Assembly (NCBI RefSeq): GCF_007991755.1
Contig: NZ_BJYY01000016.1
Location: forward strand, 124,001 to 188,000
Reading direction: 5' to 3'
Length of the DNA: 64,000 nt
Origin: Cellulomonas aerilata
GTDB lineage: Bacteria; Actinomycetota; Actinomycetes; Actinomycetales; Cellulomonadaceae
In this document: one piece after another, positions 1-64,000 of the stretch
How the letters are laid out: each line of letters opens with the position of its first letter
Position numbering within the stretch: the stretch's first letter is position 1
Made by a program: the position numbers and the translations under genes
The notes under the pieces: generated by a model
Told to the model about the DNA's origin: nothing
Databases searched by the model: none
Seen by the model: only the letters and a program-made list of their open reading frames with translations

Positions 1-544
1 GGGCCACCGAGCCCGCCAGCGCCCGCGTCGCCAGCAGCCGCGCCGTCATGTCCGCCCGCTCCAGCGACCGGCCCAGCACCAGGAAGTGCCAGGTGTCGTC
101 GCGGGAGATGGTCGAGTCGACGATGCCCGAGACGACCGCCGACCGCTCCCGCACCCAGGAGAAGTACGAGTGCGCCCGGCGCGCGCCGAGCCGGGCGGGC
201 AGCTGCGTCCACGTGACGTTCACCGCCTCCCACAGGTCGGTCGAGATCACCTCACGGGCCCGCCGGGCGTTCTCGCGCGCGGCGATGAGCGACCCGGCGA
301 TCGCCGACGGGGTGTCCCGGTCGTAGGCCAGCAGGTCTAGGACCTCCTGCCGGCCGATGGTCACCTCAGGTCCGGGCAGGTCACGGTCCATCACCGACAG
401 CAGGGACCGGCACGCCGCGTCCTCCTCGGCCCACGGGTCCTCCAGGAGGATCTGCAGGTGCACGTCGACGAGGCGGGCGGTGTCGTCCGCGCGCTCGATG
501 TAGCGGCCGATCCAGAACAGCGACTCGGCGATGCGGCTCAGCAC
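1..544 (-). CDS. Alpha-E domain protein (DUF403), 3' part outside window
   Basis: The gene starts with GTG at 544 and runs off the left edge; about 181 residues are visible, beginning MLSRIAESLFWIGRYIERAD. The opening SRxAExLFWxGRYxERAxxxAR block is the hallmark of the alpha-E (DUF403) family, an all-helical domain. The start overlaps the stop of the upstream ATP-grasp gene by 7 bases, so the two are translationally coupled. In many bacteria this pair sits with a transglutaminase-like protease gene, which would lie outside the window. The family's biochemical role is not established; a peptide-ligase accessory role is inferred from the fixed pairing. Confidence 0.85.
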   Translation of the reverse strand, partial: MLSRIAESLFWIGRYIERADDTARLVDVHLQILLEDPWAEEDAACRSLLSVMDRDLPGPEVTIGRQEVLDLLAYDRDTPSAIAGSLIAARENARRAREVISTDLWEAVNVTWTQLPARLGARRAHSYFSWVRERSAVVSGIVDSTISRDDTWHFLVLGRSLERADMTARLLATRALAGSVA

Positions 545-2151
545 GGGGCCCCCCCGGGCCGGTCCTGGACCTGAGCCCGGCCCCGCCGCTCATGCTGCTG
601 TTGCTGCTGCTGCATGGACTGGCTGCGCACGTCGTCGGGGTTGACGTCCAGCGGCACCGAGGACTGCGGGGCGACGGTGTGCGGGTGGTCCACCGGCGGC
701 CGGGCGGGGCGCGGGCCGCGGCGGTCCGCCAGCACCCACGTGTCCTTCGAGCCGCCGCCCTGCGAGCTGTTGACGACGAGCTCGCCCTCGGGGAGCGCCA
801 CCCGGGTCAGGCCGCCGGGCAGCACCCACACCTGGTCGCCGTCGTTCACCGCGAACGGTCGCAGGTCGACGTGCCGGGGTCGCAGGCCCTCCTCGACCAG
901 GGTGGGCACCGTCGACAGCTGGACGACGGGCTGGGCGATCCACCCGCGAGGATCCGCCCGCAACCGGTCCCGCAGGTCCCCGAGCTCCGCGCGGGACGCG
1001 CGCGGGCCCACCACCAGTCCCTTGCCGCCGGACCCGTCGACGGGCTTAACGACGAGCTCGTCGAGCCGGTCCAGCACCTCCTCGAGGGCCTCGCGCTCCT
1101 CCAGCCGCCACGTGTCGACGTTGGCCACCAGCGGGTCCTCGCCCAGGTAGTACCGGATGAGGTCGGGGACGTAGGTGTAGACGAGCTTGTCGTCCGCGAC
1201 GCCGTTGCCGACCGCGTTCGCGATCGTCACCGTCCCGGCCCGCGCGCACGCCATCAGCCCCGGACTGCCGAGCTGGGAGTCGGAGCGGAAGGCGACCGGG
1301 TCGAGGAACTCGTCGTCCACCCGGCGGTAGATGACGTCGACGCGCTGGCGGCCCTGCGTGGTGCGCATCCACACCCGCCCGCCGGAGCACACCAGGTCAC
1401 GTCCCTCGACGAGCTCGACGCCCATCGTCCGGGCCAGCAGGGAGTGCTCGAAGTAGGCGCTGTTGTAGACGCCGGGGGTCAGCACGACGACGGTCGGCTC
1501 GTCGACGCCGGGGGGCGCGGCCGCGCGCAGCGCCTCCAGCAGCCGGACCGGGTAGTCCGCGACAGGCCGGATCTGCAGCGCGGCGAAGAGCTCCGGGAAC
1601 GTCTGGGTCATCGCCCGGCGGTTGGACAGCACGTAGCTGACCCCGCTGGGGACGCGCACGTTGTCCTCCAGGACGCGGAACGTGCCGGCCTCGTCGCGGA
1701 TCAGGTCGATCCCGGACACGTGCACCCGGACCCCGTTGGGCGCGACGATCCCCTTCGCCTGCCGGTGGAAGTGCGTGGAGGAGGTGATCAGGCTCCGCGG
1801 GACCACGCCGTCGGCGACGGCGCGCTGGGGTCCGTAGACGTCGGCGAGGAAGGCCTCGAGCGCGCGCACGCGCTGGGCGACGCCGGGCGCGACGGTGTCC
1901 CACTCCGCGCCGGTGACGACGCGGGGCGCGACGTCGACCGGGAAGGGACGCTCCTCGCCGGCGAAGTCGAACGTGACTCCCTGGGCGACGTAGCTGCGCG
2001 CGAGGCTCTCGGCGCGGGCGCGCAGCTCGGGGCCCGACATCTTGGCGAGGGCGGCGTGCACGTGCCGGTACGCCGGCCGCACCTCGCCCTCGCGGTCGAT
2101 GACCTCGTCCCAGGCGGCGCCCGGCGGATACCCGTCGAAGAGGTCGGTCAT
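538..2151 (-). CDS. Circularly permuted ATP-grasp type 2 protein (DUF404/DUF407)
   Basis: A 537-residue protein starting MTDLFDGYPPGAAWDE. An upstream extension of the frame to 2802 is antisense to another gene and was discarded. Family landmarks are GVRVHVSGIDLIRDE, the LEDNVRVPSGVSYVLSNR block, LTPGVYNSAYFEH and the glycine-rich nucleotide-binding segment VVKPVDGSGGKGLVVGP. The fold is an ATP-grasp with permuted order, a family that forms carboxylate-amine bonds; substrates of this branch are not known. It is the first gene of a pair with the alpha-E gene. The C-terminus carries a run of six glutamines (nt 595-612), followed by a short charged tail not expected in the conserved domain. Confidence 0.88.
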   Translation of the reverse strand: MTDLFDGYPPGAAWDEVIDREGEVRPAYRHVHAALAKMSGPELRARAESLARSYVAQGVTFDFAGEERPFPVDVAPRVVTGAEWDTVAPGVAQRVRALEAFLADVYGPQRAVADGVVPRSLITSSTHFHRQAKGIVAPNGVRVHVSGIDLIRDEAGTFRVLEDNVRVPSGVSYVLSNRRAMTQTFPELFAALQIRPVADYPVRLLEALRAAAPPGVDEPTVVVLTPGVYNSAYFEHSLLARTMGVELVEGRDLVCSGGRVWMRTTQGRQRVDVIYRRVDDEFLDPVAFRSDSQLGSPGLMACARAGTVTIANAVGNGVADDKLVYTYVPDLIRYYLGEDPLVANVDTWRLEEREALEEVLDRLDELVVKPVDGSGGKGLVVGPRASRAELGDLRDRLRADPRGWIAQPVVQLSTVPTLVEEGLRPRHVDLRPFAVNDGDQVWVLPGGLTRVALPEGELVVNSSQGGGSKDTWVLADRRGPRPARPPVDHPHTVAPQSSVPLDVNPDDVRSQSMQQQQQQHERRGRAQVQDRPGGAPC

Positions 2152-2338
2152 GCCCGGACGGTAGGCGGCGCGTGTGAACGGCGCATTTCGGGGCGGGGTC
2201 GTCCGACGACGCCCCGTACCGGCAGGTGTCGTGGGGCGTCGCCGACGCCGATGAACCGGGACGACACCCCGACCGTGTACCCCCACGACAGGGGCCGCCG
2301 CACCAGCCGTCGGCCCTCGCAACGTCGCGAGGAGCACC

Positions 2339-2809
2339 ATGCGCACCACCCGGAAGACCACGTCCGCCGCCGTCGCCGCCGTCGCCCTGGCAGCCACGAT
2401 CCTCACCGGCGGGCCGGCGAGCGCCAGCGGGCACACGATCCTGCGGGACGGGTTCGAGGGGAACCTCGTCCCGGGACCGACCATCGCCGGGGTCCCGTCC
2501 GCCGGGCGGCCGTGGATCCTCGACGACTCCAGCCGGGTGCGGGTCCGCGAGGACGGGCGGATCACCGTCAACATCCGGGGCCTGATCTTCGCCAACGGGG
2601 ACCCGAACCCGGTGCCCTTCGTCGCTGCGAGCCTCGTGTGCGGCGGGGCGGTCGTGGACTCCACGGAGCCGTTCGACCTCAGCGTCCCGAAGGGCAACGG
2701 CCACACGAGCCAGCGCATCAGCGTCCCGGACGACTGCGACGACCCGGTCGTGCTGATCCGGAACGCGTCGGGCGATGCCCTGGGCGGGTACTTCGCCTTC
2801 ACCGGCTGA
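2339..2809 (+). CDS. Secreted hypothetical protein
   Basis: A 156-residue protein with a clear signal peptide: an RTTRK basic start, an alanine/valine/leucine-rich core, and probable cleavage after ASA near residue 30. The ribosome site GCGAGGAGC precedes the ATG by a few bases. The mature protein is about 126 residues with two cysteines (in SLVCGG and DDCDD) that could form one disulfide, and looks all-beta. No family with a known function is recognised. A hairpin (2842-2875) follows directly, so the gene is probably a single transcription unit. Confidence 0.75.
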   Translation: MRTTRKTTSAAVAAVALAATILTGGPASASGHTILRDGFEGNLVPGPTIAGVPSAGRPWILDDSSRVRVREDGRITVNIRGLIFANGDPNPVPFVAASLVCGGAVVDSTEPFDLSVPKGNGHTSQRISVPDDCDDPVVLIRNASGDALGGYFAFTG

Positions 2810-2841
2810 CGCCCTCCGGGGCGGCCACGCCCCCTCGGACC

Positions 2842-2875
2842 GGGGGCGGCCCGGCGACGATGCCGGACCGCCCCC
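2842..2875 (+). terminator. GC-rich hairpin after the secreted protein gene
   Basis: GGGGGCGG at 2842-2849 and CCGGC at 2851-2855 pair with GCCGG at 2862-2866 and CCGCCCCC at 2868-2875, with one C-A mismatch and the loop GACGAT. There is no T-run, as is common for actinobacterial terminators. Confidence 0.6.
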
Positions 2876-2980
2876 GCCGTCCGTCTCCTCTGGGCATTTC
2901 CTGCTCCACGCGGTTCACTCGTCCGCGTGACAGATGTCCGGATTGCTCACGTCCGCCCGATCCGCACCGAACGGGCCGGC

Positions 2981-4624
2981 ATGACGCTGACCCGCCTCGC
3001 CCGGCTCTCTCGGCTCGCCGCAGTCGCGCTGCCCCTCGTGCTCGTGTGGACCCCTGCCGCCGCGGCCACCGGTCCTGCGCTCACGGTCGACGGCCGACCG
3101 CTGGCCGGAGCGGTCACGGCGCCGTCCTTCACGGTCGCCTCGGCCGACTTGGGCAGCAGCGTCAGGGCGAAGTTCCGGCTGGACGGCGTCTACCTCGGGA
3201 CCGACGCCACCCTGCCGTTCACCTGGCCGGTCAGTGCGACGGCCGGCACGCACGAGCTCGAGGTCCGCGTCTACGACGAGGCCGGCGAGCAGGGGCGGAC
3301 CGCCGCGCGGTTCACCGTCGAGCGGACCACCACCGCGACGCCGACGCCCGCGCCGGCCCCGGCCCCGTCCACCCCCGCACCCGCGCCCGCACCCGGCACC
3401 CGTGCCCTGACGGCCGACGGCCGACCTCTCGCCGGCGCCACCGTGGCCTCCGGCGTCACCGTCACCGCCCCGGACCTGGGTGGGACCGTGAAGGCGAAGT
3501 TCCGCCTCGACGGCGCCTACCTCGGCACCGCGGTCACCCTGCCGCTGACCTGGCCGGCGCACGCCGCCCCGGGCGCCCACCAGCTCGAGGTCCGGCTGTA
3601 CGACGCCGCCGGCGCAGAGCAGGGCCGGGTCGTCGCCGACTTCACCGTCGCCGGCTCGTCGTCGACCCCCCAGCCCGCACCCGCGCCCGCACCGGCACCG
3701 ACGCCCACGCCGTCCCCTGCCCCTGCCCCGGTTCGCACGGTCACCGTCCGTGACGGCGCCGGCCTCGCCGCCGCCCTCGCCGCCGCGACCCCCGGCACCA
3801 CGATCCAGCTCGCCGACGGCGTCTACACCGCCGAGCAGCAGCTCACCGTCGGCACCTCGTGCACCGCCGCCGCCCCCTGCGCCCTGCGCGGCGGCCGCGG
3901 CGCGGTCCTGGACGGCGCCGGGCTCAGCGGCCACTACGGGCTCCACGTGAAGGACGCCGACCACTGGACCGTCGCGGGCGTCACCGTGCGCAACGCGAGC
4001 AAGGGGATCGTCGTGGACGGCTCCGACCGTGTCGTGATCGACGGCGTCGAGGTCACCCAGATCGGCGCCGAGGGCATCCACCTGCGGGCCTTCTCCAGCG
4101 ACGGCGTCGTGCGCGGCTCCCTCGTCCACCACGTCGGCCTCGACAAGCCGCAGTTCGGCGAGGGCATCTACATCGGCTCCGCAACGTCCAACTGGGGGAC
4201 CTACTCCGGGGGCAGGCCGGACGCGAGCGACCGCAACGTCATCACCGGCAACCGCATCTGGGCGACCGGGGCGGAGAGCGTCGACATCAAGGAGGGCACC
4301 ACCGGAGGCGTCCTGTCGGGCAACACCTTCGACGGCGCGGGCATGGCCGGCGAGAACAGCGCCGACTCCTGGGTCGACGTCAAGGGCAACGACTGGCTGA
4401 TCTCCCGGAACACCGGCACGAACGCGCTGCTGGACGGCTTCCAGACCCACGTCCTGGTTTCGGGCTGGGGCCGGCGCAACGTCTTCACCGGGAACACCGC
4501 CACCGTCCGCGCCGCCGGCTACGGGTTCCGCTTCCAGGACGCCGCCACGACCGGCAACGTGCTGCGCTGCGACAACACGGTGACCGAGGCCGGTCTCGGC
4601 TCCGCCAACCAGCGCTGCGCCTGA
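2981..4624 (+). CDS. Exported right-handed beta-helix protein with two Ig-like repeats
   Basis: A 547-residue protein from the ATG at 2981, chosen because it is followed at once by a signal peptide (LTRLARLSRLAAVALPLVL, cleavage after AAA). A GTG at 2927 is in frame but adds a non-signal leader. Two roughly 80-residue beta-sandwich-like repeats (each beginning LTxDGRPLAGA and containing KFRLDGxYLGT and HxLEVRxYD) are joined by Pro/Ala/Thr linkers. A parallel beta-helix of about 300 residues follows. Conserved turns are FGEGIYIGSATSNWG, ESVDIKEGTTGG, DSWVDVKGNDW and LLDGFQTH. The helix is paralogous to the lipoprotein gene at 9564-10880. The likely role is binding or cleaving an extracellular polysaccharide; enzyme activity is inferred only. 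Confidence 0.8.
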   Translation: MTLTRLARLSRLAAVALPLVLVWTPAAAATGPALTVDGRPLAGAVTAPSFTVASADLGSSVRAKFRLDGVYLGTDATLPFTWPVSATAGTHELEVRVYDEAGEQGRTAARFTVERTTTATPTPAPAPAPSTPAPAPAPGTRALTADGRPLAGATVASGVTVTAPDLGGTVKAKFRLDGAYLGTAVTLPLTWPAHAAPGAHQLEVRLYDAAGAEQGRVVADFTVAGSSSTPQPAPAPAPAPTPTPSPAPAPVRTVTVRDGAGLAAALAAATPGTTIQLADGVYTAEQQLTVGTSCTAAAPCALRGGRGAVLDGAGLSGHYGLHVKDADHWTVAGVTVRNASKGIVVDGSDRVVIDGVEVTQIGAEGIHLRAFSSDGVVRGSLVHHVGLDKPQFGEGIYIGSATSNWGTYSGGRPDASDRNVITGNRIWATGAESVDIKEGTTGGVLSGNTFDGAGMAGENSADSWVDVKGNDWLISRNTGTNALLDGFQTHVLVSGWGRRNVFTGNTATVRAAGYGFRFQDAATTGNVLRCDNTVTEAGLGSANQRCA

Positions 4625-4696
4625 CCGCCGTCCGCCCGCCACCGGCGCCGACGGACGCCCACCGGCGCGCCACCCGACGCCCACCGGCGACGGGCG

Positions 4697-5857
4697 TCAG
4701 CGGTCGAGCAGGACGATCTCGACGCGGCGGTTGAGCTGACGTGCCGCCGGGTCGGGCGCGCCGTCGGCTCCGGTCTCCGCCTGGACGGGCTGCGTCTCGC
4801 CCAGGCCCTGCGTCCGCAGCGAGTCGCCGGAGACCCCGGACCCGACCAGCAGCCGGCGGACCTCCTCGGCCCGGCGCTGGGAGAGGTCGAGGTTGTACGC
4901 CTCGTCCCCCACCGAGTCGGTGTGCCCGTTGACCTGCGCCGCAGGTGAGCCGAGCGCGACCAGCAGGTCGGCCACCCGGCGCAGGTAGTCCTGCCCGTCG
5001 GGGCGCACCTCGGCCCGGTCCACGTCGAAGAGCACGTTCGCGTCCAGACGGATGACCGTGCCGCACACCGTGCCGGACGGCTCGACCAGCCGGACGGGCG
5101 CCACCGGCGCGAACAGCGGGAGCCCGTCGGCGAGCACCGTCTGCACGGCCGCGACCCGGTCGGGGTCCCCGTCGCCGAACACCTGGCCGTCCGCGCGCAC
5201 CGAGAGCCGCATCGTCGCGTCCTCGTAGCCGCCGGCCCCGCCCGGCTCGACCCAGACCCGCGTCGAGCCGTCGGAGTACGACCCGGACCCGTCCGCCCGC
5301 ACCGTGTACCGCACGTCGCCGCGGGACCAGGTGCCCGACCCGTCGGCGGCGACCGACGACCGCGTCTCGCCGTCGTCGTACACACCGGCGCCACCCGCCA
5401 GGACGGCGACGTGCAGGCCGGCGTCGTCGTAGACCCCGGTGCCGTCGCCCGCCACCGTGATCCGGACGGTCCCCTCCTCGTAGTGGCGGCTCCCGGTCGT
5501 CACGGTCGCGCCCGTGTCGGCGGCCGCGCCGCCGGACTCGGTGCACCGGGCGTCGAGGACGCCGATCCCCTGGTAGAGGCCCGGTGCGACGTCCAGCCGG
5601 CCGGAGATCGACTGGTTCTGCGCCGTCGACAGCAGCTCGGTCGGGATGGTGAACGCCGGCATGGGGGGCACGGTGAGCGTGCGCCGCAGCTCACGCTCGA
5701 ACCTCTCGGCGCCCTCGCCGGCGGGCGTCGCCTCGGGGGTGGCGCTCGGCGTGGGCGGGGTCGCCCGGTCGGGGGAGGGCCCGGGACGGGCACCCTCGCC
5801 GGAGCACCCTGCTGCGGTCAGGCCGACCAGGACCACCGAGGCCAGCGCACGACGCAC
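4697..5857 (-). CDS. OmpA-family lipoprotein with six 17-residue repeats
   Basis: A 386-residue lipoprotein: signal peptide with lipobox LTAAGC (Cys18), a Pro/Thr-rich linker (20-50), a repeat region (about 138-229) and a C-terminal OmpA peptidoglycan-binding domain (265-386). The OmpA domain shows VLFDVDRAEVRPDG, the NGHTDSVGD turn, NLDLSQRRAEEV and NRRVEI. Gly/Asp-rich YD-type turns recur at residues 138, 155, 172, 189, 206 and 223, exactly 17 residues apart, suggesting a small repeat solenoid. The protein should be anchored to the membrane outer face and grip the cell wall. It converges on the beta-helix gene at 2981. Function beyond wall attachment is not known. Confidence 0.85.
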   Translation of the reverse strand: MRRALASVVLVGLTAAGCSGEGARPGPSPDRATPPTPSATPEATPAGEGAERFERELRRTLTVPPMPAFTIPTELLSTAQNQSISGRLDVAPGLYQGIGVLDARCTESGGAAADTGATVTTGSRHYEEGTVRITVAGDGTGVYDDAGLHVAVLAGGAGVYDDGETRSSVAADGSGTWSRGDVRYTVRADGSGSYSDGSTRVWVEPGGAGGYEDATMRLSVRADGQVFGDGDPDRVAAVQTVLADGLPLFAPVAPVRLVEPSGTVCGTVIRLDANVLFDVDRAEVRPDGQDYLRRVADLLVALGSPAAQVNGHTDSVGDEAYNLDLSQRRAEEVRRLLVGSGVSGDSLRTQGLGETQPVQAETGADGAPDPAARQLNRRVEIVLLDR

Positions 5858-5965
5858 GGACCGCTTCCCTCCTCACCGGACCGGTAGGACGACGGCGGGT
5901 CGCCGTGCGCCCTCGTCCGCCCTGCAGGGGCGGGATCGGCGGCCGACCCTAGACGACGGCCCCCG

Positions 5966-6071
5966 TTGTCACAAACTTCGTGCCGCTATTCGACAGCGTT
6001 CCCAGGCATTGTCACAGGCCGTTCACCCGTATTCACGAGCGACCGTCCCGCAGGGGTGAGGCGCGGGTGAA
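5966..6071 (+). promoter_or_regulatory. Repeat-rich control region upstream of the polysaccharide operon
   Basis: Two copies of TTGTCA-N15-TATTC lie at 5966-5991 and 6009-6034, 43 bp apart with identical internal spacing. They look like duplicated promoter elements or paired regulator sites. TCAC also recurs at 6012, 6023 and 6033 (11 and 10 bp steps, one helical turn), including GTTCACCC at 6021-6028. This resembles the 11-bp direct repeats of Streptomyces PHO boxes. TTCACCCG (6022-6029) is inverted at 6064-6071 (CGGGTGAA). The leader to the start codon at 6203 contains two TAACCG copies (6090, 6127). The PhoP link is an analogy from the motif only. Confidence 0.4.
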
Positions 6072-6202
6072 GAAGCGTGGCGAACGGGGTAACCGGACCT
6101 CACGGTCGTAGCCGCCAAATCGGGCATAACCGTACTTTCGGCTCGAACCACCGACATGACGCAGCGATTACTCGACGAGCTGCGCCCACCGTGAGGACTT
6201 TG

Positions 6203-7516
6203 ATGCACGCGCTCTTCCCTGCCAGCTTCCTGCCCGACCCCCGGGTCGGTGACCTGTCCCTGGACCACGTCTGGGCTGCATTCCCGCTCGCCGTCGCCGG
6301 CCTCGTGGTCTGGGCCCTGTGGCTCTACCGCGTCGTGCTCTCGCGCCGTGCGATGCCGATCGAGAACGACTTCCGCACCACCACGTCGGTCGTCGTCCCG
6401 TCGTTCCACGAGGACCCCGACATCCTCATGCGGTGCCTGGACACCTGGCTCGGCCAGGACCCGACCGAGATCATCATCGTGCTCGACGTCGCCGACACCG
6501 AGGCCGAGCAGCGGATCCTCGCGCTCGGCGACCCGCGGGTGCAGCCCGTGATGTTCAAGCACGCCGGCAAGCGCTCCGCGCTCGGCGTCGGCATCCGCCT
6601 GGCGACCAGTGAGGTCGTCGTGCTGGTCGACTCCGACACCGCGTGGGAGCCCGGCCTCCTCGACGCCGTGCAGATGCCGTTCGTCGACCCCATGGTCGGC
6701 GGGGTCAGCACCCAGCAGAACGTGTACGAGCGCGAGTCCAGCGTCTGGCGCCGGATCGCCGACTGGCTCGTCGACCTGCGCTACTACGACTACGTCCCCG
6801 CGATGGGGGCCGCCGGCGCCGTGGCCTGCCTCTCCGGCCGCACCGCGGCGTACCGCCGTGCCGCGGTGGTCCCCGTCCTGCCCCACCTGGAGGACGAGTT
6901 CTTCCTGGGCCGCCGCTGCATCGCAGGCGACGACGGCCGGCTCACCTGGCTGGTGCTGGCGTCCGGCTACCAGACGGTCCACCAGTCCTCGGCCCGCGCG
7001 CTGTCCATGTTCCCGACCGGGTTCCGCACCTTCGTCAAGCAGCGCGTGCGCTGGAGCCGCAACTCCTACCGCTGCTACCTCACGGCCATCGCCAAGGGCT
7101 GGCTGTGGCGCGTCCCGTTCGTCACCAAGGTCACCGTCCTCCAGATCCTGCTGACGCCGGTCACGATGGGCATCACGCTCGGGTACCTCTTCTTCGCCCG
7201 GATCGACGGCACCCTCGCCAGCGTGCTGCTGGCCGCGGCATGGCTGCTCCTCGGCCGCGGCATCCGTGGCTACTCCCACCTCAAGCGACACCCGAAGGAC
7301 ATCGTCGTGCTGCCTCTGCTGGCCCTCGTGGTCATCTTCATCGCCCTGCCGATCAAGCTCTACGCGTTCGCCACCATGAACAAGCAGGGCTGGCTCACCC
7401 GGCACGCGGACCAGATCGGCGGGGAGGGCCAGACGGCCAGCTCGCTGCGTCAGCCGACCCAGGCCCCGCCGGTGCTCGTCGCGCCCGTCGCGGAGAAGGT
7501 CGAGGTGCTCGCATGA
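6203..7516 (+). CDS. Processive family 2 glycosyltransferase, hyaluronan/chitin-synthase-like
   Basis: A 437-residue membrane enzyme. The ATG at 6203 is preceded by GAGGA at 6193-6197 and is preferred over the far-upstream in-frame start at 6077. An N-terminal membrane helix (about 23-45) is followed by a GT-A domain: VVVPSFHED, DSD (143-145, metal/UDP binding), SGRTAAYRR (211-219), GDDGRLTW (242-249, catalytic base region) and the processivity motif QRVRW (280-284). About three to four C-terminal membrane helices (300-392) complete it. This motif set is that of processive beta-glycan synthases such as hyaluronan, chitin and NodC-type enzymes. It opens an operon that also carries UDP-glucose dehydrogenase, so a UDP-glucuronate-using polymer is likely. 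The exact product cannot be read from sequence. Confidence 0.85.
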   Translation: MHALFPASFLPDPRVGDLSLDHVWAAFPLAVAGLVVWALWLYRVVLSRRAMPIENDFRTTTSVVVPSFHEDPDILMRCLDTWLGQDPTEIIIVLDVADTEAEQRILALGDPRVQPVMFKHAGKRSALGVGIRLATSEVVVLVDSDTAWEPGLLDAVQMPFVDPMVGGVSTQQNVYERESSVWRRIADWLVDLRYYDYVPAMGAAGAVACLSGRTAAYRRAAVVPVLPHLEDEFFLGRRCIAGDDGRLTWLVLASGYQTVHQSSARALSMFPTGFRTFVKQRVRWSRNSYRCYLTAIAKGWLWRVPFVTKVTVLQILLTPVTMGITLGYLFFARIDGTLASVLLAAAWLLLGRGIRGYSHLKRHPKDIVVLPLLALVVIFIALPIKLYAFATMNKQGWLTRHADQIGGEGQTASSLRQPTQAPPVLVAPVAEKVEVLA

Positions 7517-9567
7517 GCCGCCGTCGTCCCGCCCTGCGGCGCCTGTCAGGCACCGCACTCGCGGTCGCCACCCTCGTCGCCGGTGCGACCCCCGCGTCCG
7601 CCGCGGACGGCACGAGCCCGACCCCCGCGCCCACGGCCGCCGAGAGCGCGGCGCAGGACCGCGCCGCCTCGGACGACGAGGCCGTCGCCGGCATCGTGGA
7701 CTACCCGGGCAACCCGGTGACCGAGCCGGCGCTGGTCGCCGACGAGGAGGACCGGCTCGCCGACGTGCAGACCGTGGGCCGCATGATCCAGTGGGGCAAG
7801 CTGCCGGTCCTCGGCGCCTACCGCCTCAGCACCGGCTCCGCCTACACCCTCGTGCTCACCCGCCGCAGCGAGCCGTACGTGCTCGCGGACCTGCTGGAGC
7901 TGGGACCGCAGACGTTCGTCCGCGAGCCGGACGGCGCCTACATCCTGATGGAGAACATCGTCGTCCAGCCCGGGGCGCGGCTCGTCCTCAGCGACACCGG
8001 CCCGCTGACCATCCGGATGGCGAGCGACACGGACCGGTTCGTGTCGATCGTCAACCTGGGTGGCGAGCTGGAGATCGTCGGCACGAAGGCGTCACCGGTC
8101 ACGCTGACCAGCTGGAACCGGGACGGCGGCCAGGTGGACACCGCCACGGAGGACGGCCGGGCGTACGTCCGGTCGGTCGGCGGCAAGGTGACGCTCGAGC
8201 GCGCGACCTTCAGCAACCTCGGCTTCTGGAGCGGTCGCACCGGTGGCGTCGCCCTGACCGGCGTCGACCGCCCGAGCGAGGGTGCGCTGGAGGAGTACGG
8301 GCGCGACCTGGGCGACGCCGTCGCCACGAACAACCACGCGAACGGCATCGACGTGCGCTACGGGACCGTGCCGGCCACGTCGGCGCCCGTCGTCGACCCC
8401 GCCGCGCCGCAGGGCGCGGACTCGCTGACCGCCGCCACGGACGGCTCACCGGTCGAGGGTCTGCTCCCGGTCGGGACCCTGCCGGTGCCCTACACCGACG
8501 ACGAGGACCCGGAGTACAGCTACGTGTCCGCGAAGGTCGAGAACGTCACGTTCGACGGCAACGCCTTCGGGCTGTTCGTCTCCAGCGCGAACGGCGTCGA
8601 CATCTCCCGGTCGACCATCAAGAACAGCATGGTCGACGGCCTGGTCATGCACCGGTACGTCGTCAACGCGGCGATCGCGGACACGGTGTCGTCCGACAAC
8701 GCCGGTCACGGCATCGTGATGGCTCGTGCCACCACCGGCATCGTGGTCAGCGGGGTCACCAGCCGGCGCAACGGCGGCAGCGGCGTCGTCGTCCGCGGGG
8801 CCGCGCTGGCCAGCGGCCCGAGCGCGACCGGCATGCCGGTCGGCGACTACGGCAACAACTCGATCAGCAACAGCAGGACCGACGAGAACGCCCGGTTCGG
8901 GATCGAGATCATCGGCGGGCGCAACATCAGCCTCAGCTCCAACGACGTGACCGGCAACGACATGGGCATCGTCGTGCGGGAGGCCGCCTCGGACGTGACC
9001 CTCGTCGGGAACCACGTCGAGGACAACCTCCGTCACGCCATCGCGCTGCGCGACGCGGCGACCGACGTGGAGATCACCGGCAACGTGATCTCGGGTGCGC
9101 TGACCGGCGTCTACGTCCGCGACTCCGCGGCGCTGGTCGAGCGCAACACCGTCAACCGGGTGACGAACCACGCGGTGACGGTCACCGGCGCCACGACCGG
9201 CACCGTGGTCACGGAGAACACGATCTCCGGCCGCGGCCCGAGCGCGGTGGACGTCAAGCGCGCCGACGCCGTGCAGGTGGGCGAGAACGACGCGTCCACC
9301 TGGGTCAGCACCAAGCCCTTCTGGACCCACGTGCGCAACGCCCTGCAGCCGCTCACGATCATGTGGCTCTCGCTCGCCCTGGTGCTCATCGCGACCGCGC
9401 TCAAGGGCACGCGTCACCGCATGCGCGGGCTGCAGCACCCGTACGAGGCGCAGCGTCGCCTTGCCGAGCTCGTCGAGCCGCCCGTCGTCCCGGCCGTGGT
9501 GCCGCGTGACGGCACGCAGCTCGCCGCCGGCCGGCACGGCTCGGCCGACGCCGGGGGTGCCGCATGA
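7513..9567 (+). CDS. Exported beta-helix protein with C-terminal membrane anchor
   Basis: A 684-residue protein whose ATG overlaps the glycosyltransferase stop (ATGA). It has a signal peptide with cleavage after ASAA near residue 31, then a low-complexity Ala/Pro/Thr stretch. A mid region with beta-rich turns leads into a parallel beta-helix with many NxI/NxV ladder turns (about 340-600; for example ENVTFDGNAFGLFVSS, ISNSRTDENARFGIEI and VEDNLRHAIALRD). One membrane helix (about 613-631, TIMWLSLALVLIATALKG) and a basic cytoplasmic tail of about 50 residues follow. The architecture resembles NosD/alginate-epimerase-type carbohydrate-binding helices held on the outside of the membrane. Being coupled to the synthase gene, it probably modifies, trims or guides the emerging polymer. 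Confidence 0.8.
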   Translation: MSRRRPALRRLSGTALAVATLVAGATPASAADGTSPTPAPTAAESAAQDRAASDDEAVAGIVDYPGNPVTEPALVADEEDRLADVQTVGRMIQWGKLPVLGAYRLSTGSAYTLVLTRRSEPYVLADLLELGPQTFVREPDGAYILMENIVVQPGARLVLSDTGPLTIRMASDTDRFVSIVNLGGELEIVGTKASPVTLTSWNRDGGQVDTATEDGRAYVRSVGGKVTLERATFSNLGFWSGRTGGVALTGVDRPSEGALEEYGRDLGDAVATNNHANGIDVRYGTVPATSAPVVDPAAPQGADSLTAATDGSPVEGLLPVGTLPVPYTDDEDPEYSYVSAKVENVTFDGNAFGLFVSSANGVDISRSTIKNSMVDGLVMHRYVVNAAIADTVSSDNAGHGIVMARATTGIVVSGVTSRRNGGSGVVVRGAALASGPSATGMPVGDYGNNSISNSRTDENARFGIEIIGGRNISLSSNDVTGNDMGIVVREAASDVTLVGNHVEDNLRHAIALRDAATDVEITGNVISGALTGVYVRDSAALVERNTVNRVTNHAVTVTGATTGTVVTENTISGRGPSAVDVKRADAVQVGENDASTWVSTKPFWTHVRNALQPLTIMWLSLALVLIATALKGTRHRMRGLQHPYEAQRRLAELVEPPVVPAVVPRDGTQLAAGRHGSADAGGAA

Positions 9568-10880
9568 CCGCGGCGACCACCCGCCGGGGCCGCGTGCGGC
9601 CGGGGCACGCCCTGGGTCGGCGCGGTGCCGTGCTGGGCGTGCTCGCGGCGCTGACCGTGGCGTCGGCCGGATGCACCACCACGGCGGACCCGGGGACGCA
9701 GCCGGCCGCCGAGGCCGCCGGCGCGACGGCCCTCCCGCCGCTGCCCACCGAGCCCGGGCAGCCGGGGGGTGCGCCGCTGATCGACGCCGAGGCGCCCGGT
9801 CGGGTCGTCCCCGAGGCGCCCGGTCGGGTCGTCCCCGGGGCGTCCGGCAGCTCGACGGAGGCCGGCGACAGGGACCAGGACCGGAACCAGAAGGACGAGG
9901 ACGAGGAGGACGAGAAGGTGGACGACGACGAGCCGGGCATGACCGCCCCCACGGCCTTCCCCGCGTGGATGGCCCGTCCGGCCGGCGACCGTGGCCTCTG
10001 CCCGGCGCCCACGGTCCGCGTCCGGACCGCGGAGCAGCTGCAGAAGGCGCTGGACGACGCGGGTCCGGGCACGGTCATCCGGATGGAGCCGGGGGTCTAC
10101 CAGGGCAGCTTCGTGGTGACGGGCTCGGGCGCCGCGGGCGACGAGGCCGTGCTGTGCGGGGACGCCGACGCGATCCTCAACGGTGACGGCTACCGCGGCG
10201 ACTACGTGCTGCACCTGGACGGCGCCCAGCACTGGGTGCTGTCCGGCTTCACCGTGCGCAACGGCCAGAAGGGCGTGATGGCGGACGGCACGACCGGCAC
10301 GACCATCAGCGGGCTGACGGTGTACGGCATCGGCGACGAGGCGATCCACCTGCGCCGGCACAGCACCGACAACCTCGTGGCCGACAACACCATCAGCGAC
10401 ACCGGCCTGCGCAAGCCGAAGTTCGGCGAGGGCGTGTACGTCGGGAGCGCGAACAGCAACTGGGGGGACCTCACCGACGGGGAGCCCGACCGCAGCGACC
10501 GCAACCACGTGACCGGCAACGCCATCTACGCCACCACGAGCGAGTCGGTCGACATCAAGGAGGGCACGACCGGCGGTGTGCTGGCCGGCAACCAGTTCGA
10601 CGGATCCCTGATCACCGGCGCCGACTCGTGGGTCGACGTCAAGGGCAACGACTGGACGGTCGCCGACAACGTCGGGCGGCACAGCCCGCTGGACGGCTTC
10701 CAGACCCATGACGTCGCCGATGGCTGGGGCACCCGCAACACGTTCACCGCCAACCGCGGGGAGCTGCGCAGCGGCGAGGGCTTCCTCATCGCCCTGCGAC
10801 CCGAGAACGAGAACGTCGCCCGCTGCGACAACGCCCTCCTGACCGACGTCGGGGGCCTGAGCAACAAGGACTGCCGCTAG
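9564..10880 (+). CDS. Beta-helix lipoprotein, possible polysaccharide lyase or epimerase
   Basis: A 438-residue protein overlapping the previous gene by ATGA. Signal peptide with lipobox ASAGC (Cys37), then a disordered linker with the 8-residue unit EAPGRVVP repeated twice (exact 24-bp tandem repeat at 9789-9836) and a strongly charged Asp/Glu/Lys stretch. A beta-helix starts near residue 145. It shares with the 2981-4624 protein the turns FGEGVYVGSANSNWG, ESVDIKEGTTGG, DSWVDVKGNDW and LDGFQTH. The E-x-x-x-I-K element at a helix turn recalls the Lys/Glu active-site turn of family 6 polysaccharide lyases. That is a motif-level analogy, not an assignment. Role: extracellular processing of the operon's polymer. 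Confidence 0.78.
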   Translation: MTAATTRRGRVRPGHALGRRGAVLGVLAALTVASAGCTTTADPGTQPAAEAAGATALPPLPTEPGQPGGAPLIDAEAPGRVVPEAPGRVVPGASGSSTEAGDRDQDRNQKDEDEEDEKVDDDEPGMTAPTAFPAWMARPAGDRGLCPAPTVRVRTAEQLQKALDDAGPGTVIRMEPGVYQGSFVVTGSGAAGDEAVLCGDADAILNGDGYRGDYVLHLDGAQHWVLSGFTVRNGQKGVMADGTTGTTISGLTVYGIGDEAIHLRRHSTDNLVADNTISDTGLRKPKFGEGVYVGSANSNWGDLTDGEPDRSDRNHVTGNAIYATTSESVDIKEGTTGGVLAGNQFDGSLITGADSWVDVKGNDWTVADNVGRHSPLDGFQTHDVADGWGTRNTFTANRGELRSGEGFLIALRPENENVARCDNALLTDVGGLSNKDCR

Positions 10881-11017
10881 TCACCTGGCGGCCCGGTCGC
10901 CCACCGGCTCGACCACCCACGCACGACGCACGCACCACCACCCATCAGCACGACGCGCGGCGTCCGACGCCGACGCGCCCGTCGCCCCTGCCCGGGGCCC
11001 CCGAAAGAGGAACGATC

Positions 11018-12514
11018 ATGATCAACGACAGCACCCACCAGCTCCCCGCCCGCGCGACCGACGAGCCCGTCGTCGCCCGGCCCCGCCTCACCGTGATCGG
11101 CACCGGCTACCTCGGCGCCACGCACGCCGTGTGCATGGCCGCCGTCGGGTACGAGGTGCTCGGCGTGGACGTCGACCCGAACAAGATCGCCAAGCTCGCC
11201 GCCGGCGAGGTGCCGTTCTTCGAGCCCGGGCTCGGCGAGCTGCTGCGCGACACGCTGGCCACTGGCCGGCTGAGCTTCACGACCGACTTCGCCGAGGCGG
11301 CGGAGTTCGGCGACGTGCACTTCATCTGCGTCGGCACCCCGCAGAAGAAGGGCTCGCAGGCGGCGGACGTCTCCTACGTCCACGCGGCGACCGAGGCCCT
11401 GGCGAAGGGTCTGCGTCGCAAGGCGCTCATCGTGGGCAAGTCCACCGTCCCGATCGGCACCGCGGCGCAGCTGCGGGACATGGTGCACGCCGTCGCCCCC
11501 GCCGGCACCGCGGTCGAGCTGGCGTGGAACCCGGAGTTCCTGCGCGAGGGCTACGCCGTCGCCGACACCCTGCAGCCCGACCGCCTGGTGTTCGGCACGG
11601 AGTCGCGCTGGGCGACCGAGCAGCTCAAGGCGGCGTTCACGCCGGTCCTCGAGCGCGGCACCCCGCTCGTCGAGTGCGACCTGTCGACCGCCGAGCTGGT
11701 CAAGGTGGCCGCCAACTCCTTCCTGGCCACGAAGATCTCCTACATCAACGCCATGGCCGAGGTGTGCGAGGCCACCGGCGCCGACGTCAACCTGCTGTCG
11801 CGGGCGCTGTCCTACGACGAGCGCATCGGCGGGCGCTTCCTCAAGCCGGGTCTCGGCTTCGGTGGCGGGTGCCTGCCCAAGGACATCCGGGCGTTCGCCG
11901 CACGGGCCGAGGAGCTCGGCGTCGGCCAGGCGGTGTCGTTCCTGCACCAGGTCGACGCCATCAACGGCCGTCGCCGCACCCGCACCGTGGACCTGGTCCG
12001 CGAGCTGGCCGGCGGGTCGCTGCAGGGTGTGAAGGTCGCCGCGCTGGGTGCGGCCTTCAAGCCCAACTCCGACGACATCCGCGACGCCCCCGCGCTGGAC
12101 GTCGCCCGGATGCTGCACGAGGAGGGCGCGGACGTGCGCGTCTACGACCCGGAGGCCATGGACAACGCCCGCCGCGCGTACCCGGACCTGACCTACGCGG
12201 GCTCGCTGCCGGAGGCCGTCGCCGGTGCCGACGTCGTCGTGCTGCTCACCGAGTGGGCGCAGTTCCGCGACGCCGACCCGGAGATGATGGGCTGGCTCGT
12301 CGGCCGGCGGAAGGTCGTCGACGGCCGTCACGCCCTCGACGCCGACGCCTACCGGGCAGCGGGCTGGGAGTACCGCGCGCTGGGTCGCCCGACGACGTCG
12401 CGCACGGTGGAGCTGGCCACCTCGGAGGCGGACAGCATCGACCTGGGCATCCAGGTGGACCTCGCCGCCGAGCTGCTGCAGGCAGCGCCGGCCGCGAGCG
12501 TGCAGCCGGCCTGA
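11018..12514 (+). CDS. UDP-glucose 6-dehydrogenase
   Basis: A 498-residue cytosolic enzyme making UDP-glucuronate from UDP-glucose with two NAD+. ATG at 11018 with ribosome site GAGGAA just upstream. Landmarks in order: Rossmann GTGYLGATHAVCMA, STVPIGT, AWNPEFLREG, the central NSFLATKISYINAMAE helix, catalytic cysteine segment GFGGGCLPKD, FKPNSDDIRDAP and LLTEW. The length is about 50 residues above the common 440-450 because of N- and C-terminal extensions. GDP-mannose dehydrogenase is the main alternative in this superfamily. It is fourth in the synthase operon after a 137-base gap and supplies the sugar donor expected by a hyaluronan-synthase-like enzyme. Confidence 0.9.
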   Translation: MINDSTHQLPARATDEPVVARPRLTVIGTGYLGATHAVCMAAVGYEVLGVDVDPNKIAKLAAGEVPFFEPGLGELLRDTLATGRLSFTTDFAEAAEFGDVHFICVGTPQKKGSQAADVSYVHAATEALAKGLRRKALIVGKSTVPIGTAAQLRDMVHAVAPAGTAVELAWNPEFLREGYAVADTLQPDRLVFGTESRWATEQLKAAFTPVLERGTPLVECDLSTAELVKVAANSFLATKISYINAMAEVCEATGADVNLLSRALSYDERIGGRFLKPGLGFGGGCLPKDIRAFAARAEELGVGQAVSFLHQVDAINGRRRTRTVDLVRELAGGSLQGVKVAALGAAFKPNSDDIRDAPALDVARMLHEEGADVRVYDPEAMDNARRAYPDLTYAGSLPEAVAGADVVVLLTEWAQFRDADPEMMGWLVGRRKVVDGRHALDADAYRAAGWEYRALGRPTTSRTVELATSEADSIDLGIQVDLAAELLQAAPAASVQPA

Positions 12515-12589
12515 CGCCGACGGGTGACGGGCCGGGGTGACGGGCAGGGGGTGCCCGCCGCCCCCGATACCGGCGCCCGGTCATGACCA

Positions 12590-12628
12590 GGGCCCCGCAC
12601 CAGCGCAGCGAGCGCTGGTGCGGGGCCC
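12590..12628. terminator. Perfect 17-bp bidirectional hairpin
   Basis: GGGCCCCGCACCAGCGC (12590-12606) is perfectly inverted at 12612-12628 around the loop AGCGA. It lies between the stops of the convergent dehydrogenase and protease genes and should end transcription from both sides. Confidence 0.8.
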
Positions 12629-12696
12629 TGGGTCGTGTGTCCGTGGATCGGTCCGGACCGCCGGTCAGCGGGTGGCCGGCGGTCCGAGCGTCCGGC

Positions 12697-15147
12697 CTAC
12701 GGCTGGTCCCCCGCCCCCTGCGCCGCGGGGACCTCCACCCGGATGCGGACCGAGGTGCCCTCCTCGTCCTGGACGCGGATGCGCGTGCCCGTCCCGGCCA
12801 CCCGGACGCCGTTGCTGGGCAGCTCGGGCTTGAAGTACCGCTCGGGGTCGCTGTCGTCGAAGGTGCGCACGGCCGGCTGCCCGCGCACCAGGCTCCGCTT
12901 GCCGTTGACGTGCAGCTGGAACGAGTCCGCACGCTGCAGCCCGAAGGTCGCGTCGTACGTCTGGATGCGTCCCCGCCACGGCACGCCCTCGAGGTTGAAC
13001 AGGACCCGCGGGTGCGCGTCGACCGGCAGGATCTCCCCCTCGCCCGGGTGGGCCGTGGTGTCGTTGTCCGGCACGGAGGTGTCCCAGTACCAGACCAGCA
13101 GCCCGTCCTGGTACGGGAAGTGCTCGAAGAGGTCCGGCCGCAGCGGGTCGCGCGCGTTGTACGGGCCGGTCTGCAGGTACTTGTCGAAGCCGACGTACTC
13201 CCGGTTGCTCGCCAGGTAGAACTGGTCGAACAGCGTGGTGACGGAGCTGCCCACGGCCTGGAACCCGTCGAGCGCCCAGCCGGTGTCCCCGGCCTCCGCC
13301 CCACTGGTGACGATCGCGGTCCCACCGGCCGTCACGACGACGTCGTCGATGAAGATGCCGGCCGGCAGGTCCGCGTCCTGGCCCGTGGCGGCGCCGTCGG
13401 TCGAGTAGCGGAACCGCAGGCCGATCGTGCTGCCGGCGTAGGCCGAGAGGTCGAAGGTCGCGTCGACCCACTCCTCCTGGACCCCGTCGATGCCGTTGCC
13501 CTCGGCGGCCTTCGTGATGGAGCCCGCGATCGCCTTGAAGCCGGTGCCGTCGTCGACCTCCACGAAGGCGTAGTCGCACGGGTCGGCGCCGCAGTCCTCG
13601 ATGTTCCACCGCGCCGCGAAGGTCAGGCTCGCCGGACCGTCCGGCAGGACGACCTCGCGTGTCATCGTCGCCTCGTAGTCGTCGTCGTTGCCGGACCACC
13701 ACTGCCGCTCACCGGTGGCCGGCGCGCCGAGCTGGGTGACGACGGGCTTGTCGGGGAGCACCACGGCCACGGCCTGGGGCTTGTCCGAGTTGTACTCGTG
13801 CGGACCGAGCTCGAGCGTGCGCTTCTGGCCGGGAGCGACGATCTCGTAGTCCAGCCACCCGAGCTGCAGCTTCTCCCACGGACCGAGGTCGGCGGCGCGA
13901 GAGCCCAGGGCGTCGTCCTCGGGTGCCGAGACCCGGCTCTGCGCCATGAGGCTCCACCAGTTCACCGGGTTGTCGACGCCGGCCGGCGCGACCCGGTCGT
14001 ACAGGTCCGGCAGGTTGAGGTCGTGGCCGAACTCGTGGGCGATCACGGACAGTCCGCCGTTCTCGGGCTGGATGGTGTAGTCCGCGGCCCAGATGCCGGT
14101 GTCGCCGACCGGCGTCCCGCCGATCGCCGGGATCGGCGCCTCGGGGTTCGGCTTGGTGACCTGGAAGGCCCGCCACCGGTGCGACCAGATGGCGTCCTCG
14201 CCCTGCTGGGGGTCCTGGTCCGCCTGGTCGCCACCGGCGTGGATGATCTGCAGGTGGTCGATGTAGCCGTCCGGCTCGTCGAAGTTCCCGTCGCCGTCGG
14301 CGTCGTTGCGGTCCCACACGTCGTAGTCGGCCAGCGTCTCGGCGATCTGCTCCGGCGTCTGCCCGGCGGCCACCTGCGAGGCGTACCACGCGTCCATGCC
14401 GTCGCGGACGAGCTCCCAGGTGTTGCTGCAGACGTTGCCGGCGCACGGGACGCCGTTGCTGCGGCCGTAGCGCGCCTCGTTGAAGGGGACCTTCACCACG
14501 TCGGTCACCAGGCCCTCGACCGAGTAGCGCCCGGAGGACTGCTGCTCGTAGTACTGCCGCATCGACTCCCGGCCCGTGACCGAGCCGTCCCCGAAGTACA
14601 GGTCCTGGTAGTAGTCCTGGTCGTAGTCCGGGTGCCAGTCGGTGCTGTTGTCCACGGCGCGGTCCGGCTCCGGGATCGCGTTGAAGAGCGGTCCGTCGAA
14701 CACCGCCGGTCCGGCGATGGTCGGTGCGGTGTCACGGTCGGGGAAGTCCGGGTGGCGCTCGTTGCCGAACTCGACCAGCAGGACGAAGAGCTGGTCGGTG
14801 TCCTCACGGCTGAGCTGGACGTACTGGTCGACCGGCTCCTCCGCGGCCTGGGCCCGGCTCAGGCCCGACTCGGCCGACTGGGCCGTGGCTGCCTCGCCGA
14901 CCTTGACCACCGTGCTGCTGCCGATCCGCTCGGGCGTGGCCTCGCCCTTGAGGACGGCCGCGAGCGCCTGCTCCCGCAGCGCCTGCTGCTTGTCCGCGAT
15001 CGGGTCCGGCGGGGCGTCCCCGCCCGGTCCGACGTGCTCCTGGGCCTCCGGCGGCGCCGCCGGCACCGCGGAGGCCGGTGACGGGAGCAACCCCGAACCG
15101 GCTGCCAGGGCCAGGGTCATCAGCAGGCCCGTGGATGTCTTGCGCAT
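12697..15147 (-). CDS. Immune inhibitor A-type M6 metalloprotease
   Basis: An 816-residue secreted zinc protease with ribosome site CTGGAGGCG and a signal peptide (cleavage after ASA near residue 27). Residues 30-105 look like a propeptide. The catalytic domain carries HEFGHDLNLPDLYD at 371-384, where HExxH binds zinc and the downstream Asp fits the M6 pattern, and a Ca-site-like DRNDADGDGNFDEPDGY stretch. MAM/jelly-roll-like beta domains follow (FAARWNIEDC..., GIFIDDVVVTAGG). Family members degrade extracellular proteins. Length matches typical InhA proteins (about 750-820). It is convergent with the polysaccharide operon across the shared hairpin. Confidence 0.9.
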   Translation of the reverse strand: MRKTSTGLLMTLALAAGSGLLPSPASAVPAAPPEAQEHVGPGGDAPPDPIADKQQALREQALAAVLKGEATPERIGSSTVVKVGEAATAQSAESGLSRAQAAEEPVDQYVQLSREDTDQLFVLLVEFGNERHPDFPDRDTAPTIAGPAVFDGPLFNAIPEPDRAVDNSTDWHPDYDQDYYQDLYFGDGSVTGRESMRQYYEQQSSGRYSVEGLVTDVVKVPFNEARYGRSNGVPCAGNVCSNTWELVRDGMDAWYASQVAAGQTPEQIAETLADYDVWDRNDADGDGNFDEPDGYIDHLQIIHAGGDQADQDPQQGEDAIWSHRWRAFQVTKPNPEAPIPAIGGTPVGDTGIWAADYTIQPENGGLSVIAHEFGHDLNLPDLYDRVAPAGVDNPVNWWSLMAQSRVSAPEDDALGSRAADLGPWEKLQLGWLDYEIVAPGQKRTLELGPHEYNSDKPQAVAVVLPDKPVVTQLGAPATGERQWWSGNDDDYEATMTREVVLPDGPASLTFAARWNIEDCGADPCDYAFVEVDDGTGFKAIAGSITKAAEGNGIDGVQEEWVDATFDLSAYAGSTIGLRFRYSTDGAATGQDADLPAGIFIDDVVVTAGGTAIVTSGAEAGDTGWALDGFQAVGSSVTTLFDQFYLASNREYVGFDKYLQTGPYNARDPLRPDLFEHFPYQDGLLVWYWDTSVPDNDTTAHPGEGEILPVDAHPRVLFNLEGVPWRGRIQTYDATFGLQRADSFQLHVNGKRSLVRGQPAVRTFDDSDPERYFKPELPSNGVRVAGTGTRIRVQDEEGTSVRIRVEVPAAQGAGDQP

Positions 15148-15610
15148 GAACGCCTCCAGACAGGGGAATCAGGCTGGGAAAGGGCGGCCGTGCGACGTCG
15201 AACGGTCACCGTCCCGTTGTGACACTAGGACCGTCGGGGCGGCGTGCACAGACCCCACGCGGGATCTCTCCGGCGCCGGCGGCGGGCGGCGGTGCGACCG
15301 GAACGGGTGAACGGTGCGCGACGGGACGCTTGGGTCGCGTCGGACCTGGCCGTGCGCAAGCGCGCAGGTGGGCGGCCCACAGCGGTCGCGCGGTGGCCGT
15401 CCGCGGTGGGTCGTCACCGGGCCGAGGACGGCGACGAGCGCCTCACCGGCGTGTCGCCGCAGAGCGCTCTCACGGGTGCGACCGTCAGTCGAGCCGGTGA
15501 TGACCCTCCCCTGACGCTGCCATGACGGCGAGTCGGGAAGGGCGCCCGAGCCCCCGACTGTGCCGCGATCCGCGGATCGACGGTGGTGCGCCCGTGCGAC
15601 GGTGGGACCC
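15148..15610. other. Divergent intergenic region
   Basis: 460 bases between the divergently transcribed protease and PIG-L genes. It must hold both promoters; no clear -10/-35 pair, hairpin or small coding sequence is recognised. GTTGTGACACTAGG near 15215 is the only AT-richer island. Confidence 0.4.
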
Positions 15611-16399
15611 ATGGGACGGACGTTGGCGATCGTGGTGGCTCATCCCGACGACGAGAGCTACTCCACCTACGGGACGGTGGCGCGGCACTCCGAAGACCCG
15701 GCGTTCCGTCTCGTCGTCCTTCACGCGACCGACGGCGAGGGTGGCCAGATCGCTGACGGGGTGCCCGCGACGCCCGAGACCCTCGGTGCGTGGCGACGGC
15801 AGGAGGACGACAACGCCTGGCGCGCCCTCGGGCGCATGCCTGACCGGCACGACTGGCTGGGCCTGCCGGACGGGGGGCTGCACGCCGTCGGCGTCGACGT
15901 CCTGCGGGAGACGATCGCAGCGTTCCTCCGCGAGGAGCGACCCGACGTCGTGTGCACCCTGGGGTCGGATGGGGTGACGGGCCACCCGGACCACATCGCG
16001 ATGTCGGCCGCCACGACCGAGGCGTTCCATCTCGTCCGGTCCGAACCTGGGCCCGGTCTGCAGCGACTGCTGCACGGCGGCATACCGCAGTCCTTCTTCG
16101 AACGCGGCCAGCAGTGGCTGAGGGAGCGCGGGAAGCCGGTCTGGGAGCCGACCACGACCTATCACCTTCGCGGCGCTCCCGATGAGCTCTTCGGCATCCG
16201 CACCGACTCCAGGCCGTTCGCCGACCGTGCCCTGGCGGCCATCAAGGAGCACCGCAGCCAGCGTCAGGTGATCTACGACCCCGAGGGGACCGACGAGGAG
16301 TGGAAGAAGGTGCTGTCCCGCGAGACCTGGATCATCGCGTGGCCGCCGAAGGCACCCGGTCAGCCGATGCTGGCGGACGTCTTCGAGGGGCTCGAGTGA
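15611..16399 (+). CDS. PIG-L/LmbE-family deacetylase
   Basis: A 262-residue protein starting MGRTLAIVVAHPDDESYSTYGT. The AHPDDE motif provides two zinc-binding residues and the catalytic Asp, and GHPDHIAMS supplies the third metal ligand. Family members remove N-acetyl groups from GlcNAc-containing small molecules (mycothiol precursor, mycothiol conjugates, antibiotics). The start at 15611 places the motif at the usual distance from the N-terminus, and an in-frame extension upstream to 15560 is unlikely. Substrate cannot be told from sequence; it is a stand-alone gene away from mycothiol genes. Confidence 0.85.
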   Translation: MGRTLAIVVAHPDDESYSTYGTVARHSEDPAFRLVVLHATDGEGGQIADGVPATPETLGAWRRQEDDNAWRALGRMPDRHDWLGLPDGGLHAVGVDVLRETIAAFLREERPDVVCTLGSDGVTGHPDHIAMSAATTEAFHLVRSEPGPGLQRLLHGGIPQSFFERGQQWLRERGKPVWEPTTTYHLRGAPDELFGIRTDSRPFADRALAAIKEHRSQRQVIYDPEGTDEEWKKVLSRETWIIAWPPKAPGQPMLADVFEGLE

Positions 16400-16454
16400 G
16401 GCACCGGGCAGCACCGCACCGCCTTCTAGGTACGCGTCCCGCCGGCCGGCGCGG

Positions 16455-17303
16455 TCATACCCCGTCCAGTGACGTCCAGAAGTCGATGATCGTCTCGGCG
16501 GTCCAGGCGGGCTGCTCGAGCGGGGCCAGGACGCCCGAGCCGTGGACGACCGTCCACCGGCCCCCGGGTATGGCCCGTGCCGTCGCCTCCGCCTGCTCGG
16601 GGGTGAAGTCCTCCCGCGCGTCGGTCGCGACCACCAGCGTGGGCGCGGTGATCAGCGGGAGCGCCCACGACAGGTCGGTCCGGCCGACGATGAACGAGTC
16701 CACGGTGTTCGCCAGGCTCCGCCTCGACAGGGTGCGCAACCCGGAGTCGACGAGTGGGCGGAGCGACCCGCGCGGGTCAGCCAGCTGCACCGCCGCGATG
16801 GCGTCGCGCAGCGGCCCCACCGGGCCCACGACGCGCAGGAGCCGCGTCATCAGCTCGATCTGCCGGCGCTCGGCCCGGCTCACCGGCTGGACCGGTGAGC
16901 TGATCGCCACCAGCGAGCGCACCCGCTGCGGCGCCGTCGCCGCCAGGTGCAGCCCGGTGTGCCCACCCCACGCGTTGCCCACCCAGTCGACCGGACCGTC
17001 CTGGAGGCTCTCCAGGACCTGCACCGCGGCCTCCGCGGACTCCTCGATGCTGCTCCGCCGTGTCAGCTCTGCGCTGTGCCCGTATCCGGGCCCGTCGACG
17101 ATGAGCAGGCGCCGGTGCTCCGCCAGGGCCGGGGCGACCCGGGACCACGACCGCGAGTCGGTGAACATGCTGTGCCACAGCAGCGCGCTCCCCGTGGCCT
17201 GGTCCTCGCGGGTCGAGTACTCCCGCACGGCGAGCCGGCCCAGGCGCGTCGACACCTGATGCACGCGGGAAGCCGGTCGCCTGGACCCGGGGACCTCCGA
17301 CAC
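16455..17303 (-). CDS. Alpha/beta-hydrolase-fold protein lacking catalytic Ser and His
   Basis: A 282-residue protein from the GTG at 17303, which follows a GGGGAGG ribosome site; a longer frame reaches 17501. The overall alpha/beta-hydrolase pattern is intact: LLWHSMFTDSRSW near the oxyanion strand, LLIVDGPGYGHS and the C-terminal APTLVVATDAREDFTP strand. The nucleophile elbow reads GNAWGG, with Ala where Ser is expected. The histidine loop reads GSGVLAPLEQP, with Val where His is expected (usual form GHLAPLEQP). Both key catalytic residues are therefore absent, so the protein is probably a non-hydrolytic member acting as ligand binder or regulator. It is convergent with the PIG-L gene. Confidence 0.75.
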   Translation of the reverse strand: MSEVPGSRRPASRVHQVSTRLGRLAVREYSTREDQATGSALLWHSMFTDSRSWSRVAPALAEHRRLLIVDGPGYGHSAELTRRSSIEESAEAAVQVLESLQDGPVDWVGNAWGGHTGLHLAATAPQRVRSLVAISSPVQPVSRAERRQIELMTRLLRVVGPVGPLRDAIAAVQLADPRGSLRPLVDSGLRTLSRRSLANTVDSFIVGRTDLSWALPLITAPTLVVATDAREDFTPEQAEATARAIPGGRWTVVHGSGVLAPLEQPAWTAETIIDFWTSLDGV

Positions 17304-17650
17304 ACCACCTCCCCGGCCTGGCGCCGTCGCCTCTCCTGCGTACGGTCCCGACTGAGGCTTCCGCGGGCCCCCGCCGGCGTCAAGGGAGCTTCCGGCGTCG
17401 CACTCTCGGCACGCGACGCCCTCTGTCGTGCCGGGCGTCCGCCCATGCCGCCTGGTGCTACCGCGTCCGCGCACGGGACGCTGGTCCCCGCCTCGCCGCA
17501 CTCACCGTCAGGTCTGGTCGGGCGCGTGCCCGGGCCACTACCGTCGGTCGGACCGGTGGGAGGCGATGACGCGCACGTCCTCCGTGGCCGCCTCGGACGG
17601 GCGCCGAGCCACTGGCGAACCCGACCCACCTCGGACCACCGAGGTGCGCC

Positions 17651-18211
17651 ATGAGGAAGTCGCCCTGGATCGCCGCCGTCACCGCCGTCCTCGCCGCCGG
17701 CGGGACCGCGTCCGCCCACGCCGCCCCCAGCCGGTGGGAGATCACCAGCGGCACGGAGGAGTTCTCCTTCGAGATCTGCGGCCGGGACTGGACCGCCGTC
17801 AGCACCTTCACCGAACGGCTCAAGTGGAGGCAGCCCCGCGAAGCAGGCGCCCCGCGCCTGCAGGTCGCGGCCTACCAGTACCGGGTGGAGTTCACGGCCG
17901 ACGGCGTCACGCTGACGACCGAAGGGCACGGCCTCTTCAAGGACCGCCGCGCGACGCACGTCGAAGGAACTGTCTGGCAGTTCGACGTCGCGGACCTCGG
18001 CGTGCCGTACAGCCTGTACGACCCGGACGGTCGCCTGCTGGTCCGCGACCGAGGGGTGGCCACCTCGTCGTTCCGGGTGGACACGCAGGGCGACGTCGAC
18101 CTCGACAACGACGTGCTGGTCGACGAGGGTCCGGTGCTGGTCGAGGCGGGCGAGTTCCCCAGCCTGACCTTCGACTTCTGCGCCCTCATCGCCCCGTACT
18201 TCGACGCGTGA
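17651..18211 (+). CDS. Secreted hypothetical protein
   Basis: A 186-residue protein with a signal peptide (RKSPWIAAVTAVLAAGGTASA, cleavage before AHAAPSR). The mature part is beta-rich with two cysteines (EICGRDW, DFCALIAPYF) placed near each end, suitable for one disulfide. It ends with an acidic segment rich in Val-Asp (DVDLDNDVLVDEG). No known family is recognised. It is a single gene between divergent and convergent neighbours; the 347 bases upstream show no recognisable signals beyond being divergent from the hydrolase-like gene. Confidence 0.7.
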   Translation: MRKSPWIAAVTAVLAAGGTASAHAAPSRWEITSGTEEFSFEICGRDWTAVSTFTERLKWRQPREAGAPRLQVAAYQYRVEFTADGVTLTTEGHGLFKDRRATHVEGTVWQFDVADLGVPYSLYDPDGRLLVRDRGVATSSFRVDTQGDVDLDNDVLVDEGPVLVEAGEFPSLTFDFCALIAPYFDA

Positions 18212-18332
18212 CCCTCCACCTCGCCGAGGTGTGACACGCAGGGCGGACCCGGCCGGGCGACGGTCGCGACCCCGAGCCGTCGTCCCGTCGTGCCGTCGTC
18301 AGGGAGCGGCCGACGTGCCGGGACGGGCGACG

Positions 18333-18902
18333 TCAGGCCGTCGCTCGCCCGGGCCGGTACCGCAGGGAGACCGCCCCCGACCGGAACTCATGGCGGTCCA
18401 CGAGCTCGAGCTCGATGCGCTCGCGCAGACCGGCGAGCAACGTCGGCCCGTACCCGGCGAGGACCGGCTGCACGAGGAACTCGTACTCGTCGATCAGTCC
18501 ACGATCGGCCAACGCCGAAGGGAGCGTCACGCCACCCACCCACAGGCCCTCGCCGGACTCCTGCTTGAGCCGCTGGACCGCGTCCCCCACGTCACCTCGC
18601 AGGAGCTCGGCATTCCAGTCGACCCCGCTCAGCTTGCTCGACACGACGTACTTCCTCGCCCGGTCGATGGCCTCGGCGAAGGGGAGCTGCGACTCGTCCA
18701 CCCGGTCGGGCCACGTGCCAGTGGCCGGCTTCCGCCACTCCGACTCCATCATCTCGTAGGTCACCCGCCCGAAGAGCAGCGCATCCGCGCGCTCCATCTC
18801 GGCGGTCCAGTAGCGCATCGACTCCTCGTCCGGGGGCAGCCCTGCCTTGTGATGGCAGCAGCCGTCGAGCGTGACGTTGATCGAGTATCGAAGTGGTCTC
18901 AT
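18333..18902 (-). CDS. RibD C-terminal/dihydrofolate-reductase-like protein
   Basis: A 189-residue protein starting MRPLRYSINVTLDG (ATG at 18902, GGAAGAG upstream). It shows the dihydrofolate-reductase-like fold of the RibD C-terminal family: SINVTLDG at the N-terminus, ALLFGRVTYEMM, RKYVVSSKL, LWVGGVTLPSALADRGLIDE and the C-terminal sheet. Family members bind NADPH and reduce pterin- or pyrimidine-like substrates; most stand-alone copies have no known substrate. It is divergent from a second family member at 19044. Confidence 0.85.
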   Translation of the reverse strand: MRPLRYSINVTLDGCCHHKAGLPPDEESMRYWTAEMERADALLFGRVTYEMMESEWRKPATGTWPDRVDESQLPFAEAIDRARKYVVSSKLSGVDWNAELLRGDVGDAVQRLKQESGEGLWVGGVTLPSALADRGLIDEYEFLVQPVLAGYGPTLLAGLRERIELELVDRHEFRSGAVSLRYRPGRATA

Positions 18903-19043
18903 CTCGTCGCTCTTCCTCGATGCGCGCCCGGCGCCCACCGGACCGTACTCAGACCACTGCCGGCGCCGTCCTTCATCGGCGCCTGCCTCGCCTCCCCCGG
19001 TCCCGCACCGATGAGAAGCGGGGGCTCCGGAGGTTTAACCGGC

Positions 19044-19586
19044 ATGAGCCGCATCACCGTCCAGACCCAGGTCACCCTCGACGGCGTCATCGAGTCCCCG
19101 CCCGAGGCGCTGCTCCCGTACATGAGCGACGAAGGGCGGCAGGCCACCCTCGAGCTCGCGCTCGCCTCCGACGCGCTCGTGCTCGGACGGGTGACGTGGC
19201 AGCACCTGGGCCCGGCCTGGCGGGAGCAGACCGGGGCGATGGCCGAGCGGATCAACGCCATGCCGAAGTACGTGGTGACCTCGACACTCGGCTCCGCCGA
19301 CGAGTGGAGCAACTCCCAGCTCGTCACCTACGGCGAGATCGCGGCTCTGCGCGAGCGTCTCGACCTGCTCTCCTACGGGTGCGGCGCACTCGCCCGTGAC
19401 CTCCTGCGCGACGGGCTCCTCGACGAGCTGCACCTCAACATGACGCCGGTCGTCGCCGGTCGCGGGAGGCGGCTGTTCGACGAGCCCTCGGAGCTGCTGG
19501 CGTTCGACCTGCTCGACAGCCGCACCTACCCCACCGGCGCGGTCCGTCTGGTCGTCCGGCCGACTGGCCGGTCGCAGGACGACTGA
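19044..19586 (+). CDS. RibD C-terminal/dihydrofolate-reductase-like protein
   Basis: A 180-residue protein starting MSRITVQTQVTLDGVIESPPEA, with GGAGG eight to nine bases before the ATG. Family landmarks are ALVLGRVTWQHL, MPKYVVTSTL, LLSYGCGALARDLLRDGLLDELHLNMTPV and VVAGRGRRLFDE. It is a paralogue of the divergent neighbour, but the two are only distantly alike, so they are not a recent duplication. The role as a general NADPH-dependent reductase is a family-level inference. Confidence 0.85.
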   Translation: MSRITVQTQVTLDGVIESPPEALLPYMSDEGRQATLELALASDALVLGRVTWQHLGPAWREQTGAMAERINAMPKYVVTSTLGSADEWSNSQLVTYGEIAALRERLDLLSYGCGALARDLLRDGLLDELHLNMTPVVAGRGRRLFDEPSELLAFDLLDSRTYPTGAVRLVVRPTGRSQDD

Positions 19587-19647
19587 GGCACCGGCAGCGC
19601 GTCGAGTGCCTGCGCGGCGGTGGGCGGACCACCACGGCGCGTCGCAA

Positions 19648-20118
19648 CGGTCAGGGAGACGCGGGGAACACGCCGAGACGCCGGGCGCGGGGAGCAACAG
19701 GAGATCCCGCCTCGTGGCCGGCGGAGCCGCAGGTGAGACGGGTGTTGCTGTGGAGCCGCCTCTCAGATTCGAGCTGAGACCTTTCTCTTCACGAGAGCGT
19801 CCCGGTGGACGTCGACGCTGGGCTGCCGCGAGCGCGGGGTGCACGGCGTGCGGCTCCACGAAGGGTCGGGGCGACACACGGGGTACACGGCGCGACGGAC
19901 CGTCGGCCAGAGAGAGCACCGACCCATAGCGGAGCACCGCAGCCCGGCGGAGGGTCGCGTCAAGGGTGGACGGAGTCCATCGCGTAGCGGCGCGTACCGC
20001 CCTCGATGCGGCCCGGAGTCGGGCGGACGCTCGGCGGCGGCTCGGCGGCTCCGTGGTGAGGCACCTCGGAAACTGCTCCGAGGTGCCCTCGCCGTTCTGC
20101 TCGGCCGGCGGGGTGGGG
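19648..20118 (+). repeat. Copy A of the att/left-end repeat: oldest integration scar
   Basis: 19648-19750 resembles the 3' end of the integrase gene plus its terminator as found at 37345-37449. 19751-19795 is a diverged copy of the tRNA-Thr 3' half (10 differences in 45). 19796-20118 matches the sequence right of the second scar (22790-23115), including a shared block reading ACCGACCCATAGCGGAGCAC. The T-stem of the tRNA fragment differs from copy B yet still pairs, so it may derive from another tRNA-Thr allele rather than simple decay. No gene lies here. Confidence 0.75.
20060..20087. terminator. Hairpin in left-end repeat, copy A
   Basis: GGCACCTCGGA (20060-20070) pairs perfectly with TCCGAGGTGCC (20077-20087), loop AACTGC. 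The equivalent hairpin in copy B (23058-23084) keeps pairing despite base changes, which supports a selected structure. It also lies just downstream of the monooxygenase stop (20211, minus strand). Confidence 0.6.
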
Positions 20119-20210
20119 TGCGCGCGACAGGTCGATGGACGAGGGACCCGGGCACCCCTCGTTGCGCAGCCCGTGGAGCGCGGTCGCGCCATGCCGCCAC
20201 GACGGGGCCG

Positions 20211-21917
20211 CTAAGCCCCGCTGCCCTTGGTGTGGGGGGCAGCTGGCGGTGCCGACCGCGTGGTGGCGCGGGACCGGGTGCGTGGCAGCAGGTCGAAGTG
20301 CAGCGGCGTCTCCTTGGACAGCACGAAGACCTCCAGTGCGTGCTTGAGGAAGGACTCCAGCGGCGTGATGCCCTGGCGGAGCAGGTCGATGTGGAACAGC
20401 ACCCACTGCTGCAGCCAGCAGGCGTCCTTCGCCCACAGGAAGCTGTGCGTGAGGCTGTTCGAGCTGAGCTGGCGGCGCGCCGACCGCTGCATCTGGCTCG
20501 TGCTGCGCTCGCCGCGCACGCACAGGGAGTAGACGGCCAGGTCGGCGGCGTTGGTCGCCCGCATGGGCCCGAAGGTGGTCCACAGCGCGGTCGAGGAGGC
20601 CAGCACCGGCAGCTCCGGCACGATGAAGTGGTTGAAGAGCTTGGTCTCGGGGTCCAGCACGTACGGCTGGCCATCCCTGTCCAGCCGCAGGGTGTCGATC
20701 CCGCTCTTGTTGCCGGTGGCCCAGATGACCACGTCCGCCTCGAGTTCCGTCCCGTCCCGCAGGACCAGGGCGTCCTCGCTCAGCCGGGTCGGCTCACCGA
20801 CGACGTACGGCACACCTGCTAGATCCCGGCGCTGTGTGGCGCACATGACGCCGCCGTGGAAGTGGCTGAAGTCTGCGTGCGAGGGCCCGAAGGTCCACAG
20901 GTGGCCGGACGACCAGTGCAGCAGCGCCCCGAGTCGCTGCGAGACGCCGGTCCACAGGACGGTCGCGAGGTAGGTCAGGCCGCGCAACCTGTTGAGGGGA
21001 GACGCGTCGTGCAGCAGCACCTCGAAGCGGTAGAAGAGGTAGGGCTTGCGCATGACCCACGTGTAGCGCTCGTGGCCGGCGCGCCTGAGGCCGAGGACGA
21101 CGTCGCACGCCGCCTTGCCGCCACCCACCACGACGACCCGGCGGCCGTCGCGGACGACGTCGTCGAACACCTCGTCGGAGTACTGCGTGGTGTGGAGCTG
21201 CCTGCCCCGGAAAGAGTCCGACCCCGGCAGGCGCGGGACGTTCCCGTGGGCGGCCATCGACGCCCACACGACGAGGTCGTACGGGCCCGAGGTGCGCGTC
21301 GACCCCGTGCGGAGGTCGGTGAGCGCCAAGGTCGCCGTGCGGTCCGCGGAGCGGTAGCTGACCCCGTCGACCCGGGTGGCGAGCTGGCACCGGTCCCGCA
21401 GGGCGTGGGCCTCGGTGTAGCGGCGGATGTACCGCTCCACCTCCTCGGCCATCACCTTGCCACCCTGCACGTCCGGGTCATCGCTGTAGGGGAACCCGGC
21501 GAACGACGTGACGGTCATGCTCCCGTGGATCTGCAGGCCGTGATAGCGCAGGTTCCGGTTCCACGTGCCGCCGATATCGTCGTAGCGCTCGAAGACGTCG
21601 ACCTGCGTGACGCCGAGCTCGCGGAAGCGCTGCAGGCACTGCAGGCCGCTCCACCCCGCACCGACGACGGCGATCCGCAGGTCCTCGGGAAGACGGTGGT
21701 ACCGCAGGCGCCACACCCACAGCCGGCGCCCGAGGACGTACGCCAGCAGCAGCGGCGACAGCACGAGGAACACCGCGTAGAGCAGCACGGTCGACACCGC
21801 GACCAGGAGCCAGCCAGCGGGCGCCCACCACGGCCAGCGCTCCGGGGGCGTGCCCAGCTCGGAGTAGCGCGTGGACACCGGCGGTTCGCGCAGCTCGGGC
21901 AACGGCCGCGCGGCCAT
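20211..21917 (-). CDS. Flavin-containing monooxygenase with N-terminal membrane helix
   Basis: A 568-residue protein. A membrane helix (about 35-62) precedes the FAD-binding GAGWSG (86-91), then EDDIGGTW-like FERYDDIGGTWNRN, the FMO/BVMO signature FRGRQLHTTQY (236-246, pattern FxGxxxHxxxY), NADPH-binding GGGKAACD (265-272) and the ATG motif VIWATGNKSG. It should use NADPH and O2 to oxygenate a soft nucleophile or a ketone. Its ATG lies one base after the stop of the ABM gene, so the two are coupled. The N-terminal membrane helix is unusual for bacterial FMOs. The gene lies inside the relic element as cargo. Confidence 0.85.
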   Translation of the reverse strand: MAARPLPELREPPVSTRYSELGTPPERWPWWAPAGWLLVAVSTVLLYAVFLVLSPLLLAYVLGRRLWVWRLRYHRLPEDLRIAVVGAGWSGLQCLQRFRELGVTQVDVFERYDDIGGTWNRNLRYHGLQIHGSMTVTSFAGFPYSDDPDVQGGKVMAEEVERYIRRYTEAHALRDRCQLATRVDGVSYRSADRTATLALTDLRTGSTRTSGPYDLVVWASMAAHGNVPRLPGSDSFRGRQLHTTQYSDEVFDDVVRDGRRVVVVGGGKAACDVVLGLRRAGHERYTWVMRKPYLFYRFEVLLHDASPLNRLRGLTYLATVLWTGVSQRLGALLHWSSGHLWTFGPSHADFSHFHGGVMCATQRRDLAGVPYVVGEPTRLSEDALVLRDGTELEADVVIWATGNKSGIDTLRLDRDGQPYVLDPETKLFNHFIVPELPVLASSTALWTTFGPMRATNAADLAVYSLCVRGERSTSQMQRSARRQLSSNSLTHSFLWAKDACWLQQWVLFHIDLLRQGITPLESFLKHALEVFVLSKETPLHFDLLPRTRSRATTRSAPPAAPHTKGSGA

Positions 21918-21918
21918 C

Positions 21919-22206
21919 CTACGTCGCCTCGATCACATCGAACAGGCGCGTGTCCGGCGGCGCCTGCAGGTGCCCACGCAGATGCGCGTCGAGCCTCGGC
22001 CGCATGACGGCCGCGGCACCGTTGGCATCCTCCTGCGACGCCCACAGCACGAACATGCCCCACTGCCCGTCGGCGTCGTCCCCGAAGAACGTCACGCCGC
22101 AGCAGCCGGGACGAGCCTCGATCAGGGGTCTGAGGTCGGCCGCCAGGGCCTCGAAGACGGGCCGCGAGCCGGGCGGGAGCCCGAACCTCACCAGACGAGC
22201 GTGCAC
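21919..22206 (-). CDS. Small ABM-domain (antibiotic biosynthesis monooxygenase-like) protein
   Basis: A 95-residue protein from the GTG at 22206 (GAAGGGAAG upstream). It has the ferredoxin-like alpha+beta pattern of the ABM/Dabb superfamily: VHARLVRFGLPPG, a helix FEALAADLRPLIEARPGCCGVTFF with the usual PGC element, QWGMFVLWASQEDANGA, and a C-terminal LRGHLQAPPDTRLFDVIEA. Such proteins act as cofactor-free oxygenases, heme-degrading enzymes or simple dimeric accessory domains. Coupling to the FMO gene suggests a shared oxidative task. Confidence 0.7.
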   Translation of the reverse strand: MHARLVRFGLPPGSRPVFEALAADLRPLIEARPGCCGVTFFGDDADGQWGMFVLWASQEDANGAAAVMRPRLDAHLRGHLQAPPDTRLFDVIEAT

Positions 22207-22624
22207 CGGACACTTCCCTTCGTCGGGCGGGCGTCCGCGCGACGGGCTGAGGCCGCCGTCGCGCGCAGCGAAACGGAGGGGACCGGATGCTGCCCCGCAA
22301 GCGTGGCTGTCTCTTTCTCGCGGCACAAGACCTGAGCCGGGTGGGGACCGGAGCCGAGACGCGGTTCGGCTGGCGCCGACGACGCTAGGGTTCAGTGGGT
22401 GGTGCCAGCATTCCCCGACCCGGATCATGGCGGAGCGGCCGGGCCGTCGCGCACCGCCGTCCGGGGTGCTGGTCGACGCCCTCGCGCCCGCGAGTCTCAG
22501 ACGGCAGAGCGGTGCTGCGCGCCTGCCCACTCCCCAGCGCGGCCGCGTTCCAGACCGGGTGCTCAGCCACGACTGAACCGCCCCGGCTCTGATGGAGACT
22601 CGGTTCTCTGGTTTCCTGCGTGGT
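22207..22624. other. Intergenic stretch of the relic element
   Basis: About 420 bases upstream of the ABM gene. It presumably contains that operon's promoter. No coding sequence with recognisable similarity, hairpin or repeat was found; it should once have held the body of an integrase gene, of which only the 3' tip remains to the right. Confidence 0.4.
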
Positions 22625-22686
22625 TTGGACCGTCTGAACGGTCCAGGCGCGCGTGAGGAACACGTCGAGTGACCAGGGCGTCCTGA
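22625..22686 (+). pseudogene. 3'-terminal remnant of an integrase gene
   Basis: The 62 bases align with the last 63 bases of the intact integrase (37329-37391), sharing the codons for LDRLNG and the AACACGTCGAG block. A one-base length difference breaks the frame. The conserved hairpin that follows the integrase (AAGCCCG...CGGGCTT around CCTGCG-TTGT-CGCAGG) is also present at 22697-22738. It marks the right end of a former element. Confidence 0.7.
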
Positions 22687-22744
22687 GCACGGGCGAAGCC
22701 CGCCTCATGGCCTGCGTTGTCGCAGGTAGGACGGGCTTGGCTGG

Positions 22745-23115
22745 TGGAGCCGCCTATCAGAATCGAACTGATGACCTTCTCATTACGAGGGTGTCCCGGC
22801 TCACGCCGGCGCTGGGATGCCGCGGGGTTGGGGTGCATGGGGTGCGCGTCTCCTAGGGGTCGGGGGGACACATGGGGCACACGTCGTGATGGTCTGTGTC
22901 GAACAGGGAGAGCCACCGACCCATAGCGGAGCACAAGAGCCCGATGGAGGGTCGCGTCAAGGGTGGACGCAGTCCATCGCGTAGCGACGCGTGAGCGCCC
23001 TTGATGCGGCCCGGAGTTGGGCGGATGCTCAGCGGCGGGTCGGCGGCTCGGTGGTGAGGCGCCTCGGAACCGGTCCGGGGCGCCTTCGTCGTGCTCGGCC
23101 GGTGGGTTGGGGTGC
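22745..23115 (+). repeat. Copy B of att/left-end repeat (attL of the intact element)
   Basis: 22745-22789 equals the tRNA-Thr sequence from the anticodon loop to the CCA end. The following roughly 325 bases match copy A (19796-20118) with substitutions and are the left end of the intact element. Confidence 0.85.
23058..23084. terminator. Hairpin in left-end repeat, copy B
   Basis: GGCGCCTCGGA (23058-23068) pairs with TCCGGGGCGCC (23074-23084) with one G-T pair, loop ACCGG, followed by TTCGTC. Relative to copy A an A-T pair has become G-C on both arms, a compensatory change. Confidence 0.6.
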
Positions 23116-24297
23116 GGTGGGGTGCGCGTAGGGCGCGAAGCGCCCGGAGCGCGGGGCCCCATCGCGGGGCCCCGGCCCACCAGCCGAGCTGCGCGCGGAG
23201 CGCGCCCTTGAGCCAGTAAGGAAAGTACTCCCGGCGCCGCACGGGGGATGTCGGTGGCACCCGTTTGGCTGCGGCCAGACCGGCAGGCGTCATCCGGATC
23301 TGCCGATGAGCGCGAGGCCGCGAGCTCAAACTTGCGAGCCGATCGCACTACGGCTCCCCCTCAGCACGCCGCTCCCCTAGAGGATCCGATGCACATCGCG
23401 CACTGTACTGTCGGGGCATATCGGCTGGCTGATCACTCCCCAGGACTCTGGGAAAGGCACACACTTGTGCCTTCAGATTGATAGCGATCCGCGGTAGAAG
23501 GACGGCGTGACAATACGTCTTCCGGCTCAAGGCGGCGAACCGTTCACGTCGCTCGGATGCAGCCCGCGAAGCAACACCGGTGGAGCAACACGATTCCCAG
23601 ATCTTGGACTCACCACGCCGCCACCTCTCCCAGTAGGCGCCGCACCGATTCGCCACAGCGCTCGAAACGCTGTGAGTCGAACACAACTAGCGCACACCGC
23701 CGATATCCGTCGACGTTTAGGCGCGGCGCCACTGAAGTTCATGTCGTAGGCCAGGGGGCCAGCACCTCGGGACATCGCGCGTCGGTGCTCAGGTTCGACT
23801 TGAGTGCGCGCTGAGGAGCGCCCTGATAGCCAAGGCCAGTTGACAAGACTATGGGACGCTTCACAGTTGTGCAAAGTCTTCAGACGTGCCCCTTCGGCTC
23901 CGGTGTCAACCTCGCCGTTATTCCCGAAATGCGGATGGAACCCGGCGGGCGCCGCGGCGTCGACGCTCGACCTAGATACCGGTCGTCGACGCTCGACCTA
24001 GATACCGGCTTATCGCCTCGTAGCGTTCCAGTGGCCCGGTTGCGCGGGCGGCCAGCGGCCCGAACGCCGCGAATCCGTCCACGCGGTGCCGGCGCACGAC
24101 CGGCAGGCCGATTGTCGCCTCCGGCGGTACACACCTGCAATCAATGGATTGCGTACTGGGCGAGCGACTCGAGCACTTCGACATCCGATCGATCATCGAC
24201 GATGGCCACAACTGCAGCAGGTCGCCACATTACCGACAGACCGGATGGAGCCGCGCGACCTTGCGGCGGAGGCCTTGCGGCGCGGCTCACTTCGTTT
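23116..24297. other. Gene-poor left end of the element with hairpins and a 26-bp tandem repeat
   Basis: No convincing gene. GGGCGC-GAA-GCGCCC (23131-23145) and two GGGGCCCC blocks (23153-23160, 23166-23173) form strong local structures. A 24-bp unit containing CTCGACCTAGATACCGG is exactly repeated at 23959-23982 and 23985-24008 (period 26). Base composition drops from about 23.4 kb onward, marking transferred DNA. Short open frames here have no recognisable protein features. Confidence 0.5.
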
Positions 24298-24864
24298 CTA
24301 AGTGCTCGTTACGATAGCCATGACGAACCCGACGACATATGCAAGACCGAACAAGAACGGGATCCAGATCTCTAGGTGCGTCAAGGCCCAGTAGGTCGAC
24401 TTGTCCTTCTCGTCACCGCGTAGAGCCTTCCACTCCCCGTTCCACCAGGGCGAGGCCGGCAACCTGAGTTCGAGGGCACCGATCACAGCGAATTTGCCCG
24501 AATTGAGTTGCCTGTATGAGCGCACCAGCCAGAACCAAGCCAGACACAAACCCAGGGCGAGCACTAGCAGCGGAAGGAGGACCCACGACGACAGCCCATC
24601 TGGTTGATCCTTCCAGAAGACAGCTACAAGCGTGAGTACAGCGCTGTGCAGCGTGAGGAAGAACGTGTTCGCGAGTCCGCGGCGACTCGAGATGCGATCC
24701 GCCATCTCGACGTACAGCTTGTACTGCTCCATGATGGCAGCCTGATAACCACTCCCATCAGCGTAGGACGCCTTGATCTCGATCTCATCGTTCCAGAGGT
24801 TTGGTGTGACCTCACTGGGTCGCGCAGGCGCGCTAACCTTGAAGTAGGTGGTCCACAGGGACAT
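24298..24864 (-). CDS. Small multipass membrane protein, resembles RipA-type octameric membrane proteins
   Basis: 188 residues from the ATG at 24864 (MSLWTTYFKVSAP); a GTG at 24897 is an alternative start. A soluble N-terminal part with EQYKLYVEMADRISSRRGLANTFFLTL leads into membrane helices at about residues 72-84 and 91-112. WLVRSYRQLNSGKF, LRLPASPWWNGEWKAL and a last helix (IWIPFLFGLAYVVGFVMAIV) follow. The helix with MADRISxRR followed by a membrane hairpin and RSYRQLNSxKFxVI recalls the family annotated as RipA-like octameric membrane proteins; this comparison is from memory. It lies 309 bases downstream of the WD40-Roc-TIR gene on the same strand and may be its membrane partner. Confidence 0.6.
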   Translation of the reverse strand: MSLWTTYFKVSAPARPSEVTPNLWNDEIEIKASYADGSGYQAAIMEQYKLYVEMADRISSRRGLANTFFLTLHSAVLTLVAVFWKDQPDGLSSWVLLPLLVLALGLCLAWFWLVRSYRQLNSGKFAVIGALELRLPASPWWNGEWKALRGDEKDKSTYWALTHLEIWIPFLFGLAYVVGFVMAIVTST

Positions 24865-24897
24865 AGGGCTAGTGTGCCGCAAGAGGCAGGTTTGCAC

Positions 24898-25173
24898 ACG
24901 CCGACGGCCTCCGACACGCCGACAGCCTCGACAGCTCGTGACCCCCGTTCAGCCAGTTCGGCTAAGGGCGTGTGAGGTGGCAGTGCGGGACTGCCTGGGC
25001 AAGCGGGCAGACCCTCAACCACCGTCCTCGCCTCGAATTTGGTGGGCGCTCGCCTCCCGCGCCCGTGCGAGCCCGATGGCGCGCCGCATGCTGCTCGACG
25101 AGCCATACGCCCGCGTACTGCAGGCGCCGAGAGTGGCAGGTTAGGTACTTCGCCGATCAGAGTATCTCTGGTC
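24898..25173. other. Spacer between membrane protein and TIR genes
   Basis: 276 bases without a gene on either strand. The separate spacing leaves open whether the downstream membrane protein has its own promoter. Confidence 0.35.
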
Positions 25174-28100
25174 CTATGAGAATTGAACAAGGCCCTCACT
25201 GAGTCGCCTGACCGCCTCCGAGTCTGCAGGCAAACCCCAAAGCGAGACGATCAGTTGAAACACATGCAGGAAATATTGGCCACCAGTGAAGTCAATCGAC
25301 ACCCGTCCCCTCATAAGAGGAGGGAAAGCATCCGAAGATGACCCCTCGAGCAATACCGGGATAACGGTTCTCTTTTCCGCCTCCGTACCCAACATCCGAA
25401 GGTGAATCAGATCGACCTCGGCCGCCACAGCCGTTCCTCGGTCTGCCACCGTGTTCTCGTACTTTGTCCTGTAGAGCCTCGTTCCCACAACAACGACGTG
25501 GTCCGCCTCCGAGATGCGGCTAATGTAGCGAGCGAGGCTAGCACCGGGAGTGCTATCAGAGATGTCCAAGGTCACCTCGATGTCAGCCTCCCTCAAATCC
25601 CGAACCAGCGTGGACCTGACCCACTCCTCGTGAGCTGGAACCCCCCAGGCGTAACTTATGAAGCAGCTCTTCTTCTCAGTGCTGCGGCCCAACTCGCCAA
25701 GATGTGTCCTCAAGCCGCTCAATGCGACATTTAGTGCCGTGCGGCCAGTAGCGACGCCAGCTTGCTCCGTCGCGGTATGCGTGTACGAATCGCCCATACC
25801 CAGGTCGGCAGCGGTCGTAGGCAGAGGTATCCGGAATCCGTCTCTCGGACAGAAAGTCACGCCTGCGCCACTGTCCACGAACGTGACGACTTGCGCCGCG
25901 TCCAAACGATATCCGCACTGGCCACACGCCACGATTGGATAGATCCGTACGCTCACACGCTGCCGCGCCAGAAATTGCTCAACCAATCCTCGGAATACAG
26001 CCTTTGCGCTGAGCGGCGCGCCCGGGGCATTATGCAGCGTGAGCCACAAACTTCCATCAGGTCTCTGATAACGGGTCAGAGCCAAGACGGCGTGGTCCAT
26101 GCCATACACCGCGCGGTCCTGCCACTGATCGACTCGGCGCAGCACGTTGGTGTATCCGAGAAGCACAACGAGAGCCGCCCAGACATGCTCAGTCTTTCCG
26201 TCAACAACCATAGTGAGCGATTCTTCGAGTTCGAGCGACGGGGCAAAGCGATCTGCGCGTTCGTTGATCAGATCAGGGAATACAAGTAGGGACGTTGCAC
26301 CAATAGTCGTACGGAAACATACATTCAAGTGCAGAAACCGGGCGATAGCCGCGTCGACCATCAAGAATTGCTCATCTCGGCTCATATCCTGCAACTCGGA
26401 GAATGACCAATGGTTCTCGCGCAAAAGGTCCTCTTCGACGGCCCCGAGGCCCCTCTCGTTCCGACGCGCAGTTAAGATTATTGATGCGGCCAGATTGTTG
26501 AGGAGTTCTGGCTTGAGTACGACGGCCTCAACCCCTGATGTTGCCTGCACCACGGCAATGAGCCCGGATCGCTCAAGGTTCCGGACCGCACTGCGCAACT
26601 CCGCATCCGTAACTTCAAGGTCTTTAAGACTGGTATTTCTAAGTTGCTCAAACGTGAGCAGCGGGGACTCACCTTCGCTTCCCTCTTCCTTGCTCATCAG
26701 CACGGCATCCCGTATGAGCTTCAAGGTTTTCGTCGTCACTACCGCATCCAAGGCATCCCAGTCAATCGCGCCGTCGAGCGTCTCGAGCAACGATTCGACG
26801 CCTTCTCCGGTGAACGCACTGGTCTGTAGATAGCGCCCGTTCACTCCCTGCTCGCGGCCGTAGTCCTCGACTTCCGCGGCCGTTAAGATCGGACGTCCCA
26901 CGTCAACACGGGCGGCCACGAGCAATACGGACACCACTCCGGAGCTGTGGGACAACGCCTTCATCCAATACGAGATCGCCTTCATCGACTCAATTCTGCG
27001 CGTAGCATCTACGACTATCAGCGCAGCCGTGGCATCCTCTAGGAATAGCATGTGCACCAGGCGATAATCTGGTTGCCCCGCCAAATCCCACAGTACTGCG
27101 TCGCACTTTGTTCCGTCGGCTCTCGTTCGACCTAGGGACTCAATTATCCAGAACTGTTGACCGTGAGTCGAAGAATGCTCCTTGAACTCTCCACGTGCCA
27201 TCCGGTAACCAAGCCCTGTCTTACCGACGCCGCTATCGCCCAGTAGGACCACCTTGGCAGTCGTATACCGTTCCGCGATTGGCCCAGCATCGACACGGTC
27301 GAGTTCGTACTCGCCGACGGTTATGGCACCGGGCGCGGAGTCCAGCGCCAAAGCGAGGTAGGGATCAGTAGGATGGAAGGCCGCTCCGACCCAGTTCTCA
27401 CGGTACGGCTTATCGCCCGCCCTTTTCTTAGACCCCATTATGCCGCCGACCCAAACCGTTTCCCAGGTGCTTGTAGACCACAAGCGATAAGTGCCATCCC
27501 AGCTTGCCGACAGCAGTAGATCATCGTGCGGAGAGAACCAGAGAGCTATCACCAACCCGGTATGGCCCTGGAGGGTGAATCTCAGCTTGAGATCGGCATC
27601 TAGAATACTAATGTCGTTCGACGTGGCACCAGCGAGCCAACTGCCGTCGCGTCCAATAGCAACAACTGGCCACATACTCGGAGTTGAGCGCGTTCGTTTG
27701 TGGAAGTCCCTCCTCACATCCCAGTCACTGATCGAATTCTGCTCATTGAGCAGCAAATGGTCGCTGTCGGGACTCCAAATAGGTGCCGAACCGGTAGCAG
27801 GCGCACACTTCAGCACCCTGGGGTCGCCGATTGTCCGGGAGTCGGGCATGTATCTGTAAACTGTTAGTCCGTCTCCCCGTACCGCTATATACTCCCCATC
27901 TGGAGACCAGGCGATTCGGCTCGATCCGCTTGTATCTGTCAGTTCCTGCTCCGAGGTTTCGCCCTCTTCCGAAAAGAAAACAAGGCGCTCGTGGCTTGTA
28001 GTAGCAATGACGTCGCCACCCGGGTGCCAGGAGCAGTCCACCCCTGTTCCTCGAACGCTTCGGATGACGGATCTACTAGGCCAATCAATTAGCGATAGTG

Positions 28101-28290
28101 TCTTGTTTTGCAGCACAGCAAGGCGTGAGCCGTCGGGCTTCCAAGAAAGACTCACCACCGTCGTGTCGGCACCTTCAGGGATTGCCACCTCGGTCATCGA
28201 GTGGATAATGCTGGTCAAGGATGATTTGTTCGGCTCTGACACCGCAATGCCCCCTCGTATTAGTTGAGCGTTCGGCTCTAACACAGTCAT
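25174..28290 (-). CDS. WD40-Roc GTPase-TIR/SEFIR multidomain protein (putative defence sensor)
   Basis: 1038 residues, ATG at 28290 with GGAAGG eight bases upstream. Domains: WD40-type propeller (about 42-330; repeats LSWKPDGSRLAV, IAWSPDGEYIAV, LWFSPHDDLLLSASWDGTYRLWS); Ras/Roc-like GTPase (345-512) with P-loop GDSGVGKT (351-358), switch WDLAGQ (401-406), RVDVG (461-465) replacing NKxD, and SAFTGEG (491-497); COR-like linker with winged-helix-like segment (545-780); metal-knuckle-like CGQC...CPRD (789-817); C-terminal TIR/SEFIR domain (874-1018) with CFISYAWG, LDISDSTPGASL, EADHVVVVGTRLY and a conserved Glu near 958. Sensor-switch-effector order suggests abortive anti-phage immunity. This is inferred from architecture and location on an AICE; base composition is clearly lower in GC than the host. 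Confidence 0.8.
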   Translation of the reverse strand: MTVLEPNAQLIRGGIAVSEPNKSSLTSIIHSMTEVAIPEGADTTVVSLSWKPDGSRLAVLQNKTLSLIDWPSRSVIRSVRGTGVDCSWHPGGDVIATTSHERLVFFSEEGETSEQELTDTSGSSRIAWSPDGEYIAVRGDGLTVYRYMPDSRTIGDPRVLKCAPATGSAPIWSPDSDHLLLNEQNSISDWDVRRDFHKRTRSTPSMWPVVAIGRDGSWLAGATSNDISILDADLKLRFTLQGHTGLVIALWFSPHDDLLLSASWDGTYRLWSTSTWETVWVGGIMGSKKRAGDKPYRENWVGAAFHPTDPYLALALDSAPGAITVGEYELDRVDAGPIAERYTTAKVVLLGDSGVGKTGLGYRMARGEFKEHSSTHGQQFWIIESLGRTRADGTKCDAVLWDLAGQPDYRLVHMLFLEDATAALIVVDATRRIESMKAISYWMKALSHSSGVVSVLLVAARVDVGRPILTAAEVEDYGREQGVNGRYLQTSAFTGEGVESLLETLDGAIDWDALDAVVTTKTLKLIRDAVLMSKEEGSEGESPLLTFEQLRNTSLKDLEVTDAELRSAVRNLERSGLIAVVQATSGVEAVVLKPELLNNLAASIILTARRNERGLGAVEEDLLRENHWSFSELQDMSRDEQFLMVDAAIARFLHLNVCFRTTIGATSLLVFPDLINERADRFAPSLELEESLTMVVDGKTEHVWAALVVLLGYTNVLRRVDQWQDRAVYGMDHAVLALTRYQRPDGSLWLTLHNAPGAPLSAKAVFRGLVEQFLARQRVSVRIYPIVACGQCGYRLDAAQVVTFVDSGAGVTFCPRDGFRIPLPTTAADLGMGDSYTHTATEQAGVATGRTALNVALSGLRTHLGELGRSTEKKSCFISYAWGVPAHEEWVRSTLVRDLREADIEVTLDISDSTPGASLARYISRISEADHVVVVGTRLYRTKYENTVADRGTAVAAEVDLIHLRMLGTEAEKRTVIPVLLEGSSSDAFPPLMRGRVSIDFTGGQYFLHVFQLIVSLWGLPADSEAVRRLSEGLVQFS

Positions 28291-29179
28291 AGACTAGACC
28301 TTCCGGGCGTGTTTCACCTAGCGGTGTGGTTACTGCCCACAAGCAAGTGTGGCCCTCTGTGTCGGCAACGGCTGAAGGCTCCCCGTGGTTTCGGTAGTTT
28401 CGGGGGCATCGACGCGGGGTCAACGGCTCGCGCTGAAGTGCGCTGTGGTGGAACAACCGTGGCGCATGCATGCCGCTGATGGTTCACGCGGTCCGGGTAA
28501 GGTACCGAGCTTGTAGGATGCCCTTGGTGGCCATGGCGCCGGTGCCAATTCTATGTCGTGCATTGCCGTCTGGAAACCAGACGTGTTCGATGGGCGCCAG
28601 GCGCCAGGTGCGCGCCTCGATGGAGCCCAGCAAAGCCTCTTTTTCGAAAGCCGCATGGCTGTTTCTGCCTTTTCGTTGCCGCAGCAGCCTGCCGGTTGCA
28701 GCGCCCTCGGTGGCGGGTACAGCGTTGATGAAGATGCTCGACCCGGGACGCACGGCGTGCCGCGCTGCTTCTCAGATCGGCCTGCCCACCTTGGCGGAAA
28801 CCTTCTACATGTCGCTCATCACCGGACCGCATCGACGGTGCGGAGCTGCTGTGCGGACTCGGTCAAGACTGCGTCCCATGACGCACCGACGGACCAGGAC
28901 GCGAGAGGCATCGGCGCCAGGGGTGGGGCCGTCGTGGCGGCTGACCGGCTCGCGCTCATGCCGCGACGCGGTCGGCCCGGGCCCGGCGCGCACGATCTGA
29001 CGCAGCTCGCGGACCTGCCGATGTCCGTGCGATGCCCGGGGCATGGGCTCGCTCGCCGTGCGGTCTGAGGGGGCGCCCCGGCGCGACGCCCTGCAGTGCT
29101 CATTCCCGCGGGCGCCATGCCGATAGGTTGACGCATGGATAGCCCCCGGTCGGTCGACGGCGGCGGGCTATGGCGTCTT
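28291..29179. other. Intergenic cargo region with a possible gene fragment
   Basis: About 890 bases upstream of the TIR gene. A minus-strand frame at 28484-28753 (89 residues, MRPGSSIFINAVPATEGAA...) has a plausible composition and includes RTWRLAPIEHVWFPDG, but no ribosome site or recognisable family. It may be the remains of a gene. One copy of the ATGCCGCGACGCGG repeat lies at 28958-28971. Confidence 0.3.
28956..28971. repeat. Palindromic cargo-boundary repeat, copy 1
   Basis: TCATGCCGCGACGCGG, containing the palindrome CCGCG-A-CGCGG. It shares 22-23 bases with copy 3 (31201-31223) and 16 with copy 2 (30501-30516). Confidence 0.6.
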
Positions 29180-29199
29180 GCGTCTCAAATTCGAGACGC
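29180..29199. promoter_or_regulatory. Palindromic operator-like site before the membrane gene pair
   Basis: GCGTCTC (29180-29186) and GAGACGC (29193-29199) form a perfect inverted repeat around AAATTC, ending nine bases before the GGAGGGAG ribosome site of the gene at 29221. Position and symmetry suit a repressor operator. Confidence 0.5.
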
Positions 29200-29220
29200 G
29201 CTCATCCGGAGGGAGACAAG

Positions 29221-29790
29221 GTGTCGGGGTCGCGCCGGTCCGTCTCCGTCGCGAAGGTGTCCCCAGGCCTCCGGGCGTTCGGTTGGACCTTCACGCTAGG
29301 CCTCAACGGGATGCTGGCAGTTCAGGCGGTGACCCATGGATGGGCGGACCACAAGAATCTGCTGGAGACGGCACCGATCTTTGGTGGCTTGCTCGGAGCA
29401 TGGATCTCAGTGTGGTCGATGGGCATCATGGTGAAGGAGACCGAACTGACACTCACGGGATTCTGGCATGTTTGGAAGGGAAACCCGTGGGCCGTGCAAG
29501 GGGCAATCAACCGGGGCGCACTGGACCTACAAGTTCGCCAGAAGACAGGCCCGAGCGCGGATGATGTACAGATAGAGGTCGCGGCAATACAGGGGTCGCT
29601 CATCGAGGAGCTACGTGGAAACGTCCGGGCAGCCGGCGCCATACGCCGGCTACGCAATGTCCAGGCCGCGACACCACACGAGTTCACGCCTGCACTCCGG
29701 CGCAGGGTGCGGTACGAAGTCGCCCTGTGGATCGGGGGCGCTGCAAGCGCGCAGTGGCTACTGGCCGACTACCTGTGGTCCCGCGGATGA
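29221..29790 (+). CDS. Hypothetical membrane protein, first gene of a cargo pair
   Basis: 189 residues from the GTG at 29221, chosen because GGAGGGAG lies five bases upstream; an in-frame start at 29170 precedes the palindrome and is unlikely. Two membrane helices near the N-terminus (FGWTFTLGLNGMLAVQAV and IFGGLLGAWISVWSMGIMV), then a soluble helical region (NPWAVQGAINRGALDLQ, VQIEVAAIQGSLIEELRGNVRAAGAIRRLRNV) and a hydrophobic C-terminal segment. No family recognised. The stop overlaps the next start by ATGA, so the two form an operon. Position in the AICE cargo zone suggests an accessory function. Confidence 0.65.
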   Translation: MSGSRRSVSVAKVSPGLRAFGWTFTLGLNGMLAVQAVTHGWADHKNLLETAPIFGGLLGAWISVWSMGIMVKETELTLTGFWHVWKGNPWAVQGAINRGALDLQVRQKTGPSADDVQIEVAAIQGSLIEELRGNVRAAGAIRRLRNVQAATPHEFTPALRRRVRYEVALWIGGAASAQWLLADYLWSRG

Positions 29791-30470
29791 CGCGACAAGT
29801 CCAGGGGCCGGCGCATCCGCATCACAAGAAGCTGCGCCTGGTGTTCGCGATTGCGGCTGCTCTAGCGGTAATCGCCGGTGTCGCCTCTACGCCGGCCCGA
29901 CCGGCCCTCTACGTTGCGGCCCCCGTCATGGGGGCAATCGTGACCGGGATGGATACTGGCATGGGGCGGCGGCGGACGCTCATCGCGGTCTGGCACGACG
30001 CCTCCCACCCGGAAGGCGTCGCACGCCGCCTGTTGGGTGTGGGGACCACACCCGCCACGGCTGGTGCCATGGCTCGCAGCGCATGTGGCCTACCGGGCTT
30101 CAGTAACAGCGCTACGGCGATCTCGCTGCAACCGGAAGCTATTGGCGTGCTGGACACCGCCGAGGCTTGGCGGCTTCTGGCCCACTGCCGGGCTTCTCGG
30201 CTGGATAACCAAGTGGGGGCGACGGTGTGGTTCGTTACGGATGCCGCCTCACCGCTGCTGCTTGTCCCGGGTGAGTCAGCCCTCGGCTTCGCAACCACGC
30301 GCCAGTCCGCGCGGCGCGTCGTTTTCGCGCGCCGGCGCGAATCTCTCGGGGAGCCGACGAGGGTGCGCTGGCACGAAATTCCCGTCGACCAACTCCTCTG
30401 GCCCGAGGGCACGCCGGAGCCGTTGCGAGGGGCCCGTCCCCTCCATCACAAGGACACGCGCGTCGTCTGA
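29787..30470 (+). CDS. Hypothetical membrane-anchored protein, second gene of the cargo pair
   Basis: 227 residues, ATG overlapping the upstream stop (ATGA). A membrane helix pair at about residues 16-53 (LRLVFAIAAALAVIAGVAS and LYVAAPVMGAIVTGMD) is followed by a soluble region: RRTLIAVWHDASHPEGVARRLLG, a hydrophobic PLLLVPGESALGFATTRQSARRVVFARRRE segment and a polar tail. No known domain is recognised. The two-gene unit is flanked by copies 1 and 2 of the palindromic repeat. Confidence 0.6.
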   Translation: MTRQVQGPAHPHHKKLRLVFAIAAALAVIAGVASTPARPALYVAAPVMGAIVTGMDTGMGRRRTLIAVWHDASHPEGVARRLLGVGTTPATAGAMARSACGLPGFSNSATAISLQPEAIGVLDTAEAWRLLAHCRASRLDNQVGATVWFVTDAASPLLLVPGESALGFATTRQSARRVVFARRRESLGEPTRVRWHEIPVDQLLWPEGTPEPLRGARPLHHKDTRVV

Positions 30471-30500
30471 TGCCCGCCCGAGCCGCTCGCCACCATTCGG

Positions 30501-30516
30501 TCATGCCGCGACGCGG
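30501..30516. repeat. Palindromic cargo-boundary repeat, copy 2
   Basis: TCATGCCGCGACGCGG, identical to copies 1 and 3 over 16 bases, 30 bases after the stop of the two-gene unit. The rest of the stretch 30471-30750 holds nothing recognisable. Confidence 0.55.
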
Positions 30517-30750
30517 GCGACCTGAGCGCCAGCCGCCGGCTAGCCACAGAGCTCACGGTCCTGATGATGTCCGGTAGGTCGCGAGCGGCCCTCCGTCTGC
30601 CGAACGTCGGGCGGCGCACCGCCTCCACCCGGCAGTGATTCGAGGCGGACGCCCTTGCGTGTGTCCATGCCTGAGAACTGGACGTAGGCGTACCCCGCTG
30701 ACCCCTGCAATCAGCACGAACTGGGTGTGCGGCGCCCGTACGAAAACGGG

Positions 30751-31032
30751 TTAGTTTCCGTGGGTCAGACGGCGCTTCCTGCGCCGTGCTTGGTCACGCT
30801 TTCCGGTTTCCATGACGAGCCCTAACGTCCAGAAGATGACCGCCGCCGGGAAGATGACGAGGATCTTGCCTGGTCCGAAACGGGGAGATCGGTCGCTCGG
30901 GTCAGTGGTCCAGTAGTCCCAGAACCAGAGCCCGAGAAGGGCGAGGCACACAACTGGGAGTGCTACCCATAGGACCCACCACCGACGCGAGTATCCGGTG
31001 GTTTCGTCAGGGGACGGTGGGTGCTGTGACAC
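30751..31032 (-). CDS. Small two-helix membrane protein
   Basis: 93 residues from the GTG at 31032, which has GAAAGGA six bases upstream; longer frames start without such a site. A polar Pro/Ser-rich N-terminus is followed by two membrane helices (WWVLWVALPVVCLALLGLWFW and KILVIFPAAVIFWTLGLVM) separated by the short loop DYWTTDPSDRSPRFGPG. A very basic tail (KRDQARRRKRRLTHGN) probably sits in the cytoplasm. No family recognised. It lies between repeat copies 2 and 3. Confidence 0.55.
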   Translation of the reverse strand: MSQHPPSPDETTGYSRRWWVLWVALPVVCLALLGLWFWDYWTTDPSDRSPRFGPGKILVIFPAAVIFWTLGLVMETGKRDQARRRKRRLTHGN

Positions 31033-31202
31033 GGGATGTCCTTTCGGACTCGACCGTTGCCACCCCGAAGAAAATGGCTTGCTTGCGCTCCAACGACATG
31101 CCGCCTTCCTGTCGGATCCGACCGATGCGTCCAGCATCGCCCCTCAGTGTCCACTGACGAGGCGCGGAGGCGTTCGGTGCCCCTCGAACGGGTGACGCAC
31201 GC

Positions 31203-31218
31203 TCATGCCGCGACGCGG
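31203..31218. repeat. Palindromic cargo-boundary repeat, copy 3
   Basis: TCATGCCGCGACGCGG within a longer match to copy 1 (31201-31223), 31 bases before the stop of the NUDIX gene. It marks the junction between cargo and the AICE core. Confidence 0.6.
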
Positions 31219-31248
31219 TCGGCTCTCCCACGTGGGCAGCGGGCAATC

Positions 31249-31695
31249 TCAGCGGCGCGAGTCGAGCGCCCCAGACCGTACGTTCGTTCCGTCGTGAGCT
31301 CGCACGTGGACCTCGCCGTCGAGAGCGTCGAGGACTCGGGCGGCGTACGCGGGAAGCATAAGCGTGGGCACGTCCTGTATGTCTTGCCATTCGACTGCTA
31401 TCGCTTCATTCGTCTGCGGGAGCGGGTCTGATAAGAGCCGGCAGCGGAACACCAGGGCGACGATTCCGCGGGGCATGTTCTTGTAGACCCCAGTGAGGGG
31501 CCCCACCTCGACCTGGGCGCCTGTCTCTTCCTCGACTTCACGATGCACGGCCGCCTCGATGGTCTCGTCGAGTTCGACGATGCCTCCGGGTGGTTCCCAT
31601 AGTCCGTTGTCGCGTCGTTGGATCAGCAGCACGCGCGTCGCGGGAGCGTCGAGCACGATTGCCGCCGCGCTGACGGAGTGCCGCGGTGTCTCCAT
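31249..31695 (-). CDS. NUDIX hydrolase, Pif-like transfer-immunity protein of the AICE
   Basis: 148 residues starting METPRHSVSA; GAGGAGG lies eight bases before this ATG (31695), while a GTG at 31704 overlaps the ribosome site. A complete Nudix box spans residues 38-60 (GIVELDETIEAAVHREVEEETGA, read as Gx5Ex7REUxEExGU). NUDIX enzymes cleave nucleoside-diphosphate-linked compounds. In pSAM2 the NUDIX protein Pif blocks redundant transfer between carriers, and a NUDIX gene next to the GntR regulator is typical of AICEs. It is divergent from the GntR gene, sharing a 50-base control region. Confidence 0.85.
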   Translation of the reverse strand: METPRHSVSAAAIVLDAPATRVLLIQRRDNGLWEPPGGIVELDETIEAAVHREVEEETGAQVEVGPLTGVYKNMPRGIVALVFRCRLLSDPLPQTNEAIAVEWQDIQDVPTLMLPAYAARVLDALDGEVHVRAHDGTNVRSGALDSRR

Positions 31696-31731
31696 GGGTC
31701 CCACCTCCTCGATGTGACAGTCTAGGAAGTA

Positions 31732-31741
31732 CAGACGTCTG
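31732..31741. promoter_or_regulatory. Palindrome between NUDIX and GntR genes
   Basis: CAGACGTCTG is a perfect 10-bp palindrome inside GTAC...GTAC (31729-31750) and directly before the GGAGGAG ribosome site of the regulator. It is a likely autoregulatory operator. Confidence 0.5.
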
Positions 31742-31754
31742 GAGGAGTACCGAC

Positions 31755-32573
31755 ATGGCCGCCGAGAGGGAGCGCGCTCCCCACCTGCAGGTGGTGGGCG
31801 GTCGAGACGTAGCGCTCGATAAGGATTCTGACCGGCCGCTGTTCAAGCAGATCGCGGACTCGCTGCGCGCGCGGATCGTCGCCGGCGAACTGGCACCCGG
31901 CGACAAGGTGCCGTCCGAGACGCAACTCATGGAGTCGTACCGCGTGGCGCGGATGACCGTGAGGCAGGCGCTGGCCCTACTGAAGGCCGAGGGCCTGTTG
32001 GTCGCGGAGCACGGCCGCGGCGTGTTCGTCCGCGCTCGTCCCGTGGTGCGGCGGGTCGCGTCCGACCGGTTCGCGCGGCGCCACCGGGAGGCGGGTCAGG
32101 CGGCGTTCATCGCGGAGGCGCAGGGTGTTGGTGCTCCCAACGTCGACGAGCTCGAGGTCGGGTACGAGACGGCGCCGCCCCACGTGCGTGAGGCGCTGCG
32201 GCTCGGGCCGCGGGGGAAGGTCTTGGCTCGACGTCGCCGCTACCTGCTCGATGGCGAGCCGGTCGAGCTCGCAGAGACCTTCGTCCCGGCAGAGCTAGCG
32301 AAGGGAACGCCGATCGAAGAACGGCACACGGGGCCGGGTGGCGTCTACGCACGCCTCGAAGAGAGCGGCCACCACCTCGCGGAGTTCTCCGAGGAGGTCG
32401 CCGCGCGGATGCCGACACCTGAGGAGCGTCGACGACTGCGGCTCCCGGACGGCACGCCGGTGCTCACTGTGCGGCGGATCGCGTTCCGTGACGATGGGGT
32501 GCCGGTCGAGACGACGGATACCGTCAAGGCCGCCCCGGCGTACGTCCTGGAGTACCGCTTCCCTGCCGAGTAG
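31755..32573 (+). CDS. GntR-family transcriptional regulator (KorSA-like)
   Basis: 272 residues starting MAAERERAPHLQ with GGAGGAG upstream. N-terminal winged helix (about 33-100): PLFKQIADSLRARIVAGELAPGDKVPSE, then SYRVARMTVRQALALLKAEGLLVAEHGRGVFV, the GntR DNA-binding signature. The C-terminal UTRA (HutC-type) ligand domain ends LEYRFPAE. In pSAM2 the GntR protein KorSA represses pra and so keeps the element integrated; the same position just upstream of the Pra-like gene is conserved here. The repeats at 32595-32645 are candidate binding sites. Confidence 0.9.
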   Translation: MAAERERAPHLQVVGGRDVALDKDSDRPLFKQIADSLRARIVAGELAPGDKVPSETQLMESYRVARMTVRQALALLKAEGLLVAEHGRGVFVRARPVVRRVASDRFARRHREAGQAAFIAEAQGVGAPNVDELEVGYETAPPHVREALRLGPRGKVLARRRRYLLDGEPVELAETFVPAELAKGTPIEERHTGPGGVYARLEESGHHLAEFSEEVAARMPTPEERRRLRLPDGTPVLTVRRIAFRDDGVPVETTDTVKAAPAYVLEYRFPAE

Positions 32574-32594
32574 CACTCTGAGTGCTTGCGGCTC

Positions 32595-32645
32595 CTCTAG
32601 ATGAGTGGTTCCATCTTTCTCGAGCACAGTGCTCTAGACGAGTGG
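32595..32645 (+). promoter_or_regulatory. Direct-repeat operator before the Pra-like gene
   Basis: CTCTAGATGAGTGG (32595-32608) and CTCTAGACGAGTGG (32632-32645) are 14-bp repeats with one difference, 37 bp apart, ending in the GGAGGAG ribosome site of the gene at 32658. They are the likely binding sites for the GntR repressor or the Pra activator. Confidence 0.6.
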
Positions 32646-32657
32646 AGGAGCAGACTC

Positions 32658-33068
32658 ATGGCGATCAAGCAGCGGTTCCAGATCGAACACTCGGTGGCGT
32701 TCCCGAAGGGTGCGTTCCTGCGGGGTGGGGTCGAGCCGGTGGCGGACTTCCAGGCGGAGAAGCGCCCGGACGGCACGCGCCCGCAGCAGCGGGACAAGGA
32801 GACGGCGCTGCCGCTGTGGCAGTGCGTCGTGATCGACGCGGACGACGACGCCGGCAAGAAGGACATCGGCGTGACGGTGAAGTTCGCGGCCGCGCATCAG
32901 CCGGTCCCGCCGGCCAACAAGTCGGGCTTTCCGTGGACTCCGGTGGAGTTCGTGGGGCTGACGGCTCTGCCGTACATCGACGACGGCGGCACTCGGCCGC
33001 GTATCGCGTGGTCCTTCCGTGCCGAGCGGCTGGTCGCGCCGGGCGAGGCAGACAAGGCAGCTGCGTGA
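32658..33068 (+). CDS. Pra-like activator of AICE replication, integration and excision
   Basis: 136 residues starting MAIKQRFQIEHSVAFPKGAF, ATG eight bases after GGAGGAG. It is recognised by the family pattern FPxGAFLxGxVEPVxDF, then RDKETALPLWQCVVIDAD and a C-terminal WTPVEFVGLTALPYI..., as in proteins named plasmid replication, integration and excision activator (Pra of pSAM2). In pSAM2 Pra switches on the rep-xis-int operon. No domain with known structure is evident. The stop overlaps the FtsK-like start (GTGA), so it leads the transfer/replication operon. Confidence 0.8.
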   Translation: MAIKQRFQIEHSVAFPKGAFLRGGVEPVADFQAEKRPDGTRPQQRDKETALPLWQCVVIDADDDAGKKDIGVTVKFAAAHQPVPPANKSGFPWTPVEFVGLTALPYIDDGGTRPRIAWSFRAERLVAPGEADKAAA

Positions 33069-34546
33069 TTCGGTCGGGCGCCCGGTGGTCGCATCGCCAC
33101 TGGCGACTCCTGGTGGCGACGCTGATGCTCGGGCTGGTGGCCGACCTCGTCGGAGCGACACGGGTGTCCACAGCACTCTTCCTCGGGTGGCCGGCTGTGG
33201 CCCTGATGCTCGGGACGTGGGCGGCCGTCGACCCGGAGTCCTTTGAGGACGTCGTCGCTGGGCCCCTGCGCCGTCGTGGATGGCGGCGGTGGGCGAGGAA
33301 GGCGTGGCCGTCTCTGACGGCATCGTGCGGTCTGGCGACATCGAGCCGCGACGGCGGGGTCGTCGTTCCCCGGCTGGTCCGCACACGAGCGTCCCGCACG
33401 ACTCTAACTCTGCGAGTGCGGGCGCGCGCCGGGCAAACAGTGGATGACCTGCAGGCGGCGGTCGCGAGGCTCGGTACGGCGGCCGGGGCAGAGGCATGGT
33501 CCGCAGGTCCGGTAGGTCCGGGTGTGCTCGACATCGACCTCGTGATGGGCGACCTTCTCCGGGACGTCACGCAAGCGCCGATGCCGCGCGACGTTGTGGT
33601 CGACGCCGTGCCGATCGGGCGCCGGCAGGACGGGTCCACGTGGTGGCTGCCGCTGCTCGGTCGACACACCCTGGTCGTCGGCGCGTCGGGGTCCGGCAAG
33701 GGCTCGGTGCTGTGGGGCGTGTGCGCTGGCCTCGCACCGGCCGTCTCCGCTCGGTTGGTGCGCCTGTGGGCGGTGGATCTCAAGGGTGGGCTTGAGGTCG
33801 GCGTCGGGGCCGGCTTGTTCTCGGCCGTGTGCACCCGCGAGACGCAGGCGGTGTCGCTGCTGCGGCGGCTGTTGAGGGTCGTCGAGGAGCGCCAGCAGGC
33901 GATGTACGGCGTGTCCCGGAACTTCGAACCGAGGCCGGGCGACCCGGTGCACGTCCTGGTGATCGACGAGCTCGCGGCGCTGACGGCGTACGCGGACAGC
34001 GAGACGCGGACCGAGGCCTCGCGGCTGCTGTCCAAGATCCTGACCCAGGGTCGGGCGCTCGGGGTCGTGGTGGCGGCGTTCGTGCAGGACCCCCGCAAGG
34101 AGACGGTGGGCATGCGGAACCTGTTCACCCAGCGGGTCGCACTGCGGCTGCTGTCGGGGGACGAGTCCCGGATGGTTCTCGGCGACGGTATGGCGTCGGT
34201 AGCGCCGGCTCACACCATCGCCCGTGCGCAGCCGGGCACGGCGTACGTGGTCGACGACGACGGCTCGGTCGACCGGGTCCGCGCCCACTACTGGACCGAC
34301 GATGCCGTCCGCGCGGTGGCCCGGCTGCACCCGGCCCCGGACCTCGGCGACCTGCCGGCCCCGGCGAAGGACGCCGACACGCGCCCGGTGACCGAACCCA
34401 CGCCGACGACCGAGTCGGTGTCCACGGTCGAGGACACCAACGGCATCGCCGCGGTCCCCGGCCCGACACCGGCTCGCAAGCCCCGTGCCCCTCGCAAACC
34501 GAGGGCGCCGCGTGCACCCCGCGCCGAGCAGGAGCAGGCGTCGTGA
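33065..34546 (+). CDS. FtsK/SpoIIIE-type DNA translocase (TraSA-like)
   Basis: 493 residues from the GTG at 33065. Two membrane helices (about 13-30 and 36-52) anchor the protein. The motor domain has Walker A GASGSGKGS (206-214), LWAVDLKGGLE, Walker B VLVIDEL (297-303) and AFVQDPRKETVGMRNLF. The C-terminal tail is rich in Pro, Lys and Arg (ARKPRAPRKPRAPRAPRAEQ) and could bind DNA. In AICEs this single hexameric pump moves double-stranded DNA between hyphae or cells without a type IV secretion system. It overlaps both neighbours by four bases. Confidence 0.9.
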   Translation: MIRSGARWSHRHWRLLVATLMLGLVADLVGATRVSTALFLGWPAVALMLGTWAAVDPESFEDVVAGPLRRRGWRRWARKAWPSLTASCGLATSSRDGGVVVPRLVRTRASRTTLTLRVRARAGQTVDDLQAAVARLGTAAGAEAWSAGPVGPGVLDIDLVMGDLLRDVTQAPMPRDVVVDAVPIGRRQDGSTWWLPLLGRHTLVVGASGSGKGSVLWGVCAGLAPAVSARLVRLWAVDLKGGLEVGVGAGLFSAVCTRETQAVSLLRRLLRVVEERQQAMYGVSRNFEPRPGDPVHVLVIDELAALTAYADSETRTEASRLLSKILTQGRALGVVVAAFVQDPRKETVGMRNLFTQRVALRLLSGDESRMVLGDGMASVAPAHTIARAQPGTAYVVDDDGSVDRVRAHYWTDDAVRAVARLHPAPDLGDLPAPAKDADTRPVTEPTPTTESVSTVEDTNGIAAVPGPTPARKPRAPRKPRAPRAPRAEQEQAS

Positions 34547-36081
34547 GCGAGCCCCCGGGTCTGCGCACGTTCCCCGGGTACACCGAGGACGAAGGGCTCG
34601 ACCTCGGCCACCTGTCGGCTACGGCCGTCGGGGCCATCGTGCAGCGGATCGCGGACGGCTCGGCGGCGCTGTTCGCGGACGTGGCGGCGTCGGTCGGGTA
34701 CTGCTCCAAGCCCGTTCGGTTGGTCGGGTCGTCGCACACGGTCGACGGACGAACCGGCGAGATCGTCGGGTCGTTCTCGTCGGACGGCGCTCCGCTGGGC
34801 GTGGTCTACCGCCCGTGTGGCAACCGGCGGGCGGACGTGTGTGCGGCCTGCTCGCGGGTGTACGCCCGCGACACCTTCGCGATGGTTCGAGCGGGTCTGC
34901 TGGGCGGAAAGACCGTGCCGCAGGAGGTGGCGTCGAACCCTCTCGTATTCGCGACGCTGACCGCGCCGTCATTCGGGTACGTGCACGGCGTCCGGGCCAC
35001 GGGCGGGCATCCGACGGGTGGGCGGTGCCGTCCCCGTGACACGGCGAACCGGTGCGAGCACGGGCGCCCCGTCGGCTGCATGACGGTCCACACCGACGAC
35101 GACCCCGCCGTGGGCGGGCCGCTGTGCGTCGACTGCTACGACTGGGCATCGGCGGTCGTGTGGCAGTGGTGGGCTCCGGAGCTGTGGCGCCGCTTCACCA
35201 TCACCCTGCGACGATCCCTCGCCTCCCGGCTCGGCGTGAGCGAGTCACGCCTGAAGGGACGGGCCTCGGTGCAGTTCGCCAAGGTCGCGGAGTTCCAGGC
35301 GCGAGGGCTGGTCCACTTCCACGCCCTTGTGCGGCTCGACGGCCCGGGCGGGGCAGGATCGCGGGCTCCGCTCGACGGCGGCACTCTGGCGGACCTCATC
35401 CGCGAGGCAGCCGGGTCGGTGTCCTTCGTAGCTCCACCGGTCGACGGTGCGGACGTGTCGCGCAGGCTCGCCTTCGGGGCGCAGCTCGACGCGCGAACCG
35501 TGCGCACCGGCCTGCCGGCGGACGACGATGACGACGACTCCCTGCGTGCCGAGCAGGTGGCCGGCTACCTGGCGAAGTACGCCACGAAGTCGACCGGCAC
35601 CGACCCGGCGTCTCCCCGGCCGCACCTGACGCGCCTGGCGCACACCTGTCGGGCCTTCGCGCAGCGGGCGGCGTCCAGCGACCCTGCGGGCGACCACGAA
35701 GCCGCCGATGACGCGAGCGAGCAGGGCCGGCCCTCGCCGTACGCGCTGCTGGGCAAGTGGGCGCACATGCTCGGCTTCCGGGGTCACTTCTCGACCAAGT
35801 CCCGCCGCTACTCGGTGACGCTCGGCCGGCTGCGTCGTGCCCGGCACCGCTACCGCCAGGTCACCGCCAATGCGGCACGCAACGGCGTCGCGCTGGATAC
35901 CCGCGACCTGGAGGCCCGGCTCCTGGCCGACGACGAGACGACGCTCGTCATCGGCTCGTGGAGCTTTCAGGGGTCCGGGTGGACCAACGCCGGCGACAAG
36001 GCGCTGGCCGACGCGGCAGCCGCTCGTGCGCGTGAGTACGCGCGATGGAGGGCCGAAGGGAAGAGCACATCCAACCGGTGA
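34543..36081 (+). CDS. RepSA-like rolling-circle replication initiator
   Basis: 512 residues from the GTG at 34543. A cysteine-rich N-terminal part (C92, C100, C103; C162, C171; C195, C198) is consistent with zinc fingers. The HUH metal motif is GLVHFHALVRLDG (HFH at 258-260), and GYLAKYATKS (341-350) supplies the candidate catalytic Tyr. This matches the RepSA family of AICEs, which nick the element's origin for replication after excision. A run of Asp (residues 327-332) sits just before the Tyr motif. Confidence 0.88.
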   Translation: MSEPPGLRTFPGYTEDEGLDLGHLSATAVGAIVQRIADGSAALFADVAASVGYCSKPVRLVGSSHTVDGRTGEIVGSFSSDGAPLGVVYRPCGNRRADVCAACSRVYARDTFAMVRAGLLGGKTVPQEVASNPLVFATLTAPSFGYVHGVRATGGHPTGGRCRPRDTANRCEHGRPVGCMTVHTDDDPAVGGPLCVDCYDWASAVVWQWWAPELWRRFTITLRRSLASRLGVSESRLKGRASVQFAKVAEFQARGLVHFHALVRLDGPGGAGSRAPLDGGTLADLIREAAGSVSFVAPPVDGADVSRRLAFGAQLDARTVRTGLPADDDDDDSLRAEQVAGYLAKYATKSTGTDPASPRPHLTRLAHTCRAFAQRAASSDPAGDHEAADDASEQGRPSPYALLGKWAHMLGFRGHFSTKSRRYSVTLGRLRRARHRYRQVTANAARNGVALDTRDLEARLLADDETTLVIGSWSFQGSGWTNAGDKALADAAAARAREYARWRAEGKSTSNR

Positions 36082-36099
36082 TGAGGGAAGGGGAAGGCG

Positions 36100-36315
36100 A
36101 TGGCAAGAAGGAAGCGGTTCGAGGGTGAACCGTTGGCGGGCATGCCGGAGATGCTGACGACGGCCGAGGTCGCTCGGGCGCTCAAGGTGGCGCCGTCAAC
36201 GCTGTGCCGGTGGCGGGCGGCGGGTGTGGGGCCTCGGGTGTTCTGGCTGGGCGAGGCGACGCCGCGGTACCGCGAGGTCGACGTCGTCGCGTGGCTGGAG
36301 CTGGTCTCGGCGTGA
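36100..36315 (+). CDS. Excisionase-like MerR-type helix-turn-helix protein
   Basis: 71 residues, AGGGGAAGG upstream. MLTTAEVARALKVAPSTLCRWRAAGVGP is the DNA-binding helix-turn-helix, followed by the RYREVDVVAWLE wing typical of Xis/AlpA-like proteins. It should bend DNA at att sites and bias the integrase toward excision. The stop overlaps the integrase start (GTGA), so the two are co-translated. Confidence 0.88.
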   Translation: MARRKRFEGEPLAGMPEMLTTAEVARALKVAPSTLCRWRAAGVGPRVFWLGEATPRYREVDVVAWLELVSA

Positions 36316-37391
36316 GCGTGCACAAGCTGCCGAGTGGTCGGTGGCACGCACGGTTGAAGTCGGGCCGCGAGTACGTCGGGAGCCGGACGTTCGACACGCG
36401 ACGGGACGCCATGGCGTGGCTGACCCGGGAGCGGGCTGCGATGGCGGGTGGCATCGATCCTCGCGCGGGGCGGCGGCTCGTCCGCGTCGTCGTGCAGGAG
36501 TGGTTGGAGCAGCGCGAGCACACGGTGTCCGCGAAGACCTTCACCGCCGACGCGGCACTCCCCCGGCTCCTGCCGAAGTTCCTGTCGGCGGTGCAGATCG
36601 GCTCGGTGACGGATCGGGAGGTGTCACGAGCCCTGGTGGCGCTCAACCGCTCGGGGCTGGCGGAGTCCTCGGTCCGGCGCTTTCGGGCGTCGCTGTCGGC
36701 CTTCTTCGCCTGGGCGGTGCTCGAGCGGATCGTGGCGACGAACCCGGTGAAGACGGCACCGATGCCAAAGACGCGGGTGATCCGCAGCGAGATGCGCCCG
36801 TTCTCGGAGGCGGAGCTGGAGGCCTTCCACGCGATGGCAGCCGGGCAGGACGCGCGCCTGGCCGACGTGCTCCTCGTCGCCGGCTGGACGGGCCTGCGGT
36901 GGTCGGAGCTGCGCGAGGTGCGGGTGCGTGACTTTGTCGAGGTGCCGCTCCCGCTGCTGCTGGTCTCGCGTGCCGCGCCGGAGGGCGTCGACGTCAAGAC
37001 GACGAAGTCGGGCCGGCGCCGGTCGGTGCCCGTCAGCGATCGCGTGCTGCCGATCGTCCGGGCCCTGGCGGCGGACCGTCGGCTCGACGATCTGCTGTTC
37101 GTCACCTCGTCGGGGCATCGCCTCCACGCCTCCGCGGTGAAGCGAACGGTGCAGTGGACGGAGGTCTCCGGCGGCCGTCGCATCCACGATCTGCGCCACA
37201 CGGCGGCGTGCCTTTGGCTGGCGCGTGGCGTCGATGCGGTGACCGTCCAGACGTGGCTGGGACACGCGTCGATCGCGACGACGAACATCTACCTGCACCA
37301 CCTCGGGACTACCGCTGACCGGGCCGGATTGGACCGTCTGAACGGTCTGGGGCACACATGGGGAACACGTCGAGAGACCGGGGCGTCGTGA
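36312..37391 (+). CDS. Tyrosine recombinase (AICE integrase)
   Basis: 359 residues from the GTG at 36312. N-terminal arm/core-binding region (1-150) with FRASLSAFFAWAVLERIVATNPV, then the catalytic domain with Arg196 in TGLRWSELREV, Lys near 232, HDLRH (292-296), LGHAS (His318) and Tyr327 in NIYLHH. All catalytic positions are present, so the protein should be active. The gene ends 59 bases before the CCA end of tRNA-Thr, the usual arrangement for a tRNA-targeting integrase. Confidence 0.93.
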   Translation: MSVHKLPSGRWHARLKSGREYVGSRTFDTRRDAMAWLTRERAAMAGGIDPRAGRRLVRVVVQEWLEQREHTVSAKTFTADAALPRLLPKFLSAVQIGSVTDREVSRALVALNRSGLAESSVRRFRASLSAFFAWAVLERIVATNPVKTAPMPKTRVIRSEMRPFSEAELEAFHAMAAGQDARLADVLLVAGWTGLRWSELREVRVRDFVEVPLPLLLVSRAAPEGVDVKTTKSGRRRSVPVSDRVLPIVRALAADRRLDDLLFVTSSGHRLHASAVKRTVQWTEVSGGRRIHDLRHTAACLWLARGVDAVTVQTWLGHASIATTNIYLHHLGTTADRAGLDRLNGLGHTWGTRRETGAS

Positions 37392-37400
37392 GCAAGAGCG

Positions 37401-37443
37401 AAGCCCGCCTCGGGTCCTGCGTTGTCGCAGGCGAGACGGGCTT
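37401..37443. terminator. Two-layer hairpin between integrase and tRNA-Thr
   Basis: AAGCCCG (37401-37407) pairs with CGGGCTT (37437-37443), CTCG (37409-37412) with CGAG (37432-37435), and the inner CCTGCG with CGCAGG around TTGT. It serves both the integrase (+) and the tRNA (-). The hairpin recurs after the integrase remnant at 22697-22738. Confidence 0.8.
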
Positions 37444-37449
37444 TGGCTG

Positions 37450-37525
37450 TGGAGCCGCCTATCAGAATCGAACTGATGACCTTCTCATTACGAGTGAGAC
37501 GCTCTACCGACTGAGCTAAGGCGGC
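37450..37525 (-). tRNA. tRNA-Thr (anticodon CGT)
   Basis: 76 bases including an encoded CCA (37450-37452). The acceptor GCCGCCT pairs with AGGCGGC, the D arm is GCTC...GAGC, the anticodon stem is TCTCA/TGAGA around CTCGTAA (CGT reads ACG), and the T arm ATCAG/CTGAT encloses TTCGATT. The 3' half (37450-37494) is supplied by the integrated element and duplicates 22745-22789. Confidence 0.97.
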
Positions 37526-37660
37526 GACACACACCGGTACCGGGGGGTGCCGGGTGAGCGGGGTCCACTGTAGCCGCCACCGCGCCGGGCACCAAAGCGA
37601 GGCGGGACGGACCCGGACGACGTCACGCGGACCGGTGTGACGCCCGCCCGGGCACGTGGG

Positions 37661-39301
37661 TCAGCAGGTGAGCCCGTCCTCGGGGACGGTCCCCTCGAGC
37701 AGGTAGCCGTCGACCGCGTCGGCGACGCAGTCGTTCGAGCGACCGTAGGCGGTGTGCCCCTCGCCCTCCCAGGTCACGAGCACGCCGGACTCCAGCTGCT
37801 CCGCGAGCCCCTGCGCCCACACGTACGGCGTCGCGGGGTCGTTGGTGGTGCCGATCACGACGATGGGGGCGGCGCCTGGCGCGGTCAGCGGCCCGGCCGA
37901 CCCGCTGGCCGGGTACGGCCAGTCCTGGCAGACCACCCCGCCGTAGGAGAAGAAGCTCGCGACCGTCGGCGCCACCTCGCGGACCTGCGCAGCCTCGGCG
38001 CTCATCTGGGCGGGGTCGGACGACGGCGCGCCGTCCAGGCAGTTGACCGCCGTGAAGGCCTCGGTCTTGTTGGACGCGAACGAGCCGTCCTCGTTCCGCT
38101 CGTTGTAGAGGTCGGCGATGTAGAGCAGGAAGGTCCCGTCGTCCCCGCGCAGCGCCTGGGTGAGCGCGTCGGTGAGGACGCCCCAGTTGGCGTCGTCGTA
38201 CAGGGTGAACGCGATGCCGTAGAACGCGAGCGTCGCCGTGAGCGGACGGCCGGACTCGGTCTCCAGCGGGTTGCGCCGTGCCCGGTCCAGGAGCTCGGCG
38301 ACCTGGGCCATCCCCTCGTCCACGGACCCGGTGAGCGGGCAGCTCTCCCCGCCCTGGCAGTCCTCGACGTACGCGCGCAGCGCGTTCTCGAAGCCGACCG
38401 CCTGCTGACGTCCGACCTCGGCGGCGTCGAGGCGCGGGTCGAGTGCGCCGTCCAGCACGAGCCGTCCCACCCGGTCGGGGAACAGCTCGGCGTAGTTGGC
38501 GCCGAGGGACGTGCCGTAGGAGTACCCCAGGTACGTCAGCGACTCGTCCCCGAGCGCGGCGCGCAGCACGTCGAGGTCGCGGGCCGCGCTGACGGTGTCC
38601 ACGTGGCCCAGCAGGGAGCCGGTGTTCTCGGCGCACGCCTCACCCAGGGCCCGGTACGCCGCCCGCGCCTCCTCGATCCCCGCGTCGGTGCTGAAGTCGA
38701 AGTCCCGGGAGAGCAGCTCGTCCTTCGCCGCGTCGTCCAGGCACGTCACCGGTGCTGACGACTGCACCCCGCGGGGGTCGAAGCCGACGAGGTCGTAGCG
38801 GTCGCGCACCCGCTCGGACACCCGCTCGCTCCCGCCGGCCGACACGAACTCCACCCCGGAGGCGCCCGGTCCGCCCGGGTTGACGAGCAGGGACCCGACC
38901 GCCTCGCCCGACGACGCGGGCAGCCGGTTGAGCGCGAGGTCGATGCTGCCGGCGGCCGGGTCCGCGTAGTCGATCGGCACGCGCGCCGTCGTGCACTGGA
39001 GGTCGCCGCAGGCCGTCCACTGCAGCGTCTGCTCGTAGAACGGCGCCAGGGCGTCCGTGGGTGCGCCGCCCACCCCGGGCTCCGCCGACGACGACGCGGC
39101 CGGCACGGGGGCCTGGTGCTTCTCCGGGGTCGCGCAGCCCGCCAGCAGGACCGCGGCGGCACCGACGAGCGCCGTGAGGCGCCGCAGCGACCGCGATCCC
39201 CGGGACGACGACGCCGGCACGGGCGCGGAGGGCGCGGCGGGAACGGTCGGCGGGGTCGGTGCGGGGACGGTCGGGAGGGCACGGCGGGAGCGGGACGGCA
39301 C
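37661..39301 (-). CDS. Exported TAP-family alpha/beta-hydrolase lipoprotein (peptidase)
   Basis: 546 residues: a proline-rich cytoplasmic leader, hydrophobic core and lipobox LLAGC, then a mature enzyme. LLVNPGGPGASG forms the oxyanion region, GYSYGT carries the nucleophilic Ser, TTNDPATP the Asp and GEGHTAYG the His; the C-terminal TAP-like domain has paired cysteines. Related Streptomyces enzymes (SlpD/SlpE, tripeptidyl aminopeptidases) cleave peptides at the cell surface. A start closer to the basic RSLRR motif is possible because the first 30 residues are low-complexity. It sits between tRNA-Thr and holB, a usual actinobacterial position. Confidence 0.87.
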   Translation of the reverse strand: MPSRSRRALPTVPAPTPPTVPAAPSAPVPASSSRGSRSLRRLTALVGAAAVLLAGCATPEKHQAPVPAASSSAEPGVGGAPTDALAPFYEQTLQWTACGDLQCTTARVPIDYADPAAGSIDLALNRLPASSGEAVGSLLVNPGGPGASGVEFVSAGGSERVSERVRDRYDLVGFDPRGVQSSAPVTCLDDAAKDELLSRDFDFSTDAGIEEARAAYRALGEACAENTGSLLGHVDTVSAARDLDVLRAALGDESLTYLGYSYGTSLGANYAELFPDRVGRLVLDGALDPRLDAAEVGRQQAVGFENALRAYVEDCQGGESCPLTGSVDEGMAQVAELLDRARRNPLETESGRPLTATLAFYGIAFTLYDDANWGVLTDALTQALRGDDGTFLLYIADLYNERNEDGSFASNKTEAFTAVNCLDGAPSSDPAQMSAEAAQVREVAPTVASFFSYGGVVCQDWPYPASGSAGPLTAPGAAPIVVIGTTNDPATPYVWAQGLAEQLESGVLVTWEGEGHTAYGRSNDCVADAVDGYLLEGTVPEDGLTC

Positions 39302-39405
39302 GCGTCCACGGTAACCGGCGCCTGCGACACGGGTCGCCGCCGCCCACCCCGGTCCTCCGGCCGACGCACCGCGCCCGTCCGGCGACCGGGACGACGCCCT
39401 GCTGC

Positions 39406-40542
39406 TCAGCCCTGCGGTCGCAGGGCGATCGCCATCGCCTCCACCGCGAGCAGCGGCGCGACGTTCCCGGCCAGCCGCGTCCGCGCCTCGCCGATCGCGT
39501 CCATGCGCCGCAGCGTCTGCTCGGGCGTGCTGCGCGCCGCGAGAGCCGTGACGTCGTCCACCAGCTCGGTGTTGACCAGCTCCACCCCGGCCCCCAGCTG
39601 GACGACGAGCACGTCGCGGTACAGGGACAGCAGGTCGACCATCGACCGGTCCAGGACGTCGCGCTGCGCCCGGGTGGCCCGGCTCTTCTGGTCCTTCTCG
39701 AGCTGGGTGACCTGCGCGCGCAGGCTCGGCGGCAGGGTCGTCGCGCCCTGCGCGCCCAGCGCGTGCAGGAGCGCCGCCTTCTCCTGCGCGTCGCGGTGCT
39801 CGGTCGCGGCCCTGGCCTCCTCCTGCGCGACCTCGACGAGGTCGCCGGCCGCCAGCACGGCGTCGCCGACGCCGCGGATCGCGCCGGGGATGGCCAGCAC
39901 CTTCGCGCGCCGGGCGCGTGCCTCGGGGTCGCGGGCGAGCCGCCGGGCGATCCCGATGTGGCTCTGCGACGCCCGGGCGGCCACCGCGGCGACCCGCGGG
40001 TCCACCCCGTCACGGGTGACGAGCAGCTGGGCGACCGCGTCGACCGGCGGCACCCGCAGGGCGACCGAGCGTGACCGGGAGCGCAGCGTCAGCACGACGT
40101 CCTGCGGACTGGGGGCGCACAGCAGCCAGACCGTGCGCGGGGGCGGCTCCTCGATCGCCTTGAGCAGCACGTTCGACGTCCGCTCGGCCATCCGGTCGGC
40201 GTCCTCGACGATGATGACGCGCCACCGCCCCTCGGACGGGCTGCGCTGGGCGAGCGAGACCAGCGAGCGGGTCTCGTCGATCTTGATGCCGACGAGCTCG
40301 GTGGCGACGACCGTGACGTCGGCGTGGGTGCCCGCGAGCGCCGTCGTGCACGCCTGGCAGCGACCGCAGCCGCCGCGCTCGCACTGCAGCGCCGCCGCGA
40401 ACGCGCGCGCGGCGTTGGACCGTCCCGAGCCGGGCGGCCCGGTCAGCAGCCAGGCGTGGGTCATCGCCGACGGGTCCTGGACCGCGGTGCGCAGCACCGC
40501 GACCGCGGCCTCCTGCCCGACGACGTCGTCCCACACGCTCAT
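39406..40542 (-). CDS. holB: DNA polymerase III delta' subunit
   Basis: 378 residues starting MSVWDDVVGQEAAVAVLRTA. It has a clamp-loader AAA+ fold with GPPGSGRSNAARAF at the P-loop, where Arg replaces the usual Lys (a non-ATP-binding delta' feature), and a zinc module CERGGCGRCQAC. IIVEDADRMAERTSNVLLKAIEEPP is the family's strongest block, followed by LTLRSRS in place of the SRC sensor. The ATG overlaps the tmk stop (ATGA), so the two form an operon. Confidence 0.93.
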   Translation of the reverse strand: MSVWDDVVGQEAAVAVLRTAVQDPSAMTHAWLLTGPPGSGRSNAARAFAAALQCERGGCGRCQACTTALAGTHADVTVVATELVGIKIDETRSLVSLAQRSPSEGRWRVIIVEDADRMAERTSNVLLKAIEEPPPRTVWLLCAPSPQDVVLTLRSRSRSVALRVPPVDAVAQLLVTRDGVDPRVAAVAARASQSHIGIARRLARDPEARARRAKVLAIPGAIRGVGDAVLAAGDLVEVAQEEARAATEHRDAQEKAALLHALGAQGATTLPPSLRAQVTQLEKDQKSRATRAQRDVLDRSMVDLLSLYRDVLVVQLGAGVELVNTELVDDVTALAARSTPEQTLRRMDAIGEARTRLAGNVAPLLAVEAMAIALRPQG

Positions 40543-41192
40543 CGGGACGTGACCTCGTCCCGGACGCCCAGCGCGGCGGCGACGCGAGCGCGCACGGCGG
40601 CCTGCACCTCGTCCACGGGACGTCCCGCGTCCAGCACGAGCCAGCGCCCGGTCCGGTCGGCGGCCGCCCGGGCGAGGAAGGACCGGCGGGTGCGGCGGTG
40701 GAACTCGTCGCCGGCGCGCTCCAGCCGGTCGGGGTCGCCGCGCAGGCGCCCCAGCCCGTCCGCCGGGTCCAGGTCGAGCAGCACCGTCAGGTGCGGCAGG
40801 AGACCGCCGACCGCCCACAGCGAGAGCTGCTCGACCTCCGCCTCGCCCAGGTCCCGGCCGTTGCCCTGGTAGGCGACGGAGGAGTCCAGGTACCGGTCGG
40901 TCAGCACCACGGCCCCGCGCTCGAGCGCCGGCCGGACGAGGGAGTGCACGTGGTGCGCCCGGTCGGCGGCGTACAGCAGCGCCTCGGTGCGCGGGTCGAC
41001 GTCCTCACCGTGCAGCACCGCCTCGCGCAGGGTCCGGCCCAGCGCGGTGCCGCCCGGCTCGCGGGTCAGCACCACCTCGCGGCCGAGCGACTCGCCCAGC
41101 CATGCGCCGAGCAGCCGGAGCTGGGTGGTCTTGCCCGCCCCGTCGCCGCCCTCGAACGACACGAAGTAGCCGGCGTGGGGAGGGGTCGTCAC
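40539..41192 (-). CDS. tmk: Thymidylate kinase
   Basis: 217 residues from the GTG at 41192. P-loop FEGGDGAGKTTQ, TREPGGTALGRTLRE, the DR(Y/H) element VLTDRYLDSSVAYQG and LLDLDPADGLGRL are diagnostic. It phosphorylates dTMP to dTDP. The frame is open far upstream, but family length and the FEGGDGAGKT position fix this start. It precedes and overlaps holB. Confidence 0.94.
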   Translation of the reverse strand: MTTPPHAGYFVSFEGGDGAGKTTQLRLLGAWLGESLGREVVLTREPGGTALGRTLREAVLHGEDVDPRTEALLYAADRAHHVHSLVRPALERGAVVLTDRYLDSSVAYQGNGRDLGEAEVEQLSLWAVGGLLPHLTVLLDLDPADGLGRLRGDPDRLERAGDEFHRRTRRSFLARAAADRTGRWLVLDAGRPVDEVQAAVRARVAAALGVRDEVTSR

Positions 41193-41275
41193 GTGCGCCA
41201 GGGTAGCCCGCGGGGACGACAGGCCCGCGGGGCGCGGCCCGGCCCCCCGCTCGGCGCGGGCGGCCGGGCAGCCGG

Positions 41276-42280
41276 TCACTCGCCCGGGTAGGCGAGCCCG
41301 ATCTGGCGCCGGACCTCGTCCATGGTCCGCATGACGTCCAGCGTCCCGTCCCACGTCATCCGCGGGCTCTGCGTCTCGCCGGCGTCGACCCGGCGGGCCA
41401 CCTCGGCCGCCTCGAACTGCAGCCCCTGGCGGCCGGGGCGCTCGAACGACCAGCGGGCGCCGTCGTCGCGGGTCACGGTGAACGACGTCGGGGCGTAGAA
41501 GTTGCCCTCGACCTGGATGTTCCCCTCGGTGCCCGAGATGTGGGCGCGGGTCGGCGTGCTCGACCACAGCGTCGTGGACAGCGTCGCCTGGACCTGCGCC
41601 CCGTAGGACAGCACCACGCTGACCTGCCCGTCCACGCCCGTGTCGGTCATCTGCCCGACGGCGTGCACGGCGTCCGGCACGCCGAGGAAGTCGTGCGCGA
41701 AAGAGATCGGGTAGACGCCCAGGTCCAGCAGCGCCCCGCCGGCCAGCGCCGGGTCGAACAGCCGGCTGCTGGGGTCGTGGCGGAACCGGTGGCCGTGGTC
41801 GGCGGTGATCGCGACGATCTCGCCGATCTCCCCGGCGTCGATGACCTGGTGGAGCGCGGCGACGTGCGGCAGGAAGCGGGTCCACATCGCCTCCATGACG
41901 AAGACGCCGGCCGCGCGCGCCGCCTCGAAGACCTCCTCCGCCTCGCCGGTGTTGCGTGTGAACGCCTTCTCCACCAGCACGTGCTTGCCCGCGGCGATGG
42001 CCAGCAGGGCGTGCTCGCGGTGCTCGGAGTGCGGGGTGGCGACGTAGACGGCGTCGACCTGCGGGTTCCCGACCAGGTCGCGGTACCCCAGGTGGGTGGT
42101 GGGGACCCCGTGCGCCGTGGCGAAGCGGGAGGAGCGGTCCCGGTTGCGCGAGCCGACCGCGACGAGCTGCGCGCGGGTGTGGCCGTTCACGGCGTCCGCG
42201 AACGAGCCGGCGATCCCGCCGGCGCCGAGGATGCCCCAGCGGATCGGCGGAGCGCTGCGGGGGTCCTCGACATGGGTCAT
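41276..42280 (-). CDS. Gfo/Idh/MocA-family oxidoreductase
   Basis: 334 residues. Rossmann motif WGILGAGGIAGSFADAV near the N-terminus, VYVATPHSEHREHALLAIAAGKHVLVEKAF with the E-K-(A/P) element, and EAMWTRFLPHVAALHQVI in the substrate domain. NAD(P)-dependent oxidation or reduction of a sugar, inositol or trans-dihydrodiol is typical; the substrate is not predictable. It stands between tmk and topA with separate promoters on either side. Confidence 0.88.
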   Translation of the reverse strand: MTHVEDPRSAPPIRWGILGAGGIAGSFADAVNGHTRAQLVAVGSRNRDRSSRFATAHGVPTTHLGYRDLVGNPQVDAVYVATPHSEHREHALLAIAAGKHVLVEKAFTRNTGEAEEVFEAARAAGVFVMEAMWTRFLPHVAALHQVIDAGEIGEIVAITADHGHRFRHDPSSRLFDPALAGGALLDLGVYPISFAHDFLGVPDAVHAVGQMTDTGVDGQVSVVLSYGAQVQATLSTTLWSSTPTRAHISGTEGNIQVEGNFYAPTSFTVTRDDGARWSFERPGRQGLQFEAAEVARRVDAGETQSPRMTWDGTLDVMRTMDEVRRQIGLAYPGE

Positions 42281-42407
42281 GGCGACAACCTAGTCCCCGA
42301 CCCTCGTCACGCCGTCCGCGCGCCGCCGTACGCGCCGCCGGGCCCGCCGACCTGCCCGTCCACCCGCCTGCCGGCGTGCCCGCCGACGTGCCGGCCGACG
42401 TGCCCGG

Positions 42408-45218
42408 TCACTTCGGCGCGGCGGCCTTCTTCGCCGGTGCGCGCTTGGCCGGAGCCTTGCGTGCCGGGGCCGCACGCTTCTTCACCGGGCCGCGCGCCCG
42501 CTTCTCGGCGAGCAGCTCCGCGGCGCGGTCGAGGGTCACCGACTCCACGGCGTCCTCCTTGCGGAGGGTCGCGTTGGTCTCCCCGTCCGTCACGTACGCG
42601 CCGAACCGGCCCTCCTTGACCACCACCGGCTTCTTGGACACCGGGTCCTCGCCGAGCTCGCGCAGCGGCGGGGCCGCCGTCGCCCCGCGACCACGCTTCG
42701 GCTGGGCGTAGATCGCGAGCGCCTCCTCGAGGGTGATGTCGAACATCGCCTCCTCGGTGGGCAGGGTCCGCGAGTCCGTGCCGCGCTTGAGGTACGGGCC
42801 GTAGCGGCCGTTCTGGGCGGTGATCTCCGCCCCCGACTCGGGGTCGACGCCGACCACGCGCGGCAGCGACAGCAGCCGCAGTGCGTCATCGAGCCCGACC
42901 GTCTCGACCTGCATGGTCTTGAGCAGCGACGCCGTCCGCGGCTTGGGTGCCGCGGCCAGGGCGCGCTTCCTCGCGGCGGCCGACAGGCCCGGGTCCAGCT
43001 CCGGCTCGGGCAGGAGCTCGGTCACGTACGGCCCGTAGCGACCGCTCTTCGCCACGATCGTGGTGCCGGTGGTGGGGTCCTCGCCGAGGACCCGGTCACC
43101 CTCCGCCTGGGTCTCCAGCAGCTCCCGGGCCTTGTCGACGGTGAGCTCGTCCGGGGCCAGCTCGTCCGGCACGGACGCGCGCTTGGGGTCCCCGTTGTCG
43201 TCCAGAGTGGCGGAGTCCTCGATGTACGGGCCGTAGCGGCCCACCCGCAGGGTCAGCCCGTCGCCGATGGCGATGGAGTTCACCTCGCGGGCGTCGATCT
43301 CCCCGAGCCCCTCGACCAGCTGGCGAAGACCACCGGTGTCGCCGCTCGGGTCGCCCGCGCCGGCCAGCGCCCCGGACGGCTCGGAGCCGAAGTAGAAGCG
43401 CCCCAGCCACTCGCGGCGGTCCTCTTCGCCGGCGGCGATCCGGTCGAGGTCCTCCTCCATGGCGGCGGTGAAGTCGTAGTCCACGAGCCGCTCGAAGTTC
43501 TCCTCCAGCAGCCGGGTCACCGCGAACGCGAGCCAGCTCGGCACCAGGGCCTGCCCGCGGCTGATCACGTAGCCGCGGTCCTGGATCACCGAGATCGTGG
43601 CCGCGTAGGTCGAGGGCCGGCCGATGCCGCGCTCCTCGAGCGCCTTGATCAGGGACGCCTCCGTGAACCGCGGCGGCGGGCTGGTGCGGTGCCCGTCCGA
43701 CTCCAGGTCCCGCGCGGTCAGCGCGTCGCCCTGCGCCATCTGCGGCAGCCGGGTCTCCGCCGGGGCGCCCTTCCTCCCCGTCGCGGCGGCGCCCTCCTCG
43801 GCGGGCTCGGGGGCGTCGTCGGCGTAGCGGTCGGTGTCCCGGCCCTCCTCGTAGGCGGCCATGAACCCGCGGAAGGTGATGACGGTGCCGGACGCAGCGA
43901 AGACGGCGTCGCGCCCGTCGCTGCTGCGCGCACCGAGCCGGACCGACGCCGTCGACCCGCGCGCGTCGGCCATCTGGGACGCGACGGTCCGCTTCCAGAT
44001 CAGCTCGTAGAGCCGGAACTGGTCGCCCGAGAGCTCGCGGGCCACCTGCGCCGGCGTGCGGAAGGAGTCGCCGGCCGGCCGGATGGCCTCGTGCGCCTCC
44101 TGGGCCCCCTTGTTCTTGGTGGCGTACACGCGCGGCGCGTTCGGCACGTACTCGGCCCCGTACAGCTCGGCGGCCTGCCGGCGCGCGGCGTCGGTCGCCT
44201 GCGAGCTGAGCGACGGGGAGTCGGTCCGCATGTAGGTGATGTAGCCGTTCTCGTACAGCCCCTGCGCGGTGCGCATGGTCTGCCGCGAGCCCATCCGCAG
44301 CTTGCGGGACGCCTCCTGCTGCAGGGTGGAGGTGGTGAACGGCGCCGCCGGACGGCGCGTGTACGGCTTGGTGTCGAGGCTGCGCACGGCGAACTCGGAC
44401 TGCGCCAGCGCGGCCACCAGGCCGCGGGCCGCCTCCTCGTCCAGGTGCACCGCGTCGCGGGTGGTGAGCCGGCCCCGGTCGTCGAAGTCGCGGCCGCTGG
44501 CGACGCGGGCGCCGTCCACGGTCGCCAGGCGCGCGGAGAACCCGGCGGCGTCGGCCGGGTCCGTCGACTGCGGGTCGGTCACGGCGAACTCGCCGCGCAC
44601 GTCCCAGTAGTCCGCCGCACGGAAGGCCATCCGCTCCCGCTCGCGCTCGACGACGAGCCGGGTCGCGACCGACTGCACGCGGCCGGCGGACAGGCCCTGG
44701 CGGACCTTGCGCCACAGCACCGGGGACACCTCGTAGCCGTAGAGACGGTCGAGGATGCGGCGGGTCTCCTGGGCGTCGACGAGGGCGCCGTCCAGCTCGC
44801 GGGTGTTCTCCAGGGCCCGGGTGATGGCCTCGCGGGTGATCTCGTGGAACACCATGCGCTTGACCGGGACCTTGGGCTTGAGCTCCTGCAGCAGGTGCCA
44901 GGCGATGGCCTCGCCCTCGCGGTCCTCGTCGGTGGCGAGGTAGAGCTCGTCGGAGTCCTTGAGCAGGCGCTTGAGCTCGGCGACCTTCTTCTTCTTGTCG
45001 GCGTCCACCACGTAGTACGGCTCGAACCCGTGGTCCACGTCGACGGCGAACTTGCCGAACGGGCCCTTCTTCATCTCCGCGGGCAGCTCGGACGGCTGAG
45101 GGAGGTCGCGGATGTGGCCGACGCTCGCCTCGACCTCGTAGCCGTCGCCGAGGTAGCCGGCGATCGTGCGCGCCTTGGCGGGCGACTCCACGATGACGAG
45201 TCTGCGGGGGGCGGGCAT
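42408..45218 (-). CDS. topA: DNA topoisomerase I
   Basis: 936 residues from the ATG at 45218 (AGAAGG upstream). TOPRIM domain: RLVIVESPAKARTIAGYLG and ATDEDREGEAIAWHL. The catalytic Tyr lies in GYITYMRTDSPSLS. C-terminal topo_C-type repeats (RYGPYI, RYGPYV, RYGPYLKRG, RFGAYVTDG) replace zinc fingers, as in actinobacteria. The end is a Lys/Ala/Pro-rich tail (VKKRAAPARKAPAKRAPAK) known to aid processive relaxation. It relaxes negative supercoils and is essential. Confidence 0.96.
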   Translation of the reverse strand: MPAPRRLVIVESPAKARTIAGYLGDGYEVEASVGHIRDLPQPSELPAEMKKGPFGKFAVDVDHGFEPYYVVDADKKKKVAELKRLLKDSDELYLATDEDREGEAIAWHLLQELKPKVPVKRMVFHEITREAITRALENTRELDGALVDAQETRRILDRLYGYEVSPVLWRKVRQGLSAGRVQSVATRLVVERERERMAFRAADYWDVRGEFAVTDPQSTDPADAAGFSARLATVDGARVASGRDFDDRGRLTTRDAVHLDEEAARGLVAALAQSEFAVRSLDTKPYTRRPAAPFTTSTLQQEASRKLRMGSRQTMRTAQGLYENGYITYMRTDSPSLSSQATDAARRQAAELYGAEYVPNAPRVYATKNKGAQEAHEAIRPAGDSFRTPAQVARELSGDQFRLYELIWKRTVASQMADARGSTASVRLGARSSDGRDAVFAASGTVITFRGFMAAYEEGRDTDRYADDAPEPAEEGAAATGRKGAPAETRLPQMAQGDALTARDLESDGHRTSPPPRFTEASLIKALEERGIGRPSTYAATISVIQDRGYVISRGQALVPSWLAFAVTRLLEENFERLVDYDFTAAMEEDLDRIAAGEEDRREWLGRFYFGSEPSGALAGAGDPSGDTGGLRQLVEGLGEIDAREVNSIAIGDGLTLRVGRYGPYIEDSATLDDNGDPKRASVPDELAPDELTVDKARELLETQAEGDRVLGEDPTTGTTIVAKSGRYGPYVTELLPEPELDPGLSAAARKRALAAAPKPRTASLLKTMQVETVGLDDALRLLSLPRVVGVDPESGAEITAQNGRYGPYLKRGTDSRTLPTEEAMFDITLEEALAIYAQPKRGRGATAAPPLRELGEDPVSKKPVVVKEGRFGAYVTDGETNATLRKEDAVESVTLDRAAELLAEKRARGPVKKRAAPARKAPAKRAPAKKAAAPK

Positions 45219-45292
45219 GGGGAACCTTCTCTCAGTACTGCGGCCTGGACGCGAGCCGTGGGCACGCGTCGCGGCGACTCTACGACCCCCGG

Positions 45293-46285
45293 TCAAACCC
45301 GTGGCACGCCGGACCGTCCCGCGAGGTCACGGATGGCGAGCAGCACCGCGAACGCCGCGCAGCTCACCGCGACGACGCCGAGAGCACCACCGGCGTAGCC
45401 GGTGAGCAGCTCGGCGCGGGTGGCCGGCGCGTCCGGCGCGAGCCAGATCTGGCGCAGCGCGACCCCGGCCGGGACGGCGGCCGCGAGGGCGGCGAGCGCG
45501 AGCATCCCGCCCAGGACCCGCCCGGTGGTGCGCGCCCGCCCACCGGCCAGGACGAGCGCGCCGGTGGCCGACAGGGCGGACGGCGTCGGGTCGGCCGACC
45601 CGGTCCCGCGCCACCGCGCCGGCGGGCGCGAGGTCGCGGTCAGGGCGCACGCGAGTGCGCTCCACGCCAGCACGACCAGGACGGCGGCCACCACGTCGCT
45701 GGGCCGGTGCCATCGACCGACGAGCGTCGAGACGCCGGTCGCGGAGGTGTACCCCGCCCCGAGCACCGCGGCCCACGGCCGGGCCCGCGGCGGCACGACG
45801 AACACCAGCGCCGCCGACACCGACGCGGCGGCGGTGGTGTGCCCGCTGGGCAGCGCGTTGGCCGCGCCGGGCGCGATGCCCAGGTCGGGCCGGTCGAGGA
45901 CGACGTGCTTCAGGACCTGGGTGGTCAGGTTCGCCCCACCCATGAGCACCGCCACCTGCACGGCGAGCTCCCAGCGGCGCCGGACGGTGGCGATCAGCAC
46001 CGCCGCGAGCAGGACGACGGCGATGTACGGGACGGACACCACGTCCAGGACCGGCTCGGCGAGCCGCCACAGGCGCCCCCGACCCAGCTCGGCCCCCTCG
46101 AAGACGACCTGGTCCACGCGCTGACCGGTGTAGTGCGCGACGAACACCCACCACGTGAGCCACACGCCCACCGCGGACATCAGCGCGACGGCCAGGCACA
46201 GCGCGACCGGACCGGCCCGCCGCGCGCGCGCGACGGGGCGCACCCCCGGCCGGGGCTGGTGCGGCGCACGCGCGGTGGAGGTCAC
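45293..46285 (-). CDS. PAP2-family membrane phosphatase
   Basis: 330 residues with about six to eight membrane helices. The three PAP2 motifs are KHVVLDRPDL, ALPSGHTTAAAS and GRWHRPSDVVAA, so phosphatase activity is expected. Likely substrates are lipid or polyprenyl phosphates at the outer membrane face. A C-terminal extension adds two further helices beyond the usual domain. It ends 75 bases before topA begins. Confidence 0.85.
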   Translation of the reverse strand: MTSTARAPHQPRPGVRPVARARRAGPVALCLAVALMSAVGVWLTWWVFVAHYTGQRVDQVVFEGAELGRGRLWRLAEPVLDVVSVPYIAVVLLAAVLIATVRRRWELAVQVAVLMGGANLTTQVLKHVVLDRPDLGIAPGAANALPSGHTTAAASVSAALVFVVPPRARPWAAVLGAGYTSATGVSTLVGRWHRPSDVVAAVLVVLAWSALACALTATSRPPARWRGTGSADPTPSALSATGALVLAGGRARTTGRVLGGMLALAALAAAVPAGVALRQIWLAPDAPATRAELLTGYAGGALGVVAVSCAAFAVLLAIRDLAGRSGVPRV

Positions 46286-46315
46286 GCACCCACGGTAGGA
46301 CAGGGGCGTGCCGGT

Positions 46316-47974
46316 CTACGCCTCCGCGACGCCGTCGTGCACGAGCAGCCCGTCGCGCACCAGCCCGCGCACGGACGGCAGGACGTCCGCCGCGACGTCG
46401 TCGGCGGGCACCTCGAACAGCACGGCGATGCCGCCGATGATCTGGCCCACGGTGAGCTCGCCGTCGCACGCCCCCACGAGCCCGGCCAGTGCCGTCCCGG
46501 CGCGCACCGCACGCCCGAGCCCGCCGCCCTGGCGCAGCAGGACGACGTCGGGGTCGCCGGCTCCCGGGGTGAGGTACCGCTCCTCGGTGACGTCGCCGGC
46601 GACGGTCAGCCGGGTCGCGGCGAGGGCGGCGTCGTCGGTGGTGGTGAGCCAGTCGTGGGCAGCCAGGCTCGCCGCCAGGTGCGCCCCCAGCGGCTGCTGC
46701 ACCGATCCGGTGTGCTCCTCGAGCCGGCGCAGCGTCGGGGCGCCGGTGACCGGGCGGCGCAGCGTGACGATGCCGAACCCGATCGCCTGCACGTCGCGGG
46801 AGGCGAAGTCGTCCAGCCACGCCTCGTACTGCGCGCGCCACGCGGTCCGGTCCCGCTCCGGGCTCGACCCGCCGTCGCGGATCCACGTCTCGGCGTACTC
46901 GGCCGGGTCCTGCACCTCGCGCTGGATGACCCAGCCGTCCAGCCCGGACTCCTCGAGCCAGCCGCCGACCCGCTCGTCCCAGGTCTCCCCGGTCCGGACC
47001 TCCCAGTTGCCCAGCAGCTGGGCGACCCCGCCCGGAGCCAGCACCTCGCCGACCCCGGTCACCAGGTCCCGCACCACCGCGTCGCCGGACCGGCCCCCGT
47101 CGCGGTACTCGTAGGCGGGCACGCCCGCGGCCCGCGGCGTGATGACGAACGGCGGGTTGGAGACGACGAGGTCGAACCGGCGGCCGGCGACCGGGTCCAG
47201 CATCGACCCGTGCCGCAGCTCGACGCGGTCCTCCCCCAGCCCGGCCAGGGCGGCGTTGAACCGGGCGAACGCCAGCGCCCGGGCGGAGATGTCCGTGCCG
47301 ACGACGGCGTCGGAGTGCCGGGCGGCGTGCATGGCCTGGATGCCGCAGCCGGTCCCGAGGTCGAGCACCCGGCCGCGGCGGTCGCGGACGGTGACCTGCG
47401 CGAGGGTGGTCGAGGCGCCGCCCACGCCGAGCACGTGGTCCGTCCGCAGCGCCCGCCCCGTGGCGAGCTCGCCCAGGTCCGAGGCGAGCCACCAGTCGAC
47501 GGTCCCCGCGGCGTCGACGGCCTCGTAGGGACGCAGGTCGACCGCGGCCCGGACCGCGTCGTCGCGGCCGGACCCGGCGGTGGTCACCAGCCCGAGGCGG
47601 GCGGCCCCGTCGACGCCGAGGCGACCGAACGCGGCCTCGGCGGTGGCACGGGGGACGTCCGCGCCGAGCACGAACAGGCGCACGAGTGCGGCCGAGGCCG
47701 TCGTGGCGTCGAGAGCGGCGGACGCCGCGGTGGGGTGGGGAGCCGCCGACGCCGTGCTGGGGTGGGGAGCCGCGGGGCCGCGTGCGGCGCGGTCGAGCGC
47801 CGCGGCGGTGACGCGCAGCGCCGGCACGGGCTCCTCGCGGTGCAGGGCAGCCGACGCGACCGGGCCGAGCAGGTCCTCCACGCCGGCCACGGTGTACCCG
47901 GCGTCGTGCAGGTCGGCGCGCAGGTCGTCCAGCAGGCGCGGGTCGGTGCGGGGGACGTCGGGGGTGCGGCTCAC
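46316..47974 (-). CDS. SAM-dependent methyltransferase with NPPF motif
   Basis: 552 residues. The N-terminal 200 residues look like a helical/winged-helix-type domain (LRADLHDAGYTVAGVEDLLG...), followed by a class I methyltransferase core: LDLGTGCGIQAMHAARH (SAM site), VVGTDISARALAFARFN, and VVSNPPFVITPR, the NPPF/Y motif of enzymes that methylate amide or exocyclic nitrogens (HemK, RsmC-type). A C-terminal region of about 200 residues is characteristic of an actinobacterial family of unknown target. Protein or rRNA methylation is an inference. Confidence 0.83.
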   Translation of the reverse strand: MSRTPDVPRTDPRLLDDLRADLHDAGYTVAGVEDLLGPVASAALHREEPVPALRVTAAALDRAARGPAAPHPSTASAAPHPTAASAALDATTASAALVRLFVLGADVPRATAEAAFGRLGVDGAARLGLVTTAGSGRDDAVRAAVDLRPYEAVDAAGTVDWWLASDLGELATGRALRTDHVLGVGGASTTLAQVTVRDRRGRVLDLGTGCGIQAMHAARHSDAVVGTDISARALAFARFNAALAGLGEDRVELRHGSMLDPVAGRRFDLVVSNPPFVITPRAAGVPAYEYRDGGRSGDAVVRDLVTGVGEVLAPGGVAQLLGNWEVRTGETWDERVGGWLEESGLDGWVIQREVQDPAEYAETWIRDGGSSPERDRTAWRAQYEAWLDDFASRDVQAIGFGIVTLRRPVTGAPTLRRLEEHTGSVQQPLGAHLAASLAAHDWLTTTDDAALAATRLTVAGDVTEERYLTPGAGDPDVVLLRQGGGLGRAVRAGTALAGLVGACDGELTVGQIIGGIAVLFEVPADDVAADVLPSVRGLVRDGLLVHDGVAEA

Positions 47975-48034
47975 CGGCCCATCATCGCCCGGTCGTGGGA
48001 CGGCGATCGTCCGGGCACCGATCGACGCCTCAGG

Positions 48035-48742
48035 TCAGGTGGCGGGGACGGGGGCGCCGTCCGCAGCGGACGGCACGTCCAGGTCCACGACGATCGGCAG
48101 GTGGTCGCTGCCCCGGCGGGTGTGGTCCCCGGAGACGATGGCGGAGCCGGTGACCCGCACGTCCGGGCTGACGAGGACGGCGTCGAGCCGGCGACGCGGC
48201 CGCCGCGCCGTGAACGTCGGCGCGGCGGACTCGACGGCGTCGCGCAGGCCCACCTGCAGCCGCGTCCAGACCGGCCCACCCGGGCGCTCGTTGAGGTCCC
48301 CCATGACCACGTGCGGGCGGGGCGCCGCCGCGACGTCGTGCAGCACGAGGTCCAGGTGCATGAGGCGCTCCGGGGAGCCCAGCGGCAGGTGGAGGACGAC
48401 GACGAGCAGCCCCTCGACCCGCGCGACGCTGTAGCCGCGCCGGACCTGCCCGATCCGCCACGGCAGCGCGCGGGCCCGTGCCTCCTCGACCCGCAACCCG
48501 GGTCGCACGAGCAGCGCGGTCGTGCGCGCCGGTCCGTGCCCGACCACGACGCCCAGTCCCGTGCGCTCCGCGAGGTCCGCCAGCCGGCGGCGCCCGAGCA
48601 GGCCGCGGGGCGGCTCCTGCAGGCCGAGGACGTCCGGGGCCTGCTCCGTGACGACCTCGACGACGGCGTCGACGTCCAGGTACAGGCCCTTGACGTTGTA
48701 GGTCATCATCCGCAGCCGGCTCACCGCCACATCCCACCGCAT
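48035..48742 (-). CDS. Endonuclease/exonuclease/phosphatase-family protein
   Basis: 235 residues. MMTYNVKGL opens the fold, VLGLQEPPRG carries the metal-binding Glu, VMGDLNERPGG the Asn/Asp pair and GSDHLPIVVDL the terminal Asp-His. The domain is complete but near the minimum size. The first 11 residues before MMTYN may be untranslated. Substrate (nucleic acid or phospho-small molecule) is open. No signal peptide. Confidence 0.83.
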   Translation of the reverse strand: MRWDVAVSRLRMMTYNVKGLYLDVDAVVEVVTEQAPDVLGLQEPPRGLLGRRRLADLAERTGLGVVVGHGPARTTALLVRPGLRVEEARARALPWRIGQVRRGYSVARVEGLLVVVLHLPLGSPERLMHLDLVLHDVAAAPRPHVVMGDLNERPGGPVWTRLQVGLRDAVESAAPTFTARRPRRRLDAVLVSPDVRVTGSAIVSGDHTRRGSDHLPIVVDLDVPSAADGAPVPAT

Positions 48743-48934
48743 GGAGCCGGGGGCGGCGCGGCGAGCGAGCGGTCACCGGCGCGGTGGACGGGCGGGCACG
48801 GTCCGTCGTCCCCGCCGCTCGAAGCGGGGGGTGGGTCGTCGCCGCCGCCTCGGGCAGGCCGGGGGCGGTCGTCGACGCCGCCTGGGGGCAGGCCGGGGCG
48901 TGGTCGTCGACGCGCGCCCCGGCCCGCACCCGGG

Positions 48935-51238
48935 TCAGTCGCGGACGAGCTCCATCTCGTGCTCCAGCCGGGCGGCGCTGTCGACGCGCGCGGCTCGCAC
49001 CTTGGACATGACCACGGCGCCGAAGGCGATGGCGGCCGCGAGGACGGCGATCCCCAGCCGGGCGGCGTGGTTCGCGTCGTCGCCGACGCTGATGGTCACG
49101 ATCGCGGGGGCGATGAGCAGGGCGACCAGGTTCATCACCTTGATGAGCGGGTTGATCGCCGGGCCGGCGGTGTCCTTGAACGGGTCGCCGACGGTGTCGC
49201 CGATGACCACGGCGGCGTGCGCGTCGGAGTTCTTCCCGCCGTAGTGGCCGTCCTCGACGATCTTCTTGGCGTTGTCCCAGCTGCCGCCGGAGTTCGCCAG
49301 GAACACCGCCATGAGCACCCCGGTCGCGATCGCGCCGGCCAGGAACCCGGCCAGCGGACCGACCCCGAGCCCGAACCCGACGGCGATCGGCGCGAACGCC
49401 GCGAGCAGGCCCGGGGTGGCCAGCTCACGCAGCGAGTCACGCGTGCAGATGTCGACGACCTTGCCGTACTCCGGGCGGACCTCGCCGGTCATGATCCCGG
49501 GGTTGTCGCGGAACTGGCGGCGCACCTCGAAGACGATGGCGCCGGCCGCGCGGGTGACGGCGTCGATGGCGAGGCCGGAGAACAGGAAGACGGTGCAGCC
49601 GCCGAGGATGACCCCGACCAGGGTGACCGGGTTGATGATCTCGTAGCTGAGCATCGCCCCGGTGACACCGGTCGCACCCGCGACGGTCTCCCCGAGGTCG
49701 GCCAGCGCCTCGGAGACCGACGCGGCGTACGAGCCGAACAGCGCGGTCGCCGCGAGGACGGCGGTCGCGATGGCGATGCCCTTGGTGATCGCCTTGGTGG
49801 TGTTGCCGACGGCGTCGAGGTCGGTGAGGGTGCGGGCACCCTCCTCGCTGACGTCGCCGGACATCTCGGCGATGCCCTGCGCGTTGTCGCTGACGGGGCC
49901 GAAGGTGTCCATCGCGACGATGACGCCGACCGTGGTCAGCAGACCGCAGCCGGCGAGCGCGATGAGGAACAGGGCCAGCACGATCGAGCCGCCGGAGAGC
50001 AGGAACGCCGCGCAGATCGCGGCGGCGATGATGCCGGCGGTGTAGACCGCGGACTCGAACCCGACGCCGATGCCGGACAGGACCACGGTCGCGGCGCCGG
50101 TCCGGGACGTGCGCGCCACGTGCTGGGTCGGCTTGGACGTCGTCCCGGTGAAGTACCCGGTCAGCCACAGGATGACGCCGGCGAGCACGATGCCGATGAG
50201 CACGGCGCCGGTCGCGACGATCCGCGGGTCCCCGCCGTGGTCGGCGAGCGACGCCCCGACGCCCGGCAGCGCAGCGAACGTGGACGGCAGGTAGACGAAC
50301 GCCGCCACCGCGGCGAGCACCGCGGCGACCAGGGCGGAGGTGTAGAAGCCACGGTTGATCGCGGCGAGCCCGCTCTCCGAGCCGCGGACCCGGGTGATGA
50401 CGACGCCCAGGATCGCGGTCAGGGCCCCGATCGCCGGCACGATGAGCGGGAAGACCAGGCCCTGCTCGCCGAAGGCGGCCTTGCCCAGAATGAGCGCGGC
50501 GACCAGGGTCACCGCGTAGGACTCGAACAGGTCGGCGGCCATCCCCGCGCAGTCACCCACGTTGTCGCCGACGTTGTCGGCGATGGTGGCCGCGTTGCGC
50601 GGGTCGTCCTCGGGGATGCCCTGCTCGACCTTGCCGACCAGGTCCGCGCCCACGTCGGCCGCCTTGGTGAAGATGCCGCCGCCGACCCGCATGAACATCG
50701 CGAGCAGCGCGGCCCCGAACCCGAAGCCCTCGAGCACGGCGGGCGCGTCCCCGCGCCAGATGAGCACGACGATCGAGGCGCCGGCGAGCCCCAGGCCCAC
50801 GACGCACATCCCGACGACCCCGCCGGTCCGGAACGCGATCCGGGCACCCTCCGCGCGCCCACCCGGCAGCGACGCGGCCGCGGCGACCCGCAGGTTCGCG
50901 CGGGTCGCCAGCCACATGCCGAGGTACCCGATCGCCGCCGAGCATCCCGCGCCCAGCAGGAAGAAGACCGACCGCCCCACCTTGATGCCGGTGTCGCCGG
51001 GCAGCAGCAGGAGCAGCAGGCAGACGGCGACCGCGAAGAAGACCAGGGTCCGGAACTGCCGGTTGAGGTAGGCGGCGGCGCCCTCCTGCACGGCCTGGGC
51101 GATGTCCTGCATCGCCCGGGTCCCCTCGCCCGCGGCCAGGACCTGGCGTCTGAGCACCACGGCGTAGGCCAGGCAGACGACGGCGATCAGGGCGACCGCC
51201 CCGACGATGATGAGGCTCGTCGAACCGAGCTCGAGCAT
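48935..51238 (-). CDS. hppA: Membrane-bound proton-translocating pyrophosphatase, K+-independent type
   Basis: 767 residues starting [17 protein letters not shown] with AAGGAGG upstream; a longer open frame to 51496 is not coding. About 16 membrane helices. The substrate site includes [24 protein letters not shown]-like sequence (here RNAAT) and DNVGDNVGD, with a second site [16 protein letters not shown]. The GNTTKA element carries Lys where K+-dependent enzymes have Ala, so the pump should be K+-independent. It couples pyrophosphate hydrolysis to H+ export. Confidence 0.95.
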   Translation of the reverse strand: [767 protein letters not shown]

Positions 51239-51652
51239 GCGTCCTCCTTGAGACCGCGCGGGCCCGCGAGCCCCGCCCCCCTGTGCCGTGCGGCCTCGTT
51301 GCCGTCGGACTGGGGCGCAGTCTAGCCATGGCCGTCGACGCGGCACCCGGACCGGCGGAGGCAGGTCAAACCGGTCCCCCCGGGGCCCGGCTCGCCCTGC
51401 AGCCGGTCGGGCGGGGCCGTGCGGCGGCGAGCCGGTCGCGCGCGGAGCGGGCACGTCGTCCGAGCCCGTCCGAGGTACCGCGACCGAGCCGCACACCCGG
51501 GACCGGTCGAAGCGCCGACCGCCCGAGGCGCCCGTGCGTGCACGCTCACCGGTCAGCGGGGCGCAAGAGGGTCGTCGACCGACCGCGGGTGCGCCCGCGG
51601 TGGACGCTGAGGGGCGACCCCACGCCGTCAGCCGACGCGGGACGGGGACCGC
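51239..51652. other. Intergenic region between pyrophosphatase and STAS genes
   Basis: 414 bases with no convincing gene on either strand; it contains the hppA leader. No hairpin or repeat stands out. Confidence 0.4.
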
Positions 51653-51988
51653 TCAGCTGGCGAGCGCGGCGTCCAGCGTCTCGTGGATCGTGAAGACCTG
51701 GGTCAGTGCGGTGATCCGGAAGACCTTGATGACCTTCTCCTGGTCGATGACCAGCTGCAGCCGACCGCCGTACCCGCGGACCTTCTTCAGCGCACCGACG
51801 AGGACGCCCAGACCGGTGGAGTCCATGAAGGTCACCCCGGTCAGGTCGACGACCACGTCGGTGTGGTCCGCATCGATCAGGTCGGCGAGCTTCTCGCGGA
51901 GCGACGCCGCGGTGTACACGTCGATCTCACCGGCAACCTGGACGACGACGACATCGCCGTGCACCACAGTGTGGACAGTGACGTCCAT
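51653..51988 (-). CDS. STAS-domain anti-sigma factor antagonist
   Basis: 111 residues, ribosome site GAGGAGGTGAGCC. This is a single STAS domain: VQVAGEIDVYTAASLREKL, then VVVDLTGVTFMDSTGLGVLVGAL, whose Ser in DSTG is the residue phosphorylated by anti-sigma kinases. The unphosphorylated form should bind and sequester a serine kinase/anti-sigma factor in a general stress or envelope pathway. No partner kinase gene is adjacent. It is divergent from the helicase gene. Confidence 0.92.
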   Translation of the reverse strand: MDVTVHTVVHGDVVVVQVAGEIDVYTAASLREKLADLIDADHTDVVVDLTGVTFMDSTGLGVLVGALKKVRGYGGRLQLVIDQEKVIKVFRITALTQVFTIHETLDAALAS

Positions 51989-52149
51989 GGCTCACCTCCT
52001 CAGGGCAACGACGGTTATCTAACCAAACACCCGGGCGGTCGTGTGCGCCCGTCAGCCTGCACCCCCGGCCACACGGCCGGTCGCACAGGGACCAGTGTCC
52101 CACGTCGGTGGGACACTGGAGCCGTGGTCGACGGCGGGCGGGGCGGGGC

Positions 52150-54921
52150 ATGACCTCCTCGACCCCCGGGGCCGGCCGGGCGGAGGACCTGCTCGAGGTG
52201 CTGCTGGCGGGCGACCGGCGCGCCGACCGCCTGACGCACGTCCGGCACCTGCCCGCACGTGCCGGGACGCAGACCGCGTGGCCGCACTGGGCCGACCGCG
52301 ACCTCGTCGCCGGGTACCGCGAGCTCGGGGTGACCCGGCCGTGGACCCACCAGGTGCAGGCGGCCGACGCCGCGTGGTCGGGTCGCCACACGATCGTCGC
52401 CACGTCGACGGGCTCGGGGAAGTCGCTGGCCTTCTGGCTGCCCGCGCTCACGTCCGTGCGCGGCGACGTCGGCGCCGCTGCCCTCGACCCCGGACGGATC
52501 GAGTCGGCGCGCCGCCGGGGCTCGGTGCTGTACCTGTCCCCCACCAAGGCGCTCGCCGCCGACCAGCTGGCCGGGCTGGAGCGGCTCCTGACCGCCTCCC
52601 GCGCCCGCGACGTGCGGGTCGCCACCTGCGACGGCGACACCCCGGTCGAGGAGCGCCGCTGGGTCCAGGACCACGCCGACGTGGTGCTGACCAACCCCGA
52701 CTTCCTGCACTTCGCCCTGCTGCCGCACCACCGGCGGTGGGTCCGCCTGCTGACCTCCCTGCGCTACGTGGTGGTGGACGAGTGCCACGCGTTCCGCGGA
52801 GTCTTCGGCGCGCACGTGGCGGCCGTCCTGCGACGCCTGCGCCGGCTCGCCGCCCACTACGGCACCGGGGACGGTCCGACGTTCCTCATGGCCTCCGCGA
52901 CGACCGCCGATCCCGCCGCGAGCGCGGGCCGCCTGCTCGGCGTGGCACCGGACGAGGTCCTCGCGGTGACCGGCGACTCCTCGCCCGCGGGCCGCAAGAC
53001 GTTCGTCCTGTGGCAGCCGCCGGAGCTGCCCGGCGCGGCCGGTCACGAGGAGTCCGACGGCACGTTCGTGCGGACCAGCGGGCCGCTGGAGGAGGACCCG
53101 TGGGCCACCGCAGCCCCGGCCGGCGCACCCGCCTCGGCGGCCCCCACCGCGACGGTCCCGCCGGCCCGCGAGGCGCAGGGATCGGTGGTGCGGGCCGCCG
53201 TGCTGACGGCCGACCCCGGGCCGAACTTCACCCGAGCGGGCGTCACCCGGTCGGCGGCCGGGACGACCGAGCCGGCCCCTGTGCGGGCCGCCGGGTCGGC
53301 TCGGGTCGACGCGCCGCCCGGGGACGACACCACCGAGGTGGACCCGGCGGCTGCGTCGGAGGCGGCGCGGGCGTCCGACGCCGCGGAGGGTCGCCCGCAG
53401 GGCAGCGGGTCCGGCGTGGTCGAGGACGACCCCTCCCGTCCCCGCCGCTCCGCGACCGCCGAGATCGCCGACCTGCTGGCGGACCTCACGGTCGCCGGGG
53501 CGCGCACCCTCGCCTTCACCCGGTCCCGGCGGGCGGCGGAGTCGGTCGCCACGGTGACCCAGCAGCACCTGCTCGCGGTCGACCGGACGCTGGCCTCGCA
53601 GGTGGCCGCGTACCGCGGCGGCTACCTGCCCGAGGAGCGGCGCGCGCTGGAGTCGGCGATCCGGGACGGACGGCTGCGCGCCCTGGCCACCACGAACGCG
53701 CTGGAGCTGGGCGTGGACATCTCGGGGCTCGACGCCGTCCTCATCGCGGGGTGGCCCGGCACCCGGGTGTCCCTGTGGCAGCAGGCCGGGCGGGCCGGCC
53801 GGGCGGGCGCGGAGGGGCTGGTCGCCCTGGTGGCGCGCGAGGACCCGCTCGACACCTACCTGGTCCACCACCCGGAGGCCATCTTCGACGCAGGCGTCGA
53901 GGCGACGGTGTTCGACCCCACGAACCCGTACGTGCTGGCCCCGCACCTGTGCGCGGCGGCCGCCGAGCTCCCGCTGCGGGTCGAGGACTGCGACCTGTTC
54001 GGCCCCGGCACCCGTGAGCTGCTCGACGTGCTGGTGGAACGGGGCGCGCTGCGTCGCCGGTCGTCGGGCTGGTACTGGACGCACGCCGACAGCGCGGCCC
54101 GGCTCACCGACCTGCGTGGGACGGGCGGCGACCCCGTCCGGGTGGTGGAGTCGGCGACCGGCCGCGTCCTGGGGACCGTCGACGCGTCCTCCGCGGACGC
54201 GACGCTGCACCCGGGGGCCGTCTACGTGCACCAGGGCACCACCTTCGTGGTGGAGGACCTGCACCTGGCCGACGGCGTCGCGCTCGTCGCCCAGCGCTCG
54301 GTCGACTTCGGCACGTGGGCTCGCTGGCTGACGTCCATCGAGATCCGCGCGACCCGCGAGCACCGCGTGTGGGGTCCGGTCACGTGGGGGCTGGGCGCGG
54401 TCGACGTCACGACGCAGGTCGTCAGCTTCCAGCGCAAGCGGATCCCCGACATGCAGGTGCTGGGCACGGAGCTGCTCGACCTGCCCGCCCAGACGCTGTC
54501 GACCATGGGGGTGTGGTGGACGGCCCCGCTCGGCGTGCTGGAGCAGGCCGGGCTCACCGAGGACCTCGCCCCCGGCGCGCTGCACGCGGCCGAGCACGCC
54601 TCGATCGGGCTCCTGCCGCTGCTGGCCACGTGCGACCGCTGGGACCTGGGCGGCGTGTCGACCGCCATGCACGTGGACACCGAGCACGCCACGGTGTTCG
54701 TGTACGACGGGTACCCCGGCGGGGCGGGCTTCGCCGAGCGCGGCTTCCATCTCGGGGCGACGTGGCTCGACGCGACCCGCGAGGCGATCGCCACGTGCCG
54801 GTGCAGCAACGGCTGTCCCGCCTGCGTGCAGTCGCCCAAGTGCGGCAACGGCAACAACCCGCTGGAGAAGCACGGCGCCCTGCGACTGCTGGACGCGGTG
54901 CTCTCCTACGCCCCGCGCTGA
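52150..54921 (+). CDS. DEAD/DEAH helicase with C-terminal DUF1998 zinc domain (YprA/MrfA-like)
   Basis: 923 residues from the ATG at 52150. Helicase lobe 1 has STGSGKSLAFWLP (Walker A), LYLSPTKALAADQ and VVDECHAFRG (DECH box). After a disordered Ala/Pro/Thr insertion (about 315-435), lobe 2 has TLAFTRSRRAAESV, ALATTNALELGVDISGLDAV and QQAGRAGRAG. The DUF1998-type end carries the cysteine cluster CRCSNGCPACVQSPKCGNGN. MrfA enzymes are 3'-5' helicases in mitomycin-type DNA repair. The gene order next to a minus-strand Tad operon is conserved in actinobacteria. Confidence 0.92.
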   Translation: MTSSTPGAGRAEDLLEVLLAGDRRADRLTHVRHLPARAGTQTAWPHWADRDLVAGYRELGVTRPWTHQVQAADAAWSGRHTIVATSTGSGKSLAFWLPALTSVRGDVGAAALDPGRIESARRRGSVLYLSPTKALAADQLAGLERLLTASRARDVRVATCDGDTPVEERRWVQDHADVVLTNPDFLHFALLPHHRRWVRLLTSLRYVVVDECHAFRGVFGAHVAAVLRRLRRLAAHYGTGDGPTFLMASATTADPAASAGRLLGVAPDEVLAVTGDSSPAGRKTFVLWQPPELPGAAGHEESDGTFVRTSGPLEEDPWATAAPAGAPASAAPTATVPPAREAQGSVVRAAVLTADPGPNFTRAGVTRSAAGTTEPAPVRAAGSARVDAPPGDDTTEVDPAAASEAARASDAAEGRPQGSGSGVVEDDPSRPRRSATAEIADLLADLTVAGARTLAFTRSRRAAESVATVTQQHLLAVDRTLASQVAAYRGGYLPEERRALESAIRDGRLRALATTNALELGVDISGLDAVLIAGWPGTRVSLWQQAGRAGRAGAEGLVALVAREDPLDTYLVHHPEAIFDAGVEATVFDPTNPYVLAPHLCAAAAELPLRVEDCDLFGPGTRELLDVLVERGALRRRSSGWYWTHADSAARLTDLRGTGGDPVRVVESATGRVLGTVDASSADATLHPGAVYVHQGTTFVVEDLHLADGVALVAQRSVDFGTWARWLTSIEIRATREHRVWGPVTWGLGAVDVTTQVVSFQRKRIPDMQVLGTELLDLPAQTLSTMGVWWTAPLGVLEQAGLTEDLAPGALHAAEHASIGLLPLLATCDRWDLGGVSTAMHVDTEHATVFVYDGYPGGAGFAERGFHLGATWLDATREAIATCRCSNGCPACVQSPKCGNGNNPLEKHGALRLLDAVLSYAPR

Positions 54922-54924
54922 CCC

Positions 54925-55434
54925 GTAGCCCCCGGTCGGGGCTCGTGCCGCGCGGACGGCGGCGGGGTCGAGCGGTCCTGCCCGGGACAGCAGCGCGGTC
55001 GCTCGTGCCCCGGGAGCCGGGCGACGGCGGCCCGACGCACGAGCGGTCGCCGGACCGGCCCGCGCCGTCGCCCGGGCGGGGCCGACCCCGCCGTCCCGCA
55101 CCGTGACGACCCTGACCACGCCGTCCTGGCCGGCGGTGCACGACGTGACGCGGGCGCCGTTGACCGCGGCGACCCGTCGCGCGAGCGCGCAGGCCGTCCC
55201 GACGTCCCCCCCGCCGGGCGTGCGGACGAGGCTGTCGGCGGCGGCCAGTGCGGCGAGGTCCGCTGCTGCCTGGGCAGCGGCGCGGCCGCCCTGTGCGCGG
55301 GCCAGCAGGCCGATCGCCACCATCAGCACCAGCCCGGCAGCCACCAGTCCGAGCACCAGGACGGTGCCGGACCCCCGGTCCCGCTTGTCCCGCCCGGGCG
55401 TCCGCGCCCTCCGGCCGGACGACGGCCTCCTCAC
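54925..55434 (-). CDS. TadE-like pilus-assembly protein, 3' end uncertain
   Basis: GTG at 55434 overlaps the TadE stop (GTGA). The frame gives GSGTVLVLGLVAAGLVLMVAIGLLARAQGGRAAAQAAADLAALAAADSL, a membrane helix plus Ala-rich segment typical of the helicase-neighbourhood TadE-like proteins (Rv3654c type), then VVTVRDGGVGPARATARAGPA where such proteins normally end. No stop follows; the frame stays open through the whole antisense of the helicase to 52015. The coordinate given here ends just after the helicase stop and is a practical limit, not an observed stop codon. Confidence 0.6.
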
Positions 55435-55802
55435 GGCTCGACCCGTGCGGTGGCGCGGCCGGCGGCGGTGAGTCCCGCACCGCCCAGCGGCCCGGTGCTC
55501 AACGGCCGACGCACCGTGACCGTCACCCACGGGTCGGCCGCCTCGACGGTCACCGTCGCGCCCTGGCCCGCCACCCGCTGCGCGATCGCCACGACGAGCG
55601 CGCGGTCCTCGCCGAGTGCAGCAGCCCGGGCACCGGCGCGCGCCGCGTCCGCGCACCGCAGCTGCGACGTGGCCGCCGACGCCAGCAGGAGCACGACGAC
55701 CAGCAGGCCCACCACCGCGGGCAGCGCCAGCGCCAGCTCGGCGGTGACGCTGCCCCGCTCGGTGCCGGCCCGCGGGGGCGCCGGTGCCGGGCTGCCCGTC
55801 AC
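55431..55802 (-). CDS. TadE-family pseudopilin
   Basis: 123 residues. GSVTAELALALPAVVGLLVVVLLL is the TadE signature: E in the +5-like position and a single N-terminal membrane helix after a prepilin-like site. ALRCADAARAGARAAALGE-type sequence follows. It is a minor pilin-like subunit of the Tad pilus. Both ends overlap neighbours by GTGA. Confidence 0.85.
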   Translation of the reverse strand: MTGSPAPAPPRAGTERGSVTAELALALPAVVGLLVVVLLLASAATSQLRCADAARAGARAAALGEDRALVVAIAQRVAGQGATVTVEAADPWVTVTVRRPLSTGPLGGAGLTAAGRATARVEP

Positions 55803-56368
55803 AGCGACAGCGCGGAGCGGATGATGCCGAGCAGCAGCTCGCGGACCTCTCCGCTGCGCAGGATGACGACGAGCAACCCGGCGAAACCGGCGGCCGCGAC
55901 GGTGGCGATCGCGTACTCCGCGGTCGCCATGCCGCGCTCGCCGTCGTGCCCCTCCACACCGTCCGGCGCGCAGGTGCCCGCGGCGGCACAGGTGCCGCGG
56001 CCGTCGACGCCGTCACCGCTCGGACGGTCGACCGCGGCCGGGGGGACCGCCGCGTCGGGGGTCGTGGCGCCGCCCGGGACCGCCGCGTCGTCGGCCGTGG
56101 CGCCGGTGGAAGCCGCCGCGTCGCCTGTCGTGGCGCCCGTCGCGGACGCCGCCAGGTCGTCGGTCGACGCGCCGCTGGGCGCGGTGTCGGCCTCGTCCGT
56201 CGACCGGTCCGTCGGTCGGTCCGGCAGGGGCGGGTCCACCCGTCGGCGGGCCCGGCCCACCACCCGGGCCAGCTGGCGGCCGGTCACGAGGCGCGTGCGC
56301 GCCCACGCCGGTCCCCGGCTGCGGGACCAGGCGGACGGGGTGGACGGCGAGACGGTGGTGGGGGTCAT
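55799..56368 (-). CDS. DUF4244 Flp-pilin-like protein with long N-terminal extension
   Basis: 189 residues from the ATG at 56368 (GAGAGG upstream). The C-terminal 50 residues are the conserved part: ERGMATAEYAIATVAAAGFAGLLVVIL, a type IV prepilin-like helix with Glu five residues after the likely cleavage glycine, ending LLGIIRSALSL. The preceding roughly 135 residues are low-complexity Ala/Thr/Asp/Pro, unusually long for this family, whose members often have about 70-100 residues. Probable major Flp-type pilin of the Tad system. Confidence 0.8.
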   Translation of the reverse strand: MTPTTVSPSTPSAWSRSRGPAWARTRLVTGRQLARVVGRARRRVDPPLPDRPTDRSTDEADTAPSGASTDDLAASATGATTGDAAASTGATADDAAVPGGATTPDAAVPPAAVDRPSGDGVDGRGTCAAAGTCAPDGVEGHDGERGMATAEYAIATVAAAGFAGLLVVILRSGEVRELLLGIIRSALSL

Positions 56369-56533
56369 GGCGGGCCTCTCGGGTGGTGGGACAAGCTGGG
56401 ACGCCCAGGCTCTGCCGTGCCGCAGGGCGGCCGAGAGACCGATCAACGGATCGGTGGACGGACGTTCGGCCGACCGTCCTGGGGGCGGCTCGACCGAGCG
56501 GCCACCGCACCAAGGCCGACCCGGGCGCGACCG

Positions 56534-57103
56534 TCACCGCACCAGTGCCGACCCGAGCGAGACCAACACCGGGACCAGCCCGATGAGGACGAAGGCCGGC
56601 AGGAAGCACAGGCCCAGCGGGAGGACCAGCCGCACGCCGAGCCGACCCGCGGCCTCCCGTGCGGCGGTGCGCCGCTCCCGGCGCAGCTGCTCCGCAGCGG
56701 CCCGCAGCGCCGGCCCGGGCGCCGCACCCGTGGTCCAGGTGGCCGCCAGGGCAGTGACCACCGGCGTCAGCCGCGGCCCCGCTCCCGACCAGGCGACCTC
56801 CCACCCGGCACCCAGGACCAGACCTGCGGACGCCCGCTCCATGGCGTGACCGTCCGCCCCACCCACCGCCCGGCCGACCGCCGCGAGCGCGCGCGGGAGC
56901 CCTGCCCCCGACCCGATCGCCGCCTCCAGGAGGGAGAGCAGCACGGCGACGTCCAGGTCGACCGGCGCCGTCTCGTCGTCCGCGGTCCACCGTGGCGACG
57001 GGCGGGCGACGACGTCGCGACGCGGCCGACCGCTCCACCACCACGGCAGCACGGCCGCGGCGGCGCACACGCCGCACACCAGCAGCCCCATGAGCGACGT
57101 CAT
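56534..57103 (-). CDS. TadC-like type II secretion F-domain protein
   Basis: 189 residues starting MTSLMGLLVCGVCAAAAVLPWW. N-terminal membrane helix, then the T2SSF domain: LDVAVLLSLLEAAIGSGAGLPRALAAVG and ALRAAAEQLRRERRTAAREAAGRLGVRLVLPLGLCFLPAFVLIGLVPV with paired membrane helices. It is the inner-membrane platform partner of TadB in Tad pilus assembly. The 165-base gap to the pilin gene contains no other gene. Confidence 0.85.
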   Translation of the reverse strand: MTSLMGLLVCGVCAAAAVLPWWWSGRPRRDVVARPSPRWTADDETAPVDLDVAVLLSLLEAAIGSGAGLPRALAAVGRAVGGADGHAMERASAGLVLGAGWEVAWSGAGPRLTPVVTALAATWTTGAAPGPALRAAAEQLRRERRTAAREAAGRLGVRLVLPLGLCFLPAFVLIGLVPVLVSLGSALVR

Positions 57104-57221
57104 GGGATGTGCCCCGACCGTCCGGCGAGGCGCGAGTGACCACCGGCGCCAGCACGGCCAGCGGCACCGGCACGGCCGGCGGCGGTCGCGGCACCGTGAC
57201 CGGCACCGGCGCGGGCGCCGC

Positions 57222-57896
57222 TCACGCGCCACGACCCGCCGACGCCGCCATCGCCGCCAGGCGACGGGTCCATTGCCGCCCGGCCCACAGCAGCGCCGTG
57301 CCGAGCAGGAGCGCGGCGGACCCGACGCCGCCGTCCAGCAGCACCCCGACCGGGTCCGCGCCGAACGCCGCACCGAGGACGACCCCCAGCACCGGCAGCC
57401 AGGTGAGCACGCGGGCAGTGGCGCGCGGGCCCGCCAGCGCGGCACGCCGCTCACCCTCCACCTCCGCCTCGGCGGCGAGCTGCTGCGCGACGCCGTCGAG
57501 CAGGGGCGCGAGCGGCGCGCCGAGCTCGACGGCGAGGCGGCCGGCTGCCACCACGACCGCAGCGTGCGCCCGGTCCGGCGTGACCCCGGCCAGGTCCCGC
57601 ACGGTCGGGACGGCACCGGGCGCCAGGTTCAGGCCGAGCACGTCGCGCCACGCCGTCGCCGGGTCCGCGCCCGCCCGCAGCCGGCCCGCCACCGCGACCG
57701 CGACCGTCGCGAGGTCCGGCCCGTCCGCGCGCCGGCGAGCGCCCGCTGACCAGCGGCGCCGCGCACCGGTCGGCGGGACCCCCGGTGGCTCCCGTCGGCG
57801 CGGGAGGGACGCCATCGCCGGACGCCCACCCGGGCCGCGGCCCGCGACCACCCCGGCCGCGACCAGGACCCCCACCAGCGCCGCGAGCCCGGTCAC
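57222..57896 (-). CDS. TadB-like type II secretion F-domain protein
   Basis: 224 residues from the GTG at 57896, overlapping the TadA stop (GTGA). N-terminal membrane helix (GLAALVGVLVAAGVVAG), cytoplasmic T2SSF region (LRAGADPATAWRDVL, RLAVELGAPLAPLLDGVAQQLAAEAE), then membrane helices ARVLTWLPVLGVVLGAAFG and SAALLLGTALLW. It should form the membrane platform with TadC. Confidence 0.83.
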   Translation of the reverse strand: MTGLAALVGVLVAAGVVAGRGPGGRPAMASLPRRREPPGVPPTGARRRWSAGARRRADGPDLATVAVAVAGRLRAGADPATAWRDVLGLNLAPGAVPTVRDLAGVTPDRAHAAVVVAAGRLAVELGAPLAPLLDGVAQQLAAEAEVEGERRAALAGPRATARVLTWLPVLGVVLGAAFGADPVGVLLDGGVGSAALLLGTALLWAGRQWTRRLAAMAASAGRGA

Positions 57897-59170
57897 CGGT
57901 CCCCGCCGTCGCGGCCCAGTCGCCGCTCCAGATCGGCCCACCCCGAGCCGCGCTCGACCTCCCAGGAGGGGACCGGACGGCCCGCGTCCCCGGACGACGT
58001 CCACCCGGCACGCACCGCGCGGCGGGACGGTGGCGCCGTGGCCACGCCGACCGCGAGCGCGGTGACCACCTCCACCTCCCCCGACGACGCGCGGCGGACC
58101 ACACCGACCTCCGTGACCCGGCGCCGCCCGTCCACCCGACGCAGGTGCACGACGGCGTCCACGGCGCTCGCGGTCTGGGCGGCGCACGCCTGCGCGGTCA
58201 TGCCGGCCAGGGCGGCCAGCGCCTGGAGCCGGACCGGGACGTCGCCGGCCGTGTTGGCGTGCACCGTCGCCCAGCCGCCCTCATGGCCGGTGTTCAGGGC
58301 GGTCAGCACCTCACGCACCTCGGCGCCGCGGCACTCACCCAGGACGATCCGGTCCGGGCGCATCCGCAGCGCCTGGCGGACCAGCTCCGGCAGGCCCACC
58401 TCTCCGGCACCCTCGACGTTCGCCCTCCGGGTGAGCAGCCGGACCACGTGCGGGTGGGTCGGGGTCAGCTCCCCCGCCTCCTCGATGCACACGACGCGCT
58501 CGTCGGGCGGGACCAACGACAGCAACGCCGACAGCAGGGTGGTCTTGCCCGTGCCGGTCGCCCCTGACACCAGCACGTTCGCCCGCGCCGCCACCAGCGC
58601 CTCCAGGAGAGGCGCGACCGGCGGGGCGACGGCGCCGCCGGCGACGAGCTCGGCCATCGTGAACGCCCGCCGGCGCAGCACCCGCAGCGAGAGCAGCGTG
58701 CAGGGGCCGCCGACCGGCGGCAGGACCGCGTGCAACCGGGTCCCGTCCGGCAGCCGGGCGTCGACCAGCGGGGACGCGTCGTCCAGGCGCTGCCCGCCGG
58801 AGGCGGCGAGCCGGACCGCGAGCGCGCGGACGTCACCGTCGCCGCCGAGGTCGACCGCCACCCGGTGCAGGCGGCCGTCCTGCTCGACCCAGACGTCGTC
58901 CGGCGCGTTGACGAGCACGTCGGTGACCCCCGGCGTGTCGAGCAGCGCCTGCAGGGGTCCGGCGCCGAGCATCTCGGCCCGCACCGCGGCGACCATCTCG
59001 GCCAGGGCGCGGCTGCCGAGGACCGCACCGCACTCGCGGACCACCGCCCGGACGTGGTCGGGGGACGGCGGGTGCCCACCGCGCACCAGTCGCGACCGGA
59101 CCTCGGCGAGCAGGTCGGGCCCGACCGCCACGTCCGGGCGGTCGGCGCGCTCCGCACGGCTGACCGTCAT
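57893..59170 (-). CDS. TadA/CpaF-type secretion ATPase
   Basis: 425 residues. N-terminal domain with LLDTPGVTDVLVNAPDDVWVEQDGRL, then the motor: Walker A GATGTGKT (203-210), ASP-box-like CIEEAGEL, Walker B region RIVLGECRG (274-282) and His box TGHEGGWATVHAN (294-306). It is the hexameric ATPase driving Tad pilus assembly. It overlaps the CpaE-like gene (ATGA) and tadB (GTGA). Confidence 0.93.
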   Translation of the reverse strand: MTVSRAERADRPDVAVGPDLLAEVRSRLVRGGHPPSPDHVRAVVRECGAVLGSRALAEMVAAVRAEMLGAGPLQALLDTPGVTDVLVNAPDDVWVEQDGRLHRVAVDLGGDGDVRALAVRLAASGGQRLDDASPLVDARLPDGTRLHAVLPPVGGPCTLLSLRVLRRRAFTMAELVAGGAVAPPVAPLLEALVAARANVLVSGATGTGKTTLLSALLSLVPPDERVVCIEEAGELTPTHPHVVRLLTRRANVEGAGEVGLPELVRQALRMRPDRIVLGECRGAEVREVLTALNTGHEGGWATVHANTAGDVPVRLQALAALAGMTAQACAAQTASAVDAVVHLRRVDGRRRVTEVGVVRRASSGEVEVVTALAVGVATAPPSRRAVRAGWTSSGDAGRPVPSWEVERGSGWADLERRLGRDGGDR

Positions 59171-59949
59171 GCCAGGTCCCCGGCGAGCCCGGCCAGCGCG
59201 CGCCCGAACGCGCCGCGTCGCGGGACGACCGGCCCGGCACCGCGCTCGACCAGAGCGGGCAGCCGCCGGTCCCGCCGGACGGCGGCCGCGACGGGCAGGT
59301 CGACCACGTGCGCCACCTCCAGGACACCGAGCCCACCGGGCGCGGGGTCGGTCACGACGAGGCGCACGTCGGCGACCGCGGCCTGCAGGGCGTCGCGCAT
59401 CGCGACGACACCGGCCACGGAGCGCAGATCCCGCGGCGTGACGACCAGGACGGTCGTGCAGCGACCGAGCCCCGGGTCGCCGTCGTGCACGCTGCGCCGG
59501 TCCAGGTCCAGGACGACGAGGTCGTGCGCCGACGCGAGCGCGTCCAGGACGTCGGGCACGACGTCGGGCGGGGCCGGGCCGGGGCGCCAGCGGTCCGCGC
59601 TGAGCACCGGCATCCCGCGCCAGGCGGGCAGCAGCGCTGCCAGCTCGGTGCCGGAGACCTCACCGCGCGCGTCGGCGAGGTCCGGCCAGCGCACGCCACC
59701 GGCGGCCTCGATGCCCAGGTGCACGTCGATTCCCCCGCCGACCGGGTCGAGGTCCACGAGCACCGCACGGGACGGGGCCCCGGGCGTCGTAGCGGACCGG
59801 CCGGCCCGGCGGCGCGTCCACCGCACGGGTGCCGCCGGCCCTGCGTCACCGTGGACCCGCACGGCGAGCGCTGCTGCCAGCGTCGAGGCGCCGACGCCCC
59901 CGCGCGCGCCGACGACCCCGACGACGGCGGCCGTGGTGGGTCCCGTCAC
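59167..59949 (-). CDS. CpaE/Ssd-like MinD-fold ATPase
   Basis: 260 residues. Deviant Walker A GARGGVGAST near the N-terminus, where the canonical Lys-Thr is replaced by Ala-Ser-Thr, weakening or abolishing ATP hydrolysis. VLVDLDPVGGGIDVHLGIE and VLDLDRRSVHDGDPG give the Walker B-like strands. It matches the septum-site-determining (Ssd, Rv3660c-type)/CpaE proteins that position Tad machinery. It starts the Tad operon, whose promoter must lie in 59950-60122 with that of the divergent malic enzyme gene. Confidence 0.85.
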   Translation of the reverse strand: MTGPTTAAVVGVVGARGGVGASTLAAALAVRVHGDAGPAAPVRWTRRRAGRSATTPGAPSRAVLVDLDPVGGGIDVHLGIEAAGGVRWPDLADARGEVSGTELAALLPAWRGMPVLSADRWRPGPAPPDVVPDVLDALASAHDLVVLDLDRRSVHDGDPGLGRCTTVLVVTPRDLRSVAGVVAMRDALQAAVADVRLVVTDPAPGGLGVLEVAHVVDLPVAAAVRRDRRLPALVERGAGPVVPRRGAFGRALAGLAGDLA

Positions 59950-60122
59950 GTGCGTGCCTCCCGTCGTCGACCGCGCTCCGGCTCACGGCGTCCGCACGAC
60001 GCCGGTCCGACCGTGCCCCGGACCGCCCGGCGACTCGGGCCGGGCGCCCACCGCCTGTGGACGACGACGCGCGCGGCGCGGCCGACGTCGGCACCGTCGG
60101 CGCCGAGGGGCAAGATGGCGAC

Positions 60123-61538
<1,416 letters not shown>

Positions 61539-61548
61539 GGAGCACCCG

Positions 61549-62244
61549 ATGAGCACGTCCGAGCCGCGACGCCCGCAGGACCCACCCGGAGCGCCCGGCG
61601 GGCCGGCCGGCCAGACCGGACCGGCCGGCCGGACCGGCCCGGGAGCCGACCCCGGCACCGTCCAGCCCTCCGGTGCGACCTCGACGTCCACCTCCTCGGC
61701 CTCGCCCGACGGGGCCTTTCCCGCGCCGTACGGTCCGCGCACCACCGGCGCCGGTGGGCACGTGCTGGGAGTGCTGATCGGCCTCGTGCTGACGGCCGTG
61801 GCGCTGCTCGTGCTGCTGCTGGGCCAGTCCCGCGTGGTGGCGGACGGGATCGGCGGCGAGACCCTGACCGTGGACGCGCTCGGGATCGTCCTGGTGGCGA
61901 TCGGCGCCGCCCTGGCCGCCCTGGTCGCGCTGCTCGCGGTGCGCACCAGCGCGATCCCGTTCACCGGGGGTCTGCTCGCCCTGCTCGTGGGCGGCGCCTA
62001 CCTGTTCGCGCCGGTGGCCTCCCAGCGCGAGACGATCCGCCTGCTGGCGACCGCGCAGAACCGCGACGCGGTCCTCAACGCGGTGGGGGTCGCGACGACC
62101 GGCACGCCCTTCGTCCTGGGGCTGGTGCTGCTCGCGACCGGCACGGCCGCGTCCCTGGTCCGCCGGCGCGGGATCGAGGTCGGCACCTTCCGCGCGCGCA
62201 CCGGGGGCGGCACGCCGCCGCGGCGCCCCGGGGACCGGTCGTGA
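61549..62244 (+). CDS. Four-helix membrane protein of unknown function
   Basis: 231 residues starting 11 bases after the malic enzyme stop, with GGAGCACC as ribosome site, so probably co-transcribed. A disordered Gly/Pro/Ser/Thr N-terminus (1-65) is followed by four membrane helices (GVLIGLVLTAVALLVLLLG; ALGIVLVAIGAALAALVALLAV; FTGGLLALLVGGAYLFAP; PFVLGLVLLATGTAASLV) and a basic tail. No known family. Confidence 0.7.
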   Translation: MSTSEPRRPQDPPGAPGGPAGQTGPAGRTGPGADPGTVQPSGATSTSTSSASPDGAFPAPYGPRTTGAGGHVLGVLIGLVLTAVALLVLLLGQSRVVADGIGGETLTVDALGIVLVAIGAALAALVALLAVRTSAIPFTGGLLALLVGGAYLFAPVASQRETIRLLATAQNRDAVLNAVGVATTGTPFVLGLVLLATGTAASLVRRRGIEVGTFRARTGGGTPPRRPGDRS

Positions 62245-62347
62245 CCTGCGCGGACGACGTGTCACCGGCCAGGACTAGAGTGCGCCACGAGCGGTCCGGG
62301 ACGGGCCGCGCACCCACGCAGCAGCGCCGATGCGGACCGGAGGAACA

Positions 62348-64000
<1,653 letters not shown>

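Follow-up and report, generated by a model that had tools for sequence, protein, structure and literature searches.

Here we describe a 1038-residue protein that carries, in order, a WD40 propeller, a Roc-type GTPase, a COR-like region, a zinc ribbon and a C-terminal TIR/SEFIR domain. Its gene lies in a 64,000-nucleotide stretch of the Cellulomonas aerilata genome (hereafter the window). We favor, with a probability of roughly 0.6, a single-chain immune receptor on a pSAM2-like element, comprising a sensor, a switch and a TIR domain, similar to enzymes known to kill infected cells, that would act through NAD+. This reading follows from the domain matches, the kept switch motifs, the varied outputs of its relatives and the kept catalytic Glu, together with the patchy spread of the family, its plasmid carriers, the low-GC cargo setting and the membrane effectors of type II Thoeris. 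From sequence comparison we infer the sensing, the switching, the NADase activity, the signal, the role of a neighboring 8xMP protein and phage defense.

Domain architecture of the putative receptor

The receptor gene (25174..28290; the gene and all its domains are on the minus strand) is an open reading frame with an ATG start, and was assigned using Pfam and PADLOC. The WD40 propeller spans residues ~43-335 (27286..28164), with a Pfam WD40 match of 5.5e-13; its limits, guided by the Pfam WD40 and propeller models, and its seven repeats were determined by eye. The Ras/Roc-like GTPase follows at residues 346-505 (26776..27255; Pfam Ras 8.9e-21, Roc 2.9e-19), with the P-loop GDSGVGKT at residues 351-358 (27217..27240) placed by sequence and core alignment. 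The motifs WDLAGQ, RVDVG and C-x2-C...C-P-R-D were likewise found in the sequence and the alignment. The last of these belongs to a zinc-ribbon-like knuckle of Cys789, Cys792, Cys814 and Asp817 (25840..25926), which was placed by alignments and is predicted to bind metal.

The TIR/SEFIR domain occupies residues 870-1022 (25225..25683). Pfam TIR_2 matches residues 877-1004 at 1.3e-13, and PADLOC bSEFIR matches residues 870-1022 at 1.5e-23; Pfam SEFIR reaches 4.6e-4, which is under the family cut-off. At E<=0.1, the only PADLOC matches of the receptor are bSEFIR and HEAT-ARM_XIII, and neither LRR families nor ThsB_TIR were found in it with Pfam at the same threshold. The propeller, the GTPase with GDSGVGKT and WDLAGQ, the CxxC...CPRD knuckle and the C-terminal TIR/SEFIR domain with a Glu near residue 958 had all been named in the original prediction, and all are borne out, the position of Glu958 being exact. 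Lack of a TIR/SEFIR fold at the C-terminus had been named as evidence against the prediction; in both Pfam and PADLOC, this domain scores as TIR.

The putative catalytic Glu958 (codon 25417..25419), assigned by position and TIR alignments, aligns with the Glu of nine out of nine TIR domains in one alignment. This Glu is retained in the window protein and in the C-terminal TIR of six of the eight TIR-bearing relatives, G1484 among them; the column holds Tyr in G1480 and His in G527. Since these two lack the Glu, not every TIR of the family need be an enzyme.

Ras and Roc models match all seven cores searched with Pfam. The G4 motif RVDVG does depart from NKxD, as the prediction had noted. Across 11 cores (the window protein and ten relatives), G4 reads A-R-x-D in nine, the exceptions being GKSD in G1267 and NKID in G527, and the Asp is kept in all. 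Reading the odd G4 as a sign of a dead or altered GTPase was rejected on this basis: it is a family trait, so by itself it is no argument for the changed nucleotide specificity that had been suggested.

The linker between the GTPase and the knuckle, a divergent region at residues ~506-780 (25951..26775) placed by profile-profile comparison, had been called COR-like. Pfam COR-A and COR-B do not match the receptor at E<=0.1 or its core at E<=1, a scan in which the matches listed cover all 7 families for the window core and 25 of 35 families for the other six cores. The canonical Roco control G157 (LRR-Roc-COR), unlike the receptor, is matched by COR-A at 1.5e-36 and by COR-B at 7.4e-28, and a plain Roco label was therefore rejected. 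Profile-profile alignment with HHalign gave a score of 25.8 over 232 columns, a value reached by none of 300 column shuffles and none of 300 block shuffles, at a nominal E of 0.013 and a probability of 3%. A separate comparison of three sequences with one was below significance. The COR call is weak, though the profile comparison would favor a COR-like region, and we use the name COR-like because the curated models fail.

A shared core with exchanged outputs

Ten relatives with the whole core were found in cyanobacterial and Chloroflexi samples and in plasmids, two of them plasmid-borne. A TIR serves as the output in eight, a metallophosphoesterase with CHAT in one and a metallophosphoesterase with NACHT in one, and the TIRs across the 11 cores are of several types. 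By these domain matches, the family appears to keep its sensor and switch core while the output varies. The set of 11 excludes a second copy in G1449, which is split across the contig ends L103 and L104, and G1114, where only the G domain is matched; the G1355 protein begins near a contig end, and its propeller may be cut.

The nearest relative, G909, shares 41% core identity with the window protein and pairs with it at a support of 1.000. Its SEFIR/TIR region is decayed and has lost the Glu, and a second TIR is appended that matches PADLOC ThsB at 5.1e-38 and retains the Glu.

As judged by sequence matches, the family is rare and its spread patchy. Of 396 genomes searched in the phylum of the window, only its own gave a match (E<=1e-15), and further genome sets yielded relatives in 1/291, 3/251 and 6/80, one of the six by its G domain only. 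Two sets of 149 and 394 genomes, each searched with a single sequence, gave matches beyond the window only to stretches of WD40 or TIR and to the canonical Roco G157. When contigs were searched with the whole protein, the 22 loci recovered aligned in the WD40 part; one of these pointed to genome G527, whose true relative lies elsewhere in that genome. No relative was found in phage records, nor in viral contigs searched with the core and the TIR domain. In Calothrix, the gene of the relative precedes two others that encode TIR_2 domains. By eye, G909 and G527 have ordinary-looking chromosomal neighbors. Homologs scattered in housekeeping loci had been named as evidence against the prediction; among the few settings examined, two relatives are on plasmids, and G909 and G527 sit among ordinary-looking genes.

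The integrative element and the 8xMP gene

The receptor gene sits on an integrative element (AICE), as the original prediction had proposed. This element is pSAM2-like and 14.7 kb long, and the gene is part of its low-GC cargo. The element is bounded by a 144-nt direct repeat, with the left copy at 22646..22789 and the right copy at 37351..37494, which are 87% identical overall and share 46 identical nt at the core. The right copy includes the 3' part of the integration target, tRNA-Thr(CGT) (37450..37525, minus strand; ARAGORN). On the plus strand are a tyrosine integrase of uncertain start codon (36204..37391; Pfam Phage_integrase 5.2e-21), an excisionase-like HTH protein (36100..36315; HTH_17 1.5e-7), the replication initiator RepSA with a hand-chosen start (34507..36081; RepSA 3.8e-150), a probable transfer protein of FtsK/SpoIIIE type whose true start is probably later (32582..34546; FtsK_SpoIIIE 1.2e-9) and a GntR/UTRA regulator (31686..32573; UTRA 6e-27, GntR 1.2e-23). 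A NUDIX protein on the minus strand (31249..31704; NUDIX 4.7e-21) presumably resembles Pif of pSAM2. The integrase, RepSA, the FtsK-type transfer protein and the tRNA attachment site are those expected of an AICE. GC content is 57-58% in the receptor and 8xMP genes vs 71-73% in three core genes of the element.

The 8xMP gene downstream of the receptor (24298..24897, minus strand; Pfam 8xMP 3.3e-45), which the original prediction did not mention, encodes a possible partner. The protein has 199 residues from a GTG start, or 188 from an ATG at 24864, and three hydrophobic segments by hydropathy. It is separated from the receptor gene by 276 nt (309 to the ATG), compared with ~4 nt in the TIR-8xMP pairs of plasmids; this gap counts against a tight operon, which was dropped. 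A consensus scan of the gap found no promoter- or terminator-like site, a result that says little.

8xMP genes are rare, with 12 of 246 genomes of the class carrying one at E<=0.001, the window included. In 16 of 32 other loci, 8xMP is closely preceded by a ThsB-like TIR gene: five of 10 from plasmids, nine of 11 viral and two of 11 from class genomes. These counts use 10 of 13 plasmid records, the other three being Leptolyngbya with the same match figures as one that was used; two of the 10 plasmid stretches have no annotated features and were read as ORFs, and two of the 11 class-genome loci are under the family cut-off. L062 is part of the TIR profile training set, and L063 has a 100-aa ORF between the TIR and 8xMP. 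At L090, a TIR upstream of 8xMP seen by eye was dropped, as only weak TPR matches were found there, and the ORFs adjoining 8xMP in L060, L061, L064 and L081 match no Pfam family at E<=0.01.

The window 8xMP protein is 29-43% identical to those of TIR-paired loci on plasmids and viral contigs. It clusters (0.932) with six 8xMP proteins, none of which has a ThsB-like TIR neighbor in the loci examined, and the link between receptor and 8xMP is therefore only a lead. Among the TIR-paired 8xMP proteins, the one at L080 comes closest to it in the tree. No 8xMP was found in the flanks examined of six out of six receptor relatives, in stretches from four further genomes or in phage records. Against the PDB, the 8xMP profile matched mechanosensitive channels at E 0.07 or worse, to which we attach no meaning. 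A search of titles and abstracts in the open-access literature found no paper on an 8xMP-type protein.

Proposed mechanism and comparison with known systems

In the single-chain receptor that we favor, the WD40 propeller would be the likely sensing face and would hold the protein off. Sensing would shift the nucleotide state of the Roc GTPase, a change that the COR-like region and the zinc ribbon would convert into a new dimer or oligomer. The TIR/SEFIR domains would thereby be brought together, with Glu958 cleaving NAD+. We regard depletion of NAD+ as the most likely output; as a second choice, an ADP-ribose-type signal might act on the adjoining 8xMP protein, similar to type II Thoeris with another membrane effector. 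The proposal that the propeller senses, the GTPase switches and the TIR kills remains the best reading, with the TIR a likely killer rather than a certain one, as two of the eight TIR-bearing relatives lack the Glu and alternatives exist.

One such alternative makes 8xMP a true part of the system, with the TIR producing a nucleotide signal and 8xMP, its effector, breaching the membrane, much as Thoeris would do with another effector. This is possible but not probable: the rarity of 8xMP, its place on the same strand just downstream and the many 8xMP loci with a ThsB-like TIR gene directly upstream speak for it, but the intergenic gap, the receptor relatives without an adjoining 8xMP and the six closest 8xMP relatives without a ThsB-like TIR neighbor do not fit. 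The TIR/SEFIR domain could also be a scaffold rather than an enzyme, with the GTPase switch driving formation of a complex that other TIR/SEFIR proteins join. SEFIR domains of animals are adaptors, and both the paired TIR_2 genes beside the Calothrix relative and the two relatives without the Glu would suit this role. Yet Glu958 and its counterparts in most relatives are kept, and G909, having lost the Glu of its first domain, bears a second TIR with one; we regard a scaffold as unlikely.

A host signaling or developmental regulator, unconnected with defense, would fit the ordinary-looking neighbors of two relatives, and modules of WD40 and small GTPases do occur in ordinary signaling. Such a role is quite unlikely given that the outputs of the relatives (TIR, CHAT, NACHT, metallophosphoesterase) are the usual conflict set, and that the spread is patchy, with two plasmids and an integrative element among the carriers.

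A single chain with sensor, GTP switch and TIR offers a way to study output gating by a Roc-COR-like GTPase, the class to which LRRK2 belongs, and the natural output swaps of the relatives could be used as controls. The TIR-8xMP pairs suggest a membrane partner for TIR signaling, with only two small genes involved. A broader picture, which we consider doubtful, is that the family is a prokaryotic NLR counterpart with a Ras-type GTPase, its core kept and its outputs replaced (caught in the act in G909), and that TIR-8xMP is an uncharacterized Thoeris-like signaling pair, the TIR making a nucleotide and the membrane protein being an oligomer that this nucleotide opens; the window element would then have wired such a membrane effector to the receptor.

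STAND receptors of the APAF-1/NLR type also combine a repeat sensor, an NTP switch and a death-type output. APAF-1 is described in PMC13174449. The window protein uses a Ras-type GTPase and not a STAND ATPase, so the likeness is one of analogy. With the canonical Roco G157, it shares the Roc domain, and the two profiles align co-linearly across the COR region; it differs in that COR-A and COR-B are matched in G157 only. With PADLOC bSEFIR, it shares the C-terminal domain, at profile positions 35-185 of 412; the remaining profile is unmatched, and in the window the domain sits at the end of a GTPase receptor.

Thoeris has in common with the window a TIR domain, whose enzyme role is putative here, and a membrane-protein gene nearby, and G909 carries a TIR of ThsB type. 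According to the part of PMC12847820 on type II Thoeris, TIR products act on membrane effectors. The window TIR differs in lying within a GTPase receptor, in being of SEFIR and not ThsB type, and in the 276 nt between the genes. No ThsA (SIR2-SLOG, TM-macro or caspase-like) was found among 13 other window ORFs scanned with Pfam. Assignment to Thoeris or bSEFIR was dropped, as their defining features were not found. In the ThsB-like TIR and 8xMP pairs, the TIR is instead a small, separate protein directly upstream.

The closest counterparts are the LRR-AP-GTPase-COR proteins, predicted in 2021 to be conflict systems with at least 24 C-terminal domains, including TIR (Kaur et al., eLife, PMC8195603). 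As presented in section 15 of that paper, these share with the window protein an N-terminal repeat sensor, a Roc-type GTPase followed by COR or a COR-like region, a variable C-terminal output including TIR and a predicted role against invaders. The window protein has WD40 in place of LRR and a COR region missed by curated models, and adds a zinc ribbon, A-R-x-D at G4 and a SEFIR-type TIR. The 11 cores have the variable effectors of such systems but not the N-terminal LRR. The claim that no system of this order had been described stands insofar as section 15 does not describe a WD40 version, but not for the plan itself: the general plan goes back to the 2021 prediction for LRR proteins, and the window protein is its WD40 variant.

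Architecture of the candidate receptor and its relatives

The putative receptor ORF (25174-28290, minus strand) encodes a 1038-aa protein in which Pfam matched WD40 repeats, a Ras/Roc GTPase (residues 346-505), and TIR_2 (residues 877-1004, 1.3e-13). The Pfam SEFIR match falls under the family cut-off, and the PADLOC bSEFIR model covers residues 870-1022 (1.5e-23). These matches agree with the WD40, Ras/Roc GTPase, and TIR/SEFIR architecture of the original prediction. Every sequence motif cited there was found in the protein, and the conserved Glu placed near residue 958 is Glu958 exactly. Seven propeller repeats were counted by eye.

Plasmid records held two relatives of the whole core (propeller, GTPase, COR-like region, and zinc ribbon), in Nostoc sp. 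C057 and Calothrix sp. NIES-4101. A first family profile, built from these two and the window protein, was positive in one of 291 sampled Cyanobacteria genomes (G909) and three of 251 Chloroflexi genomes (G527, G1267, and G1355). With a seven-member profile, 6/80 genomes in the family of G909 were positive, one of the six in the G domain only. Whole cores total 11, window counted. Among 396 genomes of Actinomycetota, the window's own phylum, no receptor relative besides the window was found at E ≤ 1e-15. The nearest relative is that of G909, which has 41% core identity and groups with the window at support 1.000.

The P-loop (G-x4-G-K-[ST]) and the G3 motif (W-D-x2-G-Q) are kept in 11/11 cores. 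At G4, N-K-x-D is replaced by A-R-x-D in nine of the 11; the Asp, which reads the nucleotide base in other GTPases, is kept in all. The first and third Cys of the zinc ribbon are likewise present in all 11, with Asp at the fourth place in the window and the second Cys missing in G909.

The region following the GTPase had been described as a COR-like linker. Pfam COR-A and COR-B do not match the window protein, whereas both match G157, a canonical LRR-Roc-COR protein encoded by a different genome of that class (1.5e-36 and 7.4e-28). We therefore compared this region between profiles of seven receptor-family cores and nine canonical Roc-COR sequences. The alignment is co-linear and spans 232 columns, scoring 25.8 with a nominal E of 0.013 and a probability of 3%. 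This score was reached by 0/300 column and 0/300 block shuffles (top shuffle score 24.1), and the longest shuffled alignment spanned 163 columns. The alignment favours a likeness to COR that the curated models do not show, and with moderate confidence we read the sequence as a probable divergent COR.

Variable outputs and the TIR glutamate

The output domains after the zinc ribbon vary among family members, with TIR in the window and 8/10 relatives. In G527, TIR_2 matches two stretches, the N-terminal one scoring better. The Nostoc C057 output is metallophosphoesterase plus CHAT, and that of G1449 is metallophosphoesterase plus NACHT with NCH2; their cores are related, with a distance of approximately 0.24 substitutions per site. 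Nostoc C057 encodes NACHT and NCH2 in separate genes directly downstream of the receptor. The single 1955-aa G1449 fusion (L102, 2797-8664) corresponds to the Nostoc receptor, NACHT, and NCH2 genes together (L034, 5809-12560) and by eye retains only the beginning of the CHAT domain. G909 still has a SEFIR/TIR region of the window type, degraded by a deletion and with Asp where the Glu stood, followed by a second TIR matching the Thoeris TIR protein ThsB at 5.1e-38. This output looks to have decayed and then been replaced. In the G1267 locus (L047, 268-10632), the relative has hydrophobic segments at its N-terminus and adjoins ORFs that by eye resemble phage tail genes.

Glu958 aligned to Glu in 9/9 TIR domains in a first alignment, which lacked three relatives and one tail. 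Once these were added, Glu proved conserved in the window protein and in the C-terminal TIR domains of six of the eight TIR-bearing relatives, the exceptions being Tyr in G1480 and His in the G527 tail. From this pattern, the window TIR looks catalytic, and the receptor family may include non-catalytic TIRs too.

The integrative element and the 8xMP gene

The receptor gene is enclosed by two 144-nt attachment repeats (22646-22789 and 37351-37494) that are 87% identical and share an identical 46-nt core; the attachment site is the 3' end of tRNA-Thr. By Pfam, this approximately 14.7-kb pSAM2-like element encodes RepSA, an FtsK-type protein, an integrase, an excisionase-like HTH protein, a GntR regulator, and a NUDIX protein, and the predicted integrative element is borne out by the repeats and the first four of these. 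Two overlapping element ORFs (29170-29790 and 29727-30470, both plus strand) matched no Pfam family. A flavin monooxygenase gene (20211-21917) separates a further attachment-like repeat at 19750-19995, some 3 kb to the left of the left site, from its counterpart at 22744-22992; the repeat is perhaps a remnant of earlier integration at the same tRNA-Thr.

The 8xMP gene (24298-24897, minus strand; Pfam 8xMP, 3.3e-45) lies 276 nt from the receptor gene and encodes a protein with three hydrophobic segments. GC content is 57% in the receptor gene and 58% in the 8xMP gene versus 71-73% in three element core genes, which suggests that both are recent cargo.

Elsewhere, 8xMP often follows a ThsB-like TIR gene (16/32 loci, all sets pooled). 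A ThsB_TIR gene above cut-off lies at most about 4 nt upstream in 5/10 fetched plasmid loci, and a Leptolyngbya plasmid adds a TIR_2 match under cut-off. On viral contigs, a profile derived from seven TIR genes at other loci found a ThsB-like TIR gene directly upstream in 9/11 (E 1.3e-23 to 4.2e-50; L080 and L082-L089, near 3500-4500, or 424-1337 in L087); the two checked with Pfam (L084, L086) both exceeded the ThsB_TIR cut-off. These viral pairs look like a two-gene defence module. Among loci sampled from genomes of the class, the window's own excluded, the count is 2/11 (L062, L063). In a Paenarthrobacter plasmid (L058, 475-1837 and 3558-4435), a TIR gene and then a caspase-family gene, a pair that by its annotation resembles type IV Thoeris, lie upstream of a TIR-8xMP pair, placing two TIR pairs close together. 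In another locus of the class sample, L065 (288-1303, minus strand), the ORF joined to 8xMP resembles nucleoside 2-deoxyribosyltransferase (5.2e-6, just under the Pfam cut-off), possibly another nucleotide enzyme partner.

Against such a link, the window 8xMP falls into one group (support 0.932) with those of L050, L051, L060, L061, L064, and L081, and none of these six has a ThsB-like TIR neighbour within the loci examined; the next branch outside is the TIR-paired L080 (support 0.978). Within this group, L050 (3167-3964) and L051 (2833-3531) share a DUF4328 gene upstream of 8xMP. Mutually similar ORFs precede it in L061 (2-1378) and L064 (321-1367), with a hydrophobic N-terminus and Rossmann-like end by eye and no Pfam family at E ≤ 0.01. 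The 276-nt gap in the window and the absence of 8xMP beside all receptor relatives tested also count against it. A connection between receptor and 8xMP amounts to a lead rather than a result.

Proposed mechanism and known systems

Most likely, the WD40 propeller would act as the sensing part and the Roc GTPase as the switch after sensing, with the COR-like region and zinc ribbon passing the signal on; TIR domains would then cluster and cleave NAD+. NAD+ loss would be the simplest output. Output through 8xMP is possible by analogy, because in type II Thoeris, according to PMC12847820, the TIR product His-ADPR acts with the TM-macro effector ThsA in membrane disruption.

The original prediction knew of no described defence system with this exact domain order. 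For the WD40 version, our searches of open-access papers showed no recognisable treatment; LRR-type counterparts, however, were predicted in 2021. Kaur et al. 2021 (PMC8195603) predict conflict systems in which AP-GTPase-COR proteins carry LRR sensors and any of at least 24 different C-terminal domains, TIR among them, and PMC7159879 describes AP-GTPase-COR components of MoxR-vWA systems. An Acaryochloris plasmid (L077, 1-1899) carries consecutive LRR, COR-domain, and DUF4062 genes, the last from a family reported in PMC13174449 as TIR-like NADases. Compared with the AP-GTPase-COR proteins of PMC8195603 and PMC7159879, the window protein has neither an LRR sensor nor a COR acceptable to standard models, but by analogy it would work alike.
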